Shown piece after piece: positions 1 to 62,338 of a DNA stretch of 62,338 nucleotides. The notes below the pieces were generated by a model. The model searched no databases. It was given only the letters and a program-made list of their open reading frames with translations, and was not told the origin of the DNA. The translations under genes were made by a program, and so were the position numbers. The stretch covers positions 1-62,338 of the forward strand of contig NZ_JOEE01000012.1 in assembly GCF_000720925.1 (NCBI RefSeq), in the 5' to 3' direction. Each line of letters begins with the position of its first letter. Within the stretch, counting starts at the first letter, position 1. This stretch comes from Phycicoccus jejuensis. Its GTDB lineage: Bacteria; Actinomycetota; Actinomycetes; Actinomycetales; Dermatophilaceae.

Positions 1-108
1 CAACAGAGCCGGTGGCGACCCCACCTCGCCCCCGACGGCACCGTCACCTGGCACGGCCCCGACGGCGCCAACCGCACCACCGAACCCCCAGCACCGCACC
101 ACCGGCTG
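1..108 (+). pseudogene. 3' tail of a DUF222/HNH endonuclease-type (13E12 family) gene, no in-frame stop at its end
   Basis: Frame 1 reads from the window edge with strong actinobacterial third-position GC and gives a tail ending WRPHLAPDGTVTWHGPDG followed by NRTTEPP. This resembles the extreme C-terminus of DUF222/HNH proteins, where a W-x-PDGTVTW-x-x-PDG segment follows the HNH domain. The expected stop is missing: frame 1 stays open to 1332, while a TGA at 107-109 lies in frame 2. This suggests a frameshift near the 3' end, or an altered terminus of a decayed copy. Only the tail is visible, so the HNH domain itself cannot be confirmed. A second DUF222 gene begins at the right edge. Confidence 0.45.
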
Positions 109-412
109 ACCGCCGCCTCGGACTGCCGACGCCCACCCTGTCGCCCCACGGTGCGGCGTACAGAAATCGACGCTTTCGTCACTTCCTGTCCGGCTCGATG
201 TCGGCACGAGCGGCGTCGCTGGGTGCGCCTGCCGGGCCGCACTGTCCTCGGACTGCCGCCCCGACCTCTTCCTGCCGGCCCCGTGTGGCACCCGGCGGGG
301 CGAGGAGTCCCGCCGCGGCGTGGGTCACACCGTGACGTGGCTCATGCGGAGGGGGCCCGGCCCGCTGCTAGCGTCCGACGCGACCGTGCACCCCGCCTCG
401 GAAGGCTCGACG
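109..412. other. About 300 bases without a convincing gene
   Basis: No frame here has both a supported start and coding-like composition. The stretch holds a short inverted repeat, GTCAC-ACC-GTGAC at 324-336, about 75 bases before the start of the next gene and a possible regulator site. A weak -10-like TAGCGT sits at 369-374 without a clear -35. Otherwise nothing recognisable. Confidence 0.4.
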
Positions 413-1477
413 ATGCGCAGCGCCAAGGACTTCTTCGCCCCCCTCGCCGTGGGGGCGCCGATGCCGCTCCGGGAGGTGCCCGCCCGGCCCAGCCGGATGA
501 TCCACTTCTTCGACCCGAGCAACCCGAAGATGGCCGCGAAGGTGCCCGACATGGTCGGCACCGTCGACGTGCTCCTCGGCAACCTCGAGGACGCGGTCAA
601 GGCCGAGAACAAGGAGGCCGCCCGGCAGGGGCTCGTCGACATCGCGAAGGCCACCGACTTCGGGGAGCACACCCAGCTCTGGACCCGCGTCAACGCCCTC
701 GACAGCCCGTGGGCGCTCGACGACCTGATCACGCTCGTCACCGAGATCGGCGACCGGCTCGACGTCGTCATGGTCCCGAAGGTCCAGGGCCCCGAGGACA
801 TCCACTACGTCGACCGGCTGCTCGCGCAGCTCGAGGCGAAGGCCGGCGTCACGCGCCCGATCCTCGTCCACGCCATCCTCGAGACGGCCCGCGGCATGGC
901 GAACGTCGAGGCCATCGCCGGTGCGAGCCCGCGGATGCAGGGCATCAGCCTCGGCCCGGCCGACCTCGCCGCCGACCGCCGGATGAAGACGACGCGCGTC
1001 GGCGGCGGCCACCCCGGCTACCTCGTGCGCCAGGACCCGGTGGACGGCGACGTCGAGGGCGCCCGGTCGGTCTTCCAGCAGGACCTGTGGCACTACACGA
1101 TCGCGCGGATGGTCGACGCCTGCGCGATGCACGGGATCTTCCCGTACTACGGCCCGTTCGGGGACATCAAGGACGTCGTCGCCTGCGAGGACCAGTTCCG
1201 CAACGCCTTCCTCCTCGGCTGCGTCGGCACGTGGAGCCTGCACCCGGTGCAGATCGCCATCGCCAAGAAGGTCTTCAGCCCGTCGGCCGACGACGTCGCG
1301 CACGCGCGCCGGGTGCGGGCCGCGATGGGTGACGGCACGGGCGCGGTGATGCTCGACGGGAAGATGGAGGACGACGCGAGCCTCAAGCAGTGCCTCGTCA
1401 TCCTCGAGCTCGCGGACCGCCTGTCCGCCAACGACCCCGAGCTCGCCGAGCTCTACGCCGAGGGGAGCGACGCATGA
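413..1477 (+). CDS. HpcH/HpaI-family malyl-CoA / beta-methylmalyl-CoA lyase-like protein
   Basis: A 354-residue CoA-ester lyase of the CitE/HpcH TIM-barrel superfamily. It most resembles L-malyl-CoA/beta-methylmalyl-CoA lyases, which cleave malyl-CoA to acetyl-CoA and glyoxylate. Visible motifs are SRMIHFF near 27-33, LLGNLEDAV (54-62), the substrate arginine in TRVN (R92), and the Mg ligands E157 in LETARG and D184 in GPADLA. The length matches the malyl-CoA lyase branch rather than the shorter CitE branch. The ATG at 413 is chosen because GGAAGG lies about 7 bases upstream; an ATG at 320 has no such support. Its stop overlaps the next lyase by 4 bases, so the two are co-translated. The exact substrate is inference. 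Confidence 0.85.
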
Positions 1478-2337
1478 GCGAGGCCTACCGCCCGCGCCGC
1501 TCCGTGCTCTACATGCCGAGCAGCAACGAGCGCGCGCTCGAGAAGGCGAAGACGCTCCCGGTCGACGGCCTGATCCTCGACCTCGAGGACGCCGTCGGCC
1601 CGGACGACAAGCCGCAGGCCCGCGAGAACGCCTGCGCGGCAGCGGCGTCCGGCGACTACGGACACCGTGAGGTGACCATCCGCGTCAACGGCCTCGGCAC
1701 CGAGTGGCACGACGCCGACCTCGAGGCCGCTTGTGCCGCAGGCCCGGACGGCATCGTCGTGCCGAAGGTCGGCTCAGCACAGGAGGTCCGCGACCTCGTC
1801 GCCGCGATGGAGCGCCACGGCGCACCGGACCACACGCGCCTCTGGGCGATGGTCGAGACCCCCGGCGCCGTGCTCGACGCGCGCGAGATCGCCTCTGCGT
1901 CCGACCGGCTCGCCGTCCTCGTGCTCGGGACCAACGACCTCGTCAAGGAGCTCCAGGCCCGGTTCGTCCCCGGACGCGCGCCTCTGCTCACCGCGCTCTC
2001 GACGGTCCTCCTGGCGGCCCGCGCCGCGGGCGTGGCCGTCCTCGACGGTGTGTACAACGACGTCAAGGACACCGAGGGCCTCGAGGCCGAGTGCCGGCAG
2101 GGCCGCGACCTGGGGTTCGACGGCAAGACGCTCATCCACCCCGGGCAGGTCGACCCGTGCAACGCCGTGTTCGCCCCGAGCGCCGAGGAGGTCGAGGACG
2201 CCCGCGGGCTGCTCGACGCCTGGGAGGCCGGCGCCGGCCGCGGCGTCGTCACGTACCGCGGCCGGATGGTCGAGAACCTCCACGTCGAGGTCGCCCGGCG
2301 CGTCCTCGCGGTCGACGAGGTCGTCCGCTCGCGCTGA
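1474..2337 (+). CDS. CitE-like CoA-ester lyase
   Basis: A 287-residue citrate-lyase-beta-like protein (HpcH/HpaI superfamily). Motifs include [15 protein letters not shown] (8-22), LDLEDAV (35-41), the arginine in IRVNG (R70), E128 in ETPGA and D155 in GTNDL (Mg ligands). Stand-alone CitE proteins act as citramalyl-CoA or related beta-hydroxyacyl-CoA lyases or thioesterases rather than in citrate lyase, and no citrate lyase alpha or gamma subunit is present. One known relative, mycobacterial Rv2498c, works in itaconate/leucine catabolism beside a MaoC hydratase and an acyl-CoA dehydrogenase; similar partners lie elsewhere in this window. The ATG overlaps the previous stop (ATGA), indicating a two-gene operon of paralogous lyases. 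Confidence 0.85.
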
Positions 2338-2358
2338 CGCCGAGCGGCCACCCCGGCC

Positions 2359-3387
2359 TCAGGCGGTGCGGACCGTCTGGGCGTCGCGGTAGGCGGCCGC
2401 CGCCGCGGCCCACGGCCCGCGGCGCCCGGCGAGCGACGGGACGAGCGGGACGAGGTCGGCCGAGAAGGCCACGCTCGCCTCACGGGGCAGGAGCGAGGGC
2501 AGGTTGTCGACGGCGATGACGTCGAGCGCCGGGGTGTCGGCGACCCGGCGCGCCGGCTCCTCCCAGGACGTGATCGAGGTGTTGACCGGGACGAGGTTGT
2601 GCTCGGAGGTGACGTCGCACGTGACGTCGGCGACGACGCGCAGCGCGCGGTCGGCGTCGAGGTCCTCGGGGCGGACGAACGCCTCCTGCGGCGTCGTCGA
2701 GAGCACGCAGTTGACGAGCAGCTCGTGCTCGAGGATCGCCTGGTGGTCGAGCTCGCGGGTGTCCTCGCGGTCCCAGCCGTCGAGGACGGTGCCGGCGGCC
2801 ACGAGCGCGTCGAGGGCACCGATGCCGCTGCGGCCCTGGGCGCCGATGACGAGCGCCGACATCCCGTCGGCGCCGGCCGAGCGCACGAGGGCGTCGAGCT
2901 CGGCCTTCTCCATCGGGTGCAGCGGCTCGAGCCGGCCCCGGGCGGCGAGGACGCCGAGCGAGGCGCCGACGTAGCCCGCCCAGTAGCCGAAGGCGATGAC
3001 GCGCCTGCCGTCGACGGTCAGGTACTCGAGGTCGAGCAGCGTGCCCCCGCCGGCGGTGAAGCGGCGCAGCAGCGCGCCGGCCCCCTCCTGACCCTTGTAG
3101 GCGTGCCCGAAGAAGATGTGGGTGTGCCGCAGCTCGGTCGGGGCGTCCGGGAGCTCCTTGATGCCGAGCACGTACGCGTCGTCGGGGGCGTCGACCCACG
3201 ACCCGGCCGGCGCGACCTCGCAGCCACCGGTGCGGTAGGCCTCGATGCCGAAGACGCGCTGCGGCGACTCCTCGACGGTGACCCGGACGCCGTCCGCGAC
3301 GAGGCGCGCCGCGTCGTGGGGGACGAGCGGGGCGCGGCGCTCGGTGGAGCGGGTCTCGTGGCGCAGCCACAGGTGCGGGGACGACAT
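2359..3387 (-). CDS. Saccharopine dehydrogenase-like (NAD+, L-lysine-forming type) oxidoreductase
   Basis: A 342-residue protein of the alanine dehydrogenase/PNT-like fold, matching Lys1-type saccharopine dehydrogenases. It starts with WLRHETRSTERRAPL, the typical R-x-E-x-x-x-x-E-x-R entry motif, and has GIKELP and HTHIFFGHAYKGQ, which carry the catalytic Lys and His of the family. The C-terminal half has a nucleotide-binding stretch (ALVIGAQGRSGIGALDAL). Such enzymes interconvert lysine, 2-oxoglutarate and saccharopine; bacterial copies may use other amino acids. Starts at 3396 (overlapping the upstream gene by 4 bases) or 3387 are possible. A GGGAG at a better distance favours 3387. It is coupled to the oxidoreductase gene upstream. 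Confidence 0.75.
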   Translation of the reverse strand: MSSPHLWLRHETRSTERRAPLVPHDAARLVADGVRVTVEESPQRVFGIEAYRTGGCEVAPAGSWVDAPDDAYVLGIKELPDAPTELRHTHIFFGHAYKGQEGAGALLRRFTAGGGTLLDLEYLTVDGRRVIAFGYWAGYVGASLGVLAARGRLEPLHPMEKAELDALVRSAGADGMSALVIGAQGRSGIGALDALVAAGTVLDGWDREDTRELDHQAILEHELLVNCVLSTTPQEAFVRPEDLDADRALRVVADVTCDVTSEHNLVPVNTSITSWEEPARRVADTPALDVIAVDNLPSLLPREASVAFSADLVPLVPSLAGRRGPWAAAAAAYRDAQTVRTA

Positions 3388-3392
3388 GGGGC

Positions 3393-4433
3393 TCATTCTC
3401 CCGGGTAGACGACGCCGAGCTGGTGGCGGACCTCGTCCATGACCCCCATGGCCCTCCGGGTGGCCTCCCACGGCACCGACCAGGTCTCGCGGCGTCCTGC
3501 GGCCACGGCGCGCGCGACCTCGGCCGCCTCGTAGCGGAACCCGTGGTCGGGGTGCTCGGGCTCGAAGGTGTCGACGAGGGTCCCCTCGGGGTCGAGCAGC
3601 CGCACGGTGCTGGCCGCGCCGTAGAAGTGGCCGGGGCCGGTGAGCTCCAGGCGCCCGGGCGCGCCCGCCACGAGGGCGGCGCACGGCGTCGCCGCGGCCA
3701 TGGTCGAGGTCATCCGGGCGAGCGTCGACCCCTTGACCGCGCTGATGCCGACGGTGACGTCGACCCCCTCGGGGCTCAGCGTCCCCCGGGCCGCGACGGT
3801 GCCGAGCTCGCCGAGGACGTGGTCGGCAAAGTGGACCGGGTAGACGCCGAGGTCGAGGAGCGACCCGCCGGCGAGCTCGGGGTCCCAGAGCCGACGCGGA
3901 CCGTCCGGCCAGAGGTGCTGGCCGTGGTCGGCCTGGACGAGCACGACCTCGCCGAGCGTGCCGGCCTCGATGGTGCGGCGGACGACGTCGTACTGGGGCA
4001 GGTAGCGGCTCCACATCGCCTCCGCGGCGAGCAGTCCGCCCGACTCCGCGGCGGCGAGCACCTCGTCGGTCTCCTCGCGGTTGCGGGTGAAGGCCTTCTC
4101 GACGAGGACGTGCTTGCCGGCGCGCAGGGCCAGGAGGGCGTGGGCGTGGTGCTCGCTGTGCGGGCTCGCGACGTAGACCGCCTCGACGGCCGGGTCGGCC
4201 ACGAGCTCCTCGTACGAGCCGTACGCGCTCGCGACGTCGTGCCGCTGCGCGAACTCCTGCGCCCGCTCGGCCGACCGGGACCCGACGGCCACGACGCTCG
4301 AGCGGGTGCCCTCGCGGACGGCGTCGGCGAAGACGTGGGCGATGCCACCCGGGCCGATCACGCCCCAGCGCAGCGGGGGCGCCTCGAGCGGGTCGGGGGT
4401 CGTCGGCGGGGCGAGGGAGAGCGGCGACGGCAT
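3393..4433 (-). CDS. Gfo/Idh/MocA-family NAD(P)-dependent oxidoreductase
   Basis: A 346-residue protein. The N-terminal Rossmann fold has WGVIGPGGIAHVFADAV (about 23-39), and AVYVASPHSEHHAHALLALRAGKHVLVEKAF contains the usual nucleotide-domain end. The family's EKP catalytic motif is here EKAF, with the catalytic lysine kept. Members oxidise or reduce sugars, inositols or related polyols and bile-pigment-like substrates; the substrate is not predictable. The start lies within reach of the neighbour at 4443, and the 3' end overlaps the saccharopine dehydrogenase-like gene region, so the two probably form a small operon. Confidence 0.8.
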   Translation of the reverse strand: MPSPLSLAPPTTPDPLEAPPLRWGVIGPGGIAHVFADAVREGTRSSVVAVGSRSAERAQEFAQRHDVASAYGSYEELVADPAVEAVYVASPHSEHHAHALLALRAGKHVLVEKAFTRNREETDEVLAAAESGGLLAAEAMWSRYLPQYDVVRRTIEAGTLGEVVLVQADHGQHLWPDGPRRLWDPELAGGSLLDLGVYPVHFADHVLGELGTVAARGTLSPEGVDVTVGISAVKGSTLARMTSTMAAATPCAALVAGAPGRLELTGPGHFYGAASTVRLLDPEGTLVDTFEPEHPDHGFRYEAAEVARAVAAGRRETWSVPWEATRRAMGVMDEVRHQLGVVYPGE

Positions 4434-4442
4434 GGGTGAACC

Positions 4443-5237
4443 CTAGGCGCTCGCACCCCCGTCGAGCACCGAGCGGATCCAGCGCAGCTGCGGACCGCCG
4501 TGGTCGCGCCAGTAGTCACCGGTGTGCCCGCCGCCGTCGATGGTCACGCGCGCCGACGGGAGGACCTGCCCGAAGGCCCGGTTCGCCGCGGCGAAGGGGT
4601 CCTCGCGCCCGCAGGCCATGCGCACGGGGATGCGCTCGAGGACCCGGCGGCGGGTCGCGGCGAAGACGTCGTGCTGCTCGAAGTCCTCGCGGTCGTCGAA
4701 GGCGCCGGGGGCCGACGCGCCCGGCGAGGTCCACAGCGCCGCGCTCATCGGCGCGACGGCCGCGACGCGCCCCGGCCCGAGCTCGCCGGCGAGGAGCAGC
4801 GAGCCGTAGCCGCCCATCGACCAGCCGAGGAACGCGACCCGGTCGGTCGCGCCGTACTCCTCGGCGACGAGGGGGAGGAAGTCGTCGGTGACCATCGCGC
4901 CGGAGTCCGTGCCGTCGTCGCGCCGGTGCCAGTACCCGTTGCCGCCGTCCACCGCGGCGACCGCCAGCCCCGTGGCGGCGACGTGATCGTCGAGGTGGAG
5001 GAGGTCGAGGGCCTGCTCGCCGTGGCCGCCCTTGCCGTGGAGGACGACGACGGGGGCGCGCAGCACCGACCGGTCGTGCGGCATCGCGAGGACCCACGGG
5101 AGGTCGCGTCCCGGCACGTGGCGCGAGCGCAGGGTGCCGCGGCGGACCTCGACGTCACCGGCCGAGCAGCCCACCAGCGCGAGCCCCGCGGCCGACACGG
5201 CCCCGGCCACGACCTGGCGGCGGGGCGGGCTGGGCAC
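4443..5237 (-). CDS. Exported lipoprotein alpha/beta hydrolase (esterase-D / antigen-85-like fold)
   Basis: A 264-residue alpha/beta hydrolase. The N-terminus PRRQVVAGAVSAAGLALVGC combines a twin-arginine-like pair, a hydrophobic stretch and a lipobox ending at Cys24, so it is probably a Tat- or Sec-exported lipoprotein on the outer face of the membrane. The nucleophile elbow GWSMGG places Ser140, with the acid in GREDPF and the base in GGGHTGDYW near the C-terminus. Such proteins are esterases or acyltransferases; the substrate is unknown. It stands just upstream of the Gfo/Idh/MocA gene (9-base gap) and may share its transcript. Confidence 0.8.
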   Translation of the reverse strand: MPSPPRRQVVAGAVSAAGLALVGCSAGDVEVRRGTLRSRHVPGRDLPWVLAMPHDRSVLRAPVVVLHGKGGHGEQALDLLHLDDHVAATGLAVAAVDGGNGYWHRRDDGTDSGAMVTDDFLPLVAEEYGATDRVAFLGWSMGGYGSLLLAGELGPGRVAAVAPMSAALWTSPGASAPGAFDDREDFEQHDVFAATRRRVLERIPVRMACGREDPFAAANRAFGQVLPSARVTIDGGGHTGDYWRDHGGPQLRWIRSVLDGGASA

Positions 5238-5270
5238 GACGTCAGGCTAGGGCGGGAGCCGCGGGAGGTG

Positions 5271-6125
5271 TCAGAACCGCGCCGTCGCCTCCGCGACGAG
5301 GTCGCCGACGAGCTCGCCCGCGTCGACCTCGAGCCCGCGCCGGGCGAACCACGTGACCATCGTCGTCGCGTCGCGCTCGAGGAACTCGAAGCCCTGCGGG
5401 TTGCCGATGACGTCGACGACCTGCGGCCAGTCGATGAGCACGAGGCGCTCGTCGTGGACGAGGACGTTGTACGGGCTGAGGTCGCCGTGGGTCCAGCCGT
5501 GGTGGGCGAGCGTGAGCATCACCGACCGCAGCTGCTCGTAGAGGTCGCGCAGCAGTGCCGGCTCCGGACGCGTCTGGACCAGGCGCGGCGCCGCGACCGG
5601 CGTCGGGCCGTCGGTGCTGCCGACGAACTCCATGAGCATCTCGGACTCGTCGAGCTGGACGGGGTAGGGGACCGGCAGGCCGAGCTCCCAGAGGGAGCCG
5701 AGCGCGGCGAACTCGGCGGCCGCCCACTGCCCGGCGATCACCTGCTTGCCGAAGTCGGTGCGCCGGGCCATCGCGCGCGCCTCGCGGCTCTTGCGGACCC
5801 GGCGTCCCTCGAGGTAGCCGGCGTCGCGGTGGAAGAGGCGGTGGTCGCCGCTGCGATAGCGCTTGGCGGCCATCGTCGAGACGGTGCCGGAGCCCGGGAC
5901 CCAGCGGCGCACGACGTGGACGTCGGCCTCCTTGCCGGTCTTGAGGACGCCGAGGTCGGCGTCGACGGCGCCGAGCGCGGTGACGACCCAGCCCGGGCGG
6001 GGCTTCGGCCCGTGGGCCGCGCCGTCCCAGGAGGACCAGCGCTCGCCCTCGGGCGGGGCGTCAGGGGAGGTGTCGGTGGAGAAGGCTGCCTGCTTCTGCG
6101 GCAGGTGGAACGGCATGTGTGCCAA
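5271..6125 (-). CDS. RIO-type serine/threonine protein kinase
   Basis: A 284-residue protein with the RIO kinase signature. A flexible ATP-binding loop reads TGKEADVHVV (63-72), the ATP lysine is K88 in AAKRYR, the catalytic loop is HGDLSPYN (213-220; catalytic D215, metal-binding N220), and the metal-binding Asp is D232 in IDWPQ. Bacterial RIO kinases are rare relative to archaeal ones but recurrent in actinobacteria; targets are unknown. The start is a TTG at 6125 preceded by AGGAG 7 bases upstream. An ATG at 6116 is the alternative but is poorly spaced from that site. A possible small upstream reading frame overlaps this start. Confidence 0.85.
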   Translation of the reverse strand: MAHMPFHLPQKQAAFSTDTSPDAPPEGERWSSWDGAAHGPKPRPGWVVTALGAVDADLGVLKTGKEADVHVVRRWVPGSGTVSTMAAKRYRSGDHRLFHRDAGYLEGRRVRKSREARAMARRTDFGKQVIAGQWAAAEFAALGSLWELGLPVPYPVQLDESEMLMEFVGSTDGPTPVAAPRLVQTRPEPALLRDLYEQLRSVMLTLAHHGWTHGDLSPYNVLVHDERLVLIDWPQVVDVIGNPQGFEFLERDATTMVTWFARRGLEVDAGELVGDLVAEATARF

Positions 6126-6189
6126 CGGAGTGCTCCTGTGCGAGGAAGGGGATCGGGGCCGGGGTGCGGCCCGGGACAGTCGTGGACAT
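6061..6189 (-). CDS. Possible 42-residue upstream peptide overlapping the RIO kinase start
   Basis: An ATG at 6189 is preceded at 5 bases by a very strong ribosome site (GAAGGAGG), stronger than that of the RIO kinase itself. It opens a 42-residue frame (MSTTVPGRTPAPIPFLAQEH...) that ends inside the first codons of the kinase in another frame. It could be a leader peptide coupling translation to the kinase, or a chance frame. No family is recognised. Confidence rests only on the ribosome site and the position. Confidence 0.3.
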   Translation of the reverse strand: MSTTVPGRTPAPIPFLAQEHSVGTHAVPPAAEAGSLLHRHLP

Positions 6190-6408
6190 GTCGGCCTCCT
6201 TCGTCGTGCGGGAGCACGCGGGGTGCGCGCTCGGACCCCAGCGTGGGGCAGCCGTCCCCGACGGCGCCACTCCTTTTTCCCGGCGGCCGGGGCGTGGGCG
6301 GCGTCACACGGTGGGGGGACTCACAGTCGACGGGCGTTCCGGGGCGCTGCTGCCGCAGGCACACTGATCCGCGACACCACCGACCCACGCGAAGGCGGCG
6401 ATCCGCGC

Positions 6409-7608
6409 ATGTCCCGACTCCAGACCACCGACGGTCTCACCGAGGAGCAGCACGAGCTCATCAAGCTGGTCCGCGAGTTCGTCGACGAGCAGATCCTCCC
6501 CGTGGCCACCGAGCTGGAGCACAAGGACGAGTACCCGACGCAGATCGTCGAGGGCATGAAGGAGATGGGGATCTTCGGGCTGATGATCCCCGAGGAGTAC
6601 GGCGGCCTCGGCGAGAGCCTCCTCACCTACGCGCTCGTCGTCGAGGAGATCGCCCGCGGCTGGATGAGCGTCAGCGGCATCATCAACACCCACTTCATCG
6701 TCGCGTACATGCTGCTCCAGCACGGCACCGAGGAGCAGAAGCAGCGCTACCTGCCGCGGATGGCGACCGGCGAGGTGCGCGGGGCGTTCTCGATGAGCGA
6801 GCCGGGCCTCGGCTCGGACGTCGCCGCCATCCGCACCAAGGCGGTCCGGGGCGAGGACGGCGGCTGGACCATCGACGGCCAGAAGATGTGGCTGACCAAC
6901 GGCGGCTCGAGCAACCTCGTCGCGGTGCTCGTCAGGACCGACCTCGGGGAGTCCACGAGCCCGTACAAGAACATGACGACCTTCCTCGTCGAGAAGGAGT
7001 CCGGCTTCGGCGAGACCGCGCAGGGCGTCACGGTGCCCGGCAAGATCGACAAGATGGGCTACAAGGGCGTCGACACGACCGAGCTCGTCTTCCAGGGCCA
7101 CCGCACGACCGACGCGCAGGTCCTCGGCGGGGCCCCGGGCCGGGGCTTCTACCAGATGATGGACGGCGTCGAGGTGGGCCGCGTCAACGTCGCCGCCCGG
7201 GCCTGCGGCCTCTCGCGGCGGGCGTTCGAGCTCGGCATCGCCTACAGCCAGCAGCGCGAGACGTTCGGCAAGAAGATCGCCGAGCACCAGGGCATCCTCT
7301 TCCGCCTCGCCGACATGGCGACCAAGGTCGAGGCGAGCCACCAGATGATGGTCAAGGCCGCGCGGCTCAAGGACGCCGGCCAGCGCAACGACCTCGAGGC
7401 GGGCATGGCCAAGTACCTCGCCGCCGAGAACTGCGCCGACGTCGTCGAGCAGTCCTTCCGCATCCACGGCGGCTACGGCTACTCCAAGGAGTACGAGATC
7501 GAGCGCCTCTACCGCGAGGCGCCGATGCTGCTCATCGGCGAGGGCACGGCCGAGATCCAGAAGATGATCATCGGCCGCCGCCTCCTCGAGGACTACAAGG
7601 CCCGCTGA
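6409..7608 (+). CDS. Acyl-CoA dehydrogenase
   Basis: A 399-residue flavoprotein of the acyl-CoA dehydrogenase family. The N-terminal helical domain is followed by the flavin/substrate loop FSMSEPGLGSDVAAIRTKA and WLTNGG, then RETFGKKIAEHQGILFRLADM. The C-terminal LLIGEGTAEIQKMIIGRR places the catalytic base Glu at the EGT motif as in short/branched-chain members. It introduces an alpha,beta double bond into acyl-CoA and passes electrons to ETF; an ETF pair lies at 32867-34593, though that pair is coupled to another enzyme. The ATG at 6409 has GAAGG about 13 bases upstream. It is transcribed divergently from the RIO kinase across about 280 bases. Chain-length preference is not determinable; a branched-chain role would fit the CoA lyases nearby. 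Confidence 0.9.
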   Translation: MSRLQTTDGLTEEQHELIKLVREFVDEQILPVATELEHKDEYPTQIVEGMKEMGIFGLMIPEEYGGLGESLLTYALVVEEIARGWMSVSGIINTHFIVAYMLLQHGTEEQKQRYLPRMATGEVRGAFSMSEPGLGSDVAAIRTKAVRGEDGGWTIDGQKMWLTNGGSSNLVAVLVRTDLGESTSPYKNMTTFLVEKESGFGETAQGVTVPGKIDKMGYKGVDTTELVFQGHRTTDAQVLGGAPGRGFYQMMDGVEVGRVNVAARACGLSRRAFELGIAYSQQRETFGKKIAEHQGILFRLADMATKVEASHQMMVKAARLKDAGQRNDLEAGMAKYLAAENCADVVEQSFRIHGGYGYSKEYEIERLYREAPMLLIGEGTAEIQKMIIGRRLLEDYKAR

Positions 7609-7678
7609 CCCTCGGCACCGGCGGTTCCGCCCAGCAGGCGTCCAGCCCGCGTCCAGCGGGCGGTGACACACTGGGGGC

Positions 7679-8266
7679 ATGAGCACCCAGCCGATGCGCC
7701 CGGGCCTGCGCGCCGCCCTGTCGCTGGAGTACCCGATGAGCCTCGGGGTCCACGACACCTACGAGGAGGCGCAGAAGGCCGTCGACTACCTGTCCGACCA
7801 CGAGTTCCCGGTCCAGGACGTGATGATCGTCGGCACCGACCTCAAGCAGATCGAGCGCGTCACGGGCCGGCTCACCCAGGGCCGCGTCATCGGCGCCGGC
7901 GCCCTGTCGGGCATGTGGCTCGGTCTGTTCGTCGGGACGATCTTCGCGGTCTTCGACCCGAGCGGCTTCAACATCGTCTCGATCATCTCGACGGTCCTCT
8001 TCGGTGCCGTCTTCGGGATGGTGTGGGCCTGGTTCGGCTACCGGCTGACCCGTGGCCAGCGCGACTTCACCTCGGTCAGCCAGGTCGTCGCCGCCAAGTA
8101 CGAGGTCCTCGTCGAGCACCGCCACGTGACCCGCGGCCGCGAGCTGCTCGCCCAGATGGACCCGATGAAGGCCGCGCAGGAGCAGGTGCGCCAGGCGCAG
8201 GAGGCCGAGCGGGCCCGGCTCGCGACCGAGCACCCCGCGCAGCCGCAGCAGCCGCCGCAGGCCTGA
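7679..8266 (+). CDS. General stress protein 17M-like membrane protein
   Basis: A 195-residue protein. The N-terminal soluble domain (about 25-70) has the pattern EEAQKAVDYLSDHEFPVQDVMIVGTDLKQIERVTGR, typical of the YflT/general stress protein 17M domain. Two membrane helices follow (about 78-98 and 103-122), separated by a short FDPSGFN turn. A charged, Gln- and Ala-rich C-terminal coil (MDPMKAAQEQVRQAQEAERARLATE) ends in a PQQPPQ tail. Function is unknown beyond stress association of the domain. It lies downstream of the acyl-CoA dehydrogenase with a 70-base gap. Confidence 0.7.
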   Translation: MSTQPMRPGLRAALSLEYPMSLGVHDTYEEAQKAVDYLSDHEFPVQDVMIVGTDLKQIERVTGRLTQGRVIGAGALSGMWLGLFVGTIFAVFDPSGFNIVSIISTVLFGAVFGMVWAWFGYRLTRGQRDFTSVSQVVAAKYEVLVEHRHVTRGRELLAQMDPMKAAQEQVRQAQEAERARLATEHPAQPQQPPQA

Positions 8267-8286
8267 CGCGGCGGGTCGGGCGCGCG

Positions 8287-8292
8287 TAGCCT
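8287..8292 (+). promoter_or_regulatory. -10 box of a predicted leaderless promoter
   Basis: TAGCCT ends 6 bases before the ATG at 8299, so transcription would start at or next to the start codon. No ribosome site is present between them. Confidence 0.5.
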
Positions 8293-8298
8293 CGGCCC

Positions 8299-9042
8299 AT
8301 GGCCGACGACCGTCCCGACCTCGTACCCCTCGAGGGTCCCTTCCGCTCCGTCCTCTGCGTCGTGGCGCACCCGGACGACATCGAGTACGGCACGGCCGCG
8401 GCCGTGCACCGCTGGGTGGGCGAGGGGGCGCACGTCGCGTACTTCCTCCTGACCCGCGGCGAGGCCGGCATCGACACGATGTCGCCCGAGGAGGCCGGTA
8501 CGGTGCGGGAGGCCGAGGAGCGCGAGAGCGCCCGCCGGGTCGGGGTCGACGTCGTCGAGTTCGCCGGCCGGGCCGACGGCGCCATCGAGGCCGGGGTGCC
8601 GCTGCGGCGTGAGATCGCCGCGGCCATCCGGCGGCACCGGCCCGACCTCGTCGTCGGCCAGACCTGGGCGGAGTTCTTCGGGCCGAACATGGTCAACCAG
8701 GCCGACCACCGCGCGGTCGGGCTCGCGACGCTCGACGCCGTGGCCGACGCCGGCAACCGGTGGCTGCACCGCGACCTGCTCGACGAGGGCCTCGAGCCGT
8801 GGGCCGGCGTGAAGGTCGTCGCCGTCGCGGGGTCGCCCTCGCCGACGCACGCCGTCGACGTGTCGGGCGAGCACTTCGAGGCGTCCGTGCACTCGCTCGA
8901 GGCGCACGCGGCCTACAACGCGGCGCTGCCCGACGACTTCCCGTCCCCGCGCGAGCTGCTCCAGATGATCCTCGGCGGCGGGGGAGAGGCGGCCGGCGTC
9001 GAGCACGCGTGGACCGCGCAGGTCGTCATCGACCGACGCTGA
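8299..9042 (+). CDS. PIG-L/LmbE-family zinc deacetylase
   Basis: A 247-residue protein with the defining zinc motif AHPDD (H24, D26, D27 within LCVVAHPDDIEYG) and a third ligand histidine in NQADHRAVG (about 136). The family removes acetyl groups from N-acetylglucosamine-type compounds. Actinobacterial members include the mycothiol enzymes MshB and Mca, and detoxifying or antibiotic-pathway paralogues. MshB and Mca are longer and have different C-termini, so this is a paralogue of unknown substrate. The start is supported by the leaderless -10 box 6 bases upstream. A short GTG-start gene follows after 4 bases. Confidence 0.8.
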   Translation: MADDRPDLVPLEGPFRSVLCVVAHPDDIEYGTAAAVHRWVGEGAHVAYFLLTRGEAGIDTMSPEEAGTVREAEERESARRVGVDVVEFAGRADGAIEAGVPLRREIAAAIRRHRPDLVVGQTWAEFFGPNMVNQADHRAVGLATLDAVADAGNRWLHRDLLDEGLEPWAGVKVVAVAGSPSPTHAVDVSGEHFEASVHSLEAHAAYNAALPDDFPSPRELLQMILGGGGEAAGVEHAWTAQVVIDRR

Positions 9043-9046
9043 CGCC

Positions 9047-9721
9047 GTGGCCGTCGTGCGCCGGTTGACCGACGTCTCGGTCGGCTCCTGGCTCGTGGAC
9101 CGGCTGGACCGTCGGGAGGACCGGTTCGGAACGGCCGGGTCCGTCGTGCCGTCGGGCTTCGCGCGAGTCGTGCGGGTGCTGCACCCGGTCGGGACGGACG
9201 GCGCAACCTGGGCCTCGGTCGCGGCGCGCACCGGTCGCACGATGCACCCGCTGGTGCAGTGGCGGTCCATCGCCGACCACGTCGTCGACGGGCGGTCGGG
9301 GGACATCGACCCGGAGGAGGGGAGCATCCCGGCCGCGACGCTGGAGGTGGTGCTGCGGCACTGTCCCGCAACGGGTGATGTCGTGCACGGCGTGTGGAGC
9401 GGCTTCGGATGGGTCGACCCGCCGGACCCACTGCTCGTCGGCAACCTGCGCGACTACGCCCTCTTCACCGGCCCGCGCCAGGCGGTCACCGAGTGGCCGG
9501 GCATCGCCGCCCCCTGGGACCAGAGCGCGAACTACGTCTGGCCCGCCGACCGGTCGTGGTGCGTGGCGACCGAGATCGACTGGGACTTCACCCTCGTGGC
9601 GTGCGACGACGACGTCGCCGACGCCCTGCGGGCCGACCCCGACCTCGAGACCTACGACGTCGCGGAGACCGACGACCTCATGCGGGCCGGGGACCGGGTC
9701 AACGGCCCTGGACGCGCCTGA
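9047..9721 (+). CDS. Conserved hypothetical protein of unknown function
   Basis: A 224-residue protein with a GTG start, 4 bases after the PIG-L-type gene and therefore likely on its transcript. It is rich in Trp and Asp, with runs such as WPGIAAPWDQSANYVWPADRSWCVATEIDWDFTLVAC near the C-terminus; this resembles actinobacterial proteins annotated only as hypothetical. No signal peptide, membrane segment or catalytic motif is evident. Its 3' end overlaps the convergent aminopeptidase gene by 23 bases. Coding composition and codon use match the neighbours. Confidence 0.6.
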   Translation: MAVVRRLTDVSVGSWLVDRLDRREDRFGTAGSVVPSGFARVVRVLHPVGTDGATWASVAARTGRTMHPLVQWRSIADHVVDGRSGDIDPEEGSIPAATLEVVLRHCPATGDVVHGVWSGFGWVDPPDPLLVGNLRDYALFTGPRQAVTEWPGIAAPWDQSANYVWPADRSWCVATEIDWDFTLVACDDDVADALRADPDLETYDVAETDDLMRAGDRVNGPGRA

Positions 9722-11198
9722 CCCAGGCCTCGACGTCCTCGGAGCTGCGCGGCATCGCGTCGGACAGGTTCTCGCAGCCGTCCTCGGTGACGAGCACGTC
9801 GTCCTCGATGCGCACGCCGATGCCGCGGAAGCGCTCGGGGGCCTTGAGGTCGTCGGACTTGAAGTAGAGGCCGGGCTCGACGGTGAGGACCATCCCGGGA
9901 CGCAGCTCGGCGTCCATGTACTCCTCGCGGGTCGCGAGGGCGCAGTCGTGGACGTCGAGGCCGAGGTGGTGCGAGGTGCCGTGCACCATCCAGCGGCGGT
10001 GGTACTGCCCGTGCTCCTTGTCGAGGCTGTCCTCGACCGAGACGCCCTCGGGGAGCAGGCCCCAGGCGTGCAGGTGCTCGGCGATGACGCGGATGGCCGC
10101 GGCATGGACGTCGGAGAACTTGTTGCCGGGCTTGACGGCGGCGATGCCCGCCTGCTGCGCGGCGTACACGGCGTCGTACACCTCGCGCTGGGCGTCGGTG
10201 TACGTGCCGTCGACGGGGAGCGTGCGGGTGATGTCGGCGGTGTAGAGGCTGTCGACCTCGACGCCCGCGTCGATGAGCACGAGCTCGCCGGCGGTGACCT
10301 CGCCGGTGTTCTTGATCCAGTGCAGCGTGTTCGCGTGGTCGCCGGCGGCGCAGATGGAGTCGTAGCCGACTCCGTTGCCGCGGTGGCGGGCGGTCAGCCC
10401 GAAGGTGCCCTCGAGCCACCGCTCGCCGCGGGGGTCGCCGACGGCGTCGGGGAGCGCGGCGATCATCGCCTCGAAGCCCTCGTGGGTGGCCGCGACCGCC
10501 TCGCGCATCTGCTCGACCTCGTAGTCGTCCTTGCACAGGCGCATGAGGGAGACCTCGTGGGCGAGGGCGTCGTCGGACTCCTGGAGGCCCTCCTCGGCGG
10601 CGCCGTTCGCGACGCGGGCGGCGTCGAGGCGGGCGGTCAGCTCGTGGTCGGCGTCGCGGACGACGCGGACGGTGACCTCGCCGGCGTCCTTGGCGACGGC
10701 GTCGACGAGACCGTCGACGTGCCGCGCGGTGAGCCCGAGCTCGAGCTCGACGTCCTCGAGGGTCGGCCGGGCGCCGACCCAGAACTCGCCGTAGCGGGCG
10801 TCGGCGAAGAACTCGTCGCTGTCGCGGTCGGCGAGCGGGCGGAAGTACAGGACCGCCTCGTGGCCGCCGTCCTCGAGCGGCTCGAGGACGAGCACGGCGT
10901 CCGGCTCGCGGTCGGCCCCGAGGCCGGTGAGGTAGGCGAAGGCGGTGTGCGGGCGGAAGACGTAGTCGGTGTCGTTGCTGCGGACCTTGAGCCCGCCCGC
11001 GGGCACGACGAGCCGCTGCTTCGGGTAGGCCGCGCTGAGCACGGCGCGGCGCGCGGCGGCCGGGGCCGCCGCGGGCGAGGGGCCCGTGACGGTCGGGCGG
11101 CGCGGCGCCCAGTCCTCGCGGATGAACGCCCGCAGCTCGTCGGTGGTCGCCCGGGCGCGGTTGTCGGCCTGCTTCTGCTCCTCGCTCACCCACCCCAT
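9699..11198 (-). CDS. pepP: Xaa-Pro aminopeptidase (aminopeptidase P, M24B)
   Basis: A 499-residue cytosolic metallopeptidase that removes an N-terminal residue preceding proline. It has the AMP_N domain (about 50-190, with VFRPHTAFAYLTGL) and a pita-bread M24 domain. The five dimetal ligands are visible: Asp in VLIDAGVE, Asp in YTADITRTLP, His in GTSHHLGLD, Glu in TVEPGLYF and Glu in GVRIEDD. An N-terminal extension of about 35 residues (EEQKQADNRARATTDELRAF) is typical of the actinobacterial form. The divergent DUF2332 gene starts about 80 bases away. Confidence 0.92.
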   Translation of the reverse strand: MGWVSEEQKQADNRARATTDELRAFIREDWAPRRPTVTGPSPAAAPAAARRAVLSAAYPKQRLVVPAGGLKVRSNDTDYVFRPHTAFAYLTGLGADREPDAVLVLEPLEDGGHEAVLYFRPLADRDSDEFFADARYGEFWVGARPTLEDVELELGLTARHVDGLVDAVAKDAGEVTVRVVRDADHELTARLDAARVANGAAEEGLQESDDALAHEVSLMRLCKDDYEVEQMREAVAATHEGFEAMIAALPDAVGDPRGERWLEGTFGLTARHRGNGVGYDSICAAGDHANTLHWIKNTGEVTAGELVLIDAGVEVDSLYTADITRTLPVDGTYTDAQREVYDAVYAAQQAGIAAVKPGNKFSDVHAAAIRVIAEHLHAWGLLPEGVSVEDSLDKEHGQYHRRWMVHGTSHHLGLDVHDCALATREEYMDAELRPGMVLTVEPGLYFKSDDLKAPERFRGIGVRIEDDVLVTEDGCENLSDAMPRSSEDVEAWVRRVQGR

Positions 11199-11275
11199 GC
11201 TGCCACGGCCGTCCGACCGCCCGACCCGTGGCGCAGCGTTTGCGGCGCCGGAGCGCGCGTTGCGACACTCTGCCG

Positions 11276-12349
11276 GTGACAGCAGAGCAGGCGGCGCACG
11301 GCCAGGGGGCCGGCGCCCCGAAGACCCTGGCGGACCGGTTCCGCGAGCACTTCGGCCACCGGGACCACCTCTACGGGGTGCTCCTCGCCGAGATGGCCGA
11401 CGACTGGGACGACGAGGGCGTCACCCGCGAGATCTTCGAGGGCTGGGAGCATTCGGAGGCGCGCCAGTTCGTCCAGCTGCGCCTGCTCGCCGGGCTCTTC
11501 CGCATCGTCCTGCGCGGCGACGCCCCGCAGCTCGTGCCGTTCTACCCGGTGCTCGGCGGTGACGCCGACCCCGAGGAGGCGTGGGCGGCCGTCCGGCCGG
11601 TGCTCGCCGCGCACGTCGTCGAGCTGAGGGACAGTCTCGACGACGCGCCGCAGACCAACGAGCCCGGTCGGGCCGTGGCGCTGCTCGTCGGCATCTCGGA
11701 GGCCGTGCGGCGGACCGGTCTGCGCAACGTCCGGCTGCTCGAGCTCGGGGCGTCGGCGGGGATGGGTCTGCAGGTCGACCGGTACCGGTTCGAGGGCGAC
11801 GGCTGGAGCGCGGGCCCCGAGGACGCCCCCCTCGTCATCGACGCCTGTGGCGCAGCGGGGTTCGACCCGCAGCCGTTCGAGGTCGTCGAGCGGCGCGGGT
11901 GCGACCTCGCACCGGTCGACGTCTCGACGGAGGAGGGAGAGGCGTACATGCGCTCCTTCGTCTGGCCGTGGATGCTCGACCGCCACCTGCGGTTCGACGG
12001 GGCCCTCGAGGTGATGCGCCGGCACCCCGTCACCGTCGACGCCGCGCCGGCCGGTGCGTGGCTCGCCGAGCAGCTGGCCGCCGCCCCGGCGGAGGGGGTG
12101 CTGACGGTCGTGTGGCACTCGGTGACCCGGGTCTACTGGGCGGTCGAGGAGGCCCGGGCGGTGGAGTCCGCCATGGTGGACGCCCGGGGCCGCATGCCGC
12201 TCGCCCACGTGTCGATGGAGACCCCGTGGGCGGTCTGGGAGTCGGCCGTCGCACGGCCCCTGCCGCGGATGCCGCGCATCGAGCTCGACGGGGTCCTCCT
12301 CGGCACCTGCGACCACCACGGGCCCCCGGTGCAGCTCGAGCGTCGATGA
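11276..12349 (+). CDS. DUF2332 family protein
   Basis: A 357-residue protein of the actinobacterial DUF2332 family. Hallmarks include the early LADRFREHFGHRDHLYGVLLAEMADDW, LLELGASAGMGLQVDRYRF (a methyltransferase-like glycine motif) and VVWHSVTRVYW near the C-terminus. The fold therefore looks like a degenerate SAM-methyltransferase, but no activity is known to me. The GTG at 11276 is preferred over a GTG at 11228 because the conserved family region begins soon after it. It overlaps the CoA ligase by 4 bases (ATGA), so both are on one transcript. Confidence 0.7.
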   Translation: MTAEQAAHGQGAGAPKTLADRFREHFGHRDHLYGVLLAEMADDWDDEGVTREIFEGWEHSEARQFVQLRLLAGLFRIVLRGDAPQLVPFYPVLGGDADPEEAWAAVRPVLAAHVVELRDSLDDAPQTNEPGRAVALLVGISEAVRRTGLRNVRLLELGASAGMGLQVDRYRFEGDGWSAGPEDAPLVIDACGAAGFDPQPFEVVERRGCDLAPVDVSTEEGEAYMRSFVWPWMLDRHLRFDGALEVMRRHPVTVDAAPAGAWLAEQLAAAPAEGVLTVVWHSVTRVYWAVEEARAVESAMVDARGRMPLAHVSMETPWAVWESAVARPLPRMPRIELDGVLLGTCDHHGPPVQLERR

Positions 12350-13890
12350 CGCCGCGGCTGCCGCCCGTCAACCTCGCCCGCGCGTGCCTCGGCCCGGCGG
12401 CGCACCGGCCGGCCGACGGGCTCGGGCTCGTCGTCACGCACGACCTCGACGACCCGTCGGCGGGCGAGGAGCGGTGGACGTGGGGGGAGCTGGCCGACGC
12501 CGTGCGCGCCGTCGCGGCGGGGCTGCTGGGCAGCGGGATCCGGCCGGGGGAGCGGCTCGTCCTGCGGCTCGGCGACACGAGCGACTTCGCGCTCGCGTTC
12601 TTCGGGGCGGTGGCGGCGGGTGTCGTGCCGGTGCCGACCTCGGACCAGCTGACCGCCGAGGAGGTCGCGTTCGTCGCGGCCGACTGCGGCGCGGTCGCGC
12701 TCGCGGTGGCGCCGGGCCTCGAGGTGTCCACCGGGCTGCCGGTGGTGGGGCCGGAGGACCTCGGTCGGTGGCGGGCCGGTGGCGCTCGGGCGGACTGGGC
12801 GTCGACGGCGGCCGACGACCCCGCGTTCCTCGTCTACACGTCGGGGACGACCGGCCGGCCCAAGGGCGTGCTGCACGCGCACCGGTCGGTCCTCGGCCGG
12901 CGGCCCATGTACGACGGGTGGCTCGGCATCGGCCCGGGGGACGTCGTGCTCCACGCCGGGTCGTTCACGTGGACCTACACGCTCGGGGTGGGGCTGACGG
13001 ACCCGTGGGCGGTCGGCGCCACGGCGGTCGTCCACAGCGGACGTCGCGACCCGGCAGCGTGGCCTCGCCTCGTGGAGCACTGCGCGGCAACGGTGTTCGC
13101 GGCGGTCCCGGGCGTCTACCGGCAGCTGCTGGCCCGATGGGCGGGTGGTCCGCTCGGTGCGCCGGACGGTCCGCTGCGCTCGCTGCGGCACGCCGTCACG
13201 GCGGGGGAGGCGCTGGCTCCGGTCCTGCTGGAGGAGTGGCGAGCACGGACCGGGCTCGAGCTGTTCGAGGCGCTCGGGATGAGCGAGGTCTCGACGTTCG
13301 TCTCGTCGGGACCGTCGACCCCGGTGCGGCCCGGCAGCCCCGGCCGCGCGCAGCCGGGTCGGCGCATCGCCGTGCTGCCCGTCGACGGTGGGGAGGAGCC
13401 GTTGCCGGTCGGCGAGGCGGGGCTGCTGGCGGTGCACCGCAGCGACCCGGGGCTGATGCTCGGCTCCTGGCAGCGTCCGGACGAGGACGGGTCCGCCTGG
13501 CGCGGAGACTGGTTCGTCAGCGGCGACCTCGTCCACGTCGACGCCGACGGCTACGTCCACCACCACGGCCGGGCGGACGACGTGATGACCTCGATGGGGT
13601 ACCGGGTCTCGCCGCACGAGGTCGAGGCCGTCCTGGCGCGCCACCCCTCCGTCGGCGAGGTCGCGGTGACCGAGGTGGCCGTACGCGACGGCGTGCGCAT
13701 CATCACGGCGTTCGTCGTCCCGGCGGCGGACGAGCACCCGGACGAGCAGGTGCTGCTGGCCTTCGCCGCCGAGCACCTGGCCCGGTACAAGTGCCCGCGC
13801 GCCGTCCGGGTCGTCGGGCGGCTGCCGCGCACGCCCAACGGCAAGGTCGTGCGACGGTCGCTGGCCGGCGGCCCGGAGCCGTTGTCGTAG
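12346..13890 (+). CDS. AMP-binding acyl-CoA synthetase / ligase
   Basis: A 514-residue ANL-superfamily enzyme that activates a carboxylic acid as acyl-AMP and then CoA thioester. The P-loop FLVYTSGTTGRPKGVLHAH lies near 161-179, the A5 motif ALGMSEVSTF near 305-314, the hinge region SGDLVHVDADGYVHHHGRADDVM near 388-410, and the C-terminal catalytic lysine in PRTPNGKVVRR. YRVSPHEVEAVLARHPSVGEVAVTEV resembles medium-chain or benzoate-type ligases. It is translationally coupled to DUF2332. The acid it activates is not predictable; it could feed the CoA-dependent enzymes in this part of the window. Confidence 0.85.
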   Translation: MTPRLPPVNLARACLGPAAHRPADGLGLVVTHDLDDPSAGEERWTWGELADAVRAVAAGLLGSGIRPGERLVLRLGDTSDFALAFFGAVAAGVVPVPTSDQLTAEEVAFVAADCGAVALAVAPGLEVSTGLPVVGPEDLGRWRAGGARADWASTAADDPAFLVYTSGTTGRPKGVLHAHRSVLGRRPMYDGWLGIGPGDVVLHAGSFTWTYTLGVGLTDPWAVGATAVVHSGRRDPAAWPRLVEHCAATVFAAVPGVYRQLLARWAGGPLGAPDGPLRSLRHAVTAGEALAPVLLEEWRARTGLELFEALGMSEVSTFVSSGPSTPVRPGSPGRAQPGRRIAVLPVDGGEEPLPVGEAGLLAVHRSDPGLMLGSWQRPDEDGSAWRGDWFVSGDLVHVDADGYVHHHGRADDVMTSMGYRVSPHEVEAVLARHPSVGEVAVTEVAVRDGVRIITAFVVPAADEHPDEQVLLAFAAEHLARYKCPRAVRVVGRLPRTPNGKVVRRSLAGGPEPLS

Positions 13891-13898
13891 AGCGACTC

Positions 13899-15410
13899 TC
13901 AGTCGTCGACCCAGTCGAGGGTGCGGTCGACGGCCTTGCGCCACCCGGCGTAGCCGTCGCGCCGCTGCTCGTCGGACCAGGTGGGCTCCCACCGCTCGTC
14001 CTCGGCCCAGTTGGCCCGCAGCTCGTCGGTGTCGGCCCAGAACCCGACCGCCAGGCCGGCCGCGTACGCAGCGCCGAGCGCGGTCGTCTCGGCGACGACC
14101 GGCTTGCTGACCGGCACCCCGAGGACGTCGGCCTGGAGCTGCATGCACAGCCGGTTCGCGGTGACGCCGCCGTCGACCTTGAGGCACGTCATCTCGACAC
14201 CGGAGTCCGCGACCATCGCGTCGGCGACGTCGCGCGACTGGTAGCAGATGGCCTCGAGCGTCGCCCGCGCCAGGTGCGCGTTGGTGTTGAAGCGCGACAG
14301 GCCGACGATCGCGCCGCGGGCGTCGCTGCGCCAGTAGGGCGCGAAGAGTCCGCTGAACGCCGGCACGAAGTACACGCCGCCGGAGTCCTCGACCTGGGCC
14401 GCGAGGCGTTCGACCTCGGAGGCTCCCGAGATGATGCCCAGCTGGTCGCGCAGCCACTGGACCGCGCTGCCCGTCACCGCGATCGAGCCCTCGAGGGCGT
14501 ACACCGGCTTGGCGTCGCCCAGCTGGTAGGCGACCGTCGTCAGGAGCCCGTTCGTGCTGCGCACGAGCTCCTCGCCGGTGTTGAGCAGGAGGAAGTTGCC
14601 CGTCCCGTACGTGTTCTTGGCCTCACCGGGCGCGAAGCACACCTGGCCGACGGTCGCCGCCTGCTGGTCACCGAGCACCCCGGTGATCGGCACCGCGCTC
14701 GTGCCGCGCCGGCCGCCCGTGCGCCCGAACGCCTCCGCGTGGCTGCTCGCGCTGATGGTCGGCAGCATCGCACGAGGGATATCGAAGAAGCCGAGGAGCT
14801 CGTCGTCCCAGTCGAGCGTGGTGAGGTCCATGAGCATCGTGCGGCTGGCGTTCGTCACGTCGGTGACGTGCAGGCCGCCGTCCGGGCCGCCGGTGAGGTT
14901 CCAGACGACCCAGGTGTCGGGGGTGCCGAAGAGCGCGTCCCCACGCTCGGCGGCCGCGCGCAGGCCGTCGACGTTCTCGAGCATCCACTGGACCTTGCCG
15001 GCGCTGAAGTAGGTGGCGGGCGGCAGCCCGGCCTTCTCGCGGATGACGTCGCCGCGGCCGTCGGCGTCGAGCGCGCGGGCGATCGCGGCGGTGCGGGTGT
15101 CCTGCCAGACGATCGCGTTGTGGAACGGGCGGCCGGTGCGCTTGTCCCAGACGATCGCCGTCTCGCGCTGGTTCGTGATGCCGATCGCGGCGAGGTCGCC
15201 GGTCGAGAGACCGGAGCTCGTCAGGGCCGAGCCGATGGCGGTCTGGGTGCGGTCCCAGATCTCAAGCGGGTTGTGCTCGACCCATCCGGCGCGGGGGAGG
15301 ACCTGCTCGTGCTCGAGCTGGTGACGGGCCACCTCGCGCCCGTCGTGGTCGAACACCATGAACCGGGTGCTCGTCGTGCCCTGGTCGACCGCGCCGATGA
15401 AGTCCGCCAT
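13899..15410 (-). CDS. glpK: Glycerol kinase
   Basis: A 503-residue FGGY-family kinase that phosphorylates glycerol to sn-glycerol 3-phosphate. Signature stretches are [16 protein letters not shown] (phosphate-binding 1), [26 protein letters not shown], the [13 protein letters not shown] region, and [22 protein letters not shown] near the C-terminus. Length and motifs fit GlpK rather than xylulokinase relatives. No glycerol facilitator or GlpD is adjacent. A TAGGGT box 6 bases before the ATG predicts a leaderless transcript. It converges on the CoA ligase with only 8 bases between the stops. Confidence 0.95.
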
Positions 15411-15416
15411 GACCCG

Positions 15417-15422
15417 ACCCTA
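15417..15422 (-). promoter_or_regulatory. -10 box of a predicted leaderless glpK promoter
   Basis: On the minus strand TAGGGT ends 6 bases before the glpK ATG at 15410. No ribosome site intervenes. Confidence 0.5.
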
Positions 15423-15571
15423 GAGCCCCCGACCCTCGACCACCGAGGCTCCGGGCGGGCTTGTCGGCGCCGGGCGGGGTCGTTGTCCCGCCCCGTGCCG
15501 ACAACCCCGTCCCCGCCGGACCCTGTGGACAAGTCCGCGGCTGTGGCGACCGGTTCCAGCACGATCTCGGG

Positions 15572-16510
15572 ATGGACGGTCGACTGACGGCGTTCGCGCT
15601 GGCCCGAGGTGGGGTGTTCACCAGCGCGGAGGCGACGGGCCTCGGGGTGGAGGAGACGGCGCTGCGCCGAGCCAGGGCCGCGGGCGGCGTGGTGCGGGTG
15701 CGCCGTGACGCCTATGTGCTCGGCGAGTGCTGGACGGACGCGGGACCCGAGCAACGGTTGGCCCTCCGGACGCGGGCTGTGCTCCGGACCCGGGGGCAGG
15801 ACGTGGCCTCGCACCAGTCGGCCCTCGCCCTCCACGGGCTGCCGCTCGTCGACCTTGCGCTCGACGTCGTCGACGTCCTCGGCGGGTCGACCCGTACGCG
15901 CTCGGCCGGGGGCCTGCGGGTCCACCCCCGGGAGGACGTCGAGCACGTCGTCGCCGACGGCTACCGGTGCGTCCCCGTCGCGTTCGCCCTCGCGCAGGTC
16001 GTCGTCCGGTCGGGCGTGCGCGCGGGGATGGTGCCGGTCGACGCCGCGCTGCACTCCGGGCGCATCTCGCGAGGGCAGCTCGGTGAGGCGCTCGGGCGGT
16101 TGGCCGGGCGCCCGGCGCAGGTCCTGCGCGCCGAGTCGGTGATGGCTCGGTGCAGCGCCCTCTCCGAGTCCCCGGGCGAGACGCTGACCCGGCTGTTCCT
16201 CGTGGACGCCGGGTTCGTGCTGCGGGCGCAGGTGCCGGTCGGGGACGACGACGGTCTCGTCGGTCGGGTCGACCTCCTCGTCGAGGACCGCGTCGTCGTC
16301 GAGTTCGACGGGGCCGTGAAGTACGGCGGGACGGACGGACGTGAGGCGCTGGTCGCCGAGAAGCGCCGGGAGGACCGCCTGCGCGCGCTCGGGTACGCGG
16401 TCGTCCGCGTCACGTGGGCCGACCTGGCGCATCCCGAGCGGGTCGTCGCGCGGGTCCGGCGGGCGCTGGCGGGGTTGTCGGCACGGGGCGTGGCAACAAC
16501 CCTGTCCTGA
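15572..16510 (+). CDS. AbiEi-like winged-helix plus DUF559 nuclease-like protein
   Basis: A 312-residue two-part protein. The N-terminus (LTAFALARGGVFTSAEATGLGVEETALRRARAAGGVVRVRRDAYVLG, about 5-51) is the winged-helix element found in AbiEi-type antitoxin regulators, followed by SHQSALALHGLPL. The C-terminus (about 205-300) resembles DUF559/very-short-patch-repair endonuclease folds: GRVDLLVEDRVVVEFDG, K in AEKRREDRLRALGYAVVRVTWADL. Residues D, E-x-D and a downstream K would fit a PD-(D/E)XK site. No AbiEii nucleotidyltransferase toxin is adjacent, so a classical type IV toxin-antitoxin pair is not present. Such solitary fusions are frequent in actinobacteria and their role is unknown. Confidence 0.7.
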   Translation: MDGRLTAFALARGGVFTSAEATGLGVEETALRRARAAGGVVRVRRDAYVLGECWTDAGPEQRLALRTRAVLRTRGQDVASHQSALALHGLPLVDLALDVVDVLGGSTRTRSAGGLRVHPREDVEHVVADGYRCVPVAFALAQVVVRSGVRAGMVPVDAALHSGRISRGQLGEALGRLAGRPAQVLRAESVMARCSALSESPGETLTRLFLVDAGFVLRAQVPVGDDDGLVGRVDLLVEDRVVVEFDGAVKYGGTDGREALVAEKRREDRLRALGYAVVRVTWADLAHPERVVARVRRALAGLSARGVATTLS

Positions 16511-16670
16511 GCCGGTTTCCCCGTCACGAAGCAGGGTGGGCCGGTGATGCACCCGCGTCGGGTGCTGGCGGGTCGCTGCGCCGGTGTGGGGAAGGGCACG
16601 TCGCGGCGGGCTGCCGCCGGTCGCGGGCTCGCGCGAGGATGTCCGGGACACCGGAGCGAAGGAGATCGAC

Positions 16671-17213
16671 GTGCAGTTCGGGCGCAGCTACGAGGAGTTC
16701 GAGGTCGGGGCGACGTACAAGCACTGGCCCGGCAAGACGGTGACCGAGTACGACGACCACCTGTTCTGCCTGCTGACGATGAACCACCACCCGCTCCACC
16801 TCGACAGCCACTACGCCGAGGAGACGACGCAGTTCGGGAAGAACGTCGTCGTCGGCAACTACGTCTACTCGATCCTCCTCGGGATGTCGGTGCCGGACGT
16901 CAGCGGCAAGGCCATCGCCAACCTCGAGATCGAGAGCCTCCGGCACGTCGCGCCGACCTTCCACGGCGACACCCTCTACGGCGAGACGACGGTGCTCGAC
17001 AAGTGGGAGAGCACGAGCAAGGACGACCGGGGGGTCGTCCACGTCGAGACGATCGGCTACAAGCAGGACGGCACGGTCGTCTGCATCTTCCGGCGCAAGG
17101 TCATGGTCCCGAAGCAGTCCTACCTCGACGCCCGCGGCGGCGAGCAGCCCGGCCGCCCGACGCCGCAGCCGGACCGGAACTGGCCCGGTCCGGCTGCCAC
17201 GCCGCAGTCCTGA
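16671..17213 (+). CDS. MaoC-family hydratase, itaconyl/mesaconyl-CoA hydratase-like
   Basis: A 180-residue single hot-dog hydratase. The GTG start is fixed by GAAGGAG 6 bases upstream. The region FGRSYEEFEVGATYKHWPGKTVTEYDDHLFCLLTMNHHPLHLD matches actinobacterial MaoC proteins such as Rv2499c, which acts with a CitE lyase and an acyl-CoA dehydrogenase in itaconate/leucine catabolism. The catalytic GDxNPLH of R-specific enoyl-CoA hydratases is here MNHHPLH, so the usual Asp is replaced by Asn; this is my alignment by eye. It would hydrate an unsaturated dicarboxylic or branched acyl-CoA. It is not adjacent to the lyases at 413-2337. Confidence 0.75.
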   Translation: MQFGRSYEEFEVGATYKHWPGKTVTEYDDHLFCLLTMNHHPLHLDSHYAEETTQFGKNVVVGNYVYSILLGMSVPDVSGKAIANLEIESLRHVAPTFHGDTLYGETTVLDKWESTSKDDRGVVHVETIGYKQDGTVVCIFRRKVMVPKQSYLDARGGEQPGRPTPQPDRNWPGPAATPQS

Positions 17214-17217
17214 GGGA

Positions 17218-18336
17218 TCAGGGCCGCTCGGTGACCGTGCGGCCTCCCTCGTCCCAGGTGATGCTCCGGTAGCCCGGCCCCCCCGGTGCCGCCGGGTAGG
17301 AGTAGCGGGTCCACAGCACGGCGAGGTCGGTGCCGGGCACCGGCGCGATCGTCAGCGGGTCCTCGACGACGGTGCCGGCGGCGGGGGTGAAGGTCCCGGC
17401 GGTCGTCCCGGCCGGCACGACCGCCGCGAACAGGCCGTCGATGCGGTCTCCCGTGCCCCGGCCGGACCCGAGGAACGGGCGGCCGCTGCTGTTGCGCGAG
17501 CCGTCGAGCTCCATCATCGACTGCCCCCCGTCAGCTGAGAAGGTGCCCATCCGGTCGAGGTCCTCGGACACGAAGACGACCGTCCGCTCCGCGTCATCGA
17601 GCGTTACCGCGGGCACGACGGCGCCGGTCTCGTCGTGGACCGTCCCGCGACCGTCCCACCAGAGGAGGTGCTGGACCGTGTCGGCGTCGCCGGCCACCTC
17701 GAACCGCACGGCGAACGCCTGCCGGCCCGTGCCGGCCAGGGGCGCCCGCGCCGAGGTCGACGCGTGGCCGCCCTCGTCGGACATCGGCGTGACGAGCTGG
17801 AACTCCTTCGCCTGCTCCGGGAGCACCCCGACGAGCACGTGCGCGTCCGGGCCGGCGGTGCCCCAGGTCGACGCGAGGGCGGGGACGCCGTCGAGGCTCG
17901 AGCCGCCCAGCATCGACGTGCTGCCGTCCGCGCCGACCGCGAGGTACTCGAGGTCCGGCGTGCCGCCGGGCGCGATCCGGACCCCCACCCGCTGGGGGCC
18001 CGGGATCGCGAGCGGTTCGCCGTCGGTGCTGCTCGAGAGGTCGGAGAACGGCTCGAGCAGCGCGGTGACGGGGCGCACCGAGGGAGCGCTGGTGCGCGTG
18101 GCCGGGACCTCCAGTGCGCGGTCCGACGACCCGTCGAGCGCGGCCCACGAGCCGATCCCGACGACCGTGACGGTGGCGAGCGCGGCGCCGGCCGCGGCCA
18201 TCCGGCGGCGGCGCACGACGCGGCGGCCGCTGCCGAGGACCTCGGTGGTGTCGATGTCGTGGAACGCGGGGTTCTCGGCCTCGGTGGCGCCGCGCAGCAG
18301 CGTGCGCAGCTCGTCCTCGAAGACGTCGTGGCTCAT
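17218..18336 (-). CDS. Probable membrane anti-sigma factor of the downstream SigE-type sigma factor
   Basis: A 372-residue protein. The cytoplasmic N-terminus (about 1-44) has ELRTLLRGATEAENPAFHDIDTTEVLGSGRRVVRRRR, then one membrane helix (about 45-64), then a long extracytoplasmic part of about 300 residues rich in Gly, Thr and Ser with beta-like repeats. No zinc-binding HxxxCxxC anti-sigma motif is visible. It is translationally coupled to the sigma factor gene by a 4-base ATGA overlap, which, with the topology, suggests an anti-sigma role. The assignment is from context; the outer domain could sense envelope state or carry another activity. Confidence 0.6.
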   Translation of the reverse strand: MSHDVFEDELRTLLRGATEAENPAFHDIDTTEVLGSGRRVVRRRRMAAAGAALATVTVVGIGSWAALDGSSDRALEVPATRTSAPSVRPVTALLEPFSDLSSSTDGEPLAIPGPQRVGVRIAPGGTPDLEYLAVGADGSTSMLGGSSLDGVPALASTWGTAGPDAHVLVGVLPEQAKEFQLVTPMSDEGGHASTSARAPLAGTGRQAFAVRFEVAGDADTVQHLLWWDGRGTVHDETGAVVPAVTLDDAERTVVFVSEDLDRMGTFSADGGQSMMELDGSRNSSGRPFLGSGRGTGDRIDGLFAAVVPAGTTAGTFTPAAGTVVEDPLTIAPVPGTDLAVLWTRYSYPAAPGGPGYRSITWDEGGRTVTERP

Positions 18337-18839
18337 CGGGTGCTCCCGTCGGTCGTGGTGAGCTGGGTGCGCAGGGCGGCGAGCCCGCGCGAGGCGGCGG
18401 ACTTGACGGAGCCGAGCGAGATGTCGAGCAGGTCGGCGACGGCCTGCTCGCTGAGGTCGGTGTAGTAGCGCAGGACGACGACACGTCGCTGCTGGTCGGG
18501 CAGGCCCGCGAGGAGGCGGACGACGAGGTCGCGGTCCTCGCTCGTCGTCGATGCGGACACGGGCGCTTCGGGCACCTCGCCGACGCTGACCTCGCCGCGG
18601 CGTCGGCGCCAGGAGTCGGTCCGTTCGTTGACGAGGATCTTGCGCGAGTACGCGAGCGCCCCCTCCGGACGCACCCGCGGCCAGGCGACGTAGGTCTTGA
18701 CGAGGGCGGCCTGCACGAGCTCGTGGGCCGCGTGGTGGTCGCCGGTGAGGAGCCACGCCGTGCGCAGCAGCGACGGCGAGGCCTGCTCGACGAAGGCCGT
18801 GAACGCGGCGTCGCGCTCGGCCCTCACCCGTGTGCTCAT
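18333..18839 (-). CDS. SigE-family (ECF) RNA polymerase sigma factor
   Basis: A 168-residue ECF sigma factor of the short actinobacterial SigE type. Region 2 contains AFTAFVEQASPSLLRTAWLLTGDHHAAHELVQAALVKTYVAW; region 4 contains LLAGLPDQQRRVVVLRYYTDLSEQAVADLLDISLGSVKSAASRGLAALR, a clear helix-turn-helix. The ATG has AGGAGG close upstream. It overlaps the downstream membrane protein, its likely anti-sigma factor. The pair is divergent from the PHP phosphoesterase gene. Confidence 0.88.
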   Translation of the reverse strand: MSTRVRAERDAAFTAFVEQASPSLLRTAWLLTGDHHAAHELVQAALVKTYVAWPRVRPEGALAYSRKILVNERTDSWRRRRGEVSVGEVPEAPVSASTTSEDRDLVVRLLAGLPDQQRRVVVLRYYTDLSEQAVADLLDISLGSVKSAASRGLAALRTQLTTTDGSTR

Positions 18840-18924
18840 GGATCCTCCTGGTGCTCGGTGTCACCCTCTCTACGGCGGCACCCGGGGAAAGGTTGCCCCG
18901 GTCGGGAGGGTCTTCGCTCGCCGA

Positions 18925-18930
18925 TAGCAT
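18925..18930 (+). promoter_or_regulatory. -10 box of a predicted leaderless promoter for the PHP gene
   Basis: TAGCAT ends 6 bases before the GTG at 18937. The close spacing supports that GTG as the start. Confidence 0.55.
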
Positions 18931-18936
18931 CTGCGA

Positions 18937-19782
18937 GTGATCGACCTGCACACGCACTCCACCGCGAGCGACGGCACACAGCCGCCGGCGCAGGTCGTGG
19001 CCTCCGCGGTGGAGGCCGGCCTCACGACGCTCGCGCTGACCGACCACGACACGACCCTCGGATGGACCGAGGCGTCCGAGGCCGCCCGCCGCCTGGGCAT
19101 CGCGCTCGTGCCCGGCATCGAGGTGTCCTGCGCCCGCGGCCGCCGGTCCGTGCACCTGCTGGCGTACCTGCCCGACCGCACGCACCCGGCCCTCGTCGCC
19201 GAGCTCGAGCAGGCGCGTGACAGCCGCGAGACCCGCCTGGACCGGATGGTCGACCGGATGGCCGCCGACGGCCTGCCGGTGTCGGTCGAGTCGGTGCGCG
19301 CCGAGGTCGAGGAGGGGGCGACCCCCGGGCGACCGCACATCGCCGACGCCCTCGTCCGGGCCGGCGCCGTCGCCCACCGCGACGAGGCGTTCGCCCACCT
19401 GCTCTCCGACCGGGGCCCCTACTACGTCGGCCACTACGCCCCGGACCCCGTGCGGGCGGTGGAGGTCGTCCGGGCCGCCGGCGGGGTGCCGGTGGTCGCG
19501 CACCCGCTGTCGGTCACCCGGGCCGGCACGGTCGGGGACGAGCTGCTCGAGGAGATGGTCGCCGCCGGGATGGCCGGCATCGAGGCGCACCACCGCGACC
19601 ACGACCCCGACGCGGTGCGCCACCTCGTCGACCTCGCCGCGTCCCTCGACGTCGTCGTCACGGGCTCCAGCGACTACCACGGCGACGGCAAGCAGAACCG
19701 CCTCGGCGAGCGCACGACGACGCCCGAGGTGCTCGAGCGGATCGAGGCGCTGGCCACCGGGGCCGAGGTGGTCCGGCCGTGA
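18937..19782 (+). CDS. PHP-domain phosphoesterase (3',5'-nucleoside bisphosphate phosphatase / RNase AM-like)
   Basis: A 281-residue PHP-domain metal phosphoesterase. Metal-binding motifs are IDLHTHSTASDG (3-14), LTDHDT (34-39), PGIEVS (60-65), VVAHPLS (about 187-193) and GSSDYHGD (about 246-253). This trinuclear-metal set matches the YciV/TrpH branch, which hydrolyses 3',5'-nucleoside bisphosphates and trims 5' ends of RNA. The GTG start is supported by the -10 box 6 bases upstream. It overlaps the MarC gene by 4 bases (GTGA). Confidence 0.85.
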   Translation: MIDLHTHSTASDGTQPPAQVVASAVEAGLTTLALTDHDTTLGWTEASEAARRLGIALVPGIEVSCARGRRSVHLLAYLPDRTHPALVAELEQARDSRETRLDRMVDRMAADGLPVSVESVRAEVEEGATPGRPHIADALVRAGAVAHRDEAFAHLLSDRGPYYVGHYAPDPVRAVEVVRAAGGVPVVAHPLSVTRAGTVGDELLEEMVAAGMAGIEAHHRDHDPDAVRHLVDLAASLDVVVTGSSDYHGDGKQNRLGERTTTPEVLERIEALATGAEVVRP

Positions 19783-20402
19783 GCTGGTTCGACGTCTCCG
19801 CCTTCACGACGACGTTCGTCACCCTCGTCGTCATCCTCGACCCACCCGGCGCCATCCCGATCTTCCTCGCGCTGACCGGCCCGCTCACCAAGGAGCAGAA
19901 GGTCTCGGCGGCCCGCCGCGCGAGCCTCGTGGCGCTCGGCGTCATCGCGTCGTTCGCGGTCTTCGGCCAGCGGATCCTCGACTACCTGCACATCTCGCTG
20001 CCCGCGCTGCAGGCGTCCGGCGGGCTGCTGCTCCTCATCGTCGCGCTCCAGCTGCTGACCGGCGCCGAGTCCGAGCAGCACGCCGACGCCGGGGTCAACG
20101 TCGCCCTCGTGCCGCTCGGCACCCCGCTGCTCGCGGGCCCCGGCGCCATCGTCGCGACGATGCTCGCCGTGCAGAACGCCGACGGCACCGGCGGCGTGGT
20201 GGCCGTGGCGGTCGCGCTCGTCGCCGCGCTCGGGCTGGTCTTCGTCGTCTTCCGGTTCGCGACCCCGCTCGCCCGGCTCCTCAAGGACAGCGGCATCGTC
20301 CTGCTCACCCGCATCGCCGGCCTGCTGCTCTCGGCCATCGCCGTGCAGATGGTCGCCGACGCCGTCATCGCCTTCGTCCAGGGGGCCGGCGCCACGCACT
20401 GA
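19779..20402 (+). CDS. MarC-family integral membrane protein
   Basis: A 207-residue protein with about six membrane helices. Family signatures are LVVILDPPGAIPIFLALTGPLTKEQ in the first loop, VPLGTPLLAGPGAI in the middle, and RIAGLLLSAIAVQMVADAV in the last helix. MarC proteins were once linked to multiple antibiotic resistance, but that role is not supported for the family and the substrate is unknown. The GTG start overlaps the PHP gene stop. Confidence 0.85.
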   Translation: MSWFDVSAFTTTFVTLVVILDPPGAIPIFLALTGPLTKEQKVSAARRASLVALGVIASFAVFGQRILDYLHISLPALQASGGLLLLIVALQLLTGAESEQHADAGVNVALVPLGTPLLAGPGAIVATMLAVQNADGTGGVVAVAVALVAALGLVFVVFRFATPLARLLKDSGIVLLTRIAGLLLSAIAVQMVADAVIAFVQGAGATH

Positions 20403-20424
20403 GGCCCGTCGAGGCGGGCCGGCA

Positions 20425-21168
20425 TCAGGGGAGGGTCAGCTCGAAGGCCGCGCCGGTGCCGGTGTCGAGCAGGCGCAGCTCCCCGCCGTGTGCCCGGGCC
20501 AGCCCGCGCGCGATCGGCAGCCCGAGGCCCGCGCCGCCGCGGTCGCGGGAGCGGGCCTCGTCGAGCCGGACGAGCCGCTCGAAGATGCGCTCGCGGTCCG
20601 CGCGCGGTACGCCCGGCCCGTCGTCGGCGACGACGACGCGCCCGCCGGGGCCGACGTCGAGGTGCACGCGGCCGTCGGGGCCGGCCGCGCGCCGGGCGTT
20701 GTCGACGAGGTTGGTGAGGACCTGCGTGACGCGGTCGGGGTCGGCCTCGACGAGCGCCGGCCCGTGCGCGGTGCCGACGGTGACCGCCGCGCCCGGCCGC
20801 CCTGCCGCGGAGGCGGCCACGTCCTCGGCGAGGTCGTGGAGGTCGACCGGTCGTCGCTCGAGCTCGACCCCGCGGTCGATCCGGGCCATGAGCAGGAGGT
20901 CGTCGGCGAGGCGGCCGGCGCGCTGCGACTCGCGGACGACCCCGGCGAGCAGGCGCTCCTGCTCCTCGCGCTCCGGCCGCCCGAGCAGCAGCGCCTCGGC
21001 GGAGGCCTGCACCCCCGCGAGGGGGGTCCGCAGCTCGTGCGCGGCCTCGAGCACGAAGTCGCGCACCCGCGCCTCGGCGGCGACGGCGCGGCCCTCGGCG
21101 CCCTCGACGGCGTCGAGCATCTCGTCGAAGGCGCCGGCCATCCGGCCCAGCTCGGTCTGGGACCCCAC
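20425..21168 (-). pseudogene. Truncated sensor histidine kinase (sensor and membrane part missing)
   Basis: About 247 codons remain of an orthodox histidine kinase. The frame begins inside the HAMP linker (QTELGRMAGAFDEMLDAVE), then has the H-box FVLEAAHELRTPLAGVQASAEAL, N-box VLTNLVDNARRAA, G1 VVADDGPGVP, F-box RIFERLVRLDEARSRDRG and G2 GAGLGLPIARGLARAHGG. No signal, membrane helix or sensor domain lies upstream; sequence just beyond it is a GC hairpin and then the divergent purU gene. No response regulator gene is adjacent. A GTG at 21168 or ATG at 21141 could still start a soluble kinase core. Most likely it is a remnant of a two-component system. Confidence 0.75.
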
Positions 21169-21181
21169 CCGGCACCGGCAC

Positions 21182-21216
21182 CCGGCCCGGCGGACGCGCA
21201 CGCGCCGCCGGGCCGG
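21182..21216. other. GC-rich perfect hairpin between the kinase fragment and purU
   Basis: CCGGCCCGGCGG at 21182-21193 pairs perfectly with CCGCCGGGCCGG at 21205-21216 across an 11-base loop. It lies at the truncated end of the histidine kinase and just before the purU -10 box. It may be a terminator-like structure left at a deletion junction. Confidence 0.5.
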
Positions 21217-21223
21217 ACCTCCG

Positions 21224-21229
21224 TACGGT
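21224..21229 (+). promoter_or_regulatory. -10 box of a predicted leaderless purU promoter
   Basis: TACGGT ends 6 bases before the GTG at 21236. Confidence 0.45.
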
Positions 21230-21235
21230 GGACCC

Positions 21236-22087
21236 GTGCCCGAGTACGTCCTGCTCCTGTCCTGCCCCGACCGACCCGGCATCGTCGCGGCGGTCACGAC
21301 CCTGCTCTTCGAGCACGATGGCAACATCGAGGAGAGCCAGCAGTTCGACGACGTGCGCACCGACCAGTTCTTCCTGCGCATCCGGTGGTCCGTGGCGGGG
21401 GAGGACCGCGGCGTCGAGCGCTGGCAGGAGCTGCTGGCACCCGTCGCCGAGCGCTTCGCGATGCAGTGGTCGCTGCGCGACGCGCACACGCCGACCCGTG
21501 CGCTGCTCATGGTCAGCCGCTTCGGGCACTGCCTCAACGACCTGCTCTTCCGGTGGCGCAGCGGGCAGCTCAACCTCGACGTGCCGGCCGTGGTCTCCAA
21601 CCACCGCGCCCTCGAGCCGCTCGTCACCTCCTACGGCATCCCGTTCGTCCACGTGCCGGTGACCGCCGACACCAAGGCCGAGGCCGAGGCGCGGCTGCTC
21701 GAGGTCGTCGCCGAGCACGACGTCGACCTCGTCGTCCTCGCCCGCTACATGCAGGTCCTCTCGGACTCGCTGGCGCGCGACCTCGAGGGGCGCGTCATCA
21801 ACATCCACCACTCGTTCCTTCCCTCGTTCAAGGGCGCGAAGCCCTACCACCAGGCGCACGAGCGGGGGGTCAAGCTCGTCGGGGCGACCGCGCACTACGT
21901 GACGCCGGACCTCGACGAGGGGCCGATCATCGAGCAGGACGTCGTGCGCGCCGACCACCGGATGACGCCCGAGGCGCTCGTCCGGGCCGGCGAGGAGGTC
22001 GAGTCGCGGGTGCTCGCGCGGGCCGTCCGGTGGCACTGCGAGTCGCGCATCCTCCTCAACGGGACGCGGACGGTCGTCTTCGACTGA
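21236..22087 (+). CDS. purU: Formyltetrahydrofolate deformylase
   Basis: A 283-residue enzyme hydrolysing 10-formyl-THF to formate and THF, balancing the one-carbon pool. An N-terminal ACT domain (VLLLSCPDRPGIVAAVTTLLFEHDGNIEES, 5-34) is followed by the formyltransferase-like catalytic domain. The active-site Asn-His set is in GRVINIHHSFLPSFKGAKPYHQA and the catalytic Asp in YVTPDLDEGPIIEQD. The GTG start is supported by the -10 box. In this window it would be an outlet for one-carbon units released by the methyl-group catabolism encoded 10-30 kb downstream. It is divergent from the kinase fragment. Confidence 0.95.
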   Translation: MPEYVLLLSCPDRPGIVAAVTTLLFEHDGNIEESQQFDDVRTDQFFLRIRWSVAGEDRGVERWQELLAPVAERFAMQWSLRDAHTPTRALLMVSRFGHCLNDLLFRWRSGQLNLDVPAVVSNHRALEPLVTSYGIPFVHVPVTADTKAEAEARLLEVVAEHDVDLVVLARYMQVLSDSLARDLEGRVINIHHSFLPSFKGAKPYHQAHERGVKLVGATAHYVTPDLDEGPIIEQDVVRADHRMTPEALVRAGEEVESRVLARAVRWHCESRILLNGTRTVVFD

Positions 22088-22108
22088 CCTGTCGGGCCGC
22101 CCTGCGGC

Positions 22109-22279
22109 TCAGGGCGTGCGGTGCCGCGCGACGCCGAGGTGCGGCAGGTGCGCCGCCGCCGGCCGCGGGATGCGCGGAAGGTGCAGCTGCCGGGGCGGGG
22201 CCTCGCGGCGGGCGAGCTGCTCGGCGGTCCAGTCGGACGGGGTGACGGCGCGGGCGATGCCCGGGGTGATGGTCCTCAT
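22109..22279 (-). CDS. Possible small hypothetical protein (56 residues)
   Basis: An ATG at 22279 opens a 56-residue Arg/Pro-rich frame (MRTITPGIARAVTPSDWTAEQLARREAPPR...). It fills part of an otherwise empty 236-base gap between purU and the next gene. There is no ribosome site and no recognised family, so it may be spurious. Confidence 0.25.
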   Translation of the reverse strand: MRTITPGIARAVTPSDWTAEQLARREAPPRQLHLPRIPRPAAAHLPHLGVARHRTP

Positions 22280-22323
22280 GTGGTGAAGAGCGCCGGGTGG
22301 GCCGCGGTGATACGGGCGTGTCC

Positions 22324-22773
22324 TCAGCCGCGCGAGGAGTCCTCCGGGGTGGCGGCGTGGCCGGCGCGGCCCGCGGTGCGGCGGTCCTCCTTCATCTCCG
22401 CCTCGAAGACGTGCCGGCGGCCCTCCATCAGCTCCTCGCGGGCGCGCCGCTCGTGCTCGCGGAAGGTCGCGTAGTACCCGTCGTCGTACTCCTCGACGAC
22501 CTGGAAGGACCAGCGTCCGGCGAGGACGTTCCGGCCCACGAGGTCGGTCTCGACGCGGTCGGCGAGCTCGGTGTGGCCGGCGTCGCGCAGCGCGTCGACC
22601 GCCTCGCCGAGGGTGAGGTCGGCCGTCCCGCAGCGGCGGTGGAAGGCGTAGAGGTGCCCGCGGGCCTCCTCGACGACCTCGAGGGCCTCCGAGAGCTTGC
22701 CGAGGGCGGCGACGGTGGCGTCGCTCGTGCCGGCGGGTCGGGTGTGCGCGTCGTCGACGGAGTCGTGGGCCAT
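22324..22773 (-). CDS. Hypothetical helical protein
   Basis: A 149-residue acidic, helix-rich protein of a type common but uncharacterised in actinobacteria. It includes ALGKLSEALEVVEEARGHLYAFHRRCGTADLTLGEAVDALRDAGH, then DRVETDLVGRNVLAGRWSFQVVEEYDDGYY and a charged REHERRAREELMEGRRHVFEAEMKEDRR segment, probably a coiled coil. No signal peptide or membrane helix is seen. Codon use matches neighbours. It is divergent from the gene at 22846. Confidence 0.6.
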   Translation of the reverse strand: MAHDSVDDAHTRPAGTSDATVAALGKLSEALEVVEEARGHLYAFHRRCGTADLTLGEAVDALRDAGHTELADRVETDLVGRNVLAGRWSFQVVEEYDDGYYATFREHERRAREELMEGRRHVFEAEMKEDRRTAGRAGHAATPEDSSRG

Positions 22774-22845
22774 GGACCGACGCTACGGGCACGGCCCTGT
22801 GGAAAACCCCGCGGCGCTCGCGTGGGTTTCGGCCACGCTCGAGGC

Positions 22846-23280
22846 ATGAGCTTCGACGACCTGCCCGAGACCTGGCCCGACCTGCCCCTCGACGACCCGC
22901 TCCTCGCGGCCGACGTCGTCGACCTCGTCGTGTCCCACGCCGACCGCGTCGACGGGTGCGCCGGGTTCCTCCTGCTCGACGACACCCTGCGGCTGCGCAC
23001 GCCGCTCGTCATCGGCGACACCGGGGACGAGCACGACCCCTGGGAGCTGCGCGACGGCCTCGTCGAGGCGCTGCGGCCCCTCGACCTCGGCGGGGTGGTG
23101 CTCGCCCGCGGTCGCGACGGCTCGGTGCTGCTCACCGACACCGACCGCGCGTGGCACGAGATGGCCCTCGACGTCTGCCGCCGGCTCGGGGTCCCGCTCG
23201 TCGCGGCGTTCGTCGCCACCCCGGCGGCGGTGCGGCCCTTCCCGGCGCCGCTGCGGGCGGCCGACGACCTCGCGTCGTGA
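22846..23280 (+). CDS. Hypothetical protein
   Basis: A 144-residue acidic protein (MSFDDLPETWPDLPLDDPLLAADVVDLVVSHADR...). It has alternating hydrophobic segments, for example FLLLDDTLRLRTPLVIGD and LGGVVLARGRDGSVLLTDTDRAWHEMALDVCRRLGVPLVAAFVATP, which suggest a compact alpha/beta fold. I do not recognise the family. It converges on the CGNR regulator gene with a 24-base gap. Confidence 0.6.
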   Translation: MSFDDLPETWPDLPLDDPLLAADVVDLVVSHADRVDGCAGFLLLDDTLRLRTPLVIGDTGDEHDPWELRDGLVEALRPLDLGGVVLARGRDGSVLLTDTDRAWHEMALDVCRRLGVPLVAAFVATPAAVRPFPAPLRAADDLAS

Positions 23281-23304
23281 GCGCCGGTCGGGACCGGCCG
23301 CGGC

Positions 23305-23877
23305 TCAACCCTGCCGGGTGCGTCGGCGGTGCGCGGCGGCCTTGACCCGGTTCTGGCAGCGCGTGGAGCAGAAGCGTCGGTGGGTGTTGCGGCTGCGGTC
23401 GACCCACACGCGGTCACAGCCCGGCGCCCGGCAGACCCCGAGCCGCGAGCCCAGGTCGCCACCGATCGCCATCGCGAGCCCGGCGGCGATGCCCGCGGAC
23501 CACCCGCGCGCGAAGGAGGTGTCGGGCCCGTGGAAGTGGATGGCCCAGCGCCCGTCGGGGGAGCGGTCGAGCTCGGGGTGGGCCTGCGTCCGGCGCAGCA
23601 TGCGGTTGACGAGGTCGGCGGCGTCGTCGTCGCGCCCCGCGTCGAGGTGCTCGACGACCTCGCGGGCCGCGTGGACCTCCGGCAGCAGGTCATCGAGGTC
23701 CCGGGCCGACGGGCGCGGGTCGTAGCCGTCGTAGCGGACCGCCTCGACGACCGCGCCGCGCAGGGCGGCCCGGGGCGGTGCCGGGTGCTCGCGGCCGCCG
23801 TCGGTGCCCGGGGTCAGCGCGTTGACGAGGCGGACCGTCGTGTCGAGCACGGCGTCGACGTGACTGTTGAAACGCAT
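23305..23877 (-). CDS. CGNR-type zinc finger (ABATE domain) regulator, CQNR variant
   Basis: A 190-residue protein of the ABATE/CGNR family, putative stress-related transcription regulators in actinobacteria. The N-terminal domain (about 1-135) contains RLVNALTP and the LDDLLPEVHAAREVV helix. The C-terminal zinc knuckle reads GVCRAPGCDRVWVDRSRNTHRRFCSTRCQNRVKAAAHRRR. Four Cys are kept, but the signature CGNR is CQNR here. It is divergent from an MFS exporter gene with only 26 bases between start codons, the usual arrangement of a regulator with its target. Confidence 0.8.
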   Translation of the reverse strand: MRFNSHVDAVLDTTVRLVNALTPGTDGGREHPAPPRAALRGAVVEAVRYDGYDPRPSARDLDDLLPEVHAAREVVEHLDAGRDDDAADLVNRMLRRTQAHPELDRSPDGRWAIHFHGPDTSFARGWSAGIAAGLAMAIGGDLGSRLGVCRAPGCDRVWVDRSRNTHRRFCSTRCQNRVKAAAHRRRTRQG

Positions 23878-23903
23878 GACTGAAGGTACCTACTCTCACG
23901 TGC
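23878..23903. promoter_or_regulatory. 26-base shared divergent promoter of the CGNR regulator and the MFS gene
   Basis: On the plus strand TACTCT (23891-23896) lies 7 bases before the MFS ATG. On the minus strand TAGGTA lies about 9 bases before the regulator ATG. Both transcripts should be leaderless or nearly so, and the two promoters overlap, so one bound protein could control both. Confidence 0.5.
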
Positions 23904-25112
23904 ATGTCACTGCTGAAGAAGCCTACGTCAGTCATCGGCGTCCTTGTCGCCGCCCGTGTCGTCAACCGGCTCGGCGGCGCCGGGATGGGGTTCCTCGGCG
24001 TCCGGCTCACGCGCGACCTCGGGGTGCCGCTCGGCACGACCTCGGTCGTCCTCGCGCTGTTCGGCGCGGCGACGATCCCCTCGCGGGTCCTCGGGGGCGT
24101 CGTGACGACCCGATGGGGCCCGCGCGCCGCCCTCGTCGCCGGGCTGGCCGCGGCCGGGGTGGCCCAGGCGGTCGTGGCGGCCGGGGAGGACCTCCTCGTC
24201 GTCGGGGCGGGCGTCGTCGCCCTCGGCCTGGCCTACGAGGTCGTCGAGCCGGCGACCCAGACCGCCGTCGTCTCGGGCGTCGAGCCGGGGCGGCGGGCCT
24301 CGCGCTTCTCGCTGCTCTGGGCGAGCCTCTCGGTGGCCGGGGTCGTCGCCGGCGTGCTCGCCGCCCTCGTCACCCGCTGGGGCGTCGGTGCCCTCTTCGC
24401 CGTCGACGCCGCGAGCAGCCTCCTCGCCGCGGCGCTCGTCGCGCTGCTCCTCCCCGCGCTGCCACGGCCGTCGCGGGTGCCCCGCGCCTGGCGGTCCGCG
24501 CTGCGTCCGCCGGTGCTCGGGTGGGCCGGGCTGTGCACCGTCTCGGCCACCGTCGTCATGGTCGTCGTGCTCGTCCTCCCGCTGGCCGTCGAGCGGGCCG
24601 GCCACCCGCCGTCGACGACCGCCTGGCTCCTCGTGGCCGGCGCGCTGTCGGCGGTCGCCACGCACCGGGTCCTCGCGCGGGTCGAGGTGGACGCCCCGGC
24701 CCACCGGGTGCTCGCGGCCGGGTTCGCGCTGCTCGGCGCGGCGCTCACGGCGTGGGCGGTCGGTGGCGTGCCCGCGCTCGTCACCGGCGCGGTGCTCGAG
24801 GGCGCCGCCGGGACGCTGGTCGTCGGGACCCAGCAGGCGGTCGCGTCCCGCCTCGCCATGCCCGGCGCCGAGGCCGCCGTCATGACGGTCCAGGGCCTCT
24901 CGTGGGGGGTCGCGACGCTCGTCGCACCGCTGCTCGGGGGTGCGCTCCTCGGGCTGGACCCCGCCGCGCCGTGGCTCGCCGGCGCGGCGGTGGCCCTGCT
25001 CCTCGCCGCCGGTCACGCCCGGCCGCCCGCGGCGCTCAGGCCGAAGTGGTCGGCTCCGCGAGCCGCAGGAACTCGAGGTGGCGCTCGTAGTGGTCGAGGC
25101 AGTCGTGGATGA
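23904..25112 (+). CDS. MFS-family transporter
   Basis: A 402-residue major facilitator protein with about 12 hydrophobic segments. The N-half has ARVVNRLGGAGMGFLGVRLTRDLG and the loop 2-3 motif RVLGGVVTTRWGPRAAL (a GxxxDRxGRR-like variant). Loops are short and no soluble domain is present, suggesting a drug- or metabolite-type exporter. Divergent from the CGNR regulator. The C-terminal tail after the last helix (KWSAPRAAGTRGGARSGRG) reads 77 bases into the convergent BCCT gene, so the native tail is an Arg/Gly-rich extension or the stop has been lost and moved. Confidence 0.8.
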   Translation: MSLLKKPTSVIGVLVAARVVNRLGGAGMGFLGVRLTRDLGVPLGTTSVVLALFGAATIPSRVLGGVVTTRWGPRAALVAGLAAAGVAQAVVAAGEDLLVVGAGVVALGLAYEVVEPATQTAVVSGVEPGRRASRFSLLWASLSVAGVVAGVLAALVTRWGVGALFAVDAASSLLAAALVALLLPALPRPSRVPRAWRSALRPPVLGWAGLCTVSATVVMVVVLVLPLAVERAGHPPSTTAWLLVAGALSAVATHRVLARVEVDAPAHRVLAAGFALLGAALTAWAVGGVPALVTGAVLEGAAGTLVVGTQQAVASRLAMPGAEAAVMTVQGLSWGVATLVAPLLGGALLGLDPAAPWLAGAAVALLLAAGHARPPAALRPKWSAPRAAGTRGGARSGRGSRG

Positions 25113-27120
25113 CCTGCGCCGCCGACCAGCCCATGACGTCGTAGCCCTGCCCGCCGTCGGCGAGGTGCACCTCGAGGCGGGCGTAGGAGTCGCGGCTCTG
25201 GACCATCCGACCCCCGTAGGTGGGCACCGGGGCCATCTCGACCTCGACGCGGTAGACGAACGGCGGCTCGGCGGCCGGGGTGCGCAGCGTGACCGACGGG
25301 GCCGTGCCCCCGAGGTCGACCTCGCACGTCGTCTCGACCTCGTGGCGGCACAGCTCCTCGCCGACCTCGGCGAGCGCCGGGGCCACGACCTCCTCGAGGT
25401 GCCGGACGGCGTCCCGGCGGTCGACGAAGTTCGTCGCCCGCGCCACGCGCGCCCGCCACGACGTCGCGCGGTCCTCGCGGCGGGTCGTCGCGGCCCGCGC
25501 CGAGAGCAGGCCGTACATGCTCTGCGTCCGGCTGTCGGCCCGGCGTCCCTCGACGCGCAGGGCGCGCACGAGCCCGACCATGACGAGCACGAGCACGACG
25601 GCGAAGGGCAGGCCAAAGATGATCGTCGCGTACTGCAGCGCGGTGATGCCGCCGACGAGGAGCATCGCGATGGTCAGCAGGCCGGTCGCGGCCGCCCACG
25701 TGATGCGCAGCCAGCCGGCGGCATCCTCGGTGAGGTCACCGAGCCGGCTCGTGAGGTTGGCCATGACGAGCGCGCCCGAGTCGGCGGAGGTGACGTAGAA
25801 GAGCAGCCCGACGAAGAAGGCGAGCGCGATGACGACCTTGCCGGCCGGGTACTGCGAGAGCAGGTCGTAGAAGCCGACGCCGGTGAAGTCCTGGGCGGCC
25901 TGCGCGAAGTCGGTGTCGCCGCCGCGGATCCGCTCGATCGCGGCGTTCCCGAACACCGAGATCCACATGACGATGTACGCGAACGGGATGACGAGCGTTC
26001 CGAGGACGAACTGCCGGATGGTCCGGCCGCGCGAGATCCGGGCGAGGAAGAGCCCGACGAACGACGCCCACGCGACCCACCAGGCCCAGAAGAAGAGCGT
26101 CCACGTGCTCATCCACGTCGCGTTGTCGACGAAGGGGAAGGTCTCGAGCGTCTTGGCCGGGAAGGTGCGCAGGAAGTCGCCGACGTTGGCGACGGCGCCG
26201 TTGAGCAGCAGCGCGGTGTTGCCGGTGACGAGCACCCACCCGGCGAGCCCGAGCGCGAGGAGCACGTTGAGCTGCGACAGGAACCGGATCCCGCGGTCGA
26301 CGCCGCTCGTCGCCGACACCGCCGCCATGAGCACGGCCAGCGCGGCGAGCGCGATCTGCGCCCCGGTGCCGACGCCGACGCCGAAGAGGACGTTGAGCCC
26401 GACGTTGAGGAAGACCACGCCGATGCCGAGGGAGGTCGCGACGCCGAAGATCGTCCCGAGCACCGCGGCGGTGTCGACGGCGTGGCCGAGCGGGCCGTCG
26501 ATCCGCTTGCCCAGGACGGGGGCCAGGGCCGAGCGGACGGCGAGCGGTAGGCCCTTGCGGTAGCAGAAGTAGCCGAGGGCCAGACCCATCAGCGCGTACA
26601 TGCCCCAGCCGGTGACGCCGTAGTGGAACAGCGTCCAGACCGTCGCGTCGCGCGCGGCCTCGATGCTCTCGGGAGCCGGGCCGCCCTCGGGCGGCGCCAT
26701 GTAGTGGGACGCCGGCTCGACGACGGAGTAGAACATCACGTCCGTGCCGATGCCGGCGGCGAAGAGCATCGAGGCCCACGCGAAGGTGGAGAACTCCGGC
26801 CGGGAGTGGTCGGGGCCGAGGCGCACGTGGCCGTAGCGCGAGAGCCCGAGCCAGACGACGAAGCCGAGCACCGCCGTGGCGAGCAGGACGTAGAACCACC
26901 CGAACCACTGGGTCGCCCACGTGGTCACCGCGCCGAGGGCGCTCTCGGCGGACGACGGGGCGAGCAGCGCCCAGAGCGCGACGACGAGCACGCCGGTGAG
27001 GGAGGCGACGAAGACCGGCATCCGGACCGGTGGCCCGCCGAGGAGGCCCGTCGTGCCGCCCTCGTCCGGCGGCCCGGCCTCCGGGGTGTCGGTCGGCGGG
27101 GTGTCGGTGGCGGCGCTCAT
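25036..27120 (-). CDS. betT: BCCT-family choline transporter, BetT-like with long C-terminal domain
   Basis: A 694-residue secondary transporter with twelve helices (about 35-510). The BCCT tryptophan motif is FFWAWWVAWASFVGLFLARI, and FAAGIGTDVMFYSVVEP replaces the GMGIG motif of sodium-coupled betaine carriers, as in BetT-type choline carriers. A cytoplasmic extension of about 180 residues (515-694) has HLEEVVAPALAEVGEEL and a tail rich in charged residues, typical of osmoregulated BetT C-termini. GAGGAGG lies 6 bases before the ATG. It is the last gene of the betB-betA-betT set. Choline uptake is the likely role from the two oxidising enzymes upstream. Confidence 0.88.
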   Translation of the reverse strand: MSAATDTPPTDTPEAGPPDEGGTTGLLGGPPVRMPVFVASLTGVLVVALWALLAPSSAESALGAVTTWATQWFGWFYVLLATAVLGFVVWLGLSRYGHVRLGPDHSRPEFSTFAWASMLFAAGIGTDVMFYSVVEPASHYMAPPEGGPAPESIEAARDATVWTLFHYGVTGWGMYALMGLALGYFCYRKGLPLAVRSALAPVLGKRIDGPLGHAVDTAAVLGTIFGVATSLGIGVVFLNVGLNVLFGVGVGTGAQIALAALAVLMAAVSATSGVDRGIRFLSQLNVLLALGLAGWVLVTGNTALLLNGAVANVGDFLRTFPAKTLETFPFVDNATWMSTWTLFFWAWWVAWASFVGLFLARISRGRTIRQFVLGTLVIPFAYIVMWISVFGNAAIERIRGGDTDFAQAAQDFTGVGFYDLLSQYPAGKVVIALAFFVGLLFYVTSADSGALVMANLTSRLGDLTEDAAGWLRITWAAATGLLTIAMLLVGGITALQYATIIFGLPFAVVLVLVMVGLVRALRVEGRRADSRTQSMYGLLSARAATTRREDRATSWRARVARATNFVDRRDAVRHLEEVVAPALAEVGEELCRHEVETTCEVDLGGTAPSVTLRTPAAEPPFVYRVEVEMAPVPTYGGRMVQSRDSYARLEVHLADGGQGYDVMGWSAAQVIHDCLDHYERHLEFLRLAEPTTSA

Positions 27121-27142
27121 CGGGTCCTCCTCGGTGGGGCGG

Positions 27143-28879
27143 TCAGGACGTCGGCGGGTCGAGCGGGCTCCCGGCCCGCAGGTCGTACCAGGGCGCGTCC
27201 GACGGCGGGAGCGGGGTGGCACCGGTGATGAGGTCGGCCGCCTTCTCGGCGAGCATGACGACCGGCGCGTAGATGTTGCCGTTGGTCACGTACGGCATCG
27301 CGCTGGCGTCGACGACGCGCAGGCCCTCGGTGCCGTGGACGCGCATCGACGTCGGGTCGAGCACCGACAGGTCGTCGGTGCCCATCCGGGCGGTGCAGCT
27401 GGGGTGCAGGGCCGTCTCGGCGTCGGCGCGCACCCAGTCGAGGATCTCCTCGTCGGTCTCGACCTTCGACCCGGGCGAGATCTCGCCGCCGTCGTAGGGG
27501 GCGAAGGCCGGCTGGGCGAGGATCTCGCGCGAGACGCGGATGGCCTCGACCCACTCGCGCCGGTCCTGGTCGGTCGAGAGGTAGTTGAACTGCATGGCCG
27601 GCTTCATCCGCGGGTCGGTGCTGCGGATGCGCAGCCAGCCGCGGGCGTCGGAGTACATCGGGCCGATGTGCACCTGGTAGCCGTGGCCCTCGACCGGGCT
27701 CGAGCCGTCGTAGCGGATCGCGATCGGCAGGAAGTGGAACATGAGGTTCGGGTAGTCGACGTCGTCGTTGCTGCGGACGAAGCCGCCGCCCTCGAAGTGG
27801 TTCGTCGCCCCGAGGCCCTTGCGGAGGAACAGCCACTCGGCGGCGAGCTTCGGGCGGTTCTTGTAGGCGAGCCCCGGCGCGATCGAGACCGGCTGGGTGC
27901 AGGCGTGCTGGATGTACACCTCGAGGTGGTCCTGGAGGTGCTCGCCGACCCCGCGCAGCCCGGAGACGACGTCGATGCCGAGCGGCCGCAGCAGCTCGGG
28001 GTCGCCGACGCCCGAGAGCTGGAGCAGCTGCGGGGTGTTGATCGCGCCGCCGGAGAGGATGACCTCGCCGGCGCGCACCGTGTGCCTCCGACCGAACACG
28101 AGGTACTCGACCCCGACCGCGCGGGTGCCCTCGAAGAGCACCTTCGTCGTCATCGCGAGGGTGCGGACGTGGAGGTTCGGGCGGTCGATGACCGGGTGGA
28201 GGTAGGCGCGCGCGGCGGAGAGGCGGCGGCCGCGGTGGACGTTGCGGTCGAAGGGCGCGAAGCCCTCCTGGCGGTAGCCGTTGACGTCGCTCGTGCGCGG
28301 GTAGCCGGCCTGCTCGGCGGCGTCGAAGAACGCCGTGAACAGCGGGTTCGTGGCCGGGCCGCGCTCCATGACGAGGGGTCCGTCGCCGCCGCGCCAGGTG
28401 TCGGCGCCGGCGAGGCAGGTCTCCATCCGCTTGAAGTACGGCAGGCAGTGCGCGTAGTCCCAGTCGGACATCCCCGGGTCGGCGCCCCAGCGCTCGTAGT
28501 CCTTGGGGTTGCCGCGCTGGAAGATCATCCCGTTGATCGAGCTCGACCCACCGAGGACCTTGCCGCGCGCGTGGTAGATCCGCCGGCCGTTCATGTGCGG
28601 CTCGGGCTCGGACTCGTACTTCCAGTCGTAGAACCGGCTGCCGATGGGGAAGGGCAGCGCGGCCGGCATGTGGATGAACGGGTCGAGCTTGAGGTCGTTG
28701 CGGCCGGCCTCGAGGACGAGCACGCTCGTGCCGGGGTCGGCCGAGAGGCGGTTGGCGAGGACGGACCCGGCGCTGCCCCCGCCGACGACGACGTAGTCGA
28801 CCTGGTCGGGGACCTCGGCCATCGTCGTCCGGTCGCGCAGGCTCCGGGCGGTGTCGGTGACGCGGTCGAGGACGCTCAC
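27143..28879 (-). CDS. betA: Choline dehydrogenase, GMC-family flavoprotein
   Basis: A 578-residue FAD enzyme oxidising choline to betaine aldehyde. The FAD Rossmann motif [20 protein letters not shown] lies near 27-46, the GMC signature [19 protein letters not shown] near 106-124, a second signature [15 protein letters not shown] near 275-289, and the catalytic His in [10 protein letters not shown] with Asn/His partner region [20 protein letters not shown]. The GTG at 28879 overlaps the betB stop (GTGA); an ATG at 28822 is the alternative and would give a start matching most BetA proteins. Probably membrane-associated, as in other BetA. Confidence 0.9.
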
Positions 28880-30345
28880 GAGAACCACCCCGTCGGGGCC
28901 GGCTCGGTGTTCTCCCACACGTGCTTGGTCTCCTGGTACTCCTCGAGGCCGAGCTCGCCGAGCTCGCGGCCGATGCCGGACTGCTTGTGGCCGCCCCACT
29001 CGGCGGGGGCGACGTACGGGTGGTAGTCGTTGACCCACACGGTGCCGAGGCGCAGCGCGCGGGCGACGCGGCGGGCCCGCTCGGTGTCGCTGGTCCACAC
29101 CGCGCCGGCGAGGCCGTAGCGGGTGGCGTTGGCGAGGCGGACCGCCTCCTCCTCGGTGCGGAAGGTCTCGACCGTGAGGACCGGCCCGAAGGACTCCTCC
29201 TGGACGACGTGCATGTCGACGTCGCACCGGTCGAGGACGGTGGGGAGGTAGTAGTAGCCGCTCGCGAGCCGCTCGTCGTCGGGGCGGGCGCCGCCGCAGC
29301 GCAGCCGGGCGCCCTCGGCGAGCCCGGTCGCGACGTAGTCCTCGACCTTCTTCAGGTGCTCGGCGCTGGTCAGCGACCCGGTCTGGGCGTCCTCGTCGAA
29401 CGGCGGGCCCATCCGGATGGCCCTGGCGCGCTCGACGATCGTGTCGACGACCTCCTCCGCGACCGACTCCTCGACGAGCAGCCGGGCGCCGGCCGAGCAG
29501 ACCTGGCCGGAGTGGAGGAAGACCGCCGTCATCGCGTTGTCGATCGCGGCCTCGCGGTCGGCGTCGGCGAAGACGATGTTGGGGTTCTTGCCGCCGAGCT
29601 CGAGGGCGACCCGCTTGACGGTGTCGGCGGCCTGCTTCATGAGGTGCTTGCCGACGGCGAGGCTGCCGGTGAACGACACGAGGTCGACGCGCGGGTCGGT
29701 GGACATGGGGCCGGCGCACCCGGGGCCGGTGCCGAGGACGAGGTTGGCGACGCCGGCCGGCACGCCGGCCTCCTCGATCGCGCGGACCATGAGGATCGTC
29801 GAGTGCGGCGTGATCTCGCTCGGCTTGAGCACGAACGTGCTGCCCGCGAGCAGGCACGGCGCGACCTTCCAGCTGGCCTGCAGCAGCGGGTAGTTCCACG
29901 GCGTGATGAGCGAGCAGACGCCGATCGGCTCACGGACGACGCGGCTGCGCACGTGCGGCTGGCCGGGGTCGACCTCGCGGACGCGCTCGACGTCCTCGCC
30001 CTTGCCGGCGTAGAAGCGGAAGACGCTGACGACGTCGGCGACGTCGAGCTTCGCCTCCTCGAAGCGCTTGCCGGTGTCGAGGGCCTCGGCGCGCGCGATC
30101 TCGTCGGTGTCGCGCTCGAGGAGGTCCGCGATGCGCCCGAGGGCGGCGGCCCGCTCGGTCGGTGGGGTGTCGCGCCAGCGGCCGTCGTCGGCCGCGCGGC
30201 GGGCGGCGTCGATCGCCGCGAGGGTGTCGGTCTCGTCGGCCTCGTCGACCTCTCCGACGGTCGTGCCGTCGGCAGGGCAGACGATGGTCCGGCGACCGCC
30301 GGCAGCGGCGCCGACCCAGGCGCCGTCGAGGTACAGGTCGGCCAT
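28876..30345 (-). CDS. betB: Betaine aldehyde dehydrogenase
   Basis: A 489-residue NAD(P)-dependent aldehyde dehydrogenase converting betaine aldehyde to glycine betaine. The cofactor region [21 protein letters not shown] is followed by [14 protein letters not shown], the general-base Glu in [12 protein letters not shown], and the nucleophile Cys in [40 protein letters not shown] at the C-terminus fits the betaine-aldehyde branch. First gene of the bet operon, overlapping betA. AGGAC precedes the ATG. A promoter and a large hairpin lie upstream. Confidence 0.92.
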
Positions 30346-30381
30346 GGTCGTCCTGACTGTCGGGGTGGGGACGGATGGACC

Positions 30382-30411
30382 AGCCTGTCGGAGAACCGCT
30401 CCGACCGTCAA
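30382..30411 (-). promoter_or_regulatory. Predicted betB-betA-betT promoter
   Basis: On the minus strand TTGACG (30411-30406) and CAGGCT (30387-30382) are separated by 18 bases, about 40 bases before the betB start. Confidence 0.5.
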
Positions 30412-30437
30412 GGAGTGCAGGTCAGGCGAGCGCGCAC

Positions 30438-30505
30438 CCCGTCGAGCGAACAGAACACGCCGTCGGGCAAGCGGTCCGGACGGCGTATTCTGTTCACTCG
30501 ACGGG
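30438..30505 (-). other. Long inverted repeat / RNA hairpin between sdaA and betB
   Basis: Arms of 27 bases, 30438-30464 and 30479-30505, are complementary at 25 positions around a 14-base spacer. Read as minus-strand RNA, both exceptions are G-U pairs, so the stem is complete; read as plus-strand RNA they are A-C mismatches. It begins 25 bases after the sdaA stop and ends 27 bases upstream of the betB -35. It may terminate sdaA, act in an upstream bet leader, or form a pair of operators (each arm contains GAACAGAA). No T-run follows. Confidence 0.7.
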
Positions 30506-30529
30506 TGGGGAGGGAGAGGTGGCCCGGCC

Positions 30530-31918
30530 TCAGCACTCGATGACGTTGACGGCGAGGCCGCCGCGCGCGGTCTCCTTGTACTTGACCTTCATGTCGCGCC
30601 CGGTGTCGCGCATCGTCTTGATCGCCTTGTCGAGCGAGACGACCGCCGAGCGGCCGTCGCCGCGCAGCGAGAGCCGGGCGGCGGTGATGGCCTTGACCGA
30701 GGCGACGGCGTTGCGCTCGATGCACGGGATCTGGACGAGCCCGCCGACCGGGTCGCAGGTGAGCCCCAGGTTGTGCTCGATGCCGATCTCGGCCGCGTTC
30801 TCGACCTGGCCGGGGGTGCCGCCGAGGACCTCGGCGAGGGCGCCGGCCGCCATCGAGCAGGCCGAGCCGACCTCACCCTGGCAGCCGACCTCGGCGCCGG
30901 AGATCGAGGCGTTCTCCTTGTAGAGCGTGCCGATGGCGGCCGCGGTCAGGAGGAAGCGCACGACCCCGTCGTCGTCGGCGCCCGGCACGAAGCGCGTGTA
31001 GTAGTGCAGGACCGCCGGGATGATGCCCGCCGCGCCGTTGGTGGGGGCGGTGACGATGCGCCCGCCGCTGGCGTTTTCCTCGTTGACGGCGAGCGCGTAG
31101 AGGGTGACCCAGTCCATCGCGGCGAGCGGGTCGCCGGCGTGCTCGCGGCGCAGCTGGCGCACCAGCCGGGGCGCGCGGCGCTGGACGCGCAGGCCGCCCG
31201 GGAGGACGCCGTCGGTGCGGCAGCCGTTGTCGACGCACTCCTGCATCACCTCCCAGAGGTGCAGCAGCCCGGCACGGACCTCGGCCTCGGTGCGCCACGA
31301 GAGCTCGTTGGCGAGCATGACACCGCTGATCGGCAGGCCGGTCTCGGCGCACCGCTCGAGCAGCTGCGCCCCGGTGGTGAACGGGTACCGGACGGGCGTG
31401 TGGTCGGGGACGATCTCGTTCTGCCCGACCTCGTCCTGGTCGAGGACGAAGCCGCCGCCGACCGAGTAGTACTCGCGGGTGCGCAGCGGCTCCTCGCCCT
31501 CGGCCGGGTCGGCCGAGGCCCACGCGGTGAAGCGCATCCCGTTGGAGTGGAAGGGCAGGGTCGCACGGCGGTGGAGGACGACGTCGACGTCGGGGTCGCA
31601 GGCGACGTCGTGGCTGCCGCCGAGGTGCAGCGTGCGCGCGGCACGGACCTCGTCGACGCGGTTCTCGGCGGCGCGCGGGTCGGTGGTCTCGGGCGCCTCG
31701 CCCTCGAGGCCGAGGAGCACGGCCTTGACCGAGCCGTGGCCGTGGCCGGTGGCGCCGAGCGAGCCGAAGAGCTCGGCCTTGACCCGGCCGACGCGGGGCA
31801 GCAGGCCGTCCTCGCGCAGCGCCGTGACGAAGGTGTGGGCGGCGCGCATCGGGCCCACGGTGTGCGAGCTGGAGGGACCGATGCCGACGGAGAACAGGTC
31901 GAAGGAGGAGATGGCCAT
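30530..31918 (-). CDS. sdaA: L-serine dehydratase, iron-sulfur single-chain type
   Basis: A 462-residue [4Fe-4S] enzyme deaminating serine to pyruvate. The fused beta-alpha layout is clear: [24 protein letters not shown] (4-27) opens the beta domain, and the alpha domain holds [27 protein letters not shown]. Cluster cysteines lie in [30 protein letters not shown] and [12 protein letters not shown]. In this window it could complete the flow glycine - serine - pyruvate from demethylated betaine, but no glycine hydroxymethyltransferase is present here. Divergent from the RecB-like nuclease gene. Confidence 0.95.
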
Positions 31919-31987
31919 GAGGCGCTCAGTGTGTCATCCGCCGGGAGCACCTGGGGACGGCCCTGCGGACGCGTCGGACGCACCGGC

Positions 31988-31993
31988 TACCGT
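31988..31993 (+). promoter_or_regulatory. -10 box of a predicted leaderless promoter
   Basis: TACCGT ends 7 bases before the GTG at 32001 and supports that codon as the start of the RecB-like gene. Confidence 0.45.
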
Positions 31994-32000
31994 CGGTGCC

Positions 32001-32852
32001 GTGACGGGCACGGGGGAGCGGGCGCAGCCGCAGCAGGCGGCGTTCCCCGGCATGCCCGAGCCCCTGTGGGGAGGCAGCCCGAGCAAGCTGCTCACCTTCC
32101 TCGACTGCCCGCGCCGCTACCGCCTGGCCTACCTCGACCGCCCGCGCCCGCCGGCCCGGGCGCAGCGGGCCCACACCTCGCTCGGGAACGCCGTGCACAA
32201 CGCCCTGCGCGACTGGTGGGACCAGCCCGAGCGCACCCCGCAGCTCGGCGCGCGCCTCGTGGAGAAGGCGTGGATCGACGTCGGCTTCCGCGACGCCGCC
32301 CAGTCCGCCCGCTGGCGGGCCCGGATGCAGGACGCGGTCGTCGCCTACCTCGAGCGCTCCGGCCCGCAGCAGCGGCCCGTCGGCATCGAGCGCACGGTGT
32401 CGTTCGTCAGCGACGACCTGCGCGTGCAGGGCCGCATCGACCGGCTCGACGACCGCGACGGCGAGCTCGTCGTCGTCGACTACAAGACCTCGCGCCAGGT
32501 CTCGACCGACGACGACGCGCGCACCTCGCTGCCGCTCGCCCTGTACGCCGCGGCCGTCTGGAAGATGTTCCGCCGCCCGGTCCGCCGGGTCGAGCTGCAC
32601 CACGTGCCCTCGGGCACGGTCGCGGCCCACGAGCACACCGGTGAGTCGATCGGCCGGCACGTCGAGCGGGCGCGCTCGATCATGCGCGACGCGCGCCGGG
32701 CCGACGCCGACTTCGCCCGCCACGGGGCGGAGTCCTCGATGTTCCCCGCCGTCACCGGGCCGCTGTGCGGCTGGTGCGACCTGCGGGCCCACTGCCCCGA
32801 GGGGCAGGCCGCGGCGCCCGAGAAGGCGGACTGGGCCGCGCTCGAGGACTGA
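32001..32852 (+). CDS. RecB-like PD-(D/E)XK nuclease with iron-sulfur cysteines
   Basis: A 283-residue stand-alone nuclease of the RecB/AddB C-terminal (PDDEXK_1) family. SPSKLLTFLDCPRRYRLAYLDR near 27-48 carries the first conserved Cys; HTSLGNAVHNALRDWW the conserved His; RIDRLDDRDGELVVVDYKTS the catalytic Asp, Asp and Lys. A C-terminal cluster LCGWCDLRAHC supplies three more Cys, matching the 4Fe-4S fastener of AddB and Dna2 nucleases. There is no helicase domain. The GTG start is chosen because of the -10 box 7 bases upstream; ATGs at 31917 and 32052 are alternatives. Likely a DNA repair nuclease. Converges on etfA. Confidence 0.85.
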   Translation: MTGTGERAQPQQAAFPGMPEPLWGGSPSKLLTFLDCPRRYRLAYLDRPRPPARAQRAHTSLGNAVHNALRDWWDQPERTPQLGARLVEKAWIDVGFRDAAQSARWRARMQDAVVAYLERSGPQQRPVGIERTVSFVSDDLRVQGRIDRLDDRDGELVVVDYKTSRQVSTDDDARTSLPLALYAAAVWKMFRRPVRRVELHHVPSGTVAAHEHTGESIGRHVERARSIMRDARRADADFARHGAESSMFPAVTGPLCGWCDLRAHCPEGQAAAPEKADWAALED

Positions 32853-32866
32853 GGGCGGGTGCCCGC

Positions 32867-33823
32867 TCAGCCGAGCTCCTCGAGCACGGCCGGCAGCACC
32901 TCGTGCATGTCGCCGATCACCGCGTAGTCGGCCTTGGTCACCATCGGGGCGTCGGCGTCGGTGTTGACGGCGATGATCGTCCGGCTGGAGGCGCAGCCCG
33001 CCCAGTGCTGGATCGACCCCGAGATGCCGCAGGCGAGGTAGAGGTCCGGCGCGATGCGCGAGCCGGTCTGGCCCACCTGCTCGTGGTGCGGGCGCCAGCC
33101 GAGCGAGGTGACGACGCGCGAGACACCGACGGCCCCGCCGAGGCGCTCGGCGAGGGCGTCGACGGCCGCGAAGCCGTCCGGCCCGCCCGCGCCGCGTCCC
33201 GCGCCGACGACGACCTTGGCCGCGGTCAGCCCCGAGCTGTCGCCCTGCTCGCGCCGCTCGACGCGCACGACCTGCGCGCGCAGGTCCTTGGGGTCGACGG
33301 CGACGGCCAGCGGCTGGACGCGCGCCTCGCCGGGAGCGTCCGCGGGGGTCGGCTCGACGGCGTGCCCGGCCATCGACAGCAGCCGGACCCGGCTCGGGAC
33401 CGTCGCCCGCTCGAGGGCGGCGCCGCCGACGACCTGGCGCTGGACGACGAGCGGCGAGAGCGACTCGACGGCGACGACGTTGGCGGCCATCCGCAGCCCG
33501 CGGCGGGCGGCGACGTGGGCGAGGACCTCGTTGCCGCGGCCGGTGCCCGGGGCCACCACGAGGTCCGCGCGGGCGGCCCGGCCGGCCGCCTCGACCGCCG
33601 CGGCCCAGGCCGCGGCGGCGTACCGCTCGAGCGCGGGGTCGGCGGCCTCGTGGACGACCACGACCCCGGCCTCGCGGCAGTCGGCGAGGACGGCCTCGGG
33701 CGCGGACCCGACGACGAGGGCGTGGAGGTTGCCGGCGCCGAGGGAGCGGGCGAAGGCGAGGGTCTCGCGGGAGACGAGCGAGGCCCGTCCCTCCTCGACC
33801 TCGACGAGGACGACGACGCTCAC
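32867..33823 (-). CDS. etfA: Electron transfer flavoprotein alpha subunit
   Basis: A 318-residue ETF alpha subunit. The C-terminal FAD domain shows VVVGAGRGAGGPDGFAAVDALAERLGGAVGVSR, LGWRPHHEQVGQTG, then LYLACGISGSIQHWAGC and IIAVNTDADAPMVTKADY, all family signatures. The GTG start overlaps the etfB stop. The three-gene chain DMGDH-etfB-etfA, each joined by a 4-base overlap, suggests this ETF is dedicated to the flavoprotein upstream and carries its electrons toward the quinone pool. No ETF:quinone oxidoreductase is in the window. Confidence 0.95.
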   Translation of the reverse strand: MSVVVLVEVEEGRASLVSRETLAFARSLGAGNLHALVVGSAPEAVLADCREAGVVVVHEAADPALERYAAAAWAAAVEAAGRAARADLVVAPGTGRGNEVLAHVAARRGLRMAANVVAVESLSPLVVQRQVVGGAALERATVPSRVRLLSMAGHAVEPTPADAPGEARVQPLAVAVDPKDLRAQVVRVERREQGDSSGLTAAKVVVGAGRGAGGPDGFAAVDALAERLGGAVGVSRVVTSLGWRPHHEQVGQTGSRIAPDLYLACGISGSIQHWAGCASSRTIIAVNTDADAPMVTKADYAVIGDMHEVLPAVLEELG

Positions 33824-34593
33824 GAGTGCACCACCTTGAGCTCGCGCAGGACGGCGACGAGGGCGGGCGCGGCGGTCGGCCCCTCGCCGAGGACGGTGAC
33901 CTGGCTCGGCGGGGCCTCGGGCACGGTGAGGGCCTCCCGGCCCGACCCGCCGGGGGTGCCCGACCACGTCATCCGCTCGACCTCGGCCTTCTTCGCGCGC
34001 ATCCGCCCCATGACGCTCGGGTACTTCGGCGACACCCCGCCCTCGAGGACGGTGACGACCGCGGGCAGGGCGACCTCGTAGACCTCGGTGCCCTCCGGCC
34101 CCTCGGCGTGCAGGGTGGCGACGTCGCCGTCGACGGCGACGGTCTGCACGCCCGCGACGACGGGACGGTCGAGGAGGTAGGCCAGCCGCACGCCGACCTG
34201 GAAGTCGCCGGTGTCGGCGGCGTCGTTGCCGAGGAGCACGAGGTCGTACGTCGTCCCCGCGTCCGACCGGGCCCGGACGGCCTCCGCGACGGCCTCGGCG
34301 ACGTCGGCCGGGCCGAGGAGGTCGGCGTCGGCCTCGACGAGCACGCCGTCGGTGGCGCCGACGGCGATGCCGGCGCGCACCTGCTCGAGGCTGTCCTCGG
34401 AGCCGACCGACAGCACCGTCACGGTGCCGCCCGAGGGCTCGGCGACCTGGACGGCCAGCGCGACGGCGGCCTCCTCGTGGGCGCTCGTCGTGTAGCCGGC
34501 GTACCGGCCGTCGACGCGCAGCCCGTCGGGCGTGAGGACGACCTCGCCGGTGGGGTCGGGGACGCGCTTGACGCAGACGAGGACGTTCGTCAC
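33820..34593 (-). CDS. etfB: Electron transfer flavoprotein beta subunit
   Basis: A 257-residue ETF beta subunit. It shows NVLVCVKRVPDPTGEV (3-18), SAHEEAAVALAVQVAEPSGGTVTVLSVG, LVLLGNDAADTGDFQVGVRLAYLLDRPVV, and the signature VEVALPAVVTV-like run (YEVALPAVVTVLEGGVSPKYPSVMGRMRAKK) near the C-terminus. It forms the heterodimer with EtfA that carries FAD and AMP. GTG start overlapping the stop of the dimethylglycine dehydrogenase-like gene. Confidence 0.95.
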   Translation of the reverse strand: MTNVLVCVKRVPDPTGEVVLTPDGLRVDGRYAGYTTSAHEEAAVALAVQVAEPSGGTVTVLSVGSEDSLEQVRAGIAVGATDGVLVEADADLLGPADVAEAVAEAVRARSDAGTTYDLVLLGNDAADTGDFQVGVRLAYLLDRPVVAGVQTVAVDGDVATLHAEGPEGTEVYEVALPAVVTVLEGGVSPKYPSVMGRMRAKKAEVERMTWSGTPGGSGREALTVPEAPPSQVTVLGEGPTAAPALVAVLRELKVVHS

Positions 34594-37115
34594 GCCCGCC
34601 CCCGGATCCGCAGGTTCTCGGGGTCGAAGAGCGGGGTCGCGTCGGCCGCGGCGACCGTCACGGGGTAGAGCTCCTCCATGTACGAGACGGCCAGCTGCGT
34701 GCCGACGGTGGCGACCTCCGGCGGGAGGAAGGCCATGAGCACGTGCTTGCCGAGGCTCGGGGCGGAGCCGGCGGTCGTCACGTACGGGTGGCGGCCGTGG
34801 CCGTCGGTCAGCGTGCCACCCTCACGGGTGAGGATCGGCTCGCCGCCGAGCATGTAGCGCTTCACCCCGGACGCCGACGTGTGGTCGTCGACGGTGAGCG
34901 AGCAGAGGACCGCCTTCGGGGCCTCGTCGGCCTGCGCGACCACCGCGTCCTTGCCGACGAAGTCCTGCTCCTTCCACTTCGCCCGCGACATGCCGGTCTC
35001 CATCAGCGTGCGCTCGGTGTCGAGCTCGTAGCCGTAGGCCCGGTAGCCCTTCTCGATCCGGCCGGTCGTGCCGTAGACGCCGATGCCGACGGGCACCATC
35101 CCGAGGGGCGTGCCGGCGTCGAGGAGCCTCTGCCACAGGGCGGCTCCCGCCTCGATGGGCACGTAGAGCTCCCAGCCGAACTCGCCGACGTACGAGATGC
35201 GCGAGGCGAGCACCGACAGCGTCCCGACCTCGATCTCGCGGCAGGTGCCGAAGGCGAAGCCGCCGGGCGAGACGTCGGCGTCGGTGAGGCCGGAGAGGAT
35301 CTCGAGGGCCTTCGGGCCCCAGAGGCCGATCGTCGTCCAGCTCGAGGTGAGGTCGACGACGACCGCGCCGCCGTCCTCGGGCATCCGGTCGGCGAACCAC
35401 TTCTTGTCGGCCATGCCGTGCGCGCCGCCGGTGACGACCCGGAACCGGTCGTGCGCGAGGCGCATCACGGTGAGGTCGGAGCGGAACCCGCCGCGCTCGT
35501 CGAGCACCGGGGTGTAGACGACCCGGCCGATGCGGACGTCGGCCTGCGCCACGATGATCCGCTGCACGGCCTCGAGCGCCCTCGGCCCGACGACGTCGAA
35601 GATCGCGAACGCGGAGAGGTCGACGAGCCCGGCCGCCTCGCGCATCTGCAGGTGCTCGGCGTTGATGATCGGCGACCACCAGCGCGCGTCCCACTCGTGC
35701 TCGCGCGGCATCGTCTGCTCGGGGCCGAACTTCTCGACGAGCCCGGCGTTCGAGGTGTACCAGTGCGGCCGCTCCCAGCCGGCGGTCTCGTGGAAGACCG
35801 CGCCGAGCTCCTTCTGCGAGGCGTGCATCGGCGCGAGGCGGACGTCGCGGTTGCTGCCGTACTGCTCCGCGGGGTGGACGATGCCGTAGGTCTTGATGAA
35901 CGACTCGGACGTGCGTGCCTTGACGTGCGCCCGCGTCTTCTGGTGCGGGTGGAAGCGCGCGATGTCGCTGTGCCCCAGGTCGATCTCGGGGTTGCCGTGG
36001 GTCATCCACTCAGCGACCGCGCGGGCGGTGCCCGGGCCTTCCTTGATCCACACCGCGGCGCACGACCAGAGGCCCTTGACCTCGGGCGTCTCGCCGAGGA
36101 TCGGGTAGCCGTCCGGCGTGAGCGACAGCAGGCCGTTGATGGCGTAGCGGATCTCGGCCCGCTCGTCGCCGAGCAGCTCGGGCATGAGCTCGAGGGCCTG
36201 CTCGAGCTGCGGGTCGAAGTCGTCCTCGGTGAACGGCATCTCGGTGGGGGAGAGCTTGCTCTGCTCGATCGAGGGGATGTCCTCGGGGTCCCAGAGGATC
36301 GCCCGGTGGGCGTACGAGCCGACCTCCATGTCGGAGCCGTGCTGGCGTTCGTAGCAGAACGTGTCCATGTCGCGCACGATCGGGTAGCTGATCTCGCCGG
36401 GCTTCTCGGCGAGCACCTCGCAGGGGCCGACCGAGATCATCTGGTGGACCGCGGGGGTCAGCGGGATGTGCGCGCCGGCCATCCGGGCGATCTTCGGGCT
36501 CCACACGCCGCAGGCGACGACGACGGTCTCGGCCTCGATGCGGCCCTGGGTGGTCTCCACAGCGCGGATGCGGCCGTCGACGACCTCCATCCCGGTCACC
36601 TCGACGTTGGGGACGGTCGTCAGGGCGCCGCGCTCGACGGCGCGCTCGCGCATGATCGTGCCGGCGCGAAGGCTGTCGACGACGCCGACGGTCGGGAACC
36701 AGGCGGCGCCGATGATGACGTCCTTGTCGAGGAAGGGCACCTTCTCGGCGACCTGCTCGGGGGTGACGAGCTCGGCGGGGATGCCCCACGCCTTCGCGCT
36801 GCCCATCCGGCGGCGCAGCTCCTCCATCCGCTCCTCGGTGCGCGCGACCTCGTACCCGCCGGACTCGGTGAAGACCCCGAGCTCCTTGTACTGGCGCATC
36901 GAGTCGAGCGTGATGTCGGCGAACTCGCGCGAGTGGTCGACGGGGAAGATGAAGTTGCTCGCGTGGCCCGTGGAGCCGCCCGGGTTCGGCAGGGGCCCCT
37001 TGTCGAGCTGGACGATGTCGGTCCACCCGAGCTCGGCGAGGTGGTGGACGAGCGAGTTCCCGACGATGCCGGCGCCGATGACGACGCAGCGCGCGGAGGC
37101 GGGGAGAGCGGCCAT
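34590..37115 (-). CDS. Dimethylglycine/sarcosine dehydrogenase-like flavoprotein with GcvT domain
   Basis: An 841-residue two-part enzyme. The N-terminal DAO-type FAD domain (about 8-370) begins CVVIGAGIVGNSLVHHLAELGW. His51 in STGHASNF sits where related dehydrogenases link FAD covalently. The middle and C-terminal parts (about 420-830) are the FAO_M and GcvT-like folate domains, with VSYVGEFGWELYVPIEAG-type and VGKDAVVAQ motifs. Such enzymes oxidise dimethylglycine or sarcosine and give the methyl as 5,10-methylene-THF. Coupling to etfBA shows it is a dehydrogenase rather than an oxygen-using oxidase. Tandem palindromes upstream suggest IclR control. Dimethylglycine is the preferred substrate by context, but sarcosine or another N-methyl amino acid is possible. 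Confidence 0.85.
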   Translation of the reverse strand: MAALPASARCVVIGAGIVGNSLVHHLAELGWTDIVQLDKGPLPNPGGSTGHASNFIFPVDHSREFADITLDSMRQYKELGVFTESGGYEVARTEERMEELRRRMGSAKAWGIPAELVTPEQVAEKVPFLDKDVIIGAAWFPTVGVVDSLRAGTIMRERAVERGALTTVPNVEVTGMEVVDGRIRAVETTQGRIEAETVVVACGVWSPKIARMAGAHIPLTPAVHQMISVGPCEVLAEKPGEISYPIVRDMDTFCYERQHGSDMEVGSYAHRAILWDPEDIPSIEQSKLSPTEMPFTEDDFDPQLEQALELMPELLGDERAEIRYAINGLLSLTPDGYPILGETPEVKGLWSCAAVWIKEGPGTARAVAEWMTHGNPEIDLGHSDIARFHPHQKTRAHVKARTSESFIKTYGIVHPAEQYGSNRDVRLAPMHASQKELGAVFHETAGWERPHWYTSNAGLVEKFGPEQTMPREHEWDARWWSPIINAEHLQMREAAGLVDLSAFAIFDVVGPRALEAVQRIIVAQADVRIGRVVYTPVLDERGGFRSDLTVMRLAHDRFRVVTGGAHGMADKKWFADRMPEDGGAVVVDLTSSWTTIGLWGPKALEILSGLTDADVSPGGFAFGTCREIEVGTLSVLASRISYVGEFGWELYVPIEAGAALWQRLLDAGTPLGMVPVGIGVYGTTGRIEKGYRAYGYELDTERTLMETGMSRAKWKEQDFVGKDAVVAQADEAPKAVLCSLTVDDHTSASGVKRYMLGGEPILTREGGTLTDGHGRHPYVTTAGSAPSLGKHVLMAFLPPEVATVGTQLAVSYMEELYPVTVAAADATPLFDPENLRIRGRA

Positions 37116-37140
37116 GGGGGGGTCCTTCCGTCACGCCGGT

Positions 37141-37176
37141 GGTGCGTATCGCGCAACCCGGCGCTCATCGTGCAAC
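37141..37176 (-). promoter_or_regulatory. Tandem operator of the predicted IclR regulon, upstream of the dimethylglycine dehydrogenase-etf operon
   Basis: GGTGC-GTATCGC-GCAAC at 37141-37157 and GGCGC-TCATCGT-GCAAC at 37160-37176, centres 19 bases apart and about 35 bases before the start codon. The same tandem layout recurs at four other promoters in the window. Confidence 0.7.
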
Positions 37177-37235
37177 ACGTCCGCACAGCATGGCAGACGG
37201 CGGACGCCGTGCCAACCGGTCGTCCGCCGTCCGGC

Positions 37236-38855
37236 TCAGACGTCCTGGCGCGCCGCCGGGTGCTCGCGCAGGTGCCGCCGGATCGGCCCCTGGAGGGTCG
37301 ACTCGAAGGTCTCCTGCCGCAGCGCCTTCCACAGCGAGACGCACAGCGCGATGAGCACCATGAGGAACGGGAAGCCGATGATGATGACCCCCGTCTGCAG
37401 CGCCCCGAGCCCGTCCTCGCCGCCGGTGACGAGCAGGACCGTCGCGACCGCGCCGGTCGCGACGCCCCACAAGACGACGAGCGAGCGCCGGGGCTCCTCG
37501 TCTCCGCCCTGGCTGAGCATCCCCATGACGATCGAGGCCGAGTCGGCGCCGGTGACGAAGAAGATGGCGATGAGGAAGACGGCGAGCACGACGGTGACCG
37601 TGGCGAGCGGGTAGGCCCGCAGGGTGCCGAAGAGCGTCGTCTCGAGTCCGGAGTCGACGAGCGCCTTCATGTCCTCGCCCTGGGTCAGCTGGAGGTCGAA
37701 GGCGGCGCCGCCGAGGATCGAGAACCAGACGAACGAGACGAGCGAGGGGATGGCGATGACGAAGACGACGAACTGGCGGATGGTGCGGCCCTTGGAGATG
37801 CGGGCGATGAACATCCCGACGAAGGGGGTCCACGAGACCCACCAGGCCCAGTAGAAGATCGTCCAGCCGTTGAGCCACTCGCCGCCGCCGAAGACGCCGG
37901 TGCGGAAGCTCATCGTCGGCAGGTGCGTCAGGTAGCCGCCGATCGACTCGGTGAAGGTCGAGAGGATGAACACGGTCGGCCCGACGACGAAGAGGAAGAG
38001 GGCGAGCAGCGCGGCGGCGACGGCGTTGGCGTTGGAGAGCCACTTGATGCCGCGGTCGATGCCGCTGACCGCCGAGACGACGAAGCAGAGCGTGAGGACG
38101 GCGATGACGGCGACCGCGGTGGCCGTGCCGTACTCCCGGCCCGAGAAGACGTCGGAGAGGCCGCCGGTGATCTGCAGCGCCCCGAGGCCGAGCGAGGTGG
38201 CCGAGCCGAAGAGGGTCGCGAGGACGGCGAGGGTGTCGATGCCCTTGCCGGCGGCGCCGTCGACGCGGTCGCCGAGCAGCGGCCGGAACGCCGCGCTGAT
38301 GAGGTTGCCCGAGCCCTTGCGGTAGGCGAAGTAGGCGATGGTCAGCCCGATGACGGCGTACATCGACCACGGGTGGACGCCCCAGTGGAAGAACGTGTAC
38401 TCCATCGCGAGGTGCGCGGCCTCGTCGCTGCCCGGCTCGGCGAGCCCGAGCGGTGGCGTGTTGAGGTGGGTGAGCGGCTCCGCGACGCCGTAGAACATCA
38501 GCCCGATGCCCATGCCGGTCGCGAACATCATCGAGACCCACGAGAAGGTCGAGAACTCGGGCACCGAGTCGTCCGGGCCGAGCTTGATGTTGCCGTAGCG
38601 GCTGACGGCGAGGAACGCGCTGAAGACGACGAAGCCGCCGCTGGTCAGGACGAAGAACCAGCCGAAGTTCGTCGTGATCCAGCCGAGGATGCTGCCGCCG
38701 GTCTCGCCGAAGCCCTCGCCGTCGACCGCGCCGTAGACGAGGAAGAGCAGCGAGAGGGTCGCCGCGACCCCGAAGACGACCTTGTCGACGGGGGAGCGCC
38801 GGGGCGGCTCCGGCGCCTGCTCGGTGGTCAGCGGGGGTGGTGTCGTCGTCGCCAT
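37236..38855 (-). CDS. BCCT-family glycine betaine transporter, BetP-like
   Basis: A 539-residue carrier with twelve helices. It keeps the sodium-coupling glycine motif ATGMGIGLMFYGVAEP and the tryptophan motif FYWAWWVSWTPFVGMFIARI, typical of betaine carriers of the BetP/OpuD type. Unlike the BetT-like protein at 25036 its C-terminal tail is short (about 25 residues). The ATG has GAGGGG upstream. Two IclR-type palindromes lie 15-50 bases before it. It would import glycine betaine or dimethylglycine for the catabolic genes around it rather than only for osmoprotection. Confidence 0.88.
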   Translation of the reverse strand: MATTTPPPLTTEQAPEPPRRSPVDKVVFGVAATLSLLFLVYGAVDGEGFGETGGSILGWITTNFGWFFVLTSGGFVVFSAFLAVSRYGNIKLGPDDSVPEFSTFSWVSMMFATGMGIGLMFYGVAEPLTHLNTPPLGLAEPGSDEAAHLAMEYTFFHWGVHPWSMYAVIGLTIAYFAYRKGSGNLISAAFRPLLGDRVDGAAGKGIDTLAVLATLFGSATSLGLGALQITGGLSDVFSGREYGTATAVAVIAVLTLCFVVSAVSGIDRGIKWLSNANAVAAALLALFLFVVGPTVFILSTFTESIGGYLTHLPTMSFRTGVFGGGEWLNGWTIFYWAWWVSWTPFVGMFIARISKGRTIRQFVVFVIAIPSLVSFVWFSILGGAAFDLQLTQGEDMKALVDSGLETTLFGTLRAYPLATVTVVLAVFLIAIFFVTGADSASIVMGMLSQGGDEEPRRSLVVLWGVATGAVATVLLVTGGEDGLGALQTGVIIIGFPFLMVLIALCVSLWKALRQETFESTLQGPIRRHLREHPAARQDV

Positions 38856-38869
38856 GGCCGTGCCCCTCG

Positions 38870-38905
38870 GTTGCGCTGGACGGAACGCTGTGCGCATCGC
38901 ACAAC
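38870..38905 (-). promoter_or_regulatory. Tandem operator of the predicted IclR regulon, upstream of the BetP-like carrier
   Basis: GTTGC-GCTGGAC-GGAAC at 38870-38886 and TGTGC-GCATCGC-ACAAC at 38889-38905, centres 19 bases apart. Both sites depart by one or more bases from the symmetric form. Confidence 0.6.
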
Positions 38906-38997
38906 AGCAGCAGTGTGAGGTGGATCACGTCGTCCGTCAACGGCCGCGTGCCGCGGCGCCCGGGTGGGCGCCGCGGCACGGCGGGGTCGGACGGGGG

Positions 38998-39972
38998 TCA
39001 GGACAGCCAGGCGGCGACCTTGTCGGGGTTGGCCTCGACCCACTTCTTCGCCGCGTCGTCAGGACTCATGTTCTGGTTGGCGATCATCTCCGAGACGGCG
39101 TTCTGGTCGTCGTTGGTCCACTGGAACTTCTTGATGAGGTCCACTGCGGGAGAACCGGACTCGGCGAACTTCGTCGCGATGAGCTTGTTGAGCGCGTAGG
39201 GCGGGTAGTCGCAGGCGACCTTCTTGGCGTCGGCGTCGCAGCCGTCGGTGTACTCCGGGAGGTTGACCTTGACGAGCTTCATCTCGGAGAAGAACCACTG
39301 CGGGTCGTAGAAGTACGCCAGCAGCGGCGTCTTGTTCTTCTCGGCCTGCCGGAAGCTCGTGATGAGCGCGGCCTCCGAGCCACCGGTCACGACCTTGTAG
39401 TCGAGCTTCAGGTTCGTGACGAGCGCCTCGTCGTTGGTCACGTAGGAGGGGTCGCCGTCGAGGAGCTGGCCCTTGCCGCCGGACTCGGAGGTCTTGAACA
39501 TCGACGCGTACTTGTTGAGGTTCTTCCAGTCGGTGATGTCCGGGTACTTCTCGGCCATCCACGGCGGCACGTACCAGCCGATGATCCCCTGGTTGCCGGT
39601 GAGGCCGGCGTCCTGGACGGTCTTCTGCTCGTCGACGTACTTCTTCGTGAGGTCGGCGTGGCCCCAGTTCTCGACGATGGTGTCGATCGACCCGGAGGCC
39701 ATGCCCTGCCAGCCGACCTCCTCCTTGACGTCGGGGTAGGTGACCTTGCAGCCGAGCTTGGTCTGTGCGACGTAGCCGATGACGTGGGCGTTGCTCACGT
39801 ACCCCGTCCACGGGTTGACGGCGATGCGCAGGTCGCCGCACTCCTTGCCGCCCCCGCCGGCGGACCCGGAGGCGCTCGGCTGCTCGATGTTGCCGCCGCC
39901 GCAGGCGCTCAGCCCGAGGGCGAGGGCGGCGGTGGCCGCGACCAGCGCGGTCCGGTGGGTTGCTCGTGCCAT
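38998..39972 (-). CDS. Glycine betaine/proline-type ABC transporter substrate-binding lipoprotein
   Basis: A 324-residue OpuAC/ProX-family binding protein. Signal and lipobox: LVAATAALALGLSACGGG, lipidated at Cys24. The mature part shows LRIAVNPWTGYVSNAHVIGYVAQ, GWQGMASGSIDTIVENWGHADL and several Trp/Tyr (GWYVPPWM, YFYDPQWFF) suited to the aromatic box that holds trimethylammonium groups. AGGAGAGAGG precedes the ATG. Last gene of the ATPase-permease-binding protein operon. Confidence 0.92.
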   Translation of the reverse strand: MARATHRTALVAATAALALGLSACGGGNIEQPSASGSAGGGGKECGDLRIAVNPWTGYVSNAHVIGYVAQTKLGCKVTYPDVKEEVGWQGMASGSIDTIVENWGHADLTKKYVDEQKTVQDAGLTGNQGIIGWYVPPWMAEKYPDITDWKNLNKYASMFKTSESGGKGQLLDGDPSYVTNDEALVTNLKLDYKVVTGGSEAALITSFRQAEKNKTPLLAYFYDPQWFFSEMKLVKVNLPEYTDGCDADAKKVACDYPPYALNKLIATKFAESGSPAVDLIKKFQWTNDDQNAVSEMIANQNMSPDDAAKKWVEANPDKVAAWLS

Positions 39973-40028
39973 GGGCTGGACCTCTCTCCTGTCCGCGGTC
40001 GTCCGCGGGTCGTGGTGGGGTGCCCGGC

Positions 40029-42139
40029 TCATCGGCCGAACCGGGCGGCGGCGTGGCGGGCGATGCGGTCGAGCATGATCCCGAGCGCGGTGATGGCGAT
40101 GCCGGCGGCCAGGCCCTTGCCGAAGAGCTGGCCCTGGACGAAGCCCTGGACGATGAGGTAGCCGAGGCTGCCGCCGCCGACCATCCCGCCGATGACGACC
40201 ATCGACAGGACGTAGAGCAGGCCCTGGTTGGTCGCGAGGACGAGGGCCTCGCGGGCCATCGGCAGCTGGACCTTGGAGATCATCTGCCACCGGGTGATCC
40301 CGGTGGAGCGGGCGGCCTCGACGGTGGCCGGCGAGACGCCGCGCACGCCGTCGGCGACGAGCTTGGTCGCGATCGGCACCGCGTAGGCGACGGCGGCCAT
40401 GATCGCCGTGAAGCGGGTCGCCGCGAAGAGCGCCAGCGCCGGCACGAGGTAGACGAACGCGGGGATGGTCTGGAAGCCGTCGAGGAAGGGCCGGATGACG
40501 GTGTCCGCCCGCCGGCCCCGACCCATCGCGACACCGAGCACGACGGCGACGAGCATGACGATGACCGTCGCGACGAGGGTCATCGTCAGGGTGACCATCG
40601 CGTCGTACCAGAGACCGGTGCCGAGGACGACGGCCTCGCAGACGAGGGTGACGACGGCCGGCCGCCAGCCCCCGAGGAGGAACGCGACGGCGAGCAGCAC
40701 GAGGGCCATGACCCACCACGGCAGGTCGGACATCAGCGACTGCAGCGGGTTGAGCATCACGGCCGTCACGAGGTCCTTGAACCCGTTGGTCACGCCGGAG
40801 ATCGCGTCGACGACGGCGTTCGTCAGGTCGTTGATGTGCCCGCCGAGGGGGCCCGCGGTCAGCTCGCCGAGGACCGGGACGCCGGAGAGGTCGGGGAACT
40901 GCGAGAGCTGGAGGTAGCGGGTCGAGTAGTAGGCCCCGACGAGGACGGGCAGCAGGAGCACGGCGAGGACGAGCCGCCGGCCGCTCGGGGTGAGGAAGCG
41001 GCGGTCGGTGCCGCGCCCGCCCTCCTCGGTGGCCCAGCGGGGCAGCTTCTCGAGGACGAGGGTGCGCCCGCCGAAGATGCCGGGGGAGCCGACGGCCGCG
41101 ACCCGCTGGCCCGCGGGGGAGGAGCGCTCGCTCGCTGCGGTCGTCGTGCGGTCGAGCATGATCGCGATGAGGACGATGCCGAGGCCCGCCACCGCGGCGG
41201 CCCCGACGTTGAGGGTCTGCAGGGCGGCGATGACCGGCTTGCCGAGGCCGGGGCCGTTGACGAGCGCCGCGATGGTCGCCATCGACAGCGCCGCCATCGT
41301 GCACTGGTTGATGCCGACGACGATCGTGCGCTTGGCCATCGGCAGCTGGACCTGCCGCAGCAGCTGCCCCTTCGTCACCCCGAGCGAGCGGCCGGCCTCG
41401 ACCGTGTTCTCCGCGACCGAGTTCAGCCCGTGCTCCGTGATGCGGACCAGCGGCGGCAGGGCGTAGACGAGCGTGAGGACGATGGCGCACGCCGGGCCGA
41501 TCCCGAAGAACAGCGCGATCGGCGTGAGGTAGGCGAACGACGGCATCGTCTGCATCGCGTCGAGCACCGGGGTGACGACCGCCGAGGTGCGCCGGCTACG
41601 CGACATCGCGATGCCGAGCGGCAGCCCGACGACCATGCAGATGACGACCGCGACGATGGTGACGATGAGGGTGTCGATGCCGTCGGTCCAGAGGCCGGCG
41701 AGACCGAGGAAGAGCAGGACGACGGTCACGAGGAGCGTCGAGCGCAGCCCGGCGAGCGCGTAGGTGACCCAGGCGGCGAGCAGCAGCACGCCGAACCAGC
41801 CGAGCCAGTCGCCCGGCGTCACCGAGCTGAGGTGCTCCTGGAGCACGCCGACGAACGTGTCGAGCCCGCTCGCGATCGTCCCGAGCACGCCGTGGAAGAA
41901 CCAGTTGTCCTGCCCGAGGAGCTGCACCCGGTCGCGGACGTCGTTGAACCAGTCGTGCAGGCCGGTCGTGTCGGCGTTGGCCAGCTCGAGGGTCTGCCGG
42001 CCGCGCAGGGTGGCCCACGCGAGGACCCAGAGGGCGAGGACGGCCAGCAGCTTGCGCCCGGTGCGGCGCGAGGTCGCGCGCTCGGCGACGGGCTGCGCCT
42101 CCTTCGTCGGGGCCGGACGGGCCGGCTCCAGGGTCGTGG

Positions 42140-42143
<4 letters not shown>
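40029..42143 (-). CDS. Fused double permease of a ProU/OpuA-type betaine ABC transporter
   Basis: A 704-residue permease made of two MetI-like membrane domains in one chain. Each has its own ATPase-contact loop: [18 protein letters not shown] in the first half (about 250) and [18 protein letters not shown] in the second (about 605). Both halves carry [20 protein letters not shown] / [24 protein letters not shown] helices. Usual ProW/OpuAB proteins have one such domain and dimerise, so this is a gene fusion by duplication. The GTG start overlaps the ATPase stop by 4 bases. Confidence 0.9.
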
Positions 42144-43234
<1,091 letters not shown>

Positions 43235-43250
43235 GCTCCACCTCCGCAGA

Positions 43251-43286
43251 GTTGCGCGATGTGCAACACCGCGTGTTCTGCGCAAC
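43251..43286 (-). promoter_or_regulatory. Tandem operator of the predicted IclR regulon, upstream of the betaine ABC operon
   Basis: GTTGC-GCGATGT-GCAAC at 43251-43267 is perfectly symmetric in its 5-base arms. A half-conserved partner, CGCGT-GTTCTGC-GCAAC, lies at 43270-43286, centres 19 bases apart. Confidence 0.7.
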
Positions 43287-43357
43287 AGGATGGCGCTCCG
43301 GGGTCGCCGCGGTCAAGGACCATTCCTGCGGGTGGTCCCCGGCGTCCTCAGGTTCGC

Positions 43358-44140
43358 TCAGCGCTCCACGGGCTGGTGGGCGATCCGGGCCGACGCCTCC
43401 TCGGTCGCGGCGAGGAGCAGCGGGACGAGCTCGTCGACCCGGTCGGCGCCGAAGCGGAAGGTCGGCCCGGAGACGCTGATCGACGCGACGACGTCGCCGT
43501 GGACGTCGCGGACGGGCGCGGCCAGGGCGGTGAGGCCGACGTCGAGCTCGTCGGTCGCGAGGGCCCACCCGCGCTCGCGGACCTCCGCGAGCTGCGCGTC
43601 GAGCACCGCGCGGTCGGTGACGGTCGAGGGCGTGTACGGCGTGAGCTCGCCGAGGGTGCGGGTCAGCTCGGGGTCGTGCTGCTCGCTGACGAGGACCTTG
43701 CCGTTGCTCGTCGCGTGGATCGGGATGTGCTGGCCGACCCAGTTGTACGACGAGAGGGTCGAGGAGCCGGACACCTGGTCGACGTAGAGCGCGGCGCCGC
43801 CCGAGAGCACGGCGAGGTTGACCGTCTCGCCGGTCTCGGAGGCCAGGCGCCGCACGACCGGGCGGGCCTCCTTCGCGAGGTCGAGCCGGGCGTTGGTGGC
43901 CCCGGCGAGCTTGAGCACCCCGACGCCGAGCCGGTAGCGGCCCCGCTCCTCGACCTGCTCGACGAGCCGTCGCCGCTCGAGCGCGGCGACGAGCCGGCTG
44001 GCCGTCGACTTGTGCACCCCGAGCTCGCGGGCCAGCTGCGTCGTCCCGGCCTCGCCGTGCAGGGCCAGCAGCTCGAGGATGGTGACGGCCCGGTCGACGG
44101 ACTGGACGGTCGAGCCGGCGTCCCGCGAGGTGGTGCGCAT
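43358..44140 (-). CDS. IclR-family transcriptional regulator (regulator 1)
   Basis: A 260-residue IclR protein. The N-terminal winged helix (QSVDRAVTILELLALHGEAGTTQLARELGVHKSTASRLVAALERRRLVEQ, about 13-62) is followed by the GAF-like effector domain with ETGETVNLAVLSGGAALYVDQVSG and IHATSNGKVL. It is closest to the ABC operon, and its own start codon lies inside one of the shared palindromes, so autoregulation is likely. Candidate effectors are betaine, dimethylglycine or a related compound. It is my candidate for the protein that binds the sites found at five promoters. Confidence 0.88.
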   Translation of the reverse strand: MRTTSRDAGSTVQSVDRAVTILELLALHGEAGTTQLARELGVHKSTASRLVAALERRRLVEQVEERGRYRLGVGVLKLAGATNARLDLAKEARPVVRRLASETGETVNLAVLSGGAALYVDQVSGSSTLSSYNWVGQHIPIHATSNGKVLVSEQHDPELTRTLGELTPYTPSTVTDRAVLDAQLAEVRERGWALATDELDVGLTALAAPVRDVHGDVVASISVSGPTFRFGADRVDELVPLLLAATEEASARIAHQPVER

Positions 44141-44166
44141 GGCGCAACGGTAGCGAAGGGCGCAAC
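44132..44166 (-). promoter_or_regulatory. Tandem operator of the predicted IclR regulon, on the iclR-1 start codon
   Basis: GGTGC-GCATGGC-GCAAC at 44132-44148 spans the ATG of the regulator. GTAGC-GAAGGGC-GCAAC follows at 44150-44166, centres 18 bases apart. Confidence 0.65.
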
Positions 44167-44186
44167 CCTCGCCGACGGCCCCCGGG

Positions 44187-45626
44187 TCAGTCGCCGAGCT
44201 CGCGCCGGCGCCGCACGACGTACTCCTCGAGCTCGGCGCGCACGGCCTCGTCGAGCGCCGGCTGCTCGTACTCCTCGAGGCGCTTGCGCCAGATCGCCTG
44301 CGCGCGCGTCGCCGTGTCCTGCGCCCCGTTGCGCATCCAGCGCTCGTAGTTCTCCGAGGAGTTGAGGAACGGCCGGTAGAAGCAGGTCCGGAAGCGCTCC
44401 ATCGTGTGCATCGAGCCGAGGAAGTGCCCGCCGTGCCCGACCTCCTGGTGGGCGTCGAAGCCGAGCGAGCCCTCGTCGATCTCGAGGGGCGTGAACTCGT
44501 GCTGGAGCATCTCGACGATCTGGCAGTCGATGACGAACTTCTCGAAGCCCGCGACGAGGCCGCCCTCGAGCCAGCCGGCGCTGTGCATCACCCAGTTCGT
44601 GCCCGCGAGGAAGGTCGGGAGCAGCGTCATCAGGGCCTCGTAGCCGGCCTGTGCGTCCGGTACCTGCGAGGACGTGAGGCCGCCACCGGTGCGGAACGGC
44701 AGGTTGAAGTGGCGGGCGATCTGGCCGGTGCACAGCAGGCCGATGCCCGACTCGGGCGTGCCGAACGTCGGTGAGCCCGACTGCATGTCGATGTTCGAGA
44801 GGAACGAGCCGAAGATGACCGGGCAGCCCGGGCGGATCAGCTGCGCGAGGGCGATGCCCGACAGCGCCTCGGCGATCTGCTGGACGAGCGCCGCCGGGAT
44901 GGTGACCGGCGACATCGCCCCCATGAGGATGAACGGCGTGAGGACGACGGGCTGCGCGGCCGCGGCGTACTCGAAGAGCGCGTCGAGCATCCGGTCGTCC
45001 CAGCGCAGCGGGCTGTTGCAGTTGACGAGGCTGATGCTGACCGGCGTCCGCTCGATGGCCTCGCGCCCGCCGAAGAGGATCTCGGACATCGCGATGACGT
45101 CGCGGGCGTTCTCGCCGGAGACGACGTTGCCCATGAACACCTTGTCGGTGATGGTCATCAGGGCGTAGGTCATGTCGAGGTGGCGCGAGTCGAGCGGCGC
45201 GTCGTTGGGCTCGCAGACCACGCCGCCCGCGGAGTCGAGCACCGAGAACGACTGCGAGAGACGGGCGAAGTTGCGGTAGTCCTCGAGCGTGCCGTCGCGG
45301 CGCGTCTCGCCCTCGCGGACGAACGGCGGCCCGTACACGGCGCCGAACGCCATCGAGTCACCGCCGATGTGGATGCTCCGCTCGGCGTTGCGCGCCTGGA
45401 CGTCGAACTCGCGCGGCGCCTTCGCCACCTGCTCGAGGACGAACTCGGGGTCGAGGAAGACGGTGTTGTCCTCGACCCGCTGGCCGGCCTGCCGGAACAG
45501 CTCGAGAGCCCGCTCGCTCATGAACTCGACCCCGATCTCGGTGACGAGCCGCCGCCAGCCGGCGTCCAGCTGCGCCATCGCGTCCGCCGAGAGGATCTCG
45601 TAGCGCGGCATCCGGTTCGTGAACAT
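44187..45626 (-). CDS. MttB-superfamily methyltransferase, non-pyrrolysine (glycine betaine:corrinoid methyltransferase candidate)
   Basis: A 479-residue protein of the trimethylamine methyltransferase (MttB) superfamily. Family stretches include GVEFMSERALELFRQAG near 27-43, FVREGETRRDGTLEDY, LLCTGQIARHFNLPFRTGGGLTSSQVPDAQAGYEALM, and GAQDTATRAQAIWRKRLEEYE near the end. The frame runs full length with no internal amber codon, so it lacks pyrrolysine. Such homologues (MtgB and relatives) demethylate quaternary amines like glycine betaine and pass the methyl to a corrinoid protein, encoded divergently here. GGAGG 9 bases before the ATG at 45626 fixes the start. Substrate is inferred from the bet, transporter and dimethylglycine genes around it; carnitine or proline betaine remain possible. 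Confidence 0.82.
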   Translation of the reverse strand: MFTNRMPRYEILSADAMAQLDAGWRRLVTEIGVEFMSERALELFRQAGQRVEDNTVFLDPEFVLEQVAKAPREFDVQARNAERSIHIGGDSMAFGAVYGPPFVREGETRRDGTLEDYRNFARLSQSFSVLDSAGGVVCEPNDAPLDSRHLDMTYALMTITDKVFMGNVVSGENARDVIAMSEILFGGREAIERTPVSISLVNCNSPLRWDDRMLDALFEYAAAAQPVVLTPFILMGAMSPVTIPAALVQQIAEALSGIALAQLIRPGCPVIFGSFLSNIDMQSGSPTFGTPESGIGLLCTGQIARHFNLPFRTGGGLTSSQVPDAQAGYEALMTLLPTFLAGTNWVMHSAGWLEGGLVAGFEKFVIDCQIVEMLQHEFTPLEIDEGSLGFDAHQEVGHGGHFLGSMHTMERFRTCFYRPFLNSSENYERWMRNGAQDTATRAQAIWRKRLEEYEQPALDEAVRAELEEYVVRRRRELGD

Positions 45627-45691
45627 GCGCGTGGGCCTCCACAGGGCAGGACGAGCGTTGACGGTGAGCCGCGCCACATCCTAGCCTCATC

Positions 45692-45714
45692 ATGTGGGCG
45701 CACAAGGCCCACAT
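45692..45714. promoter_or_regulatory. 23-bp palindrome between mttB and the second iclR: candidate operator
   Basis: ATGTGGGC-GCACAAG-GCCCACAT has perfect 8-base arms around a 7-base centre. It lies next to -10-like boxes for both directions (TAGCCT at 45682-45687 on plus; TAGGAT at 45683-45678 on minus), so a bound protein could control the methyltransferase and the corrinoid operon together. Its arms differ from the GTTGC palindromes. Confidence 0.75.
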
Positions 45715-45761
45715 CGTGAGCGGCGACAGACGGTCGCCGCCGCCCTGCGAGAGGACCACCC

Positions 45762-46525
45762 GTGCCGACCCCGCCCCCGACCACCGGGACCCAGTCGATC
45801 GACCGGGCCGCCGACCTCGTCGCCCGGGTGGTCCACGCCGACGGGGGGCTGACGGCCGCGGCGCTCGCGGACTCGACGGGGCTCGCGCGCTCGACCACCT
45901 CGCGGCTGCTCGCCGCGCTGGAGCGGGCCGACCTGCTCGCGCGGGACGACACCGGCTCGTGGGCCCCCGGCCCGCTGTTCGACCTCTACGCGACCCGGCG
46001 CACCGGCGACGAGGTGCTCGCGGAGGTCGCCGGCCCGACGATGCGCGAGCTCGGCGAGATCACCGGCGAGACGGTGAACCTCGGCGTGCCGCGCCGGGGC
46101 ACGGTCGTGCAGGTGGCGCAGGTCGACTCCTCGTACTACCTCGGCTCGCGCGACTGGGTCGGCACCGACGTGCCCGCCCACGCCTCCGCGCTCGGCAAGA
46201 TCCTCTACGCCCACGGCGCGCTGCCCGTGCCCTCCGGCCCCCTCGACCCGCCGGCCCCGGACGCCGTGACCAGCGGCGCCGAGCTCGCCGCGCAGCTGCC
46301 CGGCATCCGCCGCGCCGGCTACGCGACGACCGTCGACGAGCTCGAGCCCGGGCTCACCGGTGTCGCGGCGCCGGTGCGCCACCGCGGGTCGGTCGTCGCC
46401 GCCCTCGGCATCTCGGGACCGACGTCCCGCCTCGTCGGCGACCTCGCGTCGACCGGCGCCCTCGTCGCCACCCACGCCGCGGCCCTGTCCGCCCGGCTCG
46501 AGCACCACCCACACGAAGGAGCGGC

Positions 46526-46529
<4 letters not shown>
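45762..46529 (+). CDS. IclR-family transcriptional regulator (regulator 2)
   Basis: A 255-residue IclR protein. The winged helix reads SIDRAADLVARVVHADGGLTAAALADSTGLARSTTSRLLAALERADLL (about 12-59), and the effector domain has ETVNLGVPRRGTVVQVAQVDSSYYLGSRDW and AHASALGKILYAHG. GTG start with GAGAGGA upstream. It heads the corrinoid operon, overlapping the corrinoid protein gene by 4 bases, and is divergent from the methyltransferase gene, which makes it the likely local regulator through the 23-bp palindrome. Confidence 0.85.
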
Positions 46530-47187
<658 letters not shown>

Positions 47188-47191
<4 letters not shown>

Positions 47192-48081
47192 GCGCCCCGC
47201 TGCGGCACACCGTCCTCCGGTCGGCGACCAAGGAGGTCGTCATCGGTGCGGACAAGCCGTTCTGCGTCATCGGCGAGCGGATCAACCCGACCGGCCGGCC
47301 GGTCTTCCAGGCCGCGCTGCGCGAGGGCGACCTGTCGATCATCGCCAAGGACGTGGCGGCACAGGTCGCGGGCGGGGCCGACGTGCTCGACATCAACATG
47401 GGCGTGCCGCTCACCGACGAGGCGGAGCTGCTGACCAAGGCGATCCAGCTCGTGCAGTCGCTGACCGACCTGCCGGTGTGCATCGACTCCTCGGTGGTCG
47501 AGGCGCTCGAGGCCGGCCTGTCGGTCTACCAGGGCCGCGCGCTCGTCAACTCGATCACCGCCGAGGACGACCGGATGGCCGCCATCCTGCCGCTCGTCAA
47601 GAAGTACGACGCCGCCATCGTCGCGCTGCCGAACGACGAGGACGAGATCCCGATGGAGGCCGAGAAGCGCCTCGCCCTCACCGAGAAGATCGTCCGGGTC
47701 GCGACGCAGGAGTACGGCATCGCGATCGAGGACATCGTCATCGACCCGCTCGCCATGCCGATCGGCGCCGACTCGACGGTCGGTCGGACGACGCTCGAGG
47801 TGATCCGCGGCATCCGCGAGCGGTGGGGCCTCAACACGACGTGCGGCGCCTCGAACGTCAGCTTCGGGATGCCGGGCCGGCACGCCATCAACGCGGCCTG
47901 GCTGCCGCTCGCGATGTCGGCGGGGATGACGAGCGCGATCATGGACGCGCGCACGCCGCACGTCGTCGACGCGGTGCGGGCCTCGGACCTCCTCCTCGGC
48001 AACGACGAGTGGGGCATGTCGTGGATCGGCGCGCACCGGGCCCGGCAGGCGGCGGAGGCGGCGGCCGCCGGGACGGCGTGA
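47188..48081 (+). CDS. Methylcorrinoid:tetrahydrofolate methyltransferase (MtgA/AcsE-like)
   Basis: A 297-residue pterin-binding TIM barrel of the MeTr/MtgA family. It shows FCVIGERINPTGRPVF (25-40), GGADVLDINMGVPLTDE, CIDSSVVEALEAGL, VNSITAE, IVIDPLAMPIGAD and TTCGASNVSFGMPGR, the Asn-rich pterin site. It transfers methyl between corrinoid protein and THF, giving 5-methyl-THF. Compared with dihydropteroate synthase it lacks the sulfa-site loops and has the ERINPTG start of methyltransferases. The GTG start overlaps the corrinoid gene by 4 bases. Confidence 0.92.
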
Positions 48082-50054
48082 CGGGCGAGCGCGGGCCGGA
48101 CCAGCCCTTCGAGGACGTCGTCGAGGACCTGCGACGCGAGGGGCTCCTCGAGCCGCCCGCGCCGCTGACCTCCGACGTCGACGACACCGAGCTCGCCGGA
48201 GCCGGCCGGGTCACGTTGTCCTTCAGCCCGGCCGAGCGCGTCGTCCGTGTGCCGCCGGGGGTGTCGGTGTTCGACGCGGCGTCGTGGAACGGCATCGCCG
48301 TGGACTCGACCTGCGGCGGGCACGGGACCTGCCGCAAGTGCCGGGTCCGGCTCACCCGCGGCACGGCGCCGGTGACCCGGCACGACGTGCGGACCTTCAC
48401 GGCCGACCAGATCCACGACGGCTGGCGCCTCGCGTGCCTCGTCCGCGCGACGCACGACCTCGACGTCGAGGTGCCGCCGCTCGTCACCCGGCCCAAGGCC
48501 TCGACCGTCGGCGTCGGCCGGCAGGTCATCCTGCGGCCGTCGGTGCAGAAGCGCTACGTCGAGCTGACCGAGCCGACGCTCGCCGACCAGCGCACCGACC
48601 TCGCGCGGCTGCGCGACGCCGTCGACGACCTCACCCTGAACCCCGACCTCTACGCGCTGCGCCGGCTGCCGGTCGTGCTGCGGCAGAACGACTTCAAGGT
48701 GACGGCGGTCGTCGTCGACGAGACGCTGGTCGACGTCGAGCCCGGTGACACGACGGGGCGGCGGCACGCCATCGCCTACGACCTCGGCACGACGACGGTC
48801 GTCGCGACGCTGCTCGACCTCGAGACGGGGACGCCGGTCGCGGTGTCGTCGGTGCTCAACCGGCAGCAGCCGTTCGGCGGCGACGTCATCACCCGGATCA
48901 GCGCGACGATGATGGATCCGCAGGCGCTGCCCCGCCTCACCGCGCTCGCCCGCGAGACCCTCGCCGGGCTCGCCGCCGAGGTGTGCGAGGAGGGCGGCGT
49001 CGACCCGGCCGGCGTCTACGAGGTGGCCCTCGCCGGCAACGCGACGATGACCGCGCTCCTGCTCGGCGTCGACCCCGAGCCGCTGGGCGTCGCGCCCTTC
49101 GTCCAGGCGACCGCCGACTGGCCGGTGCTGCTCGCGTCCGACCTCGGGCTCACGCTGCACCCGGGCGCGCGCGCCGTCGTCTTCCCGGCCCTCGGTGCCT
49201 ACGTCGGCGGCGACATCGTCGCCGGGATGCTCGCCAGCGGCCTCGACCGCGACAAGCGGGTCCGGCTGTTCGTCGACGTCGGCACGAACTGCGAGATCGC
49301 GCTGACCGACGGGGAGCGCATCGTCACGACCGCCGCACCCGCCGGGCCGGCGTTCGAGGGCGGCGCCATCCGCTGCGGGATGCGCGCGGCCGACGGGGCG
49401 GTGGAGGTCGTCCGGCTCGACCCCGACGCCGAGGACCCCTCGCTCGCGGTCGCGCTCGGGGTCATCGGCGACGTCGAGGCCCGCGGGGTGTGCGGGTCGG
49501 GGCTCGTCGACGCGGTCGCCGAGCTCGCCCGCGTCGGCCTGCTCGACTCCTCGGGCCGGTTCGTCACCGACGAGCGCGCTGCCGAGCTCGCGCCGGTGCT
49601 CGCCGACCGGATGGCGACGGTGCGCGAGGGGGAGCGGGTCTTCGTCCTGCACCGGCACTCCGCCGACGCGCCCGTCGAGGAGTCGGTCTACCTCTCGCAG
49701 AGGGACGTCCGCGAGCTGCAGTTCGCGAAGGCGGCCATCTCGACCGGCTGGTCGCTGCTGCTCGAGGAGCTCGGGCTCGAGGCGTCCGAGGTGCAGCAGG
49801 TGCTGCTCGCCGGCTCGTTCGGGTCCTACCTCTCGCCGTCGTCCGCGGTCCGCATCGGGCTCGTGCCGAAGCTGTCGGTGCTGCGCATCGTCTCGGCCGG
49901 CAACGTCGCGGGGGAGGGCGCGAAGATGGTGCTGCTGTCGGCCCGGGAGCGGGCCGGTGCCGACGCGCTGCTCGAGGAGGTGCGCTATGTCGAGCTCTCG
50001 GACCGCCCCGACTTCAACGACCGCTTCGTCGACCAGCTCGCCTTCCCCGTCTGA
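48078..50054 (+). CDS. Reductive activator of corrinoid proteins (RACo/RamA-like ASKHA protein, 2Fe-2S)
   Basis: A 658-residue protein. The N-terminal 2Fe-2S ferredoxin domain has Cys79, Cys85 and Cys88 (STCGGHGTCRKC) and Cys120 (RLACLV). A linker leads to an ASKHA ATPase domain: AYDLGTTTVVATLLDL phosphate loop (near 233), NRQQPFGGDVITRI, VDVGTNCEIAL, GGAIRCGMRA and LLAGSFGSYLSP. RACo proteins use ATP to lift Co(II) corrinoid to Co(I) after accidental oxidation. Its presence in an apparently aerobic actinobacterium is notable. The GTG start overlaps the methyltransferase gene, closing a four-gene chain with the regulator, corrinoid protein and methyltransferase. Confidence 0.9.
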   Translation: MTGERGPDQPFEDVVEDLRREGLLEPPAPLTSDVDDTELAGAGRVTLSFSPAERVVRVPPGVSVFDAASWNGIAVDSTCGGHGTCRKCRVRLTRGTAPVTRHDVRTFTADQIHDGWRLACLVRATHDLDVEVPPLVTRPKASTVGVGRQVILRPSVQKRYVELTEPTLADQRTDLARLRDAVDDLTLNPDLYALRRLPVVLRQNDFKVTAVVVDETLVDVEPGDTTGRRHAIAYDLGTTTVVATLLDLETGTPVAVSSVLNRQQPFGGDVITRISATMMDPQALPRLTALARETLAGLAAEVCEEGGVDPAGVYEVALAGNATMTALLLGVDPEPLGVAPFVQATADWPVLLASDLGLTLHPGARAVVFPALGAYVGGDIVAGMLASGLDRDKRVRLFVDVGTNCEIALTDGERIVTTAAPAGPAFEGGAIRCGMRAADGAVEVVRLDPDAEDPSLAVALGVIGDVEARGVCGSGLVDAVAELARVGLLDSSGRFVTDERAAELAPVLADRMATVREGERVFVLHRHSADAPVEESVYLSQRDVRELQFAKAAISTGWSLLLEELGLEASEVQQVLLAGSFGSYLSPSSAVRIGLVPKLSVLRIVSAGNVAGEGAKMVLLSARERAGADALLEEVRYVELSDRPDFNDRFVDQLAFPV

Positions 50055-50667
50055 GGCGCGCGACCCGGGGCGCGTCGCCCTCGTGGCCTGCGGGGCCATC
50101 GCGCAGCCGGCGGCCGAGGCGGCGGCCCGTCACGGGTGGCCGCTCGACGTCCACCCCTTGCCGCCGTTGTTGCACAACCGGCCCGAGCGCATCGCGCCGG
50201 CGGTGGCCGAGGCCGTCGCGGACCTGGGGTCGAGGTACGACCGCGTCGTCGTCGGGTACGCCGACTGCGGCACCTACGGGGCGCTCGACGCGGCCTGTCG
50301 CGAGCTCGGGGTGGAGCGGCTCCCGGGGCTGCACTGCTACGACCTGTTCGCGGGACCGGCGACCGTGGAGGCGCTGTCCGCGGAGGAGCCCGGCACCTAC
50401 CTGCTCACCGACTTCCTCGTGCGGTCCTTCGCGCGGACGGTCGTGCGCGAGCTGGGGCTCGACCGCCATCCCGAGCTGCGCGACGACTACTTCCGCCACT
50501 ACGCGCGCGTCGTCTGGCTCGTGCAGACGCGGGACCCCGCGGAGCAGGCGGAGCTGCGCGGGCTCGCCCAGGAGGCCGCGGAGTCCATCGGCCTGCCGCT
50601 CACGGTGCGGCACACCGGGTCCGGCGGGCTCGAGGCCGCCCTGGCCGCGCTGGTCAGCCCGCGGTGA
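49987..50667 (+). CDS. DUF1638 family protein
   Basis: A 226-residue protein with DUF1638 features: RVALVACGAIAQPAAEA near 33-50, VVVGYADCGTYGALDAAC, and LPGLHCYDLFAGPATVEAL, with conserved Cys in each. DUF1638 genes often accompany corrinoid methyltransferase genes in methanogens and anaerobes; the function is unknown to me. No start codon exists between the activator stop and the conserved region, so translation must begin at the ATG at 49987 inside the activator gene, a 68-base overlap, giving an odd Ser/Thr-rich leader of about 30 residues. The start could also be non-canonical. Confidence 0.75.
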   Translation: MSSSRTAPTSTTASSTSSPSPSEARDPGRVALVACGAIAQPAAEAAARHGWPLDVHPLPPLLHNRPERIAPAVAEAVADLGSRYDRVVVGYADCGTYGALDAACRELGVERLPGLHCYDLFAGPATVEALSAEEPGTYLLTDFLVRSFARTVVRELGLDRHPELRDDYFRHYARVVWLVQTRDPAEQAELRGLAQEAAESIGLPLTVRHTGSGGLEAALAALVSPR

Positions 50668-51547
50668 GCGCGGCGGCCATCGCCCGCAGGTGCGCGGGCG
50701 AGGAGCCGCAGCACGCGCCGACGACGTCGATGCCGAGGTCGCGCAGCTCTCGCGCGTGGTCCGCCATCGCCTCGGGCCCGACGGTGTAGACGAAGCGGTC
50801 GCCGTCGAGCTCCGGCAGCCCGGCGTTGGACTGGGCGACGAGCAGCACCCCGTCCGGCCGCGCGGCCACGAGCTGCTCGGCGATGGTGCGCATCTCGTCC
50901 GGGCCGCGGCCGCAGTTGGCGCCGACCGCGTCGACGCCGTCCGCGGCGAGGGCGGCCACGGCGGCGGCCGGGGTCACGCCCATCATCGTGCGCAGGTTGG
51001 TGTCGAACGACAGCGTGACGACGAGGGGCAGCTCGGGGGCCTCGGCGCGGGCGGCGGCGACGGCGGCGCGTGCCTCCTCGAGGTCGCTCATCGTCTCGAC
51101 GAGGAGCAGGTCGGCGCCGCCGTCGCGCAGGCCGCGGACCTGCTCGGCGAAGAGCTCGCGGGCGGCCTCGGGGGTCAGGGCGCCGAGCGGCTCGAGGAGC
51201 TCGCCGGTGGGGCCGATGTCGCCGGCGACGAGGGCGTCGTGGCGGCGGGCGACGGTGGCGCACAGGGCGGCCGCGGCGCGGTTGACCTCCTCGGCCTGCC
51301 CGGCGAGGCCGTGCTGGGCCAGCCGCGGCTCGGTGGCGCCGAAGGTGTTCGTCGTGAGCAGGCGGGCGCCGGCCACCGCGTACTCCTCGTGAAGGGCGGC
51401 GACCGCGTCGGGGTTCGTGAGGTTCCACGACTCGGCGCACTCGCCCATCGGCAGCCCCCGCTCCTGGAGCAGCCAGCCGTAGCCGCCGTCGGCGATGGCC
51501 GGGCGCCCGGCGAGGAGGGTGGTGAGTCGGTTGGTCACGTCGACCAC
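50654..51547 (-). CDS. Homocysteine S-methyltransferase family protein
   Basis: A 297-residue zinc TIM-barrel of the MmuM/BHMT/MetH-N family. Zinc cysteines are in AVGANCGRGPDEM and VVGACCGSSPAHLRAMA; TTNTFGATEPRL and VAGDIGPTGELLEPLG are family stretches. The N-terminal glycine motif, usually DGAMGTxL or DGGxGTEL, is DGGYGWLLQERG here, a Trp/Leu pair replacing the Thr/Glu. It would methylate homocysteine from betaine or another methyl donor. It is downstream of the MTHFR gene by 19 bases and shares its operator. The GTG at 51547 or at 51538 may be the start. Its 3' end overlaps the convergent DUF1638 gene by 14 bases. Confidence 0.82.
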   Translation of the reverse strand: MVDVTNRLTTLLAGRPAIADGGYGWLLQERGLPMGECAESWNLTNPDAVAALHEEYAVAGARLLTTNTFGATEPRLAQHGLAGQAEEVNRAAAALCATVARRHDALVAGDIGPTGELLEPLGALTPEAARELFAEQVRGLRDGGADLLLVETMSDLEEARAAVAAARAEAPELPLVVTLSFDTNLRTMMGVTPAAAVAALAADGVDAVGANCGRGPDEMRTIAEQLVAARPDGVLLVAQSNAGLPELDGDRFVYTVGPEAMADHARELRDLGIDVVGACCGSSPAHLRAMAAALTAG

Positions 51548-51566
51548 GGTAGCGACTGTGCGGCGG

Positions 51567-52433
51567 TCATCCCGGCGGTCTGACCCGGGCGGACACGGCC
51601 TCGTCGAGCATCCGCCGTCGCCACGACTCGATGACCGCCACCTGGTTGAAGGTGAAGACGTGCAGGCCCTCGATGTCGAGCGCGGGGTTGGCGGCGAGCG
51701 CGGCGACCCGGCTGACGAAGCGGTCGGTCGAGAAGCCGGGGGAGGCGATGCGGGCGAAGACCGACTTCTGCTTGCGCAGGAAGCGCAGCGACTCGCCGAC
51801 GCCGATCTTCGTCGCCATGCCGAGCAGCTTGGTGCGGTCGACCGGCCCGGGGACCCCGACGAGGATCGGCAGGGTGACCCCGCGGCGGCGGACGCGCTCG
51901 GTCCAGGTGCCGAGGTGCTCGGCGTCGAAGGTCATGTTGGACACGACGTGGGTGGCGTAGCGGCGCTTGTCCCACATCGACTGGACGGTGACGTCGTCGT
52001 CGATGCTCGGGTGCGACTCGGGGTAACCGGTGATGCCGACGTGGGTGAAGGGGTGCTCGAGCGCGGCGAGGTCCTGGAGGAGGTCGAGGGCGGAGGTGTA
52101 GTCGCCGGCCGGGGGGTCGGCGTCGCCGCCGGGGACGAACACCGCGGTCACCCCGGCCTCGGCCAGCCGGGAGACGACGTCCTCGAGCTCGGCGCGGCCG
52201 GTGACCATGCGCGCGGCGAGGTGCGGGACGACCCGGTAGCCGGCGGTCGCGAGGGCGACGGAGGTGTCGAGGGTGGCGGCCAGGCCCTTGCTCGGGGCGG
52301 CGGTCACGGTGACGGTGAGGGTGGGGGGCACGTGCTCGAGAACGGCCTCGGTGATCGAGGGAGTGGGCATCACCTCGTAGCGCGCCCCCTCGAGGAGGTG
52401 GGCGAGGGCCACGGTGGGGAGTTCGTTGCTCAT
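51567..52433 (-). CDS. Methylenetetrahydrofolate reductase-family protein
   Basis: A 288-residue TIM-barrel flavoprotein of the MetF family. It shows RYEVMPTPSITEAV, LTVTVTAAPSKGLAATLDTSVALATAGYRVVPHLAARMV, TAVFVPGGDADPPAGDYTSALDLL, HVGITGYPESHPSI and GLHVFTFNQVAVIESWRR. Compared with standard MetF the VT-A-PSKG start and the PESHP motif are those of the short one-domain form. In this setting it may oxidise methyl-THF, made by the corrinoid system, back to methylene-THF, the reverse of its usual role. No ribosome site precedes the ATG; the start lies inside a perfect palindrome. Confidence 0.85.
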   Translation of the reverse strand: MSNELPTVALAHLLEGARYEVMPTPSITEAVLEHVPPTLTVTVTAAPSKGLAATLDTSVALATAGYRVVPHLAARMVTGRAELEDVVSRLAEAGVTAVFVPGGDADPPAGDYTSALDLLQDLAALEHPFTHVGITGYPESHPSIDDDVTVQSMWDKRRYATHVVSNMTFDAEHLGTWTERVRRRGVTLPILVGVPGPVDRTKLLGMATKIGVGESLRFLRKQKSVFARIASPGFSTDRFVSRVAALAANPALDIEGLHVFTFNQVAVIESWRRRMLDEAVSARVRPPG

Positions 52434-52460
52434 CGTGCAACCCGTCTCGTCATACGCACC
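52425..52460 (-). promoter_or_regulatory. Tandem operator of the predicted IclR regulon, over the MTHFR start codon
   Basis: GTTGC-TCATCGT-GCAAC at 52425-52441 is perfectly symmetric in its arms and contains the start codon. A weaker partner, GTCTC-GTCATAC-GCACC, follows at 52444-52460, centres 19 bases apart. Confidence 0.65.
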
Positions 52461-52534
52461 AACGGGAGCCAGCGTAGGGGCGGGGGTGCCTCGGGCGCCA
52501 GAGCCGTGTCGGGTGGTGGTGGCAGGCTGCCGGG

Positions 52535-52975
52535 ATGGAGCAGCGGATCTCGTTCGTCACCCTGGCCGTCGCCGACCTCGCGACCTCGCGGCGCTTCTAC
52601 GTCGACGGGCTCGGGTGGGTGCCCGAGCTGGAGGTCGACGGCGAGGTCGTGATGTTCCCGGCGGGGGAGCGGCTCGTGCTCTCGCTCTGGGACCGGGCGC
52701 ACTTCGAGGCCGAGGTCGGCGGCGTCACGGTGAGTGGGCCCGGCCTGTTGCCGCTCACGCTGTCGCACAACGTCGAGACGCCGGCCCTCGTCGACGAGGT
52801 GCTGGCGCTCGCCGCGGCGGCCGGGGCGACGGTGGGGACGGGGGTCGAGCGGGAGTGGGGTGGCTACTCCGGCTACTTCGCCGACCCCGACGGCGTGCGC
52901 TGGGAGGTCGCCTGGAACCCGGGCCCGATCGGCCGCCGGGTCGTCCCGGGCACGGAGCCCGTCGTCCCGGGCTGA
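52535..52975 (+). CDS. VOC-family (glyoxalase/dioxygenase-fold) protein
   Basis: A 146-residue protein with the paired beta-alpha-beta-beta-beta modules of the VOC superfamily. It starts RISFVTLAVADLATSRRFYVDGLGWVPELEVDGEVVMFPAGERLVL and ends GGYSGYFADPDGVRWEVAWNP. The first metal His is missing (TLAVADLA has no His), while the final Glu (WEVAW) is kept, so it may not bind metal as glyoxalase I does. Function is open. Confidence 0.75.
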   Translation: MEQRISFVTLAVADLATSRRFYVDGLGWVPELEVDGEVVMFPAGERLVLSLWDRAHFEAEVGGVTVSGPGLLPLTLSHNVETPALVDEVLALAAAAGATVGTGVEREWGGYSGYFADPDGVRWEVAWNPGPIGRRVVPGTEPVVPG

Positions 52976-52982
52976 GGGGCGG

Positions 52983-53249
52983 TCAGAGACCGGCGGCGCG
53001 GCGGACCGGCGACTGGGTGCCGTAGTACGCCTGCAGGTTCTCCTGGAGGATGGAGCGGATGAGCGGGGCCTCCTCGGTCGCGATGCCCTGCGCCTCCTGG
53101 GTGTCCACGGCGACGAGGAGGTCCTCGATCTCGTGGGGGGTCCGGTAGTGCGAGAGGTCCTCGCGCAGCCGGCGGACCGCGGCGCGCTGCTCGCGGCGCT
53201 CACGGAGATCGTCCTTGACGGTGGTCCAGAGTGCGGTGGTGTTCGTCAT
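52983..53249 (-). CDS. Small helical protein of unknown function
   Basis: An 88-residue charged protein (MTNTTALWTTVKDDLRERREQRAAVRRLREDLSHYRTPHEIEDLLVAVD...). It is mostly helical, with a DLS-YRTP-EIEDLLA-like motif that recurs in small actinobacterial proteins. The ATG at 53249 is chosen; a longer start would run into the LysR promoter. Divergent from the LysR gene. Confidence 0.6.
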   Translation of the reverse strand: MTNTTALWTTVKDDLRERREQRAAVRRLREDLSHYRTPHEIEDLLVAVDTQEAQGIATEEAPLIRSILQENLQAYYGTQSPVRRAAGL

Positions 53250-53313
53250 GCATCCAGTGTGCGAGCGACGCCATCCATGCGTCCAATGAAAACGACGCAA
53301 CCGTCACATGACG

Positions 53314-53319
53314 TATCGT
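53314..53319 (+). promoter_or_regulatory. -10 box of a predicted leaderless lysR promoter
   Basis: TATCGT ends 6 bases before the ATG at 53326 and favours that start over a GTG/ATG-like start further up. Confidence 0.5.
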
Positions 53320-53325
53320 CATGGG

Positions 53326-54231
53326 ATGGACACCGAGTCGCTGCGCTGGTTCCAGCTCGTCGCCGACGGCTACACGGTCACCGAGGTGAGCGACGTCTTC
53401 GGCGTCAGCCAGTCGGGGGTCTCGCGCGCGCTGGCCCGGCTCGAGGACGAGGTCGGCACCCCGCTCCTGCACCGGCAGGGCCGGGTCCTGCGGATGACCT
53501 ACGCCGGCTCGGCGTTCAAGCGCCACGTCGACGCCCTCGTCAACAACCTCGACGACGGCCTCGCCGCGGTCGGCGAGATCGTCGACCCCGAGAGCGGCGT
53601 CGTCACCCTCGCCTACCCGCTGAGCCTCGGCAGCTGGCTCGTCCCCGGCCTCGTCGGGGCCTTCCGCGAGCAGCACCCCCGGGTCCGGGTCGTCATCGAG
53701 CGCACCGCGGTCGGCGAGGACGGGCGCATCTCCACCCAGCTCGCGACCCGCCGCGCCGACCTCGAGCTGACCGCAGCCCGCGTCGCCGGCCAGGGCGTCG
53801 TGTGGCAGCACGTCCTCGACGAGCCCTTCGTCCTCGCCGTCTCCACCGACCACCCGCTCGCCGGCCGCTCCGAGGTCGCCCTCGCCGAGGTCGCCAGGGA
53901 GCCGTTCGTCCTGCGCGCCCCACCGTCGGGGATGCGCCAGCAGACGCTCGACCTCTGCCGGGCCGCCGGCTTCATCCCGGCCGTCGCGATGGAGGCCGAG
54001 GACCTGCCGACCATCCGCGGCTTCGTCGCGGCCGGTCTCGGGGTCTCCGTCGTCCCCGCGCAGGGCCTCTCCGTGCCGGCGACCTTCGCTCGCACCCGGC
54101 TCCTGCCCCTGACCGACGTCGGCGCGCACCGCGAGGTCGGGCTCGCGTGGGTCGACGGCCGCCCCCTCCTGCCGTCGGCCGAGGCGTTCCGCCGCTTCGT
54201 CCTCGCGTCCGGGCGCCGCCGCGCCGGATGA
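53326..54231 (+). CDS. LysR-family transcriptional regulator
   Basis: A 301-residue LysR protein. The N-terminal helix-turn-helix (LRWFQLVADGYTVTEVSDVFGVSQSGVSRALARLEDEVGTPLLHRQGR, about 5-52) is followed by a periplasmic-binding-like effector domain with GVVTLAYPLSLGSWLVPGLVGAFREQHP and IRGFVAAGLGVSVVPAQGL. Its target is unknown; the divergent small helical protein is one candidate. No metabolic gene is adjacent on its own strand. Confidence 0.9.
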   Translation: MDTESLRWFQLVADGYTVTEVSDVFGVSQSGVSRALARLEDEVGTPLLHRQGRVLRMTYAGSAFKRHVDALVNNLDDGLAAVGEIVDPESGVVTLAYPLSLGSWLVPGLVGAFREQHPRVRVVIERTAVGEDGRISTQLATRRADLELTAARVAGQGVVWQHVLDEPFVLAVSTDHPLAGRSEVALAEVAREPFVLRAPPSGMRQQTLDLCRAAGFIPAVAMEAEDLPTIRGFVAAGLGVSVVPAQGLSVPATFARTRLLPLTDVGAHREVGLAWVDGRPLLPSAEAFRRFVLASGRRRAG

Positions 54232-54274
54232 GAGGATCGGGCCGTCCCCGACGACGATCCGAAAGGGCCGCCCC

Positions 54275-55048
54275 ATGGCGCCGAAGCGCAAGGCCACGAT
54301 CATCGCCCTCGCCAACCAGAAGGGCGGGGTCGCCAAGACGACGTCCGTCGCCTCGCTCGGCGCCGCGTTCGCCGAGGCCGGCAAGCGGGTGCTGCTCGTC
54401 GACCTCGACCCCCAGGCCTGCCTGACCTTCAGCCTCGGCGTGGACCCGGACACCGTCGAGTCCTCCGTCCACGACGTCCTCCTCGGCGCCGCCGAGCTCG
54501 CCGACGTCGTCCAGACCTGCGCCGACGGTGTCGACCTCGTCCCCAGCTCGATCGAGCTCGCCGGCGCGGAGGCCGTCCTCCTCGGCCGGCCGGCGCGTGA
54601 GTACGTGCTCCAGGGCGCCCTCGACACCGTCCGCAAGGACTACGACGTCATCCTGCTCGACTGCTCGCCGAGCCTCGGCGTGCTCACCCTCAACGCGCTG
54701 ACCGCCGCGCAGGGCCTCGTCGTGCCCATGCCCTGCGAGATGCTCAGCCACCGCGGCGTCGGCCAGCTGCTCGACACCGTCGCCGACGTCAAGAAGATCC
54801 TCAACAAGAAGCTGCGCGTCATCGGCATCCTCCCGACGCTGTACGACGGTCGCAGCACCCACGCGCGCGAGGTCCTCGAGGACGTCGGCCAGCGCTACGG
54901 CCTGCCGGTGCTCAGCCCCCCGATCCCCAAGACCGTGCGCTTCGCCGAGGCCCCGGCCGTCGGCCGCTCGATCCTCTCGACGGCGCGCTCGAGCAAGGGC
55001 GCCACGGCCTACCGCGAGGTCGCGGCGGGGCTGCTCGAGACACTCTGA
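54275..55048 (+). CDS. Orphan ParA-family ATPase
   Basis: A 257-residue Soj/ParA-like ATPase. The deviant Walker A is KGGVAKTT (residues 16-23 in ALANQKGGVAKTTSVASLGAAFAEAGKRVLLVDLDPQ), and Walker B/A' region is DVILLDCSPSLGVLTLNAL. No ParB gene or parS-like repeat is adjacent, so it is not the chromosome partition pair. Orphans of this kind lie near the RNA helicase gene in many actinobacteria, including mycobacteria (Rv3213c-type). Role unknown; positioning of another cargo is possible. Confidence 0.88.
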   Translation: MAPKRKATIIALANQKGGVAKTTSVASLGAAFAEAGKRVLLVDLDPQACLTFSLGVDPDTVESSVHDVLLGAAELADVVQTCADGVDLVPSSIELAGAEAVLLGRPAREYVLQGALDTVRKDYDVILLDCSPSLGVLTLNALTAAQGLVVPMPCEMLSHRGVGQLLDTVADVKKILNKKLRVIGILPTLYDGRSTHAREVLEDVGQRYGLPVLSPPIPKTVRFAEAPAVGRSILSTARSSKGATAYREVAAGLLETL

Positions 55049-55102
55049 CCGTATTCCCCGAGCGGCGGTGAGATCGCTCATCGTCGAATGTTTGTCCAGA
55101 GT

Positions 55103-55133
55103 TTGACCGCGGGTGGGGGAGGCGTCCTAGCCT
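55103..55133 (+). promoter_or_regulatory. Predicted promoter of the alcohol dehydrogenase gene
   Basis: TTGACC at 55103-55108 and TAGCCT at 55128-55133, spacer 19 bases. The -10 lies 6 bases before the ATG, so the transcript would be leaderless. Confidence 0.5.
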
Positions 55134-55139
55134 GCTGGG

Positions 55140-56195
55140 ATGACGACAACCACCCCTGCACTCATCGCCGACTCCGCGACCTCCGGCTTCCGCCAGGGCA
55201 CCATCGAGCGGCGCGACCTGCGACCGGACGACATCCGCATCGCCATCGCCTTCGCCGGCATCTGCCACTCCGACATCCACACCGCCCGTGAGGAGTGGGG
55301 CCCCGCCCACTTCCCCCTGACCGTCGGCCACGAGATCGCCGGGACGGTCGTCGAGGTCGGTTCCGACGTCACCCGCCACTCGGTCGGTGACCGCGTCGGC
55401 GTCGGCTGCCTCGTCGACTCGTGCGGCGAGTGCGAGCAGTGCAAGGACGGCATGGAGCAGTTCTGCGTCAAGCCCTCCGTCGGCACGTACAACGCCCAGG
55501 GCTACGACGGCGAGTGGACGATGGGCGGCTACGCCCAGGAGGTCGTCGTCTCGGAGCGCTTCGTCCTGCGCATCCCCGACGGCATCGAGCTCGACGTCGC
55601 CGCCCCGCTGCTCTGCGCCGGCATCACGACCTACTCGCCGCTGCACCGCTGGGGCGCCGGCACGGGCAAGCAGGTCGCCATCGTCGGTGTCGGCGGCCTC
55701 GGCCACATGGGCGTCAAGATCGCCGCGGCGATGGGCGCGACCGTCACGACCATCTCGCGCAGCGACGCGAAGGCCGCGGACGCCATCGGCCTCGGCGCGA
55801 CCGCGCACATCGCCTCGAAGGACGAGGAGGCGATGGAGGCCGCCAAGGGCACCTTCGACATCATCCTCAACACGGTGAGCGCCGACATCCCGATCGCCGA
55901 CTACGTCGCGCTGCTCAAGCCGGCCGGTGTCGTCGTCAACGTCGGCCTCCCGCCGGCCCCCTACGAGATCCCGCCGGGCGCCCTCATCGGTGGCAACCGC
56001 GCGGTGGCCGGCTCGCAGATCGGTGGCATCGCCGAGACCCAGGAGATGCTCGACTTCTGCGCCGAGCACGGCATCGCCGCGACGATCGAGGTCGTCGACG
56101 CCGCCGACGTCGACGCCGTCTGGGACCGCGTCGTCGACGGTGACGTCCGCTACCGCGCCGTCATTGACACGAGCACCATCACCCCGCAGGACTGA
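55140..56195 (+). CDS. Zinc-dependent NAD(P) alcohol/aldehyde dehydrogenase (YahK/CAD-like)
   Basis: A 351-residue medium-chain dehydrogenase. Catalytic zinc ligands lie in GICHSD (Cys near 41) and VGHEIAG (His-Glu); the structural zinc is held by four Cys in CGECEQCKDGMEQFC. The nucleotide fold shows VAIVGVGGLGHMGVKIAAAMGA. Motifs match the cinnamyl-alcohol/YahK branch, usually NADPH-linked aldehyde reductases with wide substrate range. It interrupts the conserved ParA-helicase neighbourhood and is followed by a strong terminator hairpin. Confidence 0.92.
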   Translation: MTTTTPALIADSATSGFRQGTIERRDLRPDDIRIAIAFAGICHSDIHTAREEWGPAHFPLTVGHEIAGTVVEVGSDVTRHSVGDRVGVGCLVDSCGECEQCKDGMEQFCVKPSVGTYNAQGYDGEWTMGGYAQEVVVSERFVLRIPDGIELDVAAPLLCAGITTYSPLHRWGAGTGKQVAIVGVGGLGHMGVKIAAAMGATVTTISRSDAKAADAIGLGATAHIASKDEEAMEAAKGTFDIILNTVSADIPIADYVALLKPAGVVVNVGLPPAPYEIPPGALIGGNRAVAGSQIGGIAETQEMLDFCAEHGIAATIEVVDAADVDAVWDRVVDGDVRYRAVIDTSTITPQD

Positions 56196-56211
56196 CCCGG
56201 CCCACCCCGCG

Positions 56212-56251
56212 CGAGAGGGGCCGCATCCCACCCGGGATGCGGCCCCTCTCG
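56212..56251. terminator. Perfect hairpin terminator between convergent genes
   Basis: Arms of 18 bases (56212-56229 and 56234-56251) pair perfectly around a 4-base loop (ACCC). There is no clear T-run, as is common in actinobacteria. It can serve the dehydrogenase on plus and the helicase on minus. Confidence 0.85.
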
Positions 56252-56273
56252 TCGTGCGTGGGGAGGTGCGGGC

Positions 56274-57830
56274 TCAGCCCTGCGCGCCCTCGCCGGCCGG
56301 CTTGCCGCCCTGGGTGCGGCGGCGGTTGCGGCTGCGCCGGGGGCGCTCGCCGCCCTCGGTCGGGCGGTCGGACGAGCGACCCTCACCGCGGCCGCCGTCA
56401 CGCCCGCCACGGCCGGAGTCACGCCCGCCGTCACGCCCGCCGTCACGGCCTGCGCGACCACCGTCGCGACCGCCGCGGCCACCACGACCACCGGACTTGC
56501 CGGTCTCGCCGAGGTCCTCGAGCACCTCGGCGTCCAGGCCCTCGCGGGTGCGCTTCGCGCGCGGCAGGCGGCCCTTGGTCCCCTCGGGGATCGCGAGGTC
56601 GGTGTAGAGGTGCGGCGAGGAGGAGTAGGTCTCGACCGGCTCGGGGATGCCGAGGTCGAGCACGCGGTTGATCATCCCCCAGCGGTGCAGGTCGTCCCAG
56701 TCGACGAAGGTGACCGCGGTGCCGGTGTTGCCGGCGCGGGCGGTGCGCCCGATGCGGTGCAGGTAGGTCTTCTCGTCCTCGGGGCACTGGTAGTTGATGA
56801 CGTGCGTGACGTTCTCGACGTCGATGCCACGGGCCGCGACGTCGGTGGCGACGAGGATGTCGACCTTGCCGTTGCGGAACGCGCGCAGCGCCTGCTCGCG
56901 CGCGCCCTGGCCGAGGTCACCGTGGATGGACGCGGCCGCGAAGCCGCGCTCGACGAGCTCGTCGGCGACCTTGGCGGCGGTGCGCTTGGTGCGGCTGAAG
57001 ACGATGGTCAGACCCCGGCCCTCGGCCTGCAGCATGCGCGCGAGCATCTCGACCTTGTCCATCGCGTGCGCGCGGTACACGTGCTGCTCGACGGCCTTGA
57101 CCGTGTGCGCGTTCTCCTGGTCGTCGCCCATCGCGCGGATGTGCGTCGGCTGGTTCATGTAGCGGCGGGCCAGGGTGACGACGGCGCCCGGCATGGTCGC
57201 CGAGAAGAGCATCGTCTGGCGGCCGGCCGGCGTCATCGCGAGGATCTTCTCGACATCGGGGAGGAAGCCGAGGTCGAGCATCTCGTCGGCCTCGTCGAGG
57301 ACGACGATGCGCGCGTGGCCGAGGTCGAGGTGGCCCTGCTGGGCGAGGTCGATGAGGCGGCCCGGGGTGCCGACGACGACCTCGACGCCCCGCTTGAGCG
57401 CCTCGACCTGGGGCTCGTAGGCCCGGCCGCCGTAGACGGTGAGGACGCGGATGCCGCGCTTCGCGCCGGCGCGCTCGAGGTCGCCGGCCACCTGGACGGC
57501 GAGCTCGCGGGTCGGGGCGACGGCGAGGGCCTGCGGCTTGCCCGCGGCCGGGAGGCCGGCGAACGCGTCGTCACCGGGGGCGACGACGCGGTTGAGGATC
57601 GGGATGCCGAAACCGAGGGTCTTGCCCGTGCCGGTCTTGGCCTGGCCGATGATGTCGTGGCCGCCGAGCGCGACCGGCAGCGTCATCGCCTGGATGGGGA
57701 AGGGGCTCGTGATGCCGTGCCCGACCAGCGCCGCGACGATGTCGGGGTGGATCGGGAAGTCCGAGAAGCTCGGGGTCGGCTCGGTCGGGGCGGCCTGCGG
57801 TTCGGCCTGGGCGTCGGTGACGTCGGTCAT
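56274..57830 (-). CDS. DEAD-box ATP-dependent RNA helicase with RGG-rich tail
   Basis: A 518-residue helicase. Q motif FSDFPIHPDIVAALVGHGITSPFPIQ; motif I QAKTGTGKT; Ia PTRELAVQ; Ib TPGR; II LDEAD; III FSATM; IV IVFSRTK; V ATDVAARGID; VI HRIGRTARAG. The C-terminal about 90 residues form a basic low-complexity tail of repeated GGRDGGR units followed by SRNRRR, likely RNA-binding. It corresponds in place and kind to the mycobacterial rhlE gene. AGAAGAGAG precedes the ATG at 57830. Likely role in RNA unwinding during ribosome assembly or mRNA decay, and cold adaptation. Confidence 0.93.
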   Translation of the reverse strand: MTDVTDAQAEPQAAPTEPTPSFSDFPIHPDIVAALVGHGITSPFPIQAMTLPVALGGHDIIGQAKTGTGKTLGFGIPILNRVVAPGDDAFAGLPAAGKPQALAVAPTRELAVQVAGDLERAGAKRGIRVLTVYGGRAYEPQVEALKRGVEVVVGTPGRLIDLAQQGHLDLGHARIVVLDEADEMLDLGFLPDVEKILAMTPAGRQTMLFSATMPGAVVTLARRYMNQPTHIRAMGDDQENAHTVKAVEQHVYRAHAMDKVEMLARMLQAEGRGLTIVFSRTKRTAAKVADELVERGFAAASIHGDLGQGAREQALRAFRNGKVDILVATDVAARGIDVENVTHVINYQCPEDEKTYLHRIGRTARAGNTGTAVTFVDWDDLHRWGMINRVLDLGIPEPVETYSSSPHLYTDLAIPEGTKGRLPRAKRTREGLDAEVLEDLGETGKSGGRGGRGGRDGGRAGRDGGRDGGRDSGRGGRDGGRGEGRSSDRPTEGGERPRRSRNRRRTQGGKPAGEGAQG

Positions 57831-58002
57831 GGACTCTCTTCTTCGGTCGGCGGGCGCGCGGGGCGCACCAGCGCAGAGGCTGCGGGCCGATCGGAGGTCA
57901 TCGGGGGCGGTCGCGGCGTCCGGGGACACCGGGCGTCCGCCCATCAAGGTCACTACACGGGTGCGAGCCGACCGGGCACCGTGGTCGCCGCCACTCTACC
58001 GT

Positions 58003-58008
58003 TAGGCT
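58003..58008 (+). promoter_or_regulatory. -10 box of a predicted leaderless promoter
   Basis: TAGGCT ends 7 bases before the ATG at 58016. It supports that start. Confidence 0.5.
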
Positions 58009-58015
58009 CCGACGC

Positions 58016-58684
58016 ATGGACGCGGACGGGGCCCAGGAGCACGGCTACGACGCCGCCGTCGTCGACCTCCTCGGGGTGCTGGCCTACGGCGAGCTGACCG
58101 CCTTCATGCGGATGGCGGCCGACTGCGACCTCGCCCCGACGCTCTCGCTGAAGTCCCGGATGGGACGCCTCGCGACGACCGACTTCCAGCACTACGAGCG
58201 CCTCAGCGCGCACCTCGCGGGCCTGGGCGTCGACCCGGAGGCGGCGATGGCGCCCTTCGTCGCGCCGTTCTCCGCCTTCCACGAGCGCACCCGCCCGCGG
58301 GGGTGGCTCGAGGGCCTCGTCAAGGCGTACGTCGGCGAGGGCATCGCCAAGGACTTCTACCGCGAGATGTCGGCGTTCGTCGACGAGGAGACGCGCGGCG
58401 TGATGCAGGACGCCCTCGACGACGGCGGGCACGCGGAGTTCGTCGTCCAGATCGTCCGCGACAGCATCCGCACCGACCGCACGGCCGCGGGCCGACTCGC
58501 CCTGTGGGGGCGACGGCTGCTCGGCGAGGCGCTCTCGCAGGCCCAGGCCGTGGCCGTCGAGCGCGACGCGATGGCGGCGCTGCTCGTCGGGGGAGGGCTC
58601 GACCTCGGCGAGGTCGGTCGGATGTTCACCCGGCTCACCGAGAACCACCAGAAGCGGATGGCCCGGATGGGTCTGGAGGCCTGA
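58016..58684 (+). CDS. Ferritin-like fold protein (MiaE-like domain)
   Basis: A 222-residue helical protein matching the actinobacterial ferritin-like/MiaE-like family (mycobacterial Rv3210c type). Candidate diiron ligands are the Glu in AYGELTAFMRM, the E-x-x-H-like TDFQHYERLSAH, and Glu/His in VDEETRGVMQ and HAEFVV. The iron site is inferred, not certain. It is divergent from the helicase gene, a layout kept across actinobacteria. Function is unknown; tRNA hydroxylase activity, as in true MiaE, is not established. Confidence 0.75.
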   Translation: MDADGAQEHGYDAAVVDLLGVLAYGELTAFMRMAADCDLAPTLSLKSRMGRLATTDFQHYERLSAHLAGLGVDPEAAMAPFVAPFSAFHERTRPRGWLEGLVKAYVGEGIAKDFYREMSAFVDEETRGVMQDALDDGGHAEFVVQIVRDSIRTDRTAAGRLALWGRRLLGEALSQAQAVAVERDAMAALLVGGGLDLGEVGRMFTRLTENHQKRMARMGLEA

Positions 58685-58698
58685 GCGGCCCCTCCTGC

Positions 58699-58742
58699 GC
58701 ACGACGACGGCCCCCGCCACGTGGCGGGGGCCGTCGTCGTGC
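58699..58742. terminator. Perfect 44-base palindrome: bidirectional terminator
   Basis: Arms of 22 bases (58699-58720 and 58721-58742) are fully complementary with no spacer; the hairpin loop must use the central few bases. It separates the convergent ferritin-like gene and GlsB-like gene. Confidence 0.85.
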
Positions 58743-58751
58743 GGGTGTCGG

Positions 58752-59078
58752 TCAGGCGCGGGTGCGGGGAGCGCCGCCGCGGGAGGCCATGACGCGCTCG
58801 TAGATCACGACGAGGACGGCCGCGACGATGACGGAGATGACCCAGCGCAGCCAGTCGATGCCACCGGTGGTGCAGACGCCGATCTGGGCGGAGAGCCAGT
58901 AGCCGATGAGGGCGCCGACGATGCCGATGACGACGGTGACGACCATGCTGATCGCCTGCCGGCCGGGGAGGACGAGGCGGGCGAGGACGCCGATGACGGC
59001 GCCGAAGATGATGGTGCCGATCCATCCGCCGACGCCCGACGGGGCGCAGCTGGCGGCCATGGGAAGGAGCTCGGTCAT
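58752..59078 (-). CDS. GlsB/YeaQ/YmgE-family stress membrane protein
   Basis: A 108-residue protein with three membrane helices. The family glycine-rich motif is GWIGTIIFGAVIGVLARLVLPG, followed by ISMVVTVVIGIVGALIGYWL and a third helix WVISVIVAAVLVVIYERV. The middle loop (SAQIGVCTTGGIDWLRW) is longer than usual. Such transglycosylase-associated proteins are stress-induced and of unknown activity. GGGAG precedes the ATG. A near-consensus promoter lies upstream. Confidence 0.85.
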   Translation of the reverse strand: MTELLPMAASCAPSGVGGWIGTIIFGAVIGVLARLVLPGRQAISMVVTVVIGIVGALIGYWLSAQIGVCTTGGIDWLRWVISVIVAAVLVVIYERVMASRGGAPRTRA

Positions 59079-59115
59079 GCGGTTCTCCCGTTCCGGGCCC
59101 GAGGGCCCCGTCACA

Positions 59116-59136
59116 CGTGCCCGGATCTCGGGCACG
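59116..59136 (-). other. 8-bp hairpin at the predicted 5' end of the GlsB transcript
   Basis: CGTGCCCG-GATCT-CGGGCACG is a perfect stem with a 5-base loop, starting about 6 bases after the -10 box. It may shield the transcript end or act as an operator. Confidence 0.5.
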
Positions 59137-59141
59137 ACGCG

Positions 59142-59170
59142 ACGCTAGACCTTCGACGAAGATTCGTCAA
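59142..59170 (-). promoter_or_regulatory. Near-consensus promoter of the GlsB-like gene
   Basis: On the minus strand TTGACG (59170-59165) and TAGCGT (59147-59142) are spaced by exactly 17 bases. The spacer holds the symmetric TTCG/CGAA sequence, a possible regulator site. Confidence 0.65.
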
Positions 59171-59226
59171 ACCTTCGACAGGATGGGTCGGAACGAAGGA
59201 TCGGCGCAGGTCAGCGCCGGTGTGCG

Positions 59227-59451
59227 TCAGATGCCGAAGCCGACCTTGCCCTTGTCGGTCTCGCCGACCTGGATCCAGCCGACCGAGCGACCCGGCACGA
59301 GGACCGTGCGGCCCTTGGTGTCGGTGAGGCGCAGGATCCCCTCCGGGGTGGCGAGGGCGGCGTCGACGGCCGCGGCGACCTCGTCCGCGTCGGCGTTCGT
59401 CTCGAGGCTGAGCTCGCGGGCGACGTTCTGGACACCGATGGTGACCTCCAC
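59227..59451 (-). CDS. DUF3107 family small protein
   Basis: A 74-residue protein (VEVTIGVQNVARELSLETNADADEVAAAVDAAL...). DUF3107 proteins are small actinobacterial proteins of unknown function (the mycobacterial example is Rv3208A/TB9.4), almost always next to this TetR gene. The pattern EVTIGVQN...LVPGRSVGWIQVGETDKGKVGF is complete. GTG start with AAAGG about 10 bases upstream. It lies downstream of the TetR gene with a 133-base gap. Confidence 0.85.
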   Translation of the reverse strand: MEVTIGVQNVARELSLETNADADEVAAAVDAALATPEGILRLTDTKGRTVLVPGRSVGWIQVGETDKGKVGFGI

Positions 59452-59584
59452 GGGGCACGCACCTTTCGTCGGTCTCGCGGGCCGGGGCCCGCTCGGATGG
59501 GTACTCGCGCTCAGGCTAACCCGCGACGCGTCGGGGCTGTTCCGGTGCTCGGGCGTGTTCGCCGAGGGCGCAGCGCAGCGGTCG

Positions 59585-60205
59585 TCAGGACCCGACCTTC
59601 GGGAAGGAGCCGAGCCCGCGCCAGGCGAGCGTGCTGATCGTGGCGGCGGCCTCGGCCTCGGGGATGTCGCCGTCCTGGGCCAGCCAGTGCCGGGCCGCCA
59701 CCTGGGCCATCCCGGCGAGGGCGGAGCCGAGGAGGAGCGCCCGCTCGTCGTCCGCACCGGTGTCCTCGGCGATGACCTCGGCGATGGCCTCGGCACAGGC
59801 GAGCTCGACGGCGTCGAGCCGCGCGCGGACCTGCGGGACGCTCGTGAGGTCGGACTCGAAGACCATGCGGAAGGCGGCGTCCTCGCGCGTCACGAAGTCG
59901 AAGTAGGCGGCGACCGTCGCCCGGACGCGGGCCTCGTTGTCGCCGGCGTCGGTCCCGAGCGCCCGGCGCACGAGCTGCTCGAGGGTGTCGCAGTGGGTGT
60001 CGAGGAGGGCCAGGTAGAGGTCGAGCTTGCCGGGGAAGTGCTGGTAGAGGACGGGCTTGGAGACGCCGGCGCGGTCGGCGATCTCGTCCATCGCGGCCGC
60101 GTGGTAGCCGGACTGGACGAACACGGCCTGGGCGGCCTCGAGCAGCTGGGCGCGGCGCTCGCTGCGCGGCATCCGCGAGCTGCGAGGGGTCGTGGTGCTG
60201 GTCAT
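59585..60205 (-). CDS. TetR/AcrR-family regulator (Rv3208-type)
   Basis: A 206-residue TetR protein. The helix-turn-helix is RRAQLLEAAQAVFVQSGYHAAAMDEIADRAGVSKPVLYQHFPGKLDLYLALLD (about 17-69). The ligand domain has FVTREDAAFRMVFESDLTSVPQVRARLD. By neighbourhood (DUF3107 downstream, MoeZ divergent) it matches the mycobacterial Rv3208 regulator. A palindrome in the shared intergenic region, CCTAC-N6-GTAGG, overlaps its likely promoter and may be its operator. Confidence 0.88.
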   Translation of the reverse strand: MTSTTTPRSSRMPRSERRAQLLEAAQAVFVQSGYHAAAMDEIADRAGVSKPVLYQHFPGKLDLYLALLDTHCDTLEQLVRRALGTDAGDNEARVRATVAAYFDFVTREDAAFRMVFESDLTSVPQVRARLDAVELACAEAIAEVIAEDTGADDERALLLGSALAGMAQVAARHWLAQDGDIPEAEAAATISTLAWRGLGSFPKVGS

Positions 60206-60236
60206 GGGGTCCTCCGGTCGTGGCGTCGCGCGTCAT

Positions 60237-60252
60237 CCTACGGACGGGTAGG
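60237..60252. promoter_or_regulatory. Candidate TetR operator between tetR and moeZ
   Basis: CCTAC at 60237-60241 and GTAGG at 60248-60252 form a perfect inverted repeat with a 6-base centre, in the divergent promoter region. Confidence 0.5.
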
Positions 60253-60284
60253 TCGTGGCCGGGGGCTGTGCCCCGCGCCGGTGT

Positions 60285-60290
60285 TAGGTT
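60285..60290 (+). promoter_or_regulatory. -10 box of a predicted leaderless moeZ promoter
   Basis: TAGGTT ends 6 bases before the ATG at 60297. Confidence 0.5.
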
Positions 60291-60296
60291 CGCCGT

Positions 60297-61493
60297 ATGG
60301 CGCGTCCCCCGCTGGTGCCGCCCGGGCCCGAGCTCACCGCCGCAGAGCGGACCCGCTTCGCCCGCCACCTCCTCCTGCCCGACCTCGGGCTCGACGGCCA
60401 GCGCCGCCTGCGCGCCGCGCGCGTCCTCGTCGTCGGTGCCGGGGGGCTGGGGTCGCCCGCGCTGCTCTACCTCGCCGCGGCGGGGGTCGGCACGATCGGG
60501 GTCGTCGACGACGACGTCGTCGAGTCGACCAACCTCCAGCGCCAGGTGGTGCACGGTGTGGACGACGTCGGTCGCGCCAAGGTCGACTCCGCCGCGGACG
60601 CCGTGGCGGCGATCTCGCCCGACACGGTCGTCGTGCGGCACCGCGAGCGGCTCGACGCCGTGACGGCGATGGAGGTGCTCGCGGACTACGACCTCGTCCT
60701 CGACGGCGCCGACAACTTCCCGACGCGCTACCTCGTCGGCGACGCGTGCGCCCGGCTCGGCATCCCGCACGTCTGGGGGTCGGTCTACCGGTTCGACGGG
60801 CAGGTGTCGGTGTGGTGGGCCGGCGAGGGCCCCTGCTACGCCTGCGTCTTCCCGCAGCAACCGCCGCCGGACGCCGTGCCCTCGTGCGCGGTCGGCGGGG
60901 TGCTCGGCGCGGTGTGCGCGTCGGTGGGGTCCGTCATGGCGACCGAGGCCGTCAAGCTCGTCACGGGGTCGGGGGAGGTGCTCGTCGGCCGGCTGCTCGT
61001 CCACGACGCGCTGCGCCAGACGTGGGACGCGGTGCCGGTCCGGCGCGACCCGGGCTGCGCGGTGTGCGGCGCCTCGGCCGACGCGACGCGTCCGCTCGGG
61101 TGGGCGACGCAGCGTGAGGATGCCTGTGCTGCAGGTGATCTGGCGGACGATGGCTCGCTGGGTCGTCCCGAGGTCGGGGTCGAGGAGCTCGCCCGCCTGC
61201 TCGCCGAGCGTGACGCGGGGCGGGCCGACTTCGTCCTGCTCGACGTCCGCGAGCCGGGGGAGCGCGACGTCGCGGCCATCCCGGGCTCGGTGCTGCTGCC
61301 GGTCGGTGAGGTGCGTGCCGGGGCGTCCGTGCCCGGGGGCGACGGGCGCCGGGTCGTCGTGCACTGCAAGGCCGGTGGGCGCTCGGCGGAGGCCGTCGAC
61401 CTGCTGCGGGCTCGCGGCGTCGACGCGTGGGACGTGCCCGGCGGCATCCTCGCGTGGTCGCGCGACGTCGACCCGTCGGTGCCGGGGTACTGA
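60297..61493 (+). CDS. moeZ: Adenylyltransferase/sulfurtransferase MoeZ (ThiF/MoeB plus rhodanese)
   Basis: A 398-residue fusion. The E1-like ThiF/MoeB domain (about 15-255) has RVLVVGAGGLGSPALLYLAAAGVG, NLQRQ, DGADNFPTRY, and zinc CxxC pairs CYAC and CAVC. The C-terminal rhodanese domain (about 295-395) has the active Cys in VVHCKAGGRS. It adenylates and thiolates the C-terminus of small sulfur carriers (MoaD, ThiS, CysO-like), serving molybdopterin, thiamine and cysteine synthesis. Divergent from tetR as in mycobacteria. Confidence 0.93.
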   Translation: MARPPLVPPGPELTAAERTRFARHLLLPDLGLDGQRRLRAARVLVVGAGGLGSPALLYLAAAGVGTIGVVDDDVVESTNLQRQVVHGVDDVGRAKVDSAADAVAAISPDTVVVRHRERLDAVTAMEVLADYDLVLDGADNFPTRYLVGDACARLGIPHVWGSVYRFDGQVSVWWAGEGPCYACVFPQQPPPDAVPSCAVGGVLGAVCASVGSVMATEAVKLVTGSGEVLVGRLLVHDALRQTWDAVPVRRDPGCAVCGASADATRPLGWATQREDACAAGDLADDGSLGRPEVGVEELARLLAERDAGRADFVLLDVREPGERDVAAIPGSVLLPVGEVRAGASVPGGDGRRVVVHCKAGGRSAEAVDLLRARGVDAWDVPGGILAWSRDVDPSVPGY

Positions 61494-61495
61494 CG

Positions 61496-61933
61496 GTGGC
61501 CGACGACGGTGCGGGCGACCTGGAACGGTTCGTCGAGGCGCAGGACTCGGGTGGGACGTACTCCGCGGCGCTGGCCGAGCTGCGCGCCGGCCGGAAGCGC
61601 TCGCACTGGATGTGGTTCGTCCTGCCCCAGGTGGCCGGGCTCGGACGCAGCGCGACGGCGCAGCACTACGGCGTGCGCGGCGTGGGGGAGGCTCGGGAGT
61701 ACCTCGCCCACCCGGTGCTGGGGCCGCGGCTGCACGAGTGCGTCGAGGCCCTGCTCGCGCTGCCGGGGTCGGACGCCGAGGCGGTCCTCGGCGGCATCGA
61801 CGCCGTCAAGCTGCGCTCCTCGATGACCCTGTTTGCGGTGGCTTCCGGTCCGGGAGAGGACACGCCCTTCCGGGCGGCGCTCGAGCAGTACTTCGGCGGC
61901 ACCGAGGACCCCGAGACGCTGCGCCTCCTCTGA
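61496..61933 (+). CDS. DUF1810 family protein
   Basis: A 145-residue protein with the DUF1810 pattern: LERFVEAQDSGGTYSAALAELRAGRKRSHWMWFVLPQVAGLGRSATAQHYGVRGVGEAREYLAHPVLGPRLHECVEALL, then LGGIDAVKLRSSMTLFAVA and FRAALEQYFGG. The HWMWFVFPQ element is the hallmark. GTG start 3 bases after the moeZ stop, so probably on the same transcript. Function is unproven here; some relatives resemble calpastatin-like proteins. Confidence 0.85.
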   Translation: MADDGAGDLERFVEAQDSGGTYSAALAELRAGRKRSHWMWFVLPQVAGLGRSATAQHYGVRGVGEAREYLAHPVLGPRLHECVEALLALPGSDAEAVLGGIDAVKLRSSMTLFAVASGPGEDTPFRAALEQYFGGTEDPETLRLL

Positions 61934-62018
61934 GCCGGGCGGTGTGAGCACGAGTTGCTCGGTGCGGGATCCTGCTGTGCGCGAGCTCGATTGGTTGTCC
62001 ACAATGCTCTTGGGACCC

Positions 62019-62047
62019 TTGTCTGTCGAACACGTGTTCGGTACACT
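62019..62047 (+). promoter_or_regulatory. SOS-controlled leaderless promoter (LexA box in the spacer)
   Basis: TTGTCT at 62019-62024 and TACACT at 62042-62047 are spaced by 17 bases. The spacer holds TCGAACACGTGTTCGG (62026-62041), which matches the actinobacterial LexA palindrome TCGAAC-N4-GTTCGA at all but its last base. The -10 lies 5 bases before the ATG at 62053. Confidence 0.8.
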
Positions 62048-62052
62048 GAGAC

Positions 62053-62338
62053 ATGGACACCGAGACCCTCTCCCGCCGCATCGCGGCGCTGCGCGAGGAG
62101 TGCGCGCGGCTGGGGGCCGAGCTGGTCGAGGGTGGTCACGTCCTGTCGTCGGAGGAGGCGTTCGCGCTCGCGGGGGAGCTGCAGGGTGTCGTGAACGCGG
62201 CCGAGGGGGCCACGGCGGTGGCGGGGGCGTGGGGCGCCAGGGTGGAGACGACGGTGCGCTCGGGCTCGTGGGAGCGGGTGCACCCGGTGGGGTTCGTCGA
62301 CGCGATGGCCTCGACGCGGATGTCGCTCGCGACGGGGC
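62053..62338 (+). CDS. DUF222/HNH endonuclease-type (13E12 family) protein, N-terminal part
   Basis: The first 95 codons of a protein cut by the window edge. DTETLSRRIAALREECARLGAELVEGGHVLSSEEAFALAGELQGVVNAAEGATAVAGAWGARVETTVRSGSWERVHPVGF matches the helical DUF222 domain start of 13E12-repeat proteins, which usually end with an HNH nuclease domain outside this window. The ATG follows a leaderless promoter with a LexA box. SOS-regulated members (Rv0336/Rv0515 type) are known in mycobacteria. The 3' part, and whether the HNH domain is intact, cannot be seen. Confidence 0.75.
   Translation, partial: MDTETLSRRIAALREECARLGAELVEGGHVLSSEEAFALAGELQGVVNAAEGATAVAGAWGARVETTVRSGSWERVHPVGFVDAMASTRMSLATG

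Follow-up and report, generated by a model that had tools for sequence, protein, structure and literature searches.

The window, i.e., the whole stretch of 62,338 nucleotides analysed here (contig NZ_JOEE01000012.1 of Phycicoccus jejuensis), carries five genes for the predicted components of a corrinoid-dependent demethylation system (Table 1). All five were recovered by profile matches at 44187-50667, as had been claimed in a preliminary description of this DNA, and all frames of the module are open. Between the two arms lie an IclR gene, again as described, and 135 bp of intergenic DNA. The earlier bounds hold for the five genes only: the locus itself runs past 50667 into a homocysteine methyltransferase-type gene and a gene for a divergent MTHFR. 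A second IclR gene (IclR_a) is an addition to the earlier gene list. The module is surrounded by a betaine island which includes all further genes previously listed for this host (BetA/BetB, MTHFR, ETF, and dimethylglycine dehydrogenase).

Table 1. Features of the corrinoid locus and the surrounding betaine island (positions in the window)
Feature	Position	Strand	Evidence
Second BCCT transporter	25036..27222	-	PF02028
BetA-like GMC oxidoreductase, start approximate	27143..28822	-	PF00732, PF05199
BetB-like aldehyde dehydrogenase	28876..30411	-	PF00171
L-serine dehydratase	30530..31918	-	PF03313, PF03315
ETF subunits	32867..34593	-	PF01012, PF00766
Dimethylglycine dehydrogenase-type protein	34590..37115	-	DAO + FAO_M + GCV_T
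BCCT transporter	37236..38897	-	PF02028
ProV, ProW, ProX-type glycine betaine ABC transporter, inner borders approximate	38998..43285	-	PF00005, PF00528, PF04069
Second IclR-family regulator (IclR_a), before transporter genes	43358..44140	-	PF01614, PF09339
MttB-superfamily methyltransferase, probable glycine betaine:corrinoid methyltransferase (MtgB-like)	44187..45626	-	PF06253, 632 bits (cut-off 25)
Conserved palindrome, probable IclR operator between divergent transcription units	45688..45718	.	half-site CATGATGTGG, 18/20, 11-base spacer
IclR-family regulator (IclR_b), first gene of + arm	45762..46529	+	PF01614, PF09339
Corrinoid protein, MtgC-like, DVHDIGKN; ATGA overlap with IclR stop	46526..47191	+	PF02310, PF02607
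Methyl-THF:corrinoid methyltransferase (MtgD/MtgA-like); GTGA overlap	47188..48081	+	PF00809; PRK07535
RACo/RamA-like corrinoid reductive activase, 2Fe-2S + ASKHA	48078..50054	+	PF00111, PF17650, PF17651, PF14574; 3ZYY match residues 47-653
DUF1638 protein, start codon not fixed	50056..50667	+	PF07796
Homocysteine S-methyltransferase-type protein (MtgE- or BHMT-like), convergent with DUF1638	50654..51547	-	PF02574
Divergent MTHFR (MetF2-like), probably oxidative direction	51567..52433	-	PF02219

Protein assignments and host context

The MttB gene, the only one with PF06253 in the host genome, has 479 codons without an internal stop. With a PF06253 score well over the cut-off and no in-frame TAG, it is of the non-pyrrolysine type, as initially proposed, and the pyrrolysine type is ruled out; the model for pyrrolysine trimethylamine methyltransferase (TIGR02369) was not reached (285.5 of 525 bits). 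The open reading frame extends upstream to GTG 45677. Translation likely starts at ATG 45626, because this gives the 479 residues found in most of 120 listed homologues and is preceded by GGAGG. MttB shows 44% sequence identity to the Sinorhizobium meliloti protein 4YYC; the value for 2QNE, which is the Desulfitobacterium hafniense enzyme for glycine betaine methyl transfer, is 41%. According to the preliminary description, clustering of MttB with proteins of another proven function would speak against the proposal; no such clustering was seen in the small set compared, where 2QNE represented the characterised MttB family and the enzymes for carnitine or proline betaine did not figure. Substrates of this family include carnitine, gamma-butyrobetaine, and proline betaine (Mausz et al., 2025, PMC12478193). 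Sequence alone fixes no substrate for MttB, glycine betaine being the most likely one.

The corrinoid protein combines a B12 cap with a B12-binding domain, in which the D-x-H-x-x-G motif is at residue 102; it did not reach the NCBIfam MtgC models NF047996 (189 of 370 bits) and NF047995 (157 of 310 bits). The methyl-THF:corrinoid methyltransferase scores 322 bits with PRK07535, over the cut-off of 259. RACo is predicted to be an ATP-dependent Co(II) reductive activase: its Fer2, linker, middle, and ASKHA parts all score over the Pfam cut-offs, and its 2Fe-2S site consists of C-x5-C-x2-C with the fourth Cys at position 120. The AcsV model was not reached (423 of 800 bits). The DUF1638 protein (81.5 bits, cut-off 27) carries invariant Cys and His. 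There is no ATG, GTG, or TTG directly after the RACo stop, and the DUF1638 reading frame opens at 49957.

For the adjacent MtgE-like protein, the best NCBIfam model was that for betaine-homocysteine methyltransferase (PRK07534), which scored under its cut-off (264.7 of 338 bits); the MetH model gave 174 bits. It is closer to the Thermotoga maritima-type MetH 1Q7M (165.6 bits) than to the BHMT 1LT7 (94.1 bits). This protein could demethylate betaine on its own or produce methionine together with MtgC. The divergent MTHFR scored 57 of 293.7 bits against TIGR00676, and a second, near-canonical MTHFR is encoded elsewhere in the host genome. The best PDB match of the divergent MTHFR was 7XG9, which we take to be from Sphingobium SYK-6. 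MetF of Sphingobium SYK-6 oxidises methyl-THF derived from O-demethylation.

The host has a haem-copper oxidase (COX1) and is apparently aerobic. A Rieske oxygenase alpha subunit (PF00848) was not matched in its genome, while the same search matched 4 of 14 named genomes as a control; a GbcA-type oxygenase was thus not found, and MttB is the best candidate for a betaine N-demethylase. A full-length MetH is encoded separately from the module. There was no match to CbiC in the host, nor in 24 of the 49 carriers searched, so that cobalamin would need an outside source or salvage.

Conservation, lineages, and a candidate operator

Conservation was analysed in the best 80 actinobacterial loci, using tblastn matches at E 1e-10. 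The five-gene set was complete in 69 of 69 loci in which the contig reaches far enough, DUF1638 thus being present wherever there is room for it. IclR_b was matched in 78 of the 80 loci, and some of the matches to IclR_a are cross-hits on IclR_b. An MTHFR gene is near the module in 65/80 loci and an MtgE-like gene in 9/80. ProV had 55 matches, five of which show less than 50% sequence identity (L040, L050, L066, L073, L080) and are probably other ABC ATPases. When eight genes of the locus were compared to those of the nearest relative (L002), dN/dS was 0.07-0.25. Higher values were obtained against L006 (0.11-0.49), L010 (0.19-0.54), and L011 (0.19-0.82), for which synonymous distances are low in GC-rich DNA; the highest were those of IclR_b. 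The recurrence of the set in related loci and the low dN/dS indicate that the module is more than a chance arrangement. MetH was matched in all 49 carriers searched, and the genomes of at least 26 of them contain a stand-alone homocysteine-domain match.

In all five protein trees, the clade of the window is apart from the alphaproteobacterial type, which is represented by S. meliloti and Paracoccus, with Ruegeria pomeroyi and Phaeobacter inhibens left out. The trees were midpoint-rooted only, and anaerobes were represented by a single MttB (2QNE) and a single RACo (3ZYY). The split is weak for DUF1638 (76/91). In one MttB tree, the window clade was sister to a pSymA/Leisingera/L107 clade (95/91), but no longer so after removal of four long rows. 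Two loci, L100 and L110, had no steady place across the trees: L110 fell to the side of the window in the RACo and DUF1638 trees, to the opposite side in those of MttB and MtgD, and, together with L100, outside both types in that of MtgC. We regard the five proteins as a lineage of their own beside the S. meliloti/Paracoccus type, with weak support in the case of DUF1638. This separation is new, as are the completeness of the set, its co-occurrence with MetH, and the conserved palindrome described below.

The palindrome between mttB and the IclR gene was found with at least 17/20 matching positions in 60 of 77 regions (the window and 76 loci) and scored below 15 in six. It did not occur at 17/20 in 20 shuffles of each region, a control which is somewhat generous because the half-site was taken from palindromes of the same loci (motif-free scan). 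That scan gave another repeat as the longest perfect one of the window, where the copy of the operator is imperfect. We consider this palindrome a candidate, and probable, operator of IclR_b.

Proposed route and its alternatives

The preliminary description had proposed a betaine demethylase that is linked to THF and equipped with a reactivator of its own, and had considered a Co(I)-dependent system in an aerobe as a puzzle. The first part fits the protein families and the island, while the surprise about oxygen was overstated. Ordinary MetH likewise cycles through Co(I) in aerobes. The puzzle is largely answered by reports that the same gene set works in aerobic bacteria: Mausz et al. (2025) describe, for marine bacteria that are aerobic, MtgBCD together with RamA and DUF1638 (PMC12478193), and Price et al. 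(2018) report that RamA-like and DUF1638 proteins matter under aerobic conditions (PMC5764234). In view of these two reports, we dropped the idea that a system of anaerobes has been stranded in an aerobic host.

The module probably serves an aerobe as a glycine betaine demethylase that depends on a corrinoid and is mainly catabolic; we infer the following route for it. Glycine betaine would be imported by ProVWX and BCCT transporters or made from choline by BetA and BetB. MttB (MtgB) would transfer one methyl group from glycine betaine to the Co(I) of MtgC, yielding dimethylglycine and methyl-Co(III), and MtgD would pass the methyl group from MtgC to tetrahydrofolate. The divergent MTHFR would convert methyl-THF to methylene-THF, which may lead to serine (and via serine dehydratase to pyruvate) or to formate. 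Dimethylglycine would be handed to the adjacent dimethylglycine dehydrogenase. Any Co(II) that arises by loss of Co(I) would be rereduced by RACo, using ATP and the 2Fe-2S cluster of this protein, with DUF1638 acting as a putative second reactivation factor. IclR_b probably controls both arms by binding to a single operator.

The separate full-length MetH means that the module need not make methionine, and its presence in 49/49 carriers, compared to its absence from most marine carriers, makes the module look mainly catabolic. The idea that it is the only methionine synthase of the host is weakened accordingly. A methionine role is conceivable because the homocysteine methyltransferase gene adjoins the module: MtgC, MtgD, and MtgE might form methionine with methyl groups taken from methyl-THF or betaine, like their counterparts in R. 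pomeroyi and P. inhibens, or MtgE might be a BHMT on its own. We rate this as unlikely, though worth some weight. It draws on the PRK07534 top score, on the stand-alone homocysteine domains of other carriers, and on the dual role proven in R. pomeroyi (PMC12478193); it is at odds with the MetH matches and with the rarity of MtgE next to the module. In addition, Mausz et al. argue that the "Bhmt" homologues of S. meliloti are MtgE subunits which lack the betaine-binding residues (PMC12478193), an argument that concerns the S. meliloti proteins.

Slightly less probable still is that the same machinery serves another substrate, i.e., that MttB acts on proline betaine, carnitine, or another quaternary amine and that glycine betaine is handled otherwise. 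ProVWX and BCCT transporters are also able to carry other betaines. MttB-family members from Eubacterium favour different betaines (PMC12478193; PMC8604678). However, genes for dimethylglycine dehydrogenase-type protein, ETF, BetA, and BetB adjoin the module, and a Rieske-type betaine oxygenase was not found in the genome; both speak against this reading.

Co(I) is oxygen-labile, and IclR control could restrict expression, so the module might be kept for low-oxygen episodes and be silent or inactive in full air. We find this improbable; the use of homologous sets by R. pomeroyi and by P. inhibens under aerobic growth (PMC12478193, PMC5764234) is a weak point against it. A decayed or non-working cluster, for which the window offers no supporting feature, is practically negligible given the open frames, the dN/dS against L002, and the five genes matched in every spanning locus.

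Beyond the catabolic glycine betaine demethylase proposed for this locus, Actinomycetota might possess a second, separately diverged lineage of such aerobic corrinoid enzymes, catabolic and apart from methionine synthesis (MetH being retained), with RACo and DUF1638 jointly making low-potential Co(I) chemistry workable in air and DUF1638 as an unrecognised metal- or thiol-based reactivation partner. This wider reading is tentative, and on balance we lean against it in its full extent. The osmolyte glycine betaine is very common. For Phycicoccus, Nocardioides, and their relatives, the literature searched gave no description of an enzyme that removes its first methyl group. If these bacteria use a conserved and compact module which depends on B12, this would extend the marine route to another phylum, and to hosts of which 24/49 have no match to CbiC of cobalamin synthesis. 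With MetH encoded separately, the module would also be a suitable system for learning the roles of RACo and DUF1638 in air.

Comparison with known systems

RACo shares its 2Fe-2S, linker, middle, and ASKHA layout with 3ZYY (33% sequence identity), presumably the RACo of Carboxydothermus; the AcsV model is not reached here. Carboxydothermus RACo serves CoFeSP. The MtgB/MtgC/MtgA set of D. hafniense (2QNE, 9YCE) has the same MttB-type methyl transfer from betaine via corrinoid to THF, but MttB is 41% identical and the NCBIfam MtgC models are not reached by the protein in the window. D. hafniense is an anaerobe. The split methionine synthase of P. inhibens likewise has a RamA-like and DUF1638 pair which is important for aerobic corrinoid methyl transfer; that system is biosynthetic (PMC5764234), whereas the host analysed here has a full-length MetH.

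The mtg clusters of S. meliloti and Paracoccus methylovorus (L099, L091; 4YYC) are single loci in which MttB is divergent from MtgC, DUF1638, MTHFR, MtgD, and RACo. They differ from the window in their gene order (MtgC-DUF1638-MTHFR-MtgD-RACo) and by an MTHFR C-terminal-domain protein, for which no counterpart was seen beside the module. Clade-mean sequence identities are ca. 44% (MttB), 33% (RACo), and 42% (MtgC).

The same list of components is known from the MtgBCD(E) system of aerobic marine bacteria such as R. pomeroyi, with RamA, DUF1638, and MetF2 (PMC12478193). The parts MtgB, MtgC, MtgD, RamA, and DUF1638 are all present in the window, and the systems share the predicted chemistry, their occurrence in aerobes, and betaine genes which are often nearby. 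In contrast to the marine system, the module described here is one compact locus with an IclR gene, belongs to a lineage separate from the type represented by S. meliloti and Paracoccus, and is accompanied by MetH in 49/49 carriers, while MetH is absent from 108 of 156 marine mtgBCD genomes (PMC12478193).

Gene layout and betaine neighbourhood

The five genes of the corrinoid module named in the preliminary description (MttB, the corrinoid protein MtgC, the methyl-THF:corrinoid methyltransferase MtgD, the activator RACo and a DUF1638 protein) were confirmed in position and strand, with Pfam scores above cut-off. The plus-strand arm, headed by the regulator gene IclR_b, is tightly packed with overlapping genes (see the table) and its reading frames were clean in the Pfam scan; the start of DUF1638 is approximate, there being no usual start codon close behind the RACo stop. 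MttB most likely starts at an ATG preceded by GGAGG, as judged from the sequence, which gives 479 residues, a length common to most of the 120 MttB relatives listed; with this start, the divergent promoter region spans 135 bp. The locus extends further than previously described, to a homocysteine methyltransferase-type gene (MtgE-like) and a divergent MTHFR gene on the opposite strand. The best solved relative of this MTHFR by sequence is 7XG9 (100 bits). The Sinorhizobium meliloti and Paracoccus clusters carry an MTHFR plus a separate C-terminal-domain protein, which the MTHFR of the window did not match at E 1e-5.

Features of the module region
Feature	Position	Remark
IclR_a, second IclR gene	43358-44140 (-)	
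Five-gene module	44187-50667	
MttB start	45626	ATG
Palindrome, window copy	45688-45718	18/20
IclR_b stop/MtgC start	46526	shared ATGA
MtgC/MtgD overlap	47188	GTGA
MtgD/RACo overlap	48078	
Divergent short MTHFR	51567-52433	far under canonical MTHFR model

Minus-strand neighbours are ProVWX, two BCCT transporters, a dimethylglycine dehydrogenase-type flavoprotein, ETF subunits, serine dehydratase, BetB and a BetA-like GMC protein. Taken together, these genes suggest that choline is converted by way of betaine and dimethylglycine in the direction of serine and pyruvate, a route in which betaine to dimethylglycine is the single step left open; MttB would fill it. Three of eight related-locus proteins scanned (from L011, L037 and L010) are formyl transferase-domain proteins encoded between mttB and IclR_a, two of them with an ACT domain as in formyl-THF hydrolase.

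Inverted repeats were sought, without a preset motif, in 77 mttB-IclR_b intergenic regions, one from the window and 76 from related loci; the scan yielded a recurring repeat, versions of CATGATGTGGAAC..GTTCCACATCATG. Scored by the half-site CATGATGTGG, sites of at least 17/20 occur in 60 of the 77 regions and in none of 20 shuffles of each region. Across 80 whole loci, IclR_b or MttB was the nearest compared gene for 66 of the 67 sites at this threshold. The core TGGAA..TTCCA resembles the E. coli IclR consensus, and we infer that IclR_b binds the palindrome.

Distribution and lineages in Actinomycetota

Searching the GTDB species genomes turned up 334 MttB relatives, the best 80 of which, all with actinobacterial titles, were used; Phycicoccus records are the nearest among these. 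By tblastn, these loci carry MtgC (78/80), MtgD (75/80), RACo (74/80), DUF1638 (69/80), IclR_b (78/80), MTHFR (65/80), BetB (53/80), ProV (55/80, 50 of them at >=65% identity), dimethylglycine dehydrogenase (27/80) and MtgE (9/80). RACo is missing from L007, L013, L028, L035, L036 and L043, and DUF1638 alone from L014, L024, L030, L039 and L070; in all eleven the contig edge precedes the gene. All 69 loci whose contig is long enough thus hold the five-gene set, a count of tblastn presence rather than of reading-frame integrity. Ten further stretches (L101-L110) were chosen around PF06253 matches in nine more genomes of the phylum: seven (L101, L102, L103, L105, L107, L108, L110) hold the set, L104 and L106 hold MttB without the other four genes, and the L109 contig ends after MtgC. 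PF06253 was found in 65 of 396 sampled genomes of the phylum and in none of three same-family genomes among those listed, and the distribution is therefore patchy. MttB-family matches in G043, G275 and G317 have a single in-frame TAG, which could be a pyrrolysine codon or decay.

A tree was computed for each of the five proteins; the rows, 22-33 per tree and chosen by hand, came from the window, from 11 of the 80 loci, from plasmid loci and from the further stretches. All five, which are midpoint-rooted and include few anaerobic rows, separate the window type from a second type, weakly for DUF1638. The second type comprises S. meliloti, Paracoccus and, where present, the actinobacterial L101-L108. 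Exceptions are L107, which in the MttB tree groups with the pSymA/Leisingera copies, L106 and L109, both from one genome, which group with the window type, and L100 and L110, whose position varies. Mean identities, counting L107 as second type, agree with the split: to the S. meliloti/Paracoccus proteins the window type and the second type show 42% and 72% (MtgC), 33% and 53% (RACo), 44% and 59% (MttB), 46% and 60% (MtgD) and 37% and 46% (DUF1638), respectively. The pSymA (L098) and Leisingera plasmid (L093) copies belong to a different MttB subgroup, near FAD-dependent oxidoreductase or hydantoinase-type genes; neither corrinoid protein nor RACo was matched in the stretches examined around them, and this subgroup perhaps serves other methylated substrates.

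DUF1638 accompanies RACo in actinobacteria and alphaproteobacteria; a haloarchaeal plasmid also carries the pair, together with genes for a corrinoid protein and MtrH. Residues C12, H40, D70, G72 and C94 are among those invariant in 14 diverse sequences; C71 and H93 are also invariant among 77 closer ones. A confident alpha/beta fold is predicted, for which no clear solved relative was found, and Price et al. (2018; PMC5764234) offered no suggestion as to its function. The haloarchaeal genes (L100, Halomicrococcus gelatinilyticus plasmid NZ_CP100467.1, 1379-13852) adjoin two FAD-dependent oxidoreductase genes, one of which, when scanned, had the dimethylglycine dehydrogenase domain layout; two PF06253 genes lie elsewhere on the plasmid. 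A corrinoid demethylase in haloarchaea is possible.

Methionine synthesis and cobalamin

The host genome (3.99 Mb, 97 contigs, estimated 100% complete) contains one PF06253 gene, COX1 and a full-length MetH (1720.7 bits, positions 2-1182), and gave no match for Rieske alpha or CbiC. Three window pieces also matched MetH domains, one protein passed the PF01717 MetE-type cut-off, and a second MTHFR, outside the window, scored just under its cut-off (293.4 versus 293.7 bits).

Among 49 carriers of the window lineage, drawn from the 80 loci, all matched MetH, 46 as a single near-full-length match over cut-off; G397 has an over-cut-off match that begins at position 301, the start being covered by an adjoining piece, and G407 and G434 have adjoining pieces below cut-off. 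The module has thus not displaced MetH in these carriers, and its role is best read as chiefly catabolic. Two observations speak against a sharp division from methionine synthesis: an MtgE-like gene adjoins the module in the window, is found near it in the nine loci counted above and scores highest against the NCBIfam model for betaine-homocysteine methyltransferase (264.7 of 338 bits, below cut-off), and stand-alone homocysteine-domain matches occur in at least 26 of the 49 carriers. CbiC, a cobalamin-making marker, was matched in 25 of these carriers and not in the other 24; the latter and the host may thus depend on outside or salvaged cobalamin.

Comparison with known systems

The preliminary description was right in what it observed and mostly right in its reading; its central surprise, oxygen-sensitive machinery in an aerobe, is answered by recent work (Mausz et al., 2025, PMC12478193; Price et al., 2018, PMC5764234), aerobic use having already been published. 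According to Mausz et al., MtgC and MtgD of R. pomeroyi take part in betaine demethylation as well as in methionine synthesis, MetH is absent from 108 of 156 marine mtgBCD genomes, and Actinomycetota account for 5% of ocean mtgC reads. In the literature covered, including PMC8604678, PMC9842639, PMC10418091, PMC3102087, PMC3534580 and PMC11094777, we found no description of this module for Phycicoccus, Nocardioides or their relatives. The window RACo is 33% identical to that of Carboxydothermus, about the same distance as between its clade and the alphaproteobacterial RACo, and the window MttB is 44% identical to S. meliloti MttB (4YYC) and 41% to the Desulfitobacterium hafniense glycine betaine methyltransferase (2QNE). 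Beside these systems, the value of the module lies in a separate actinobacterial lineage that co-exists with MetH and has a compact, testable layout.
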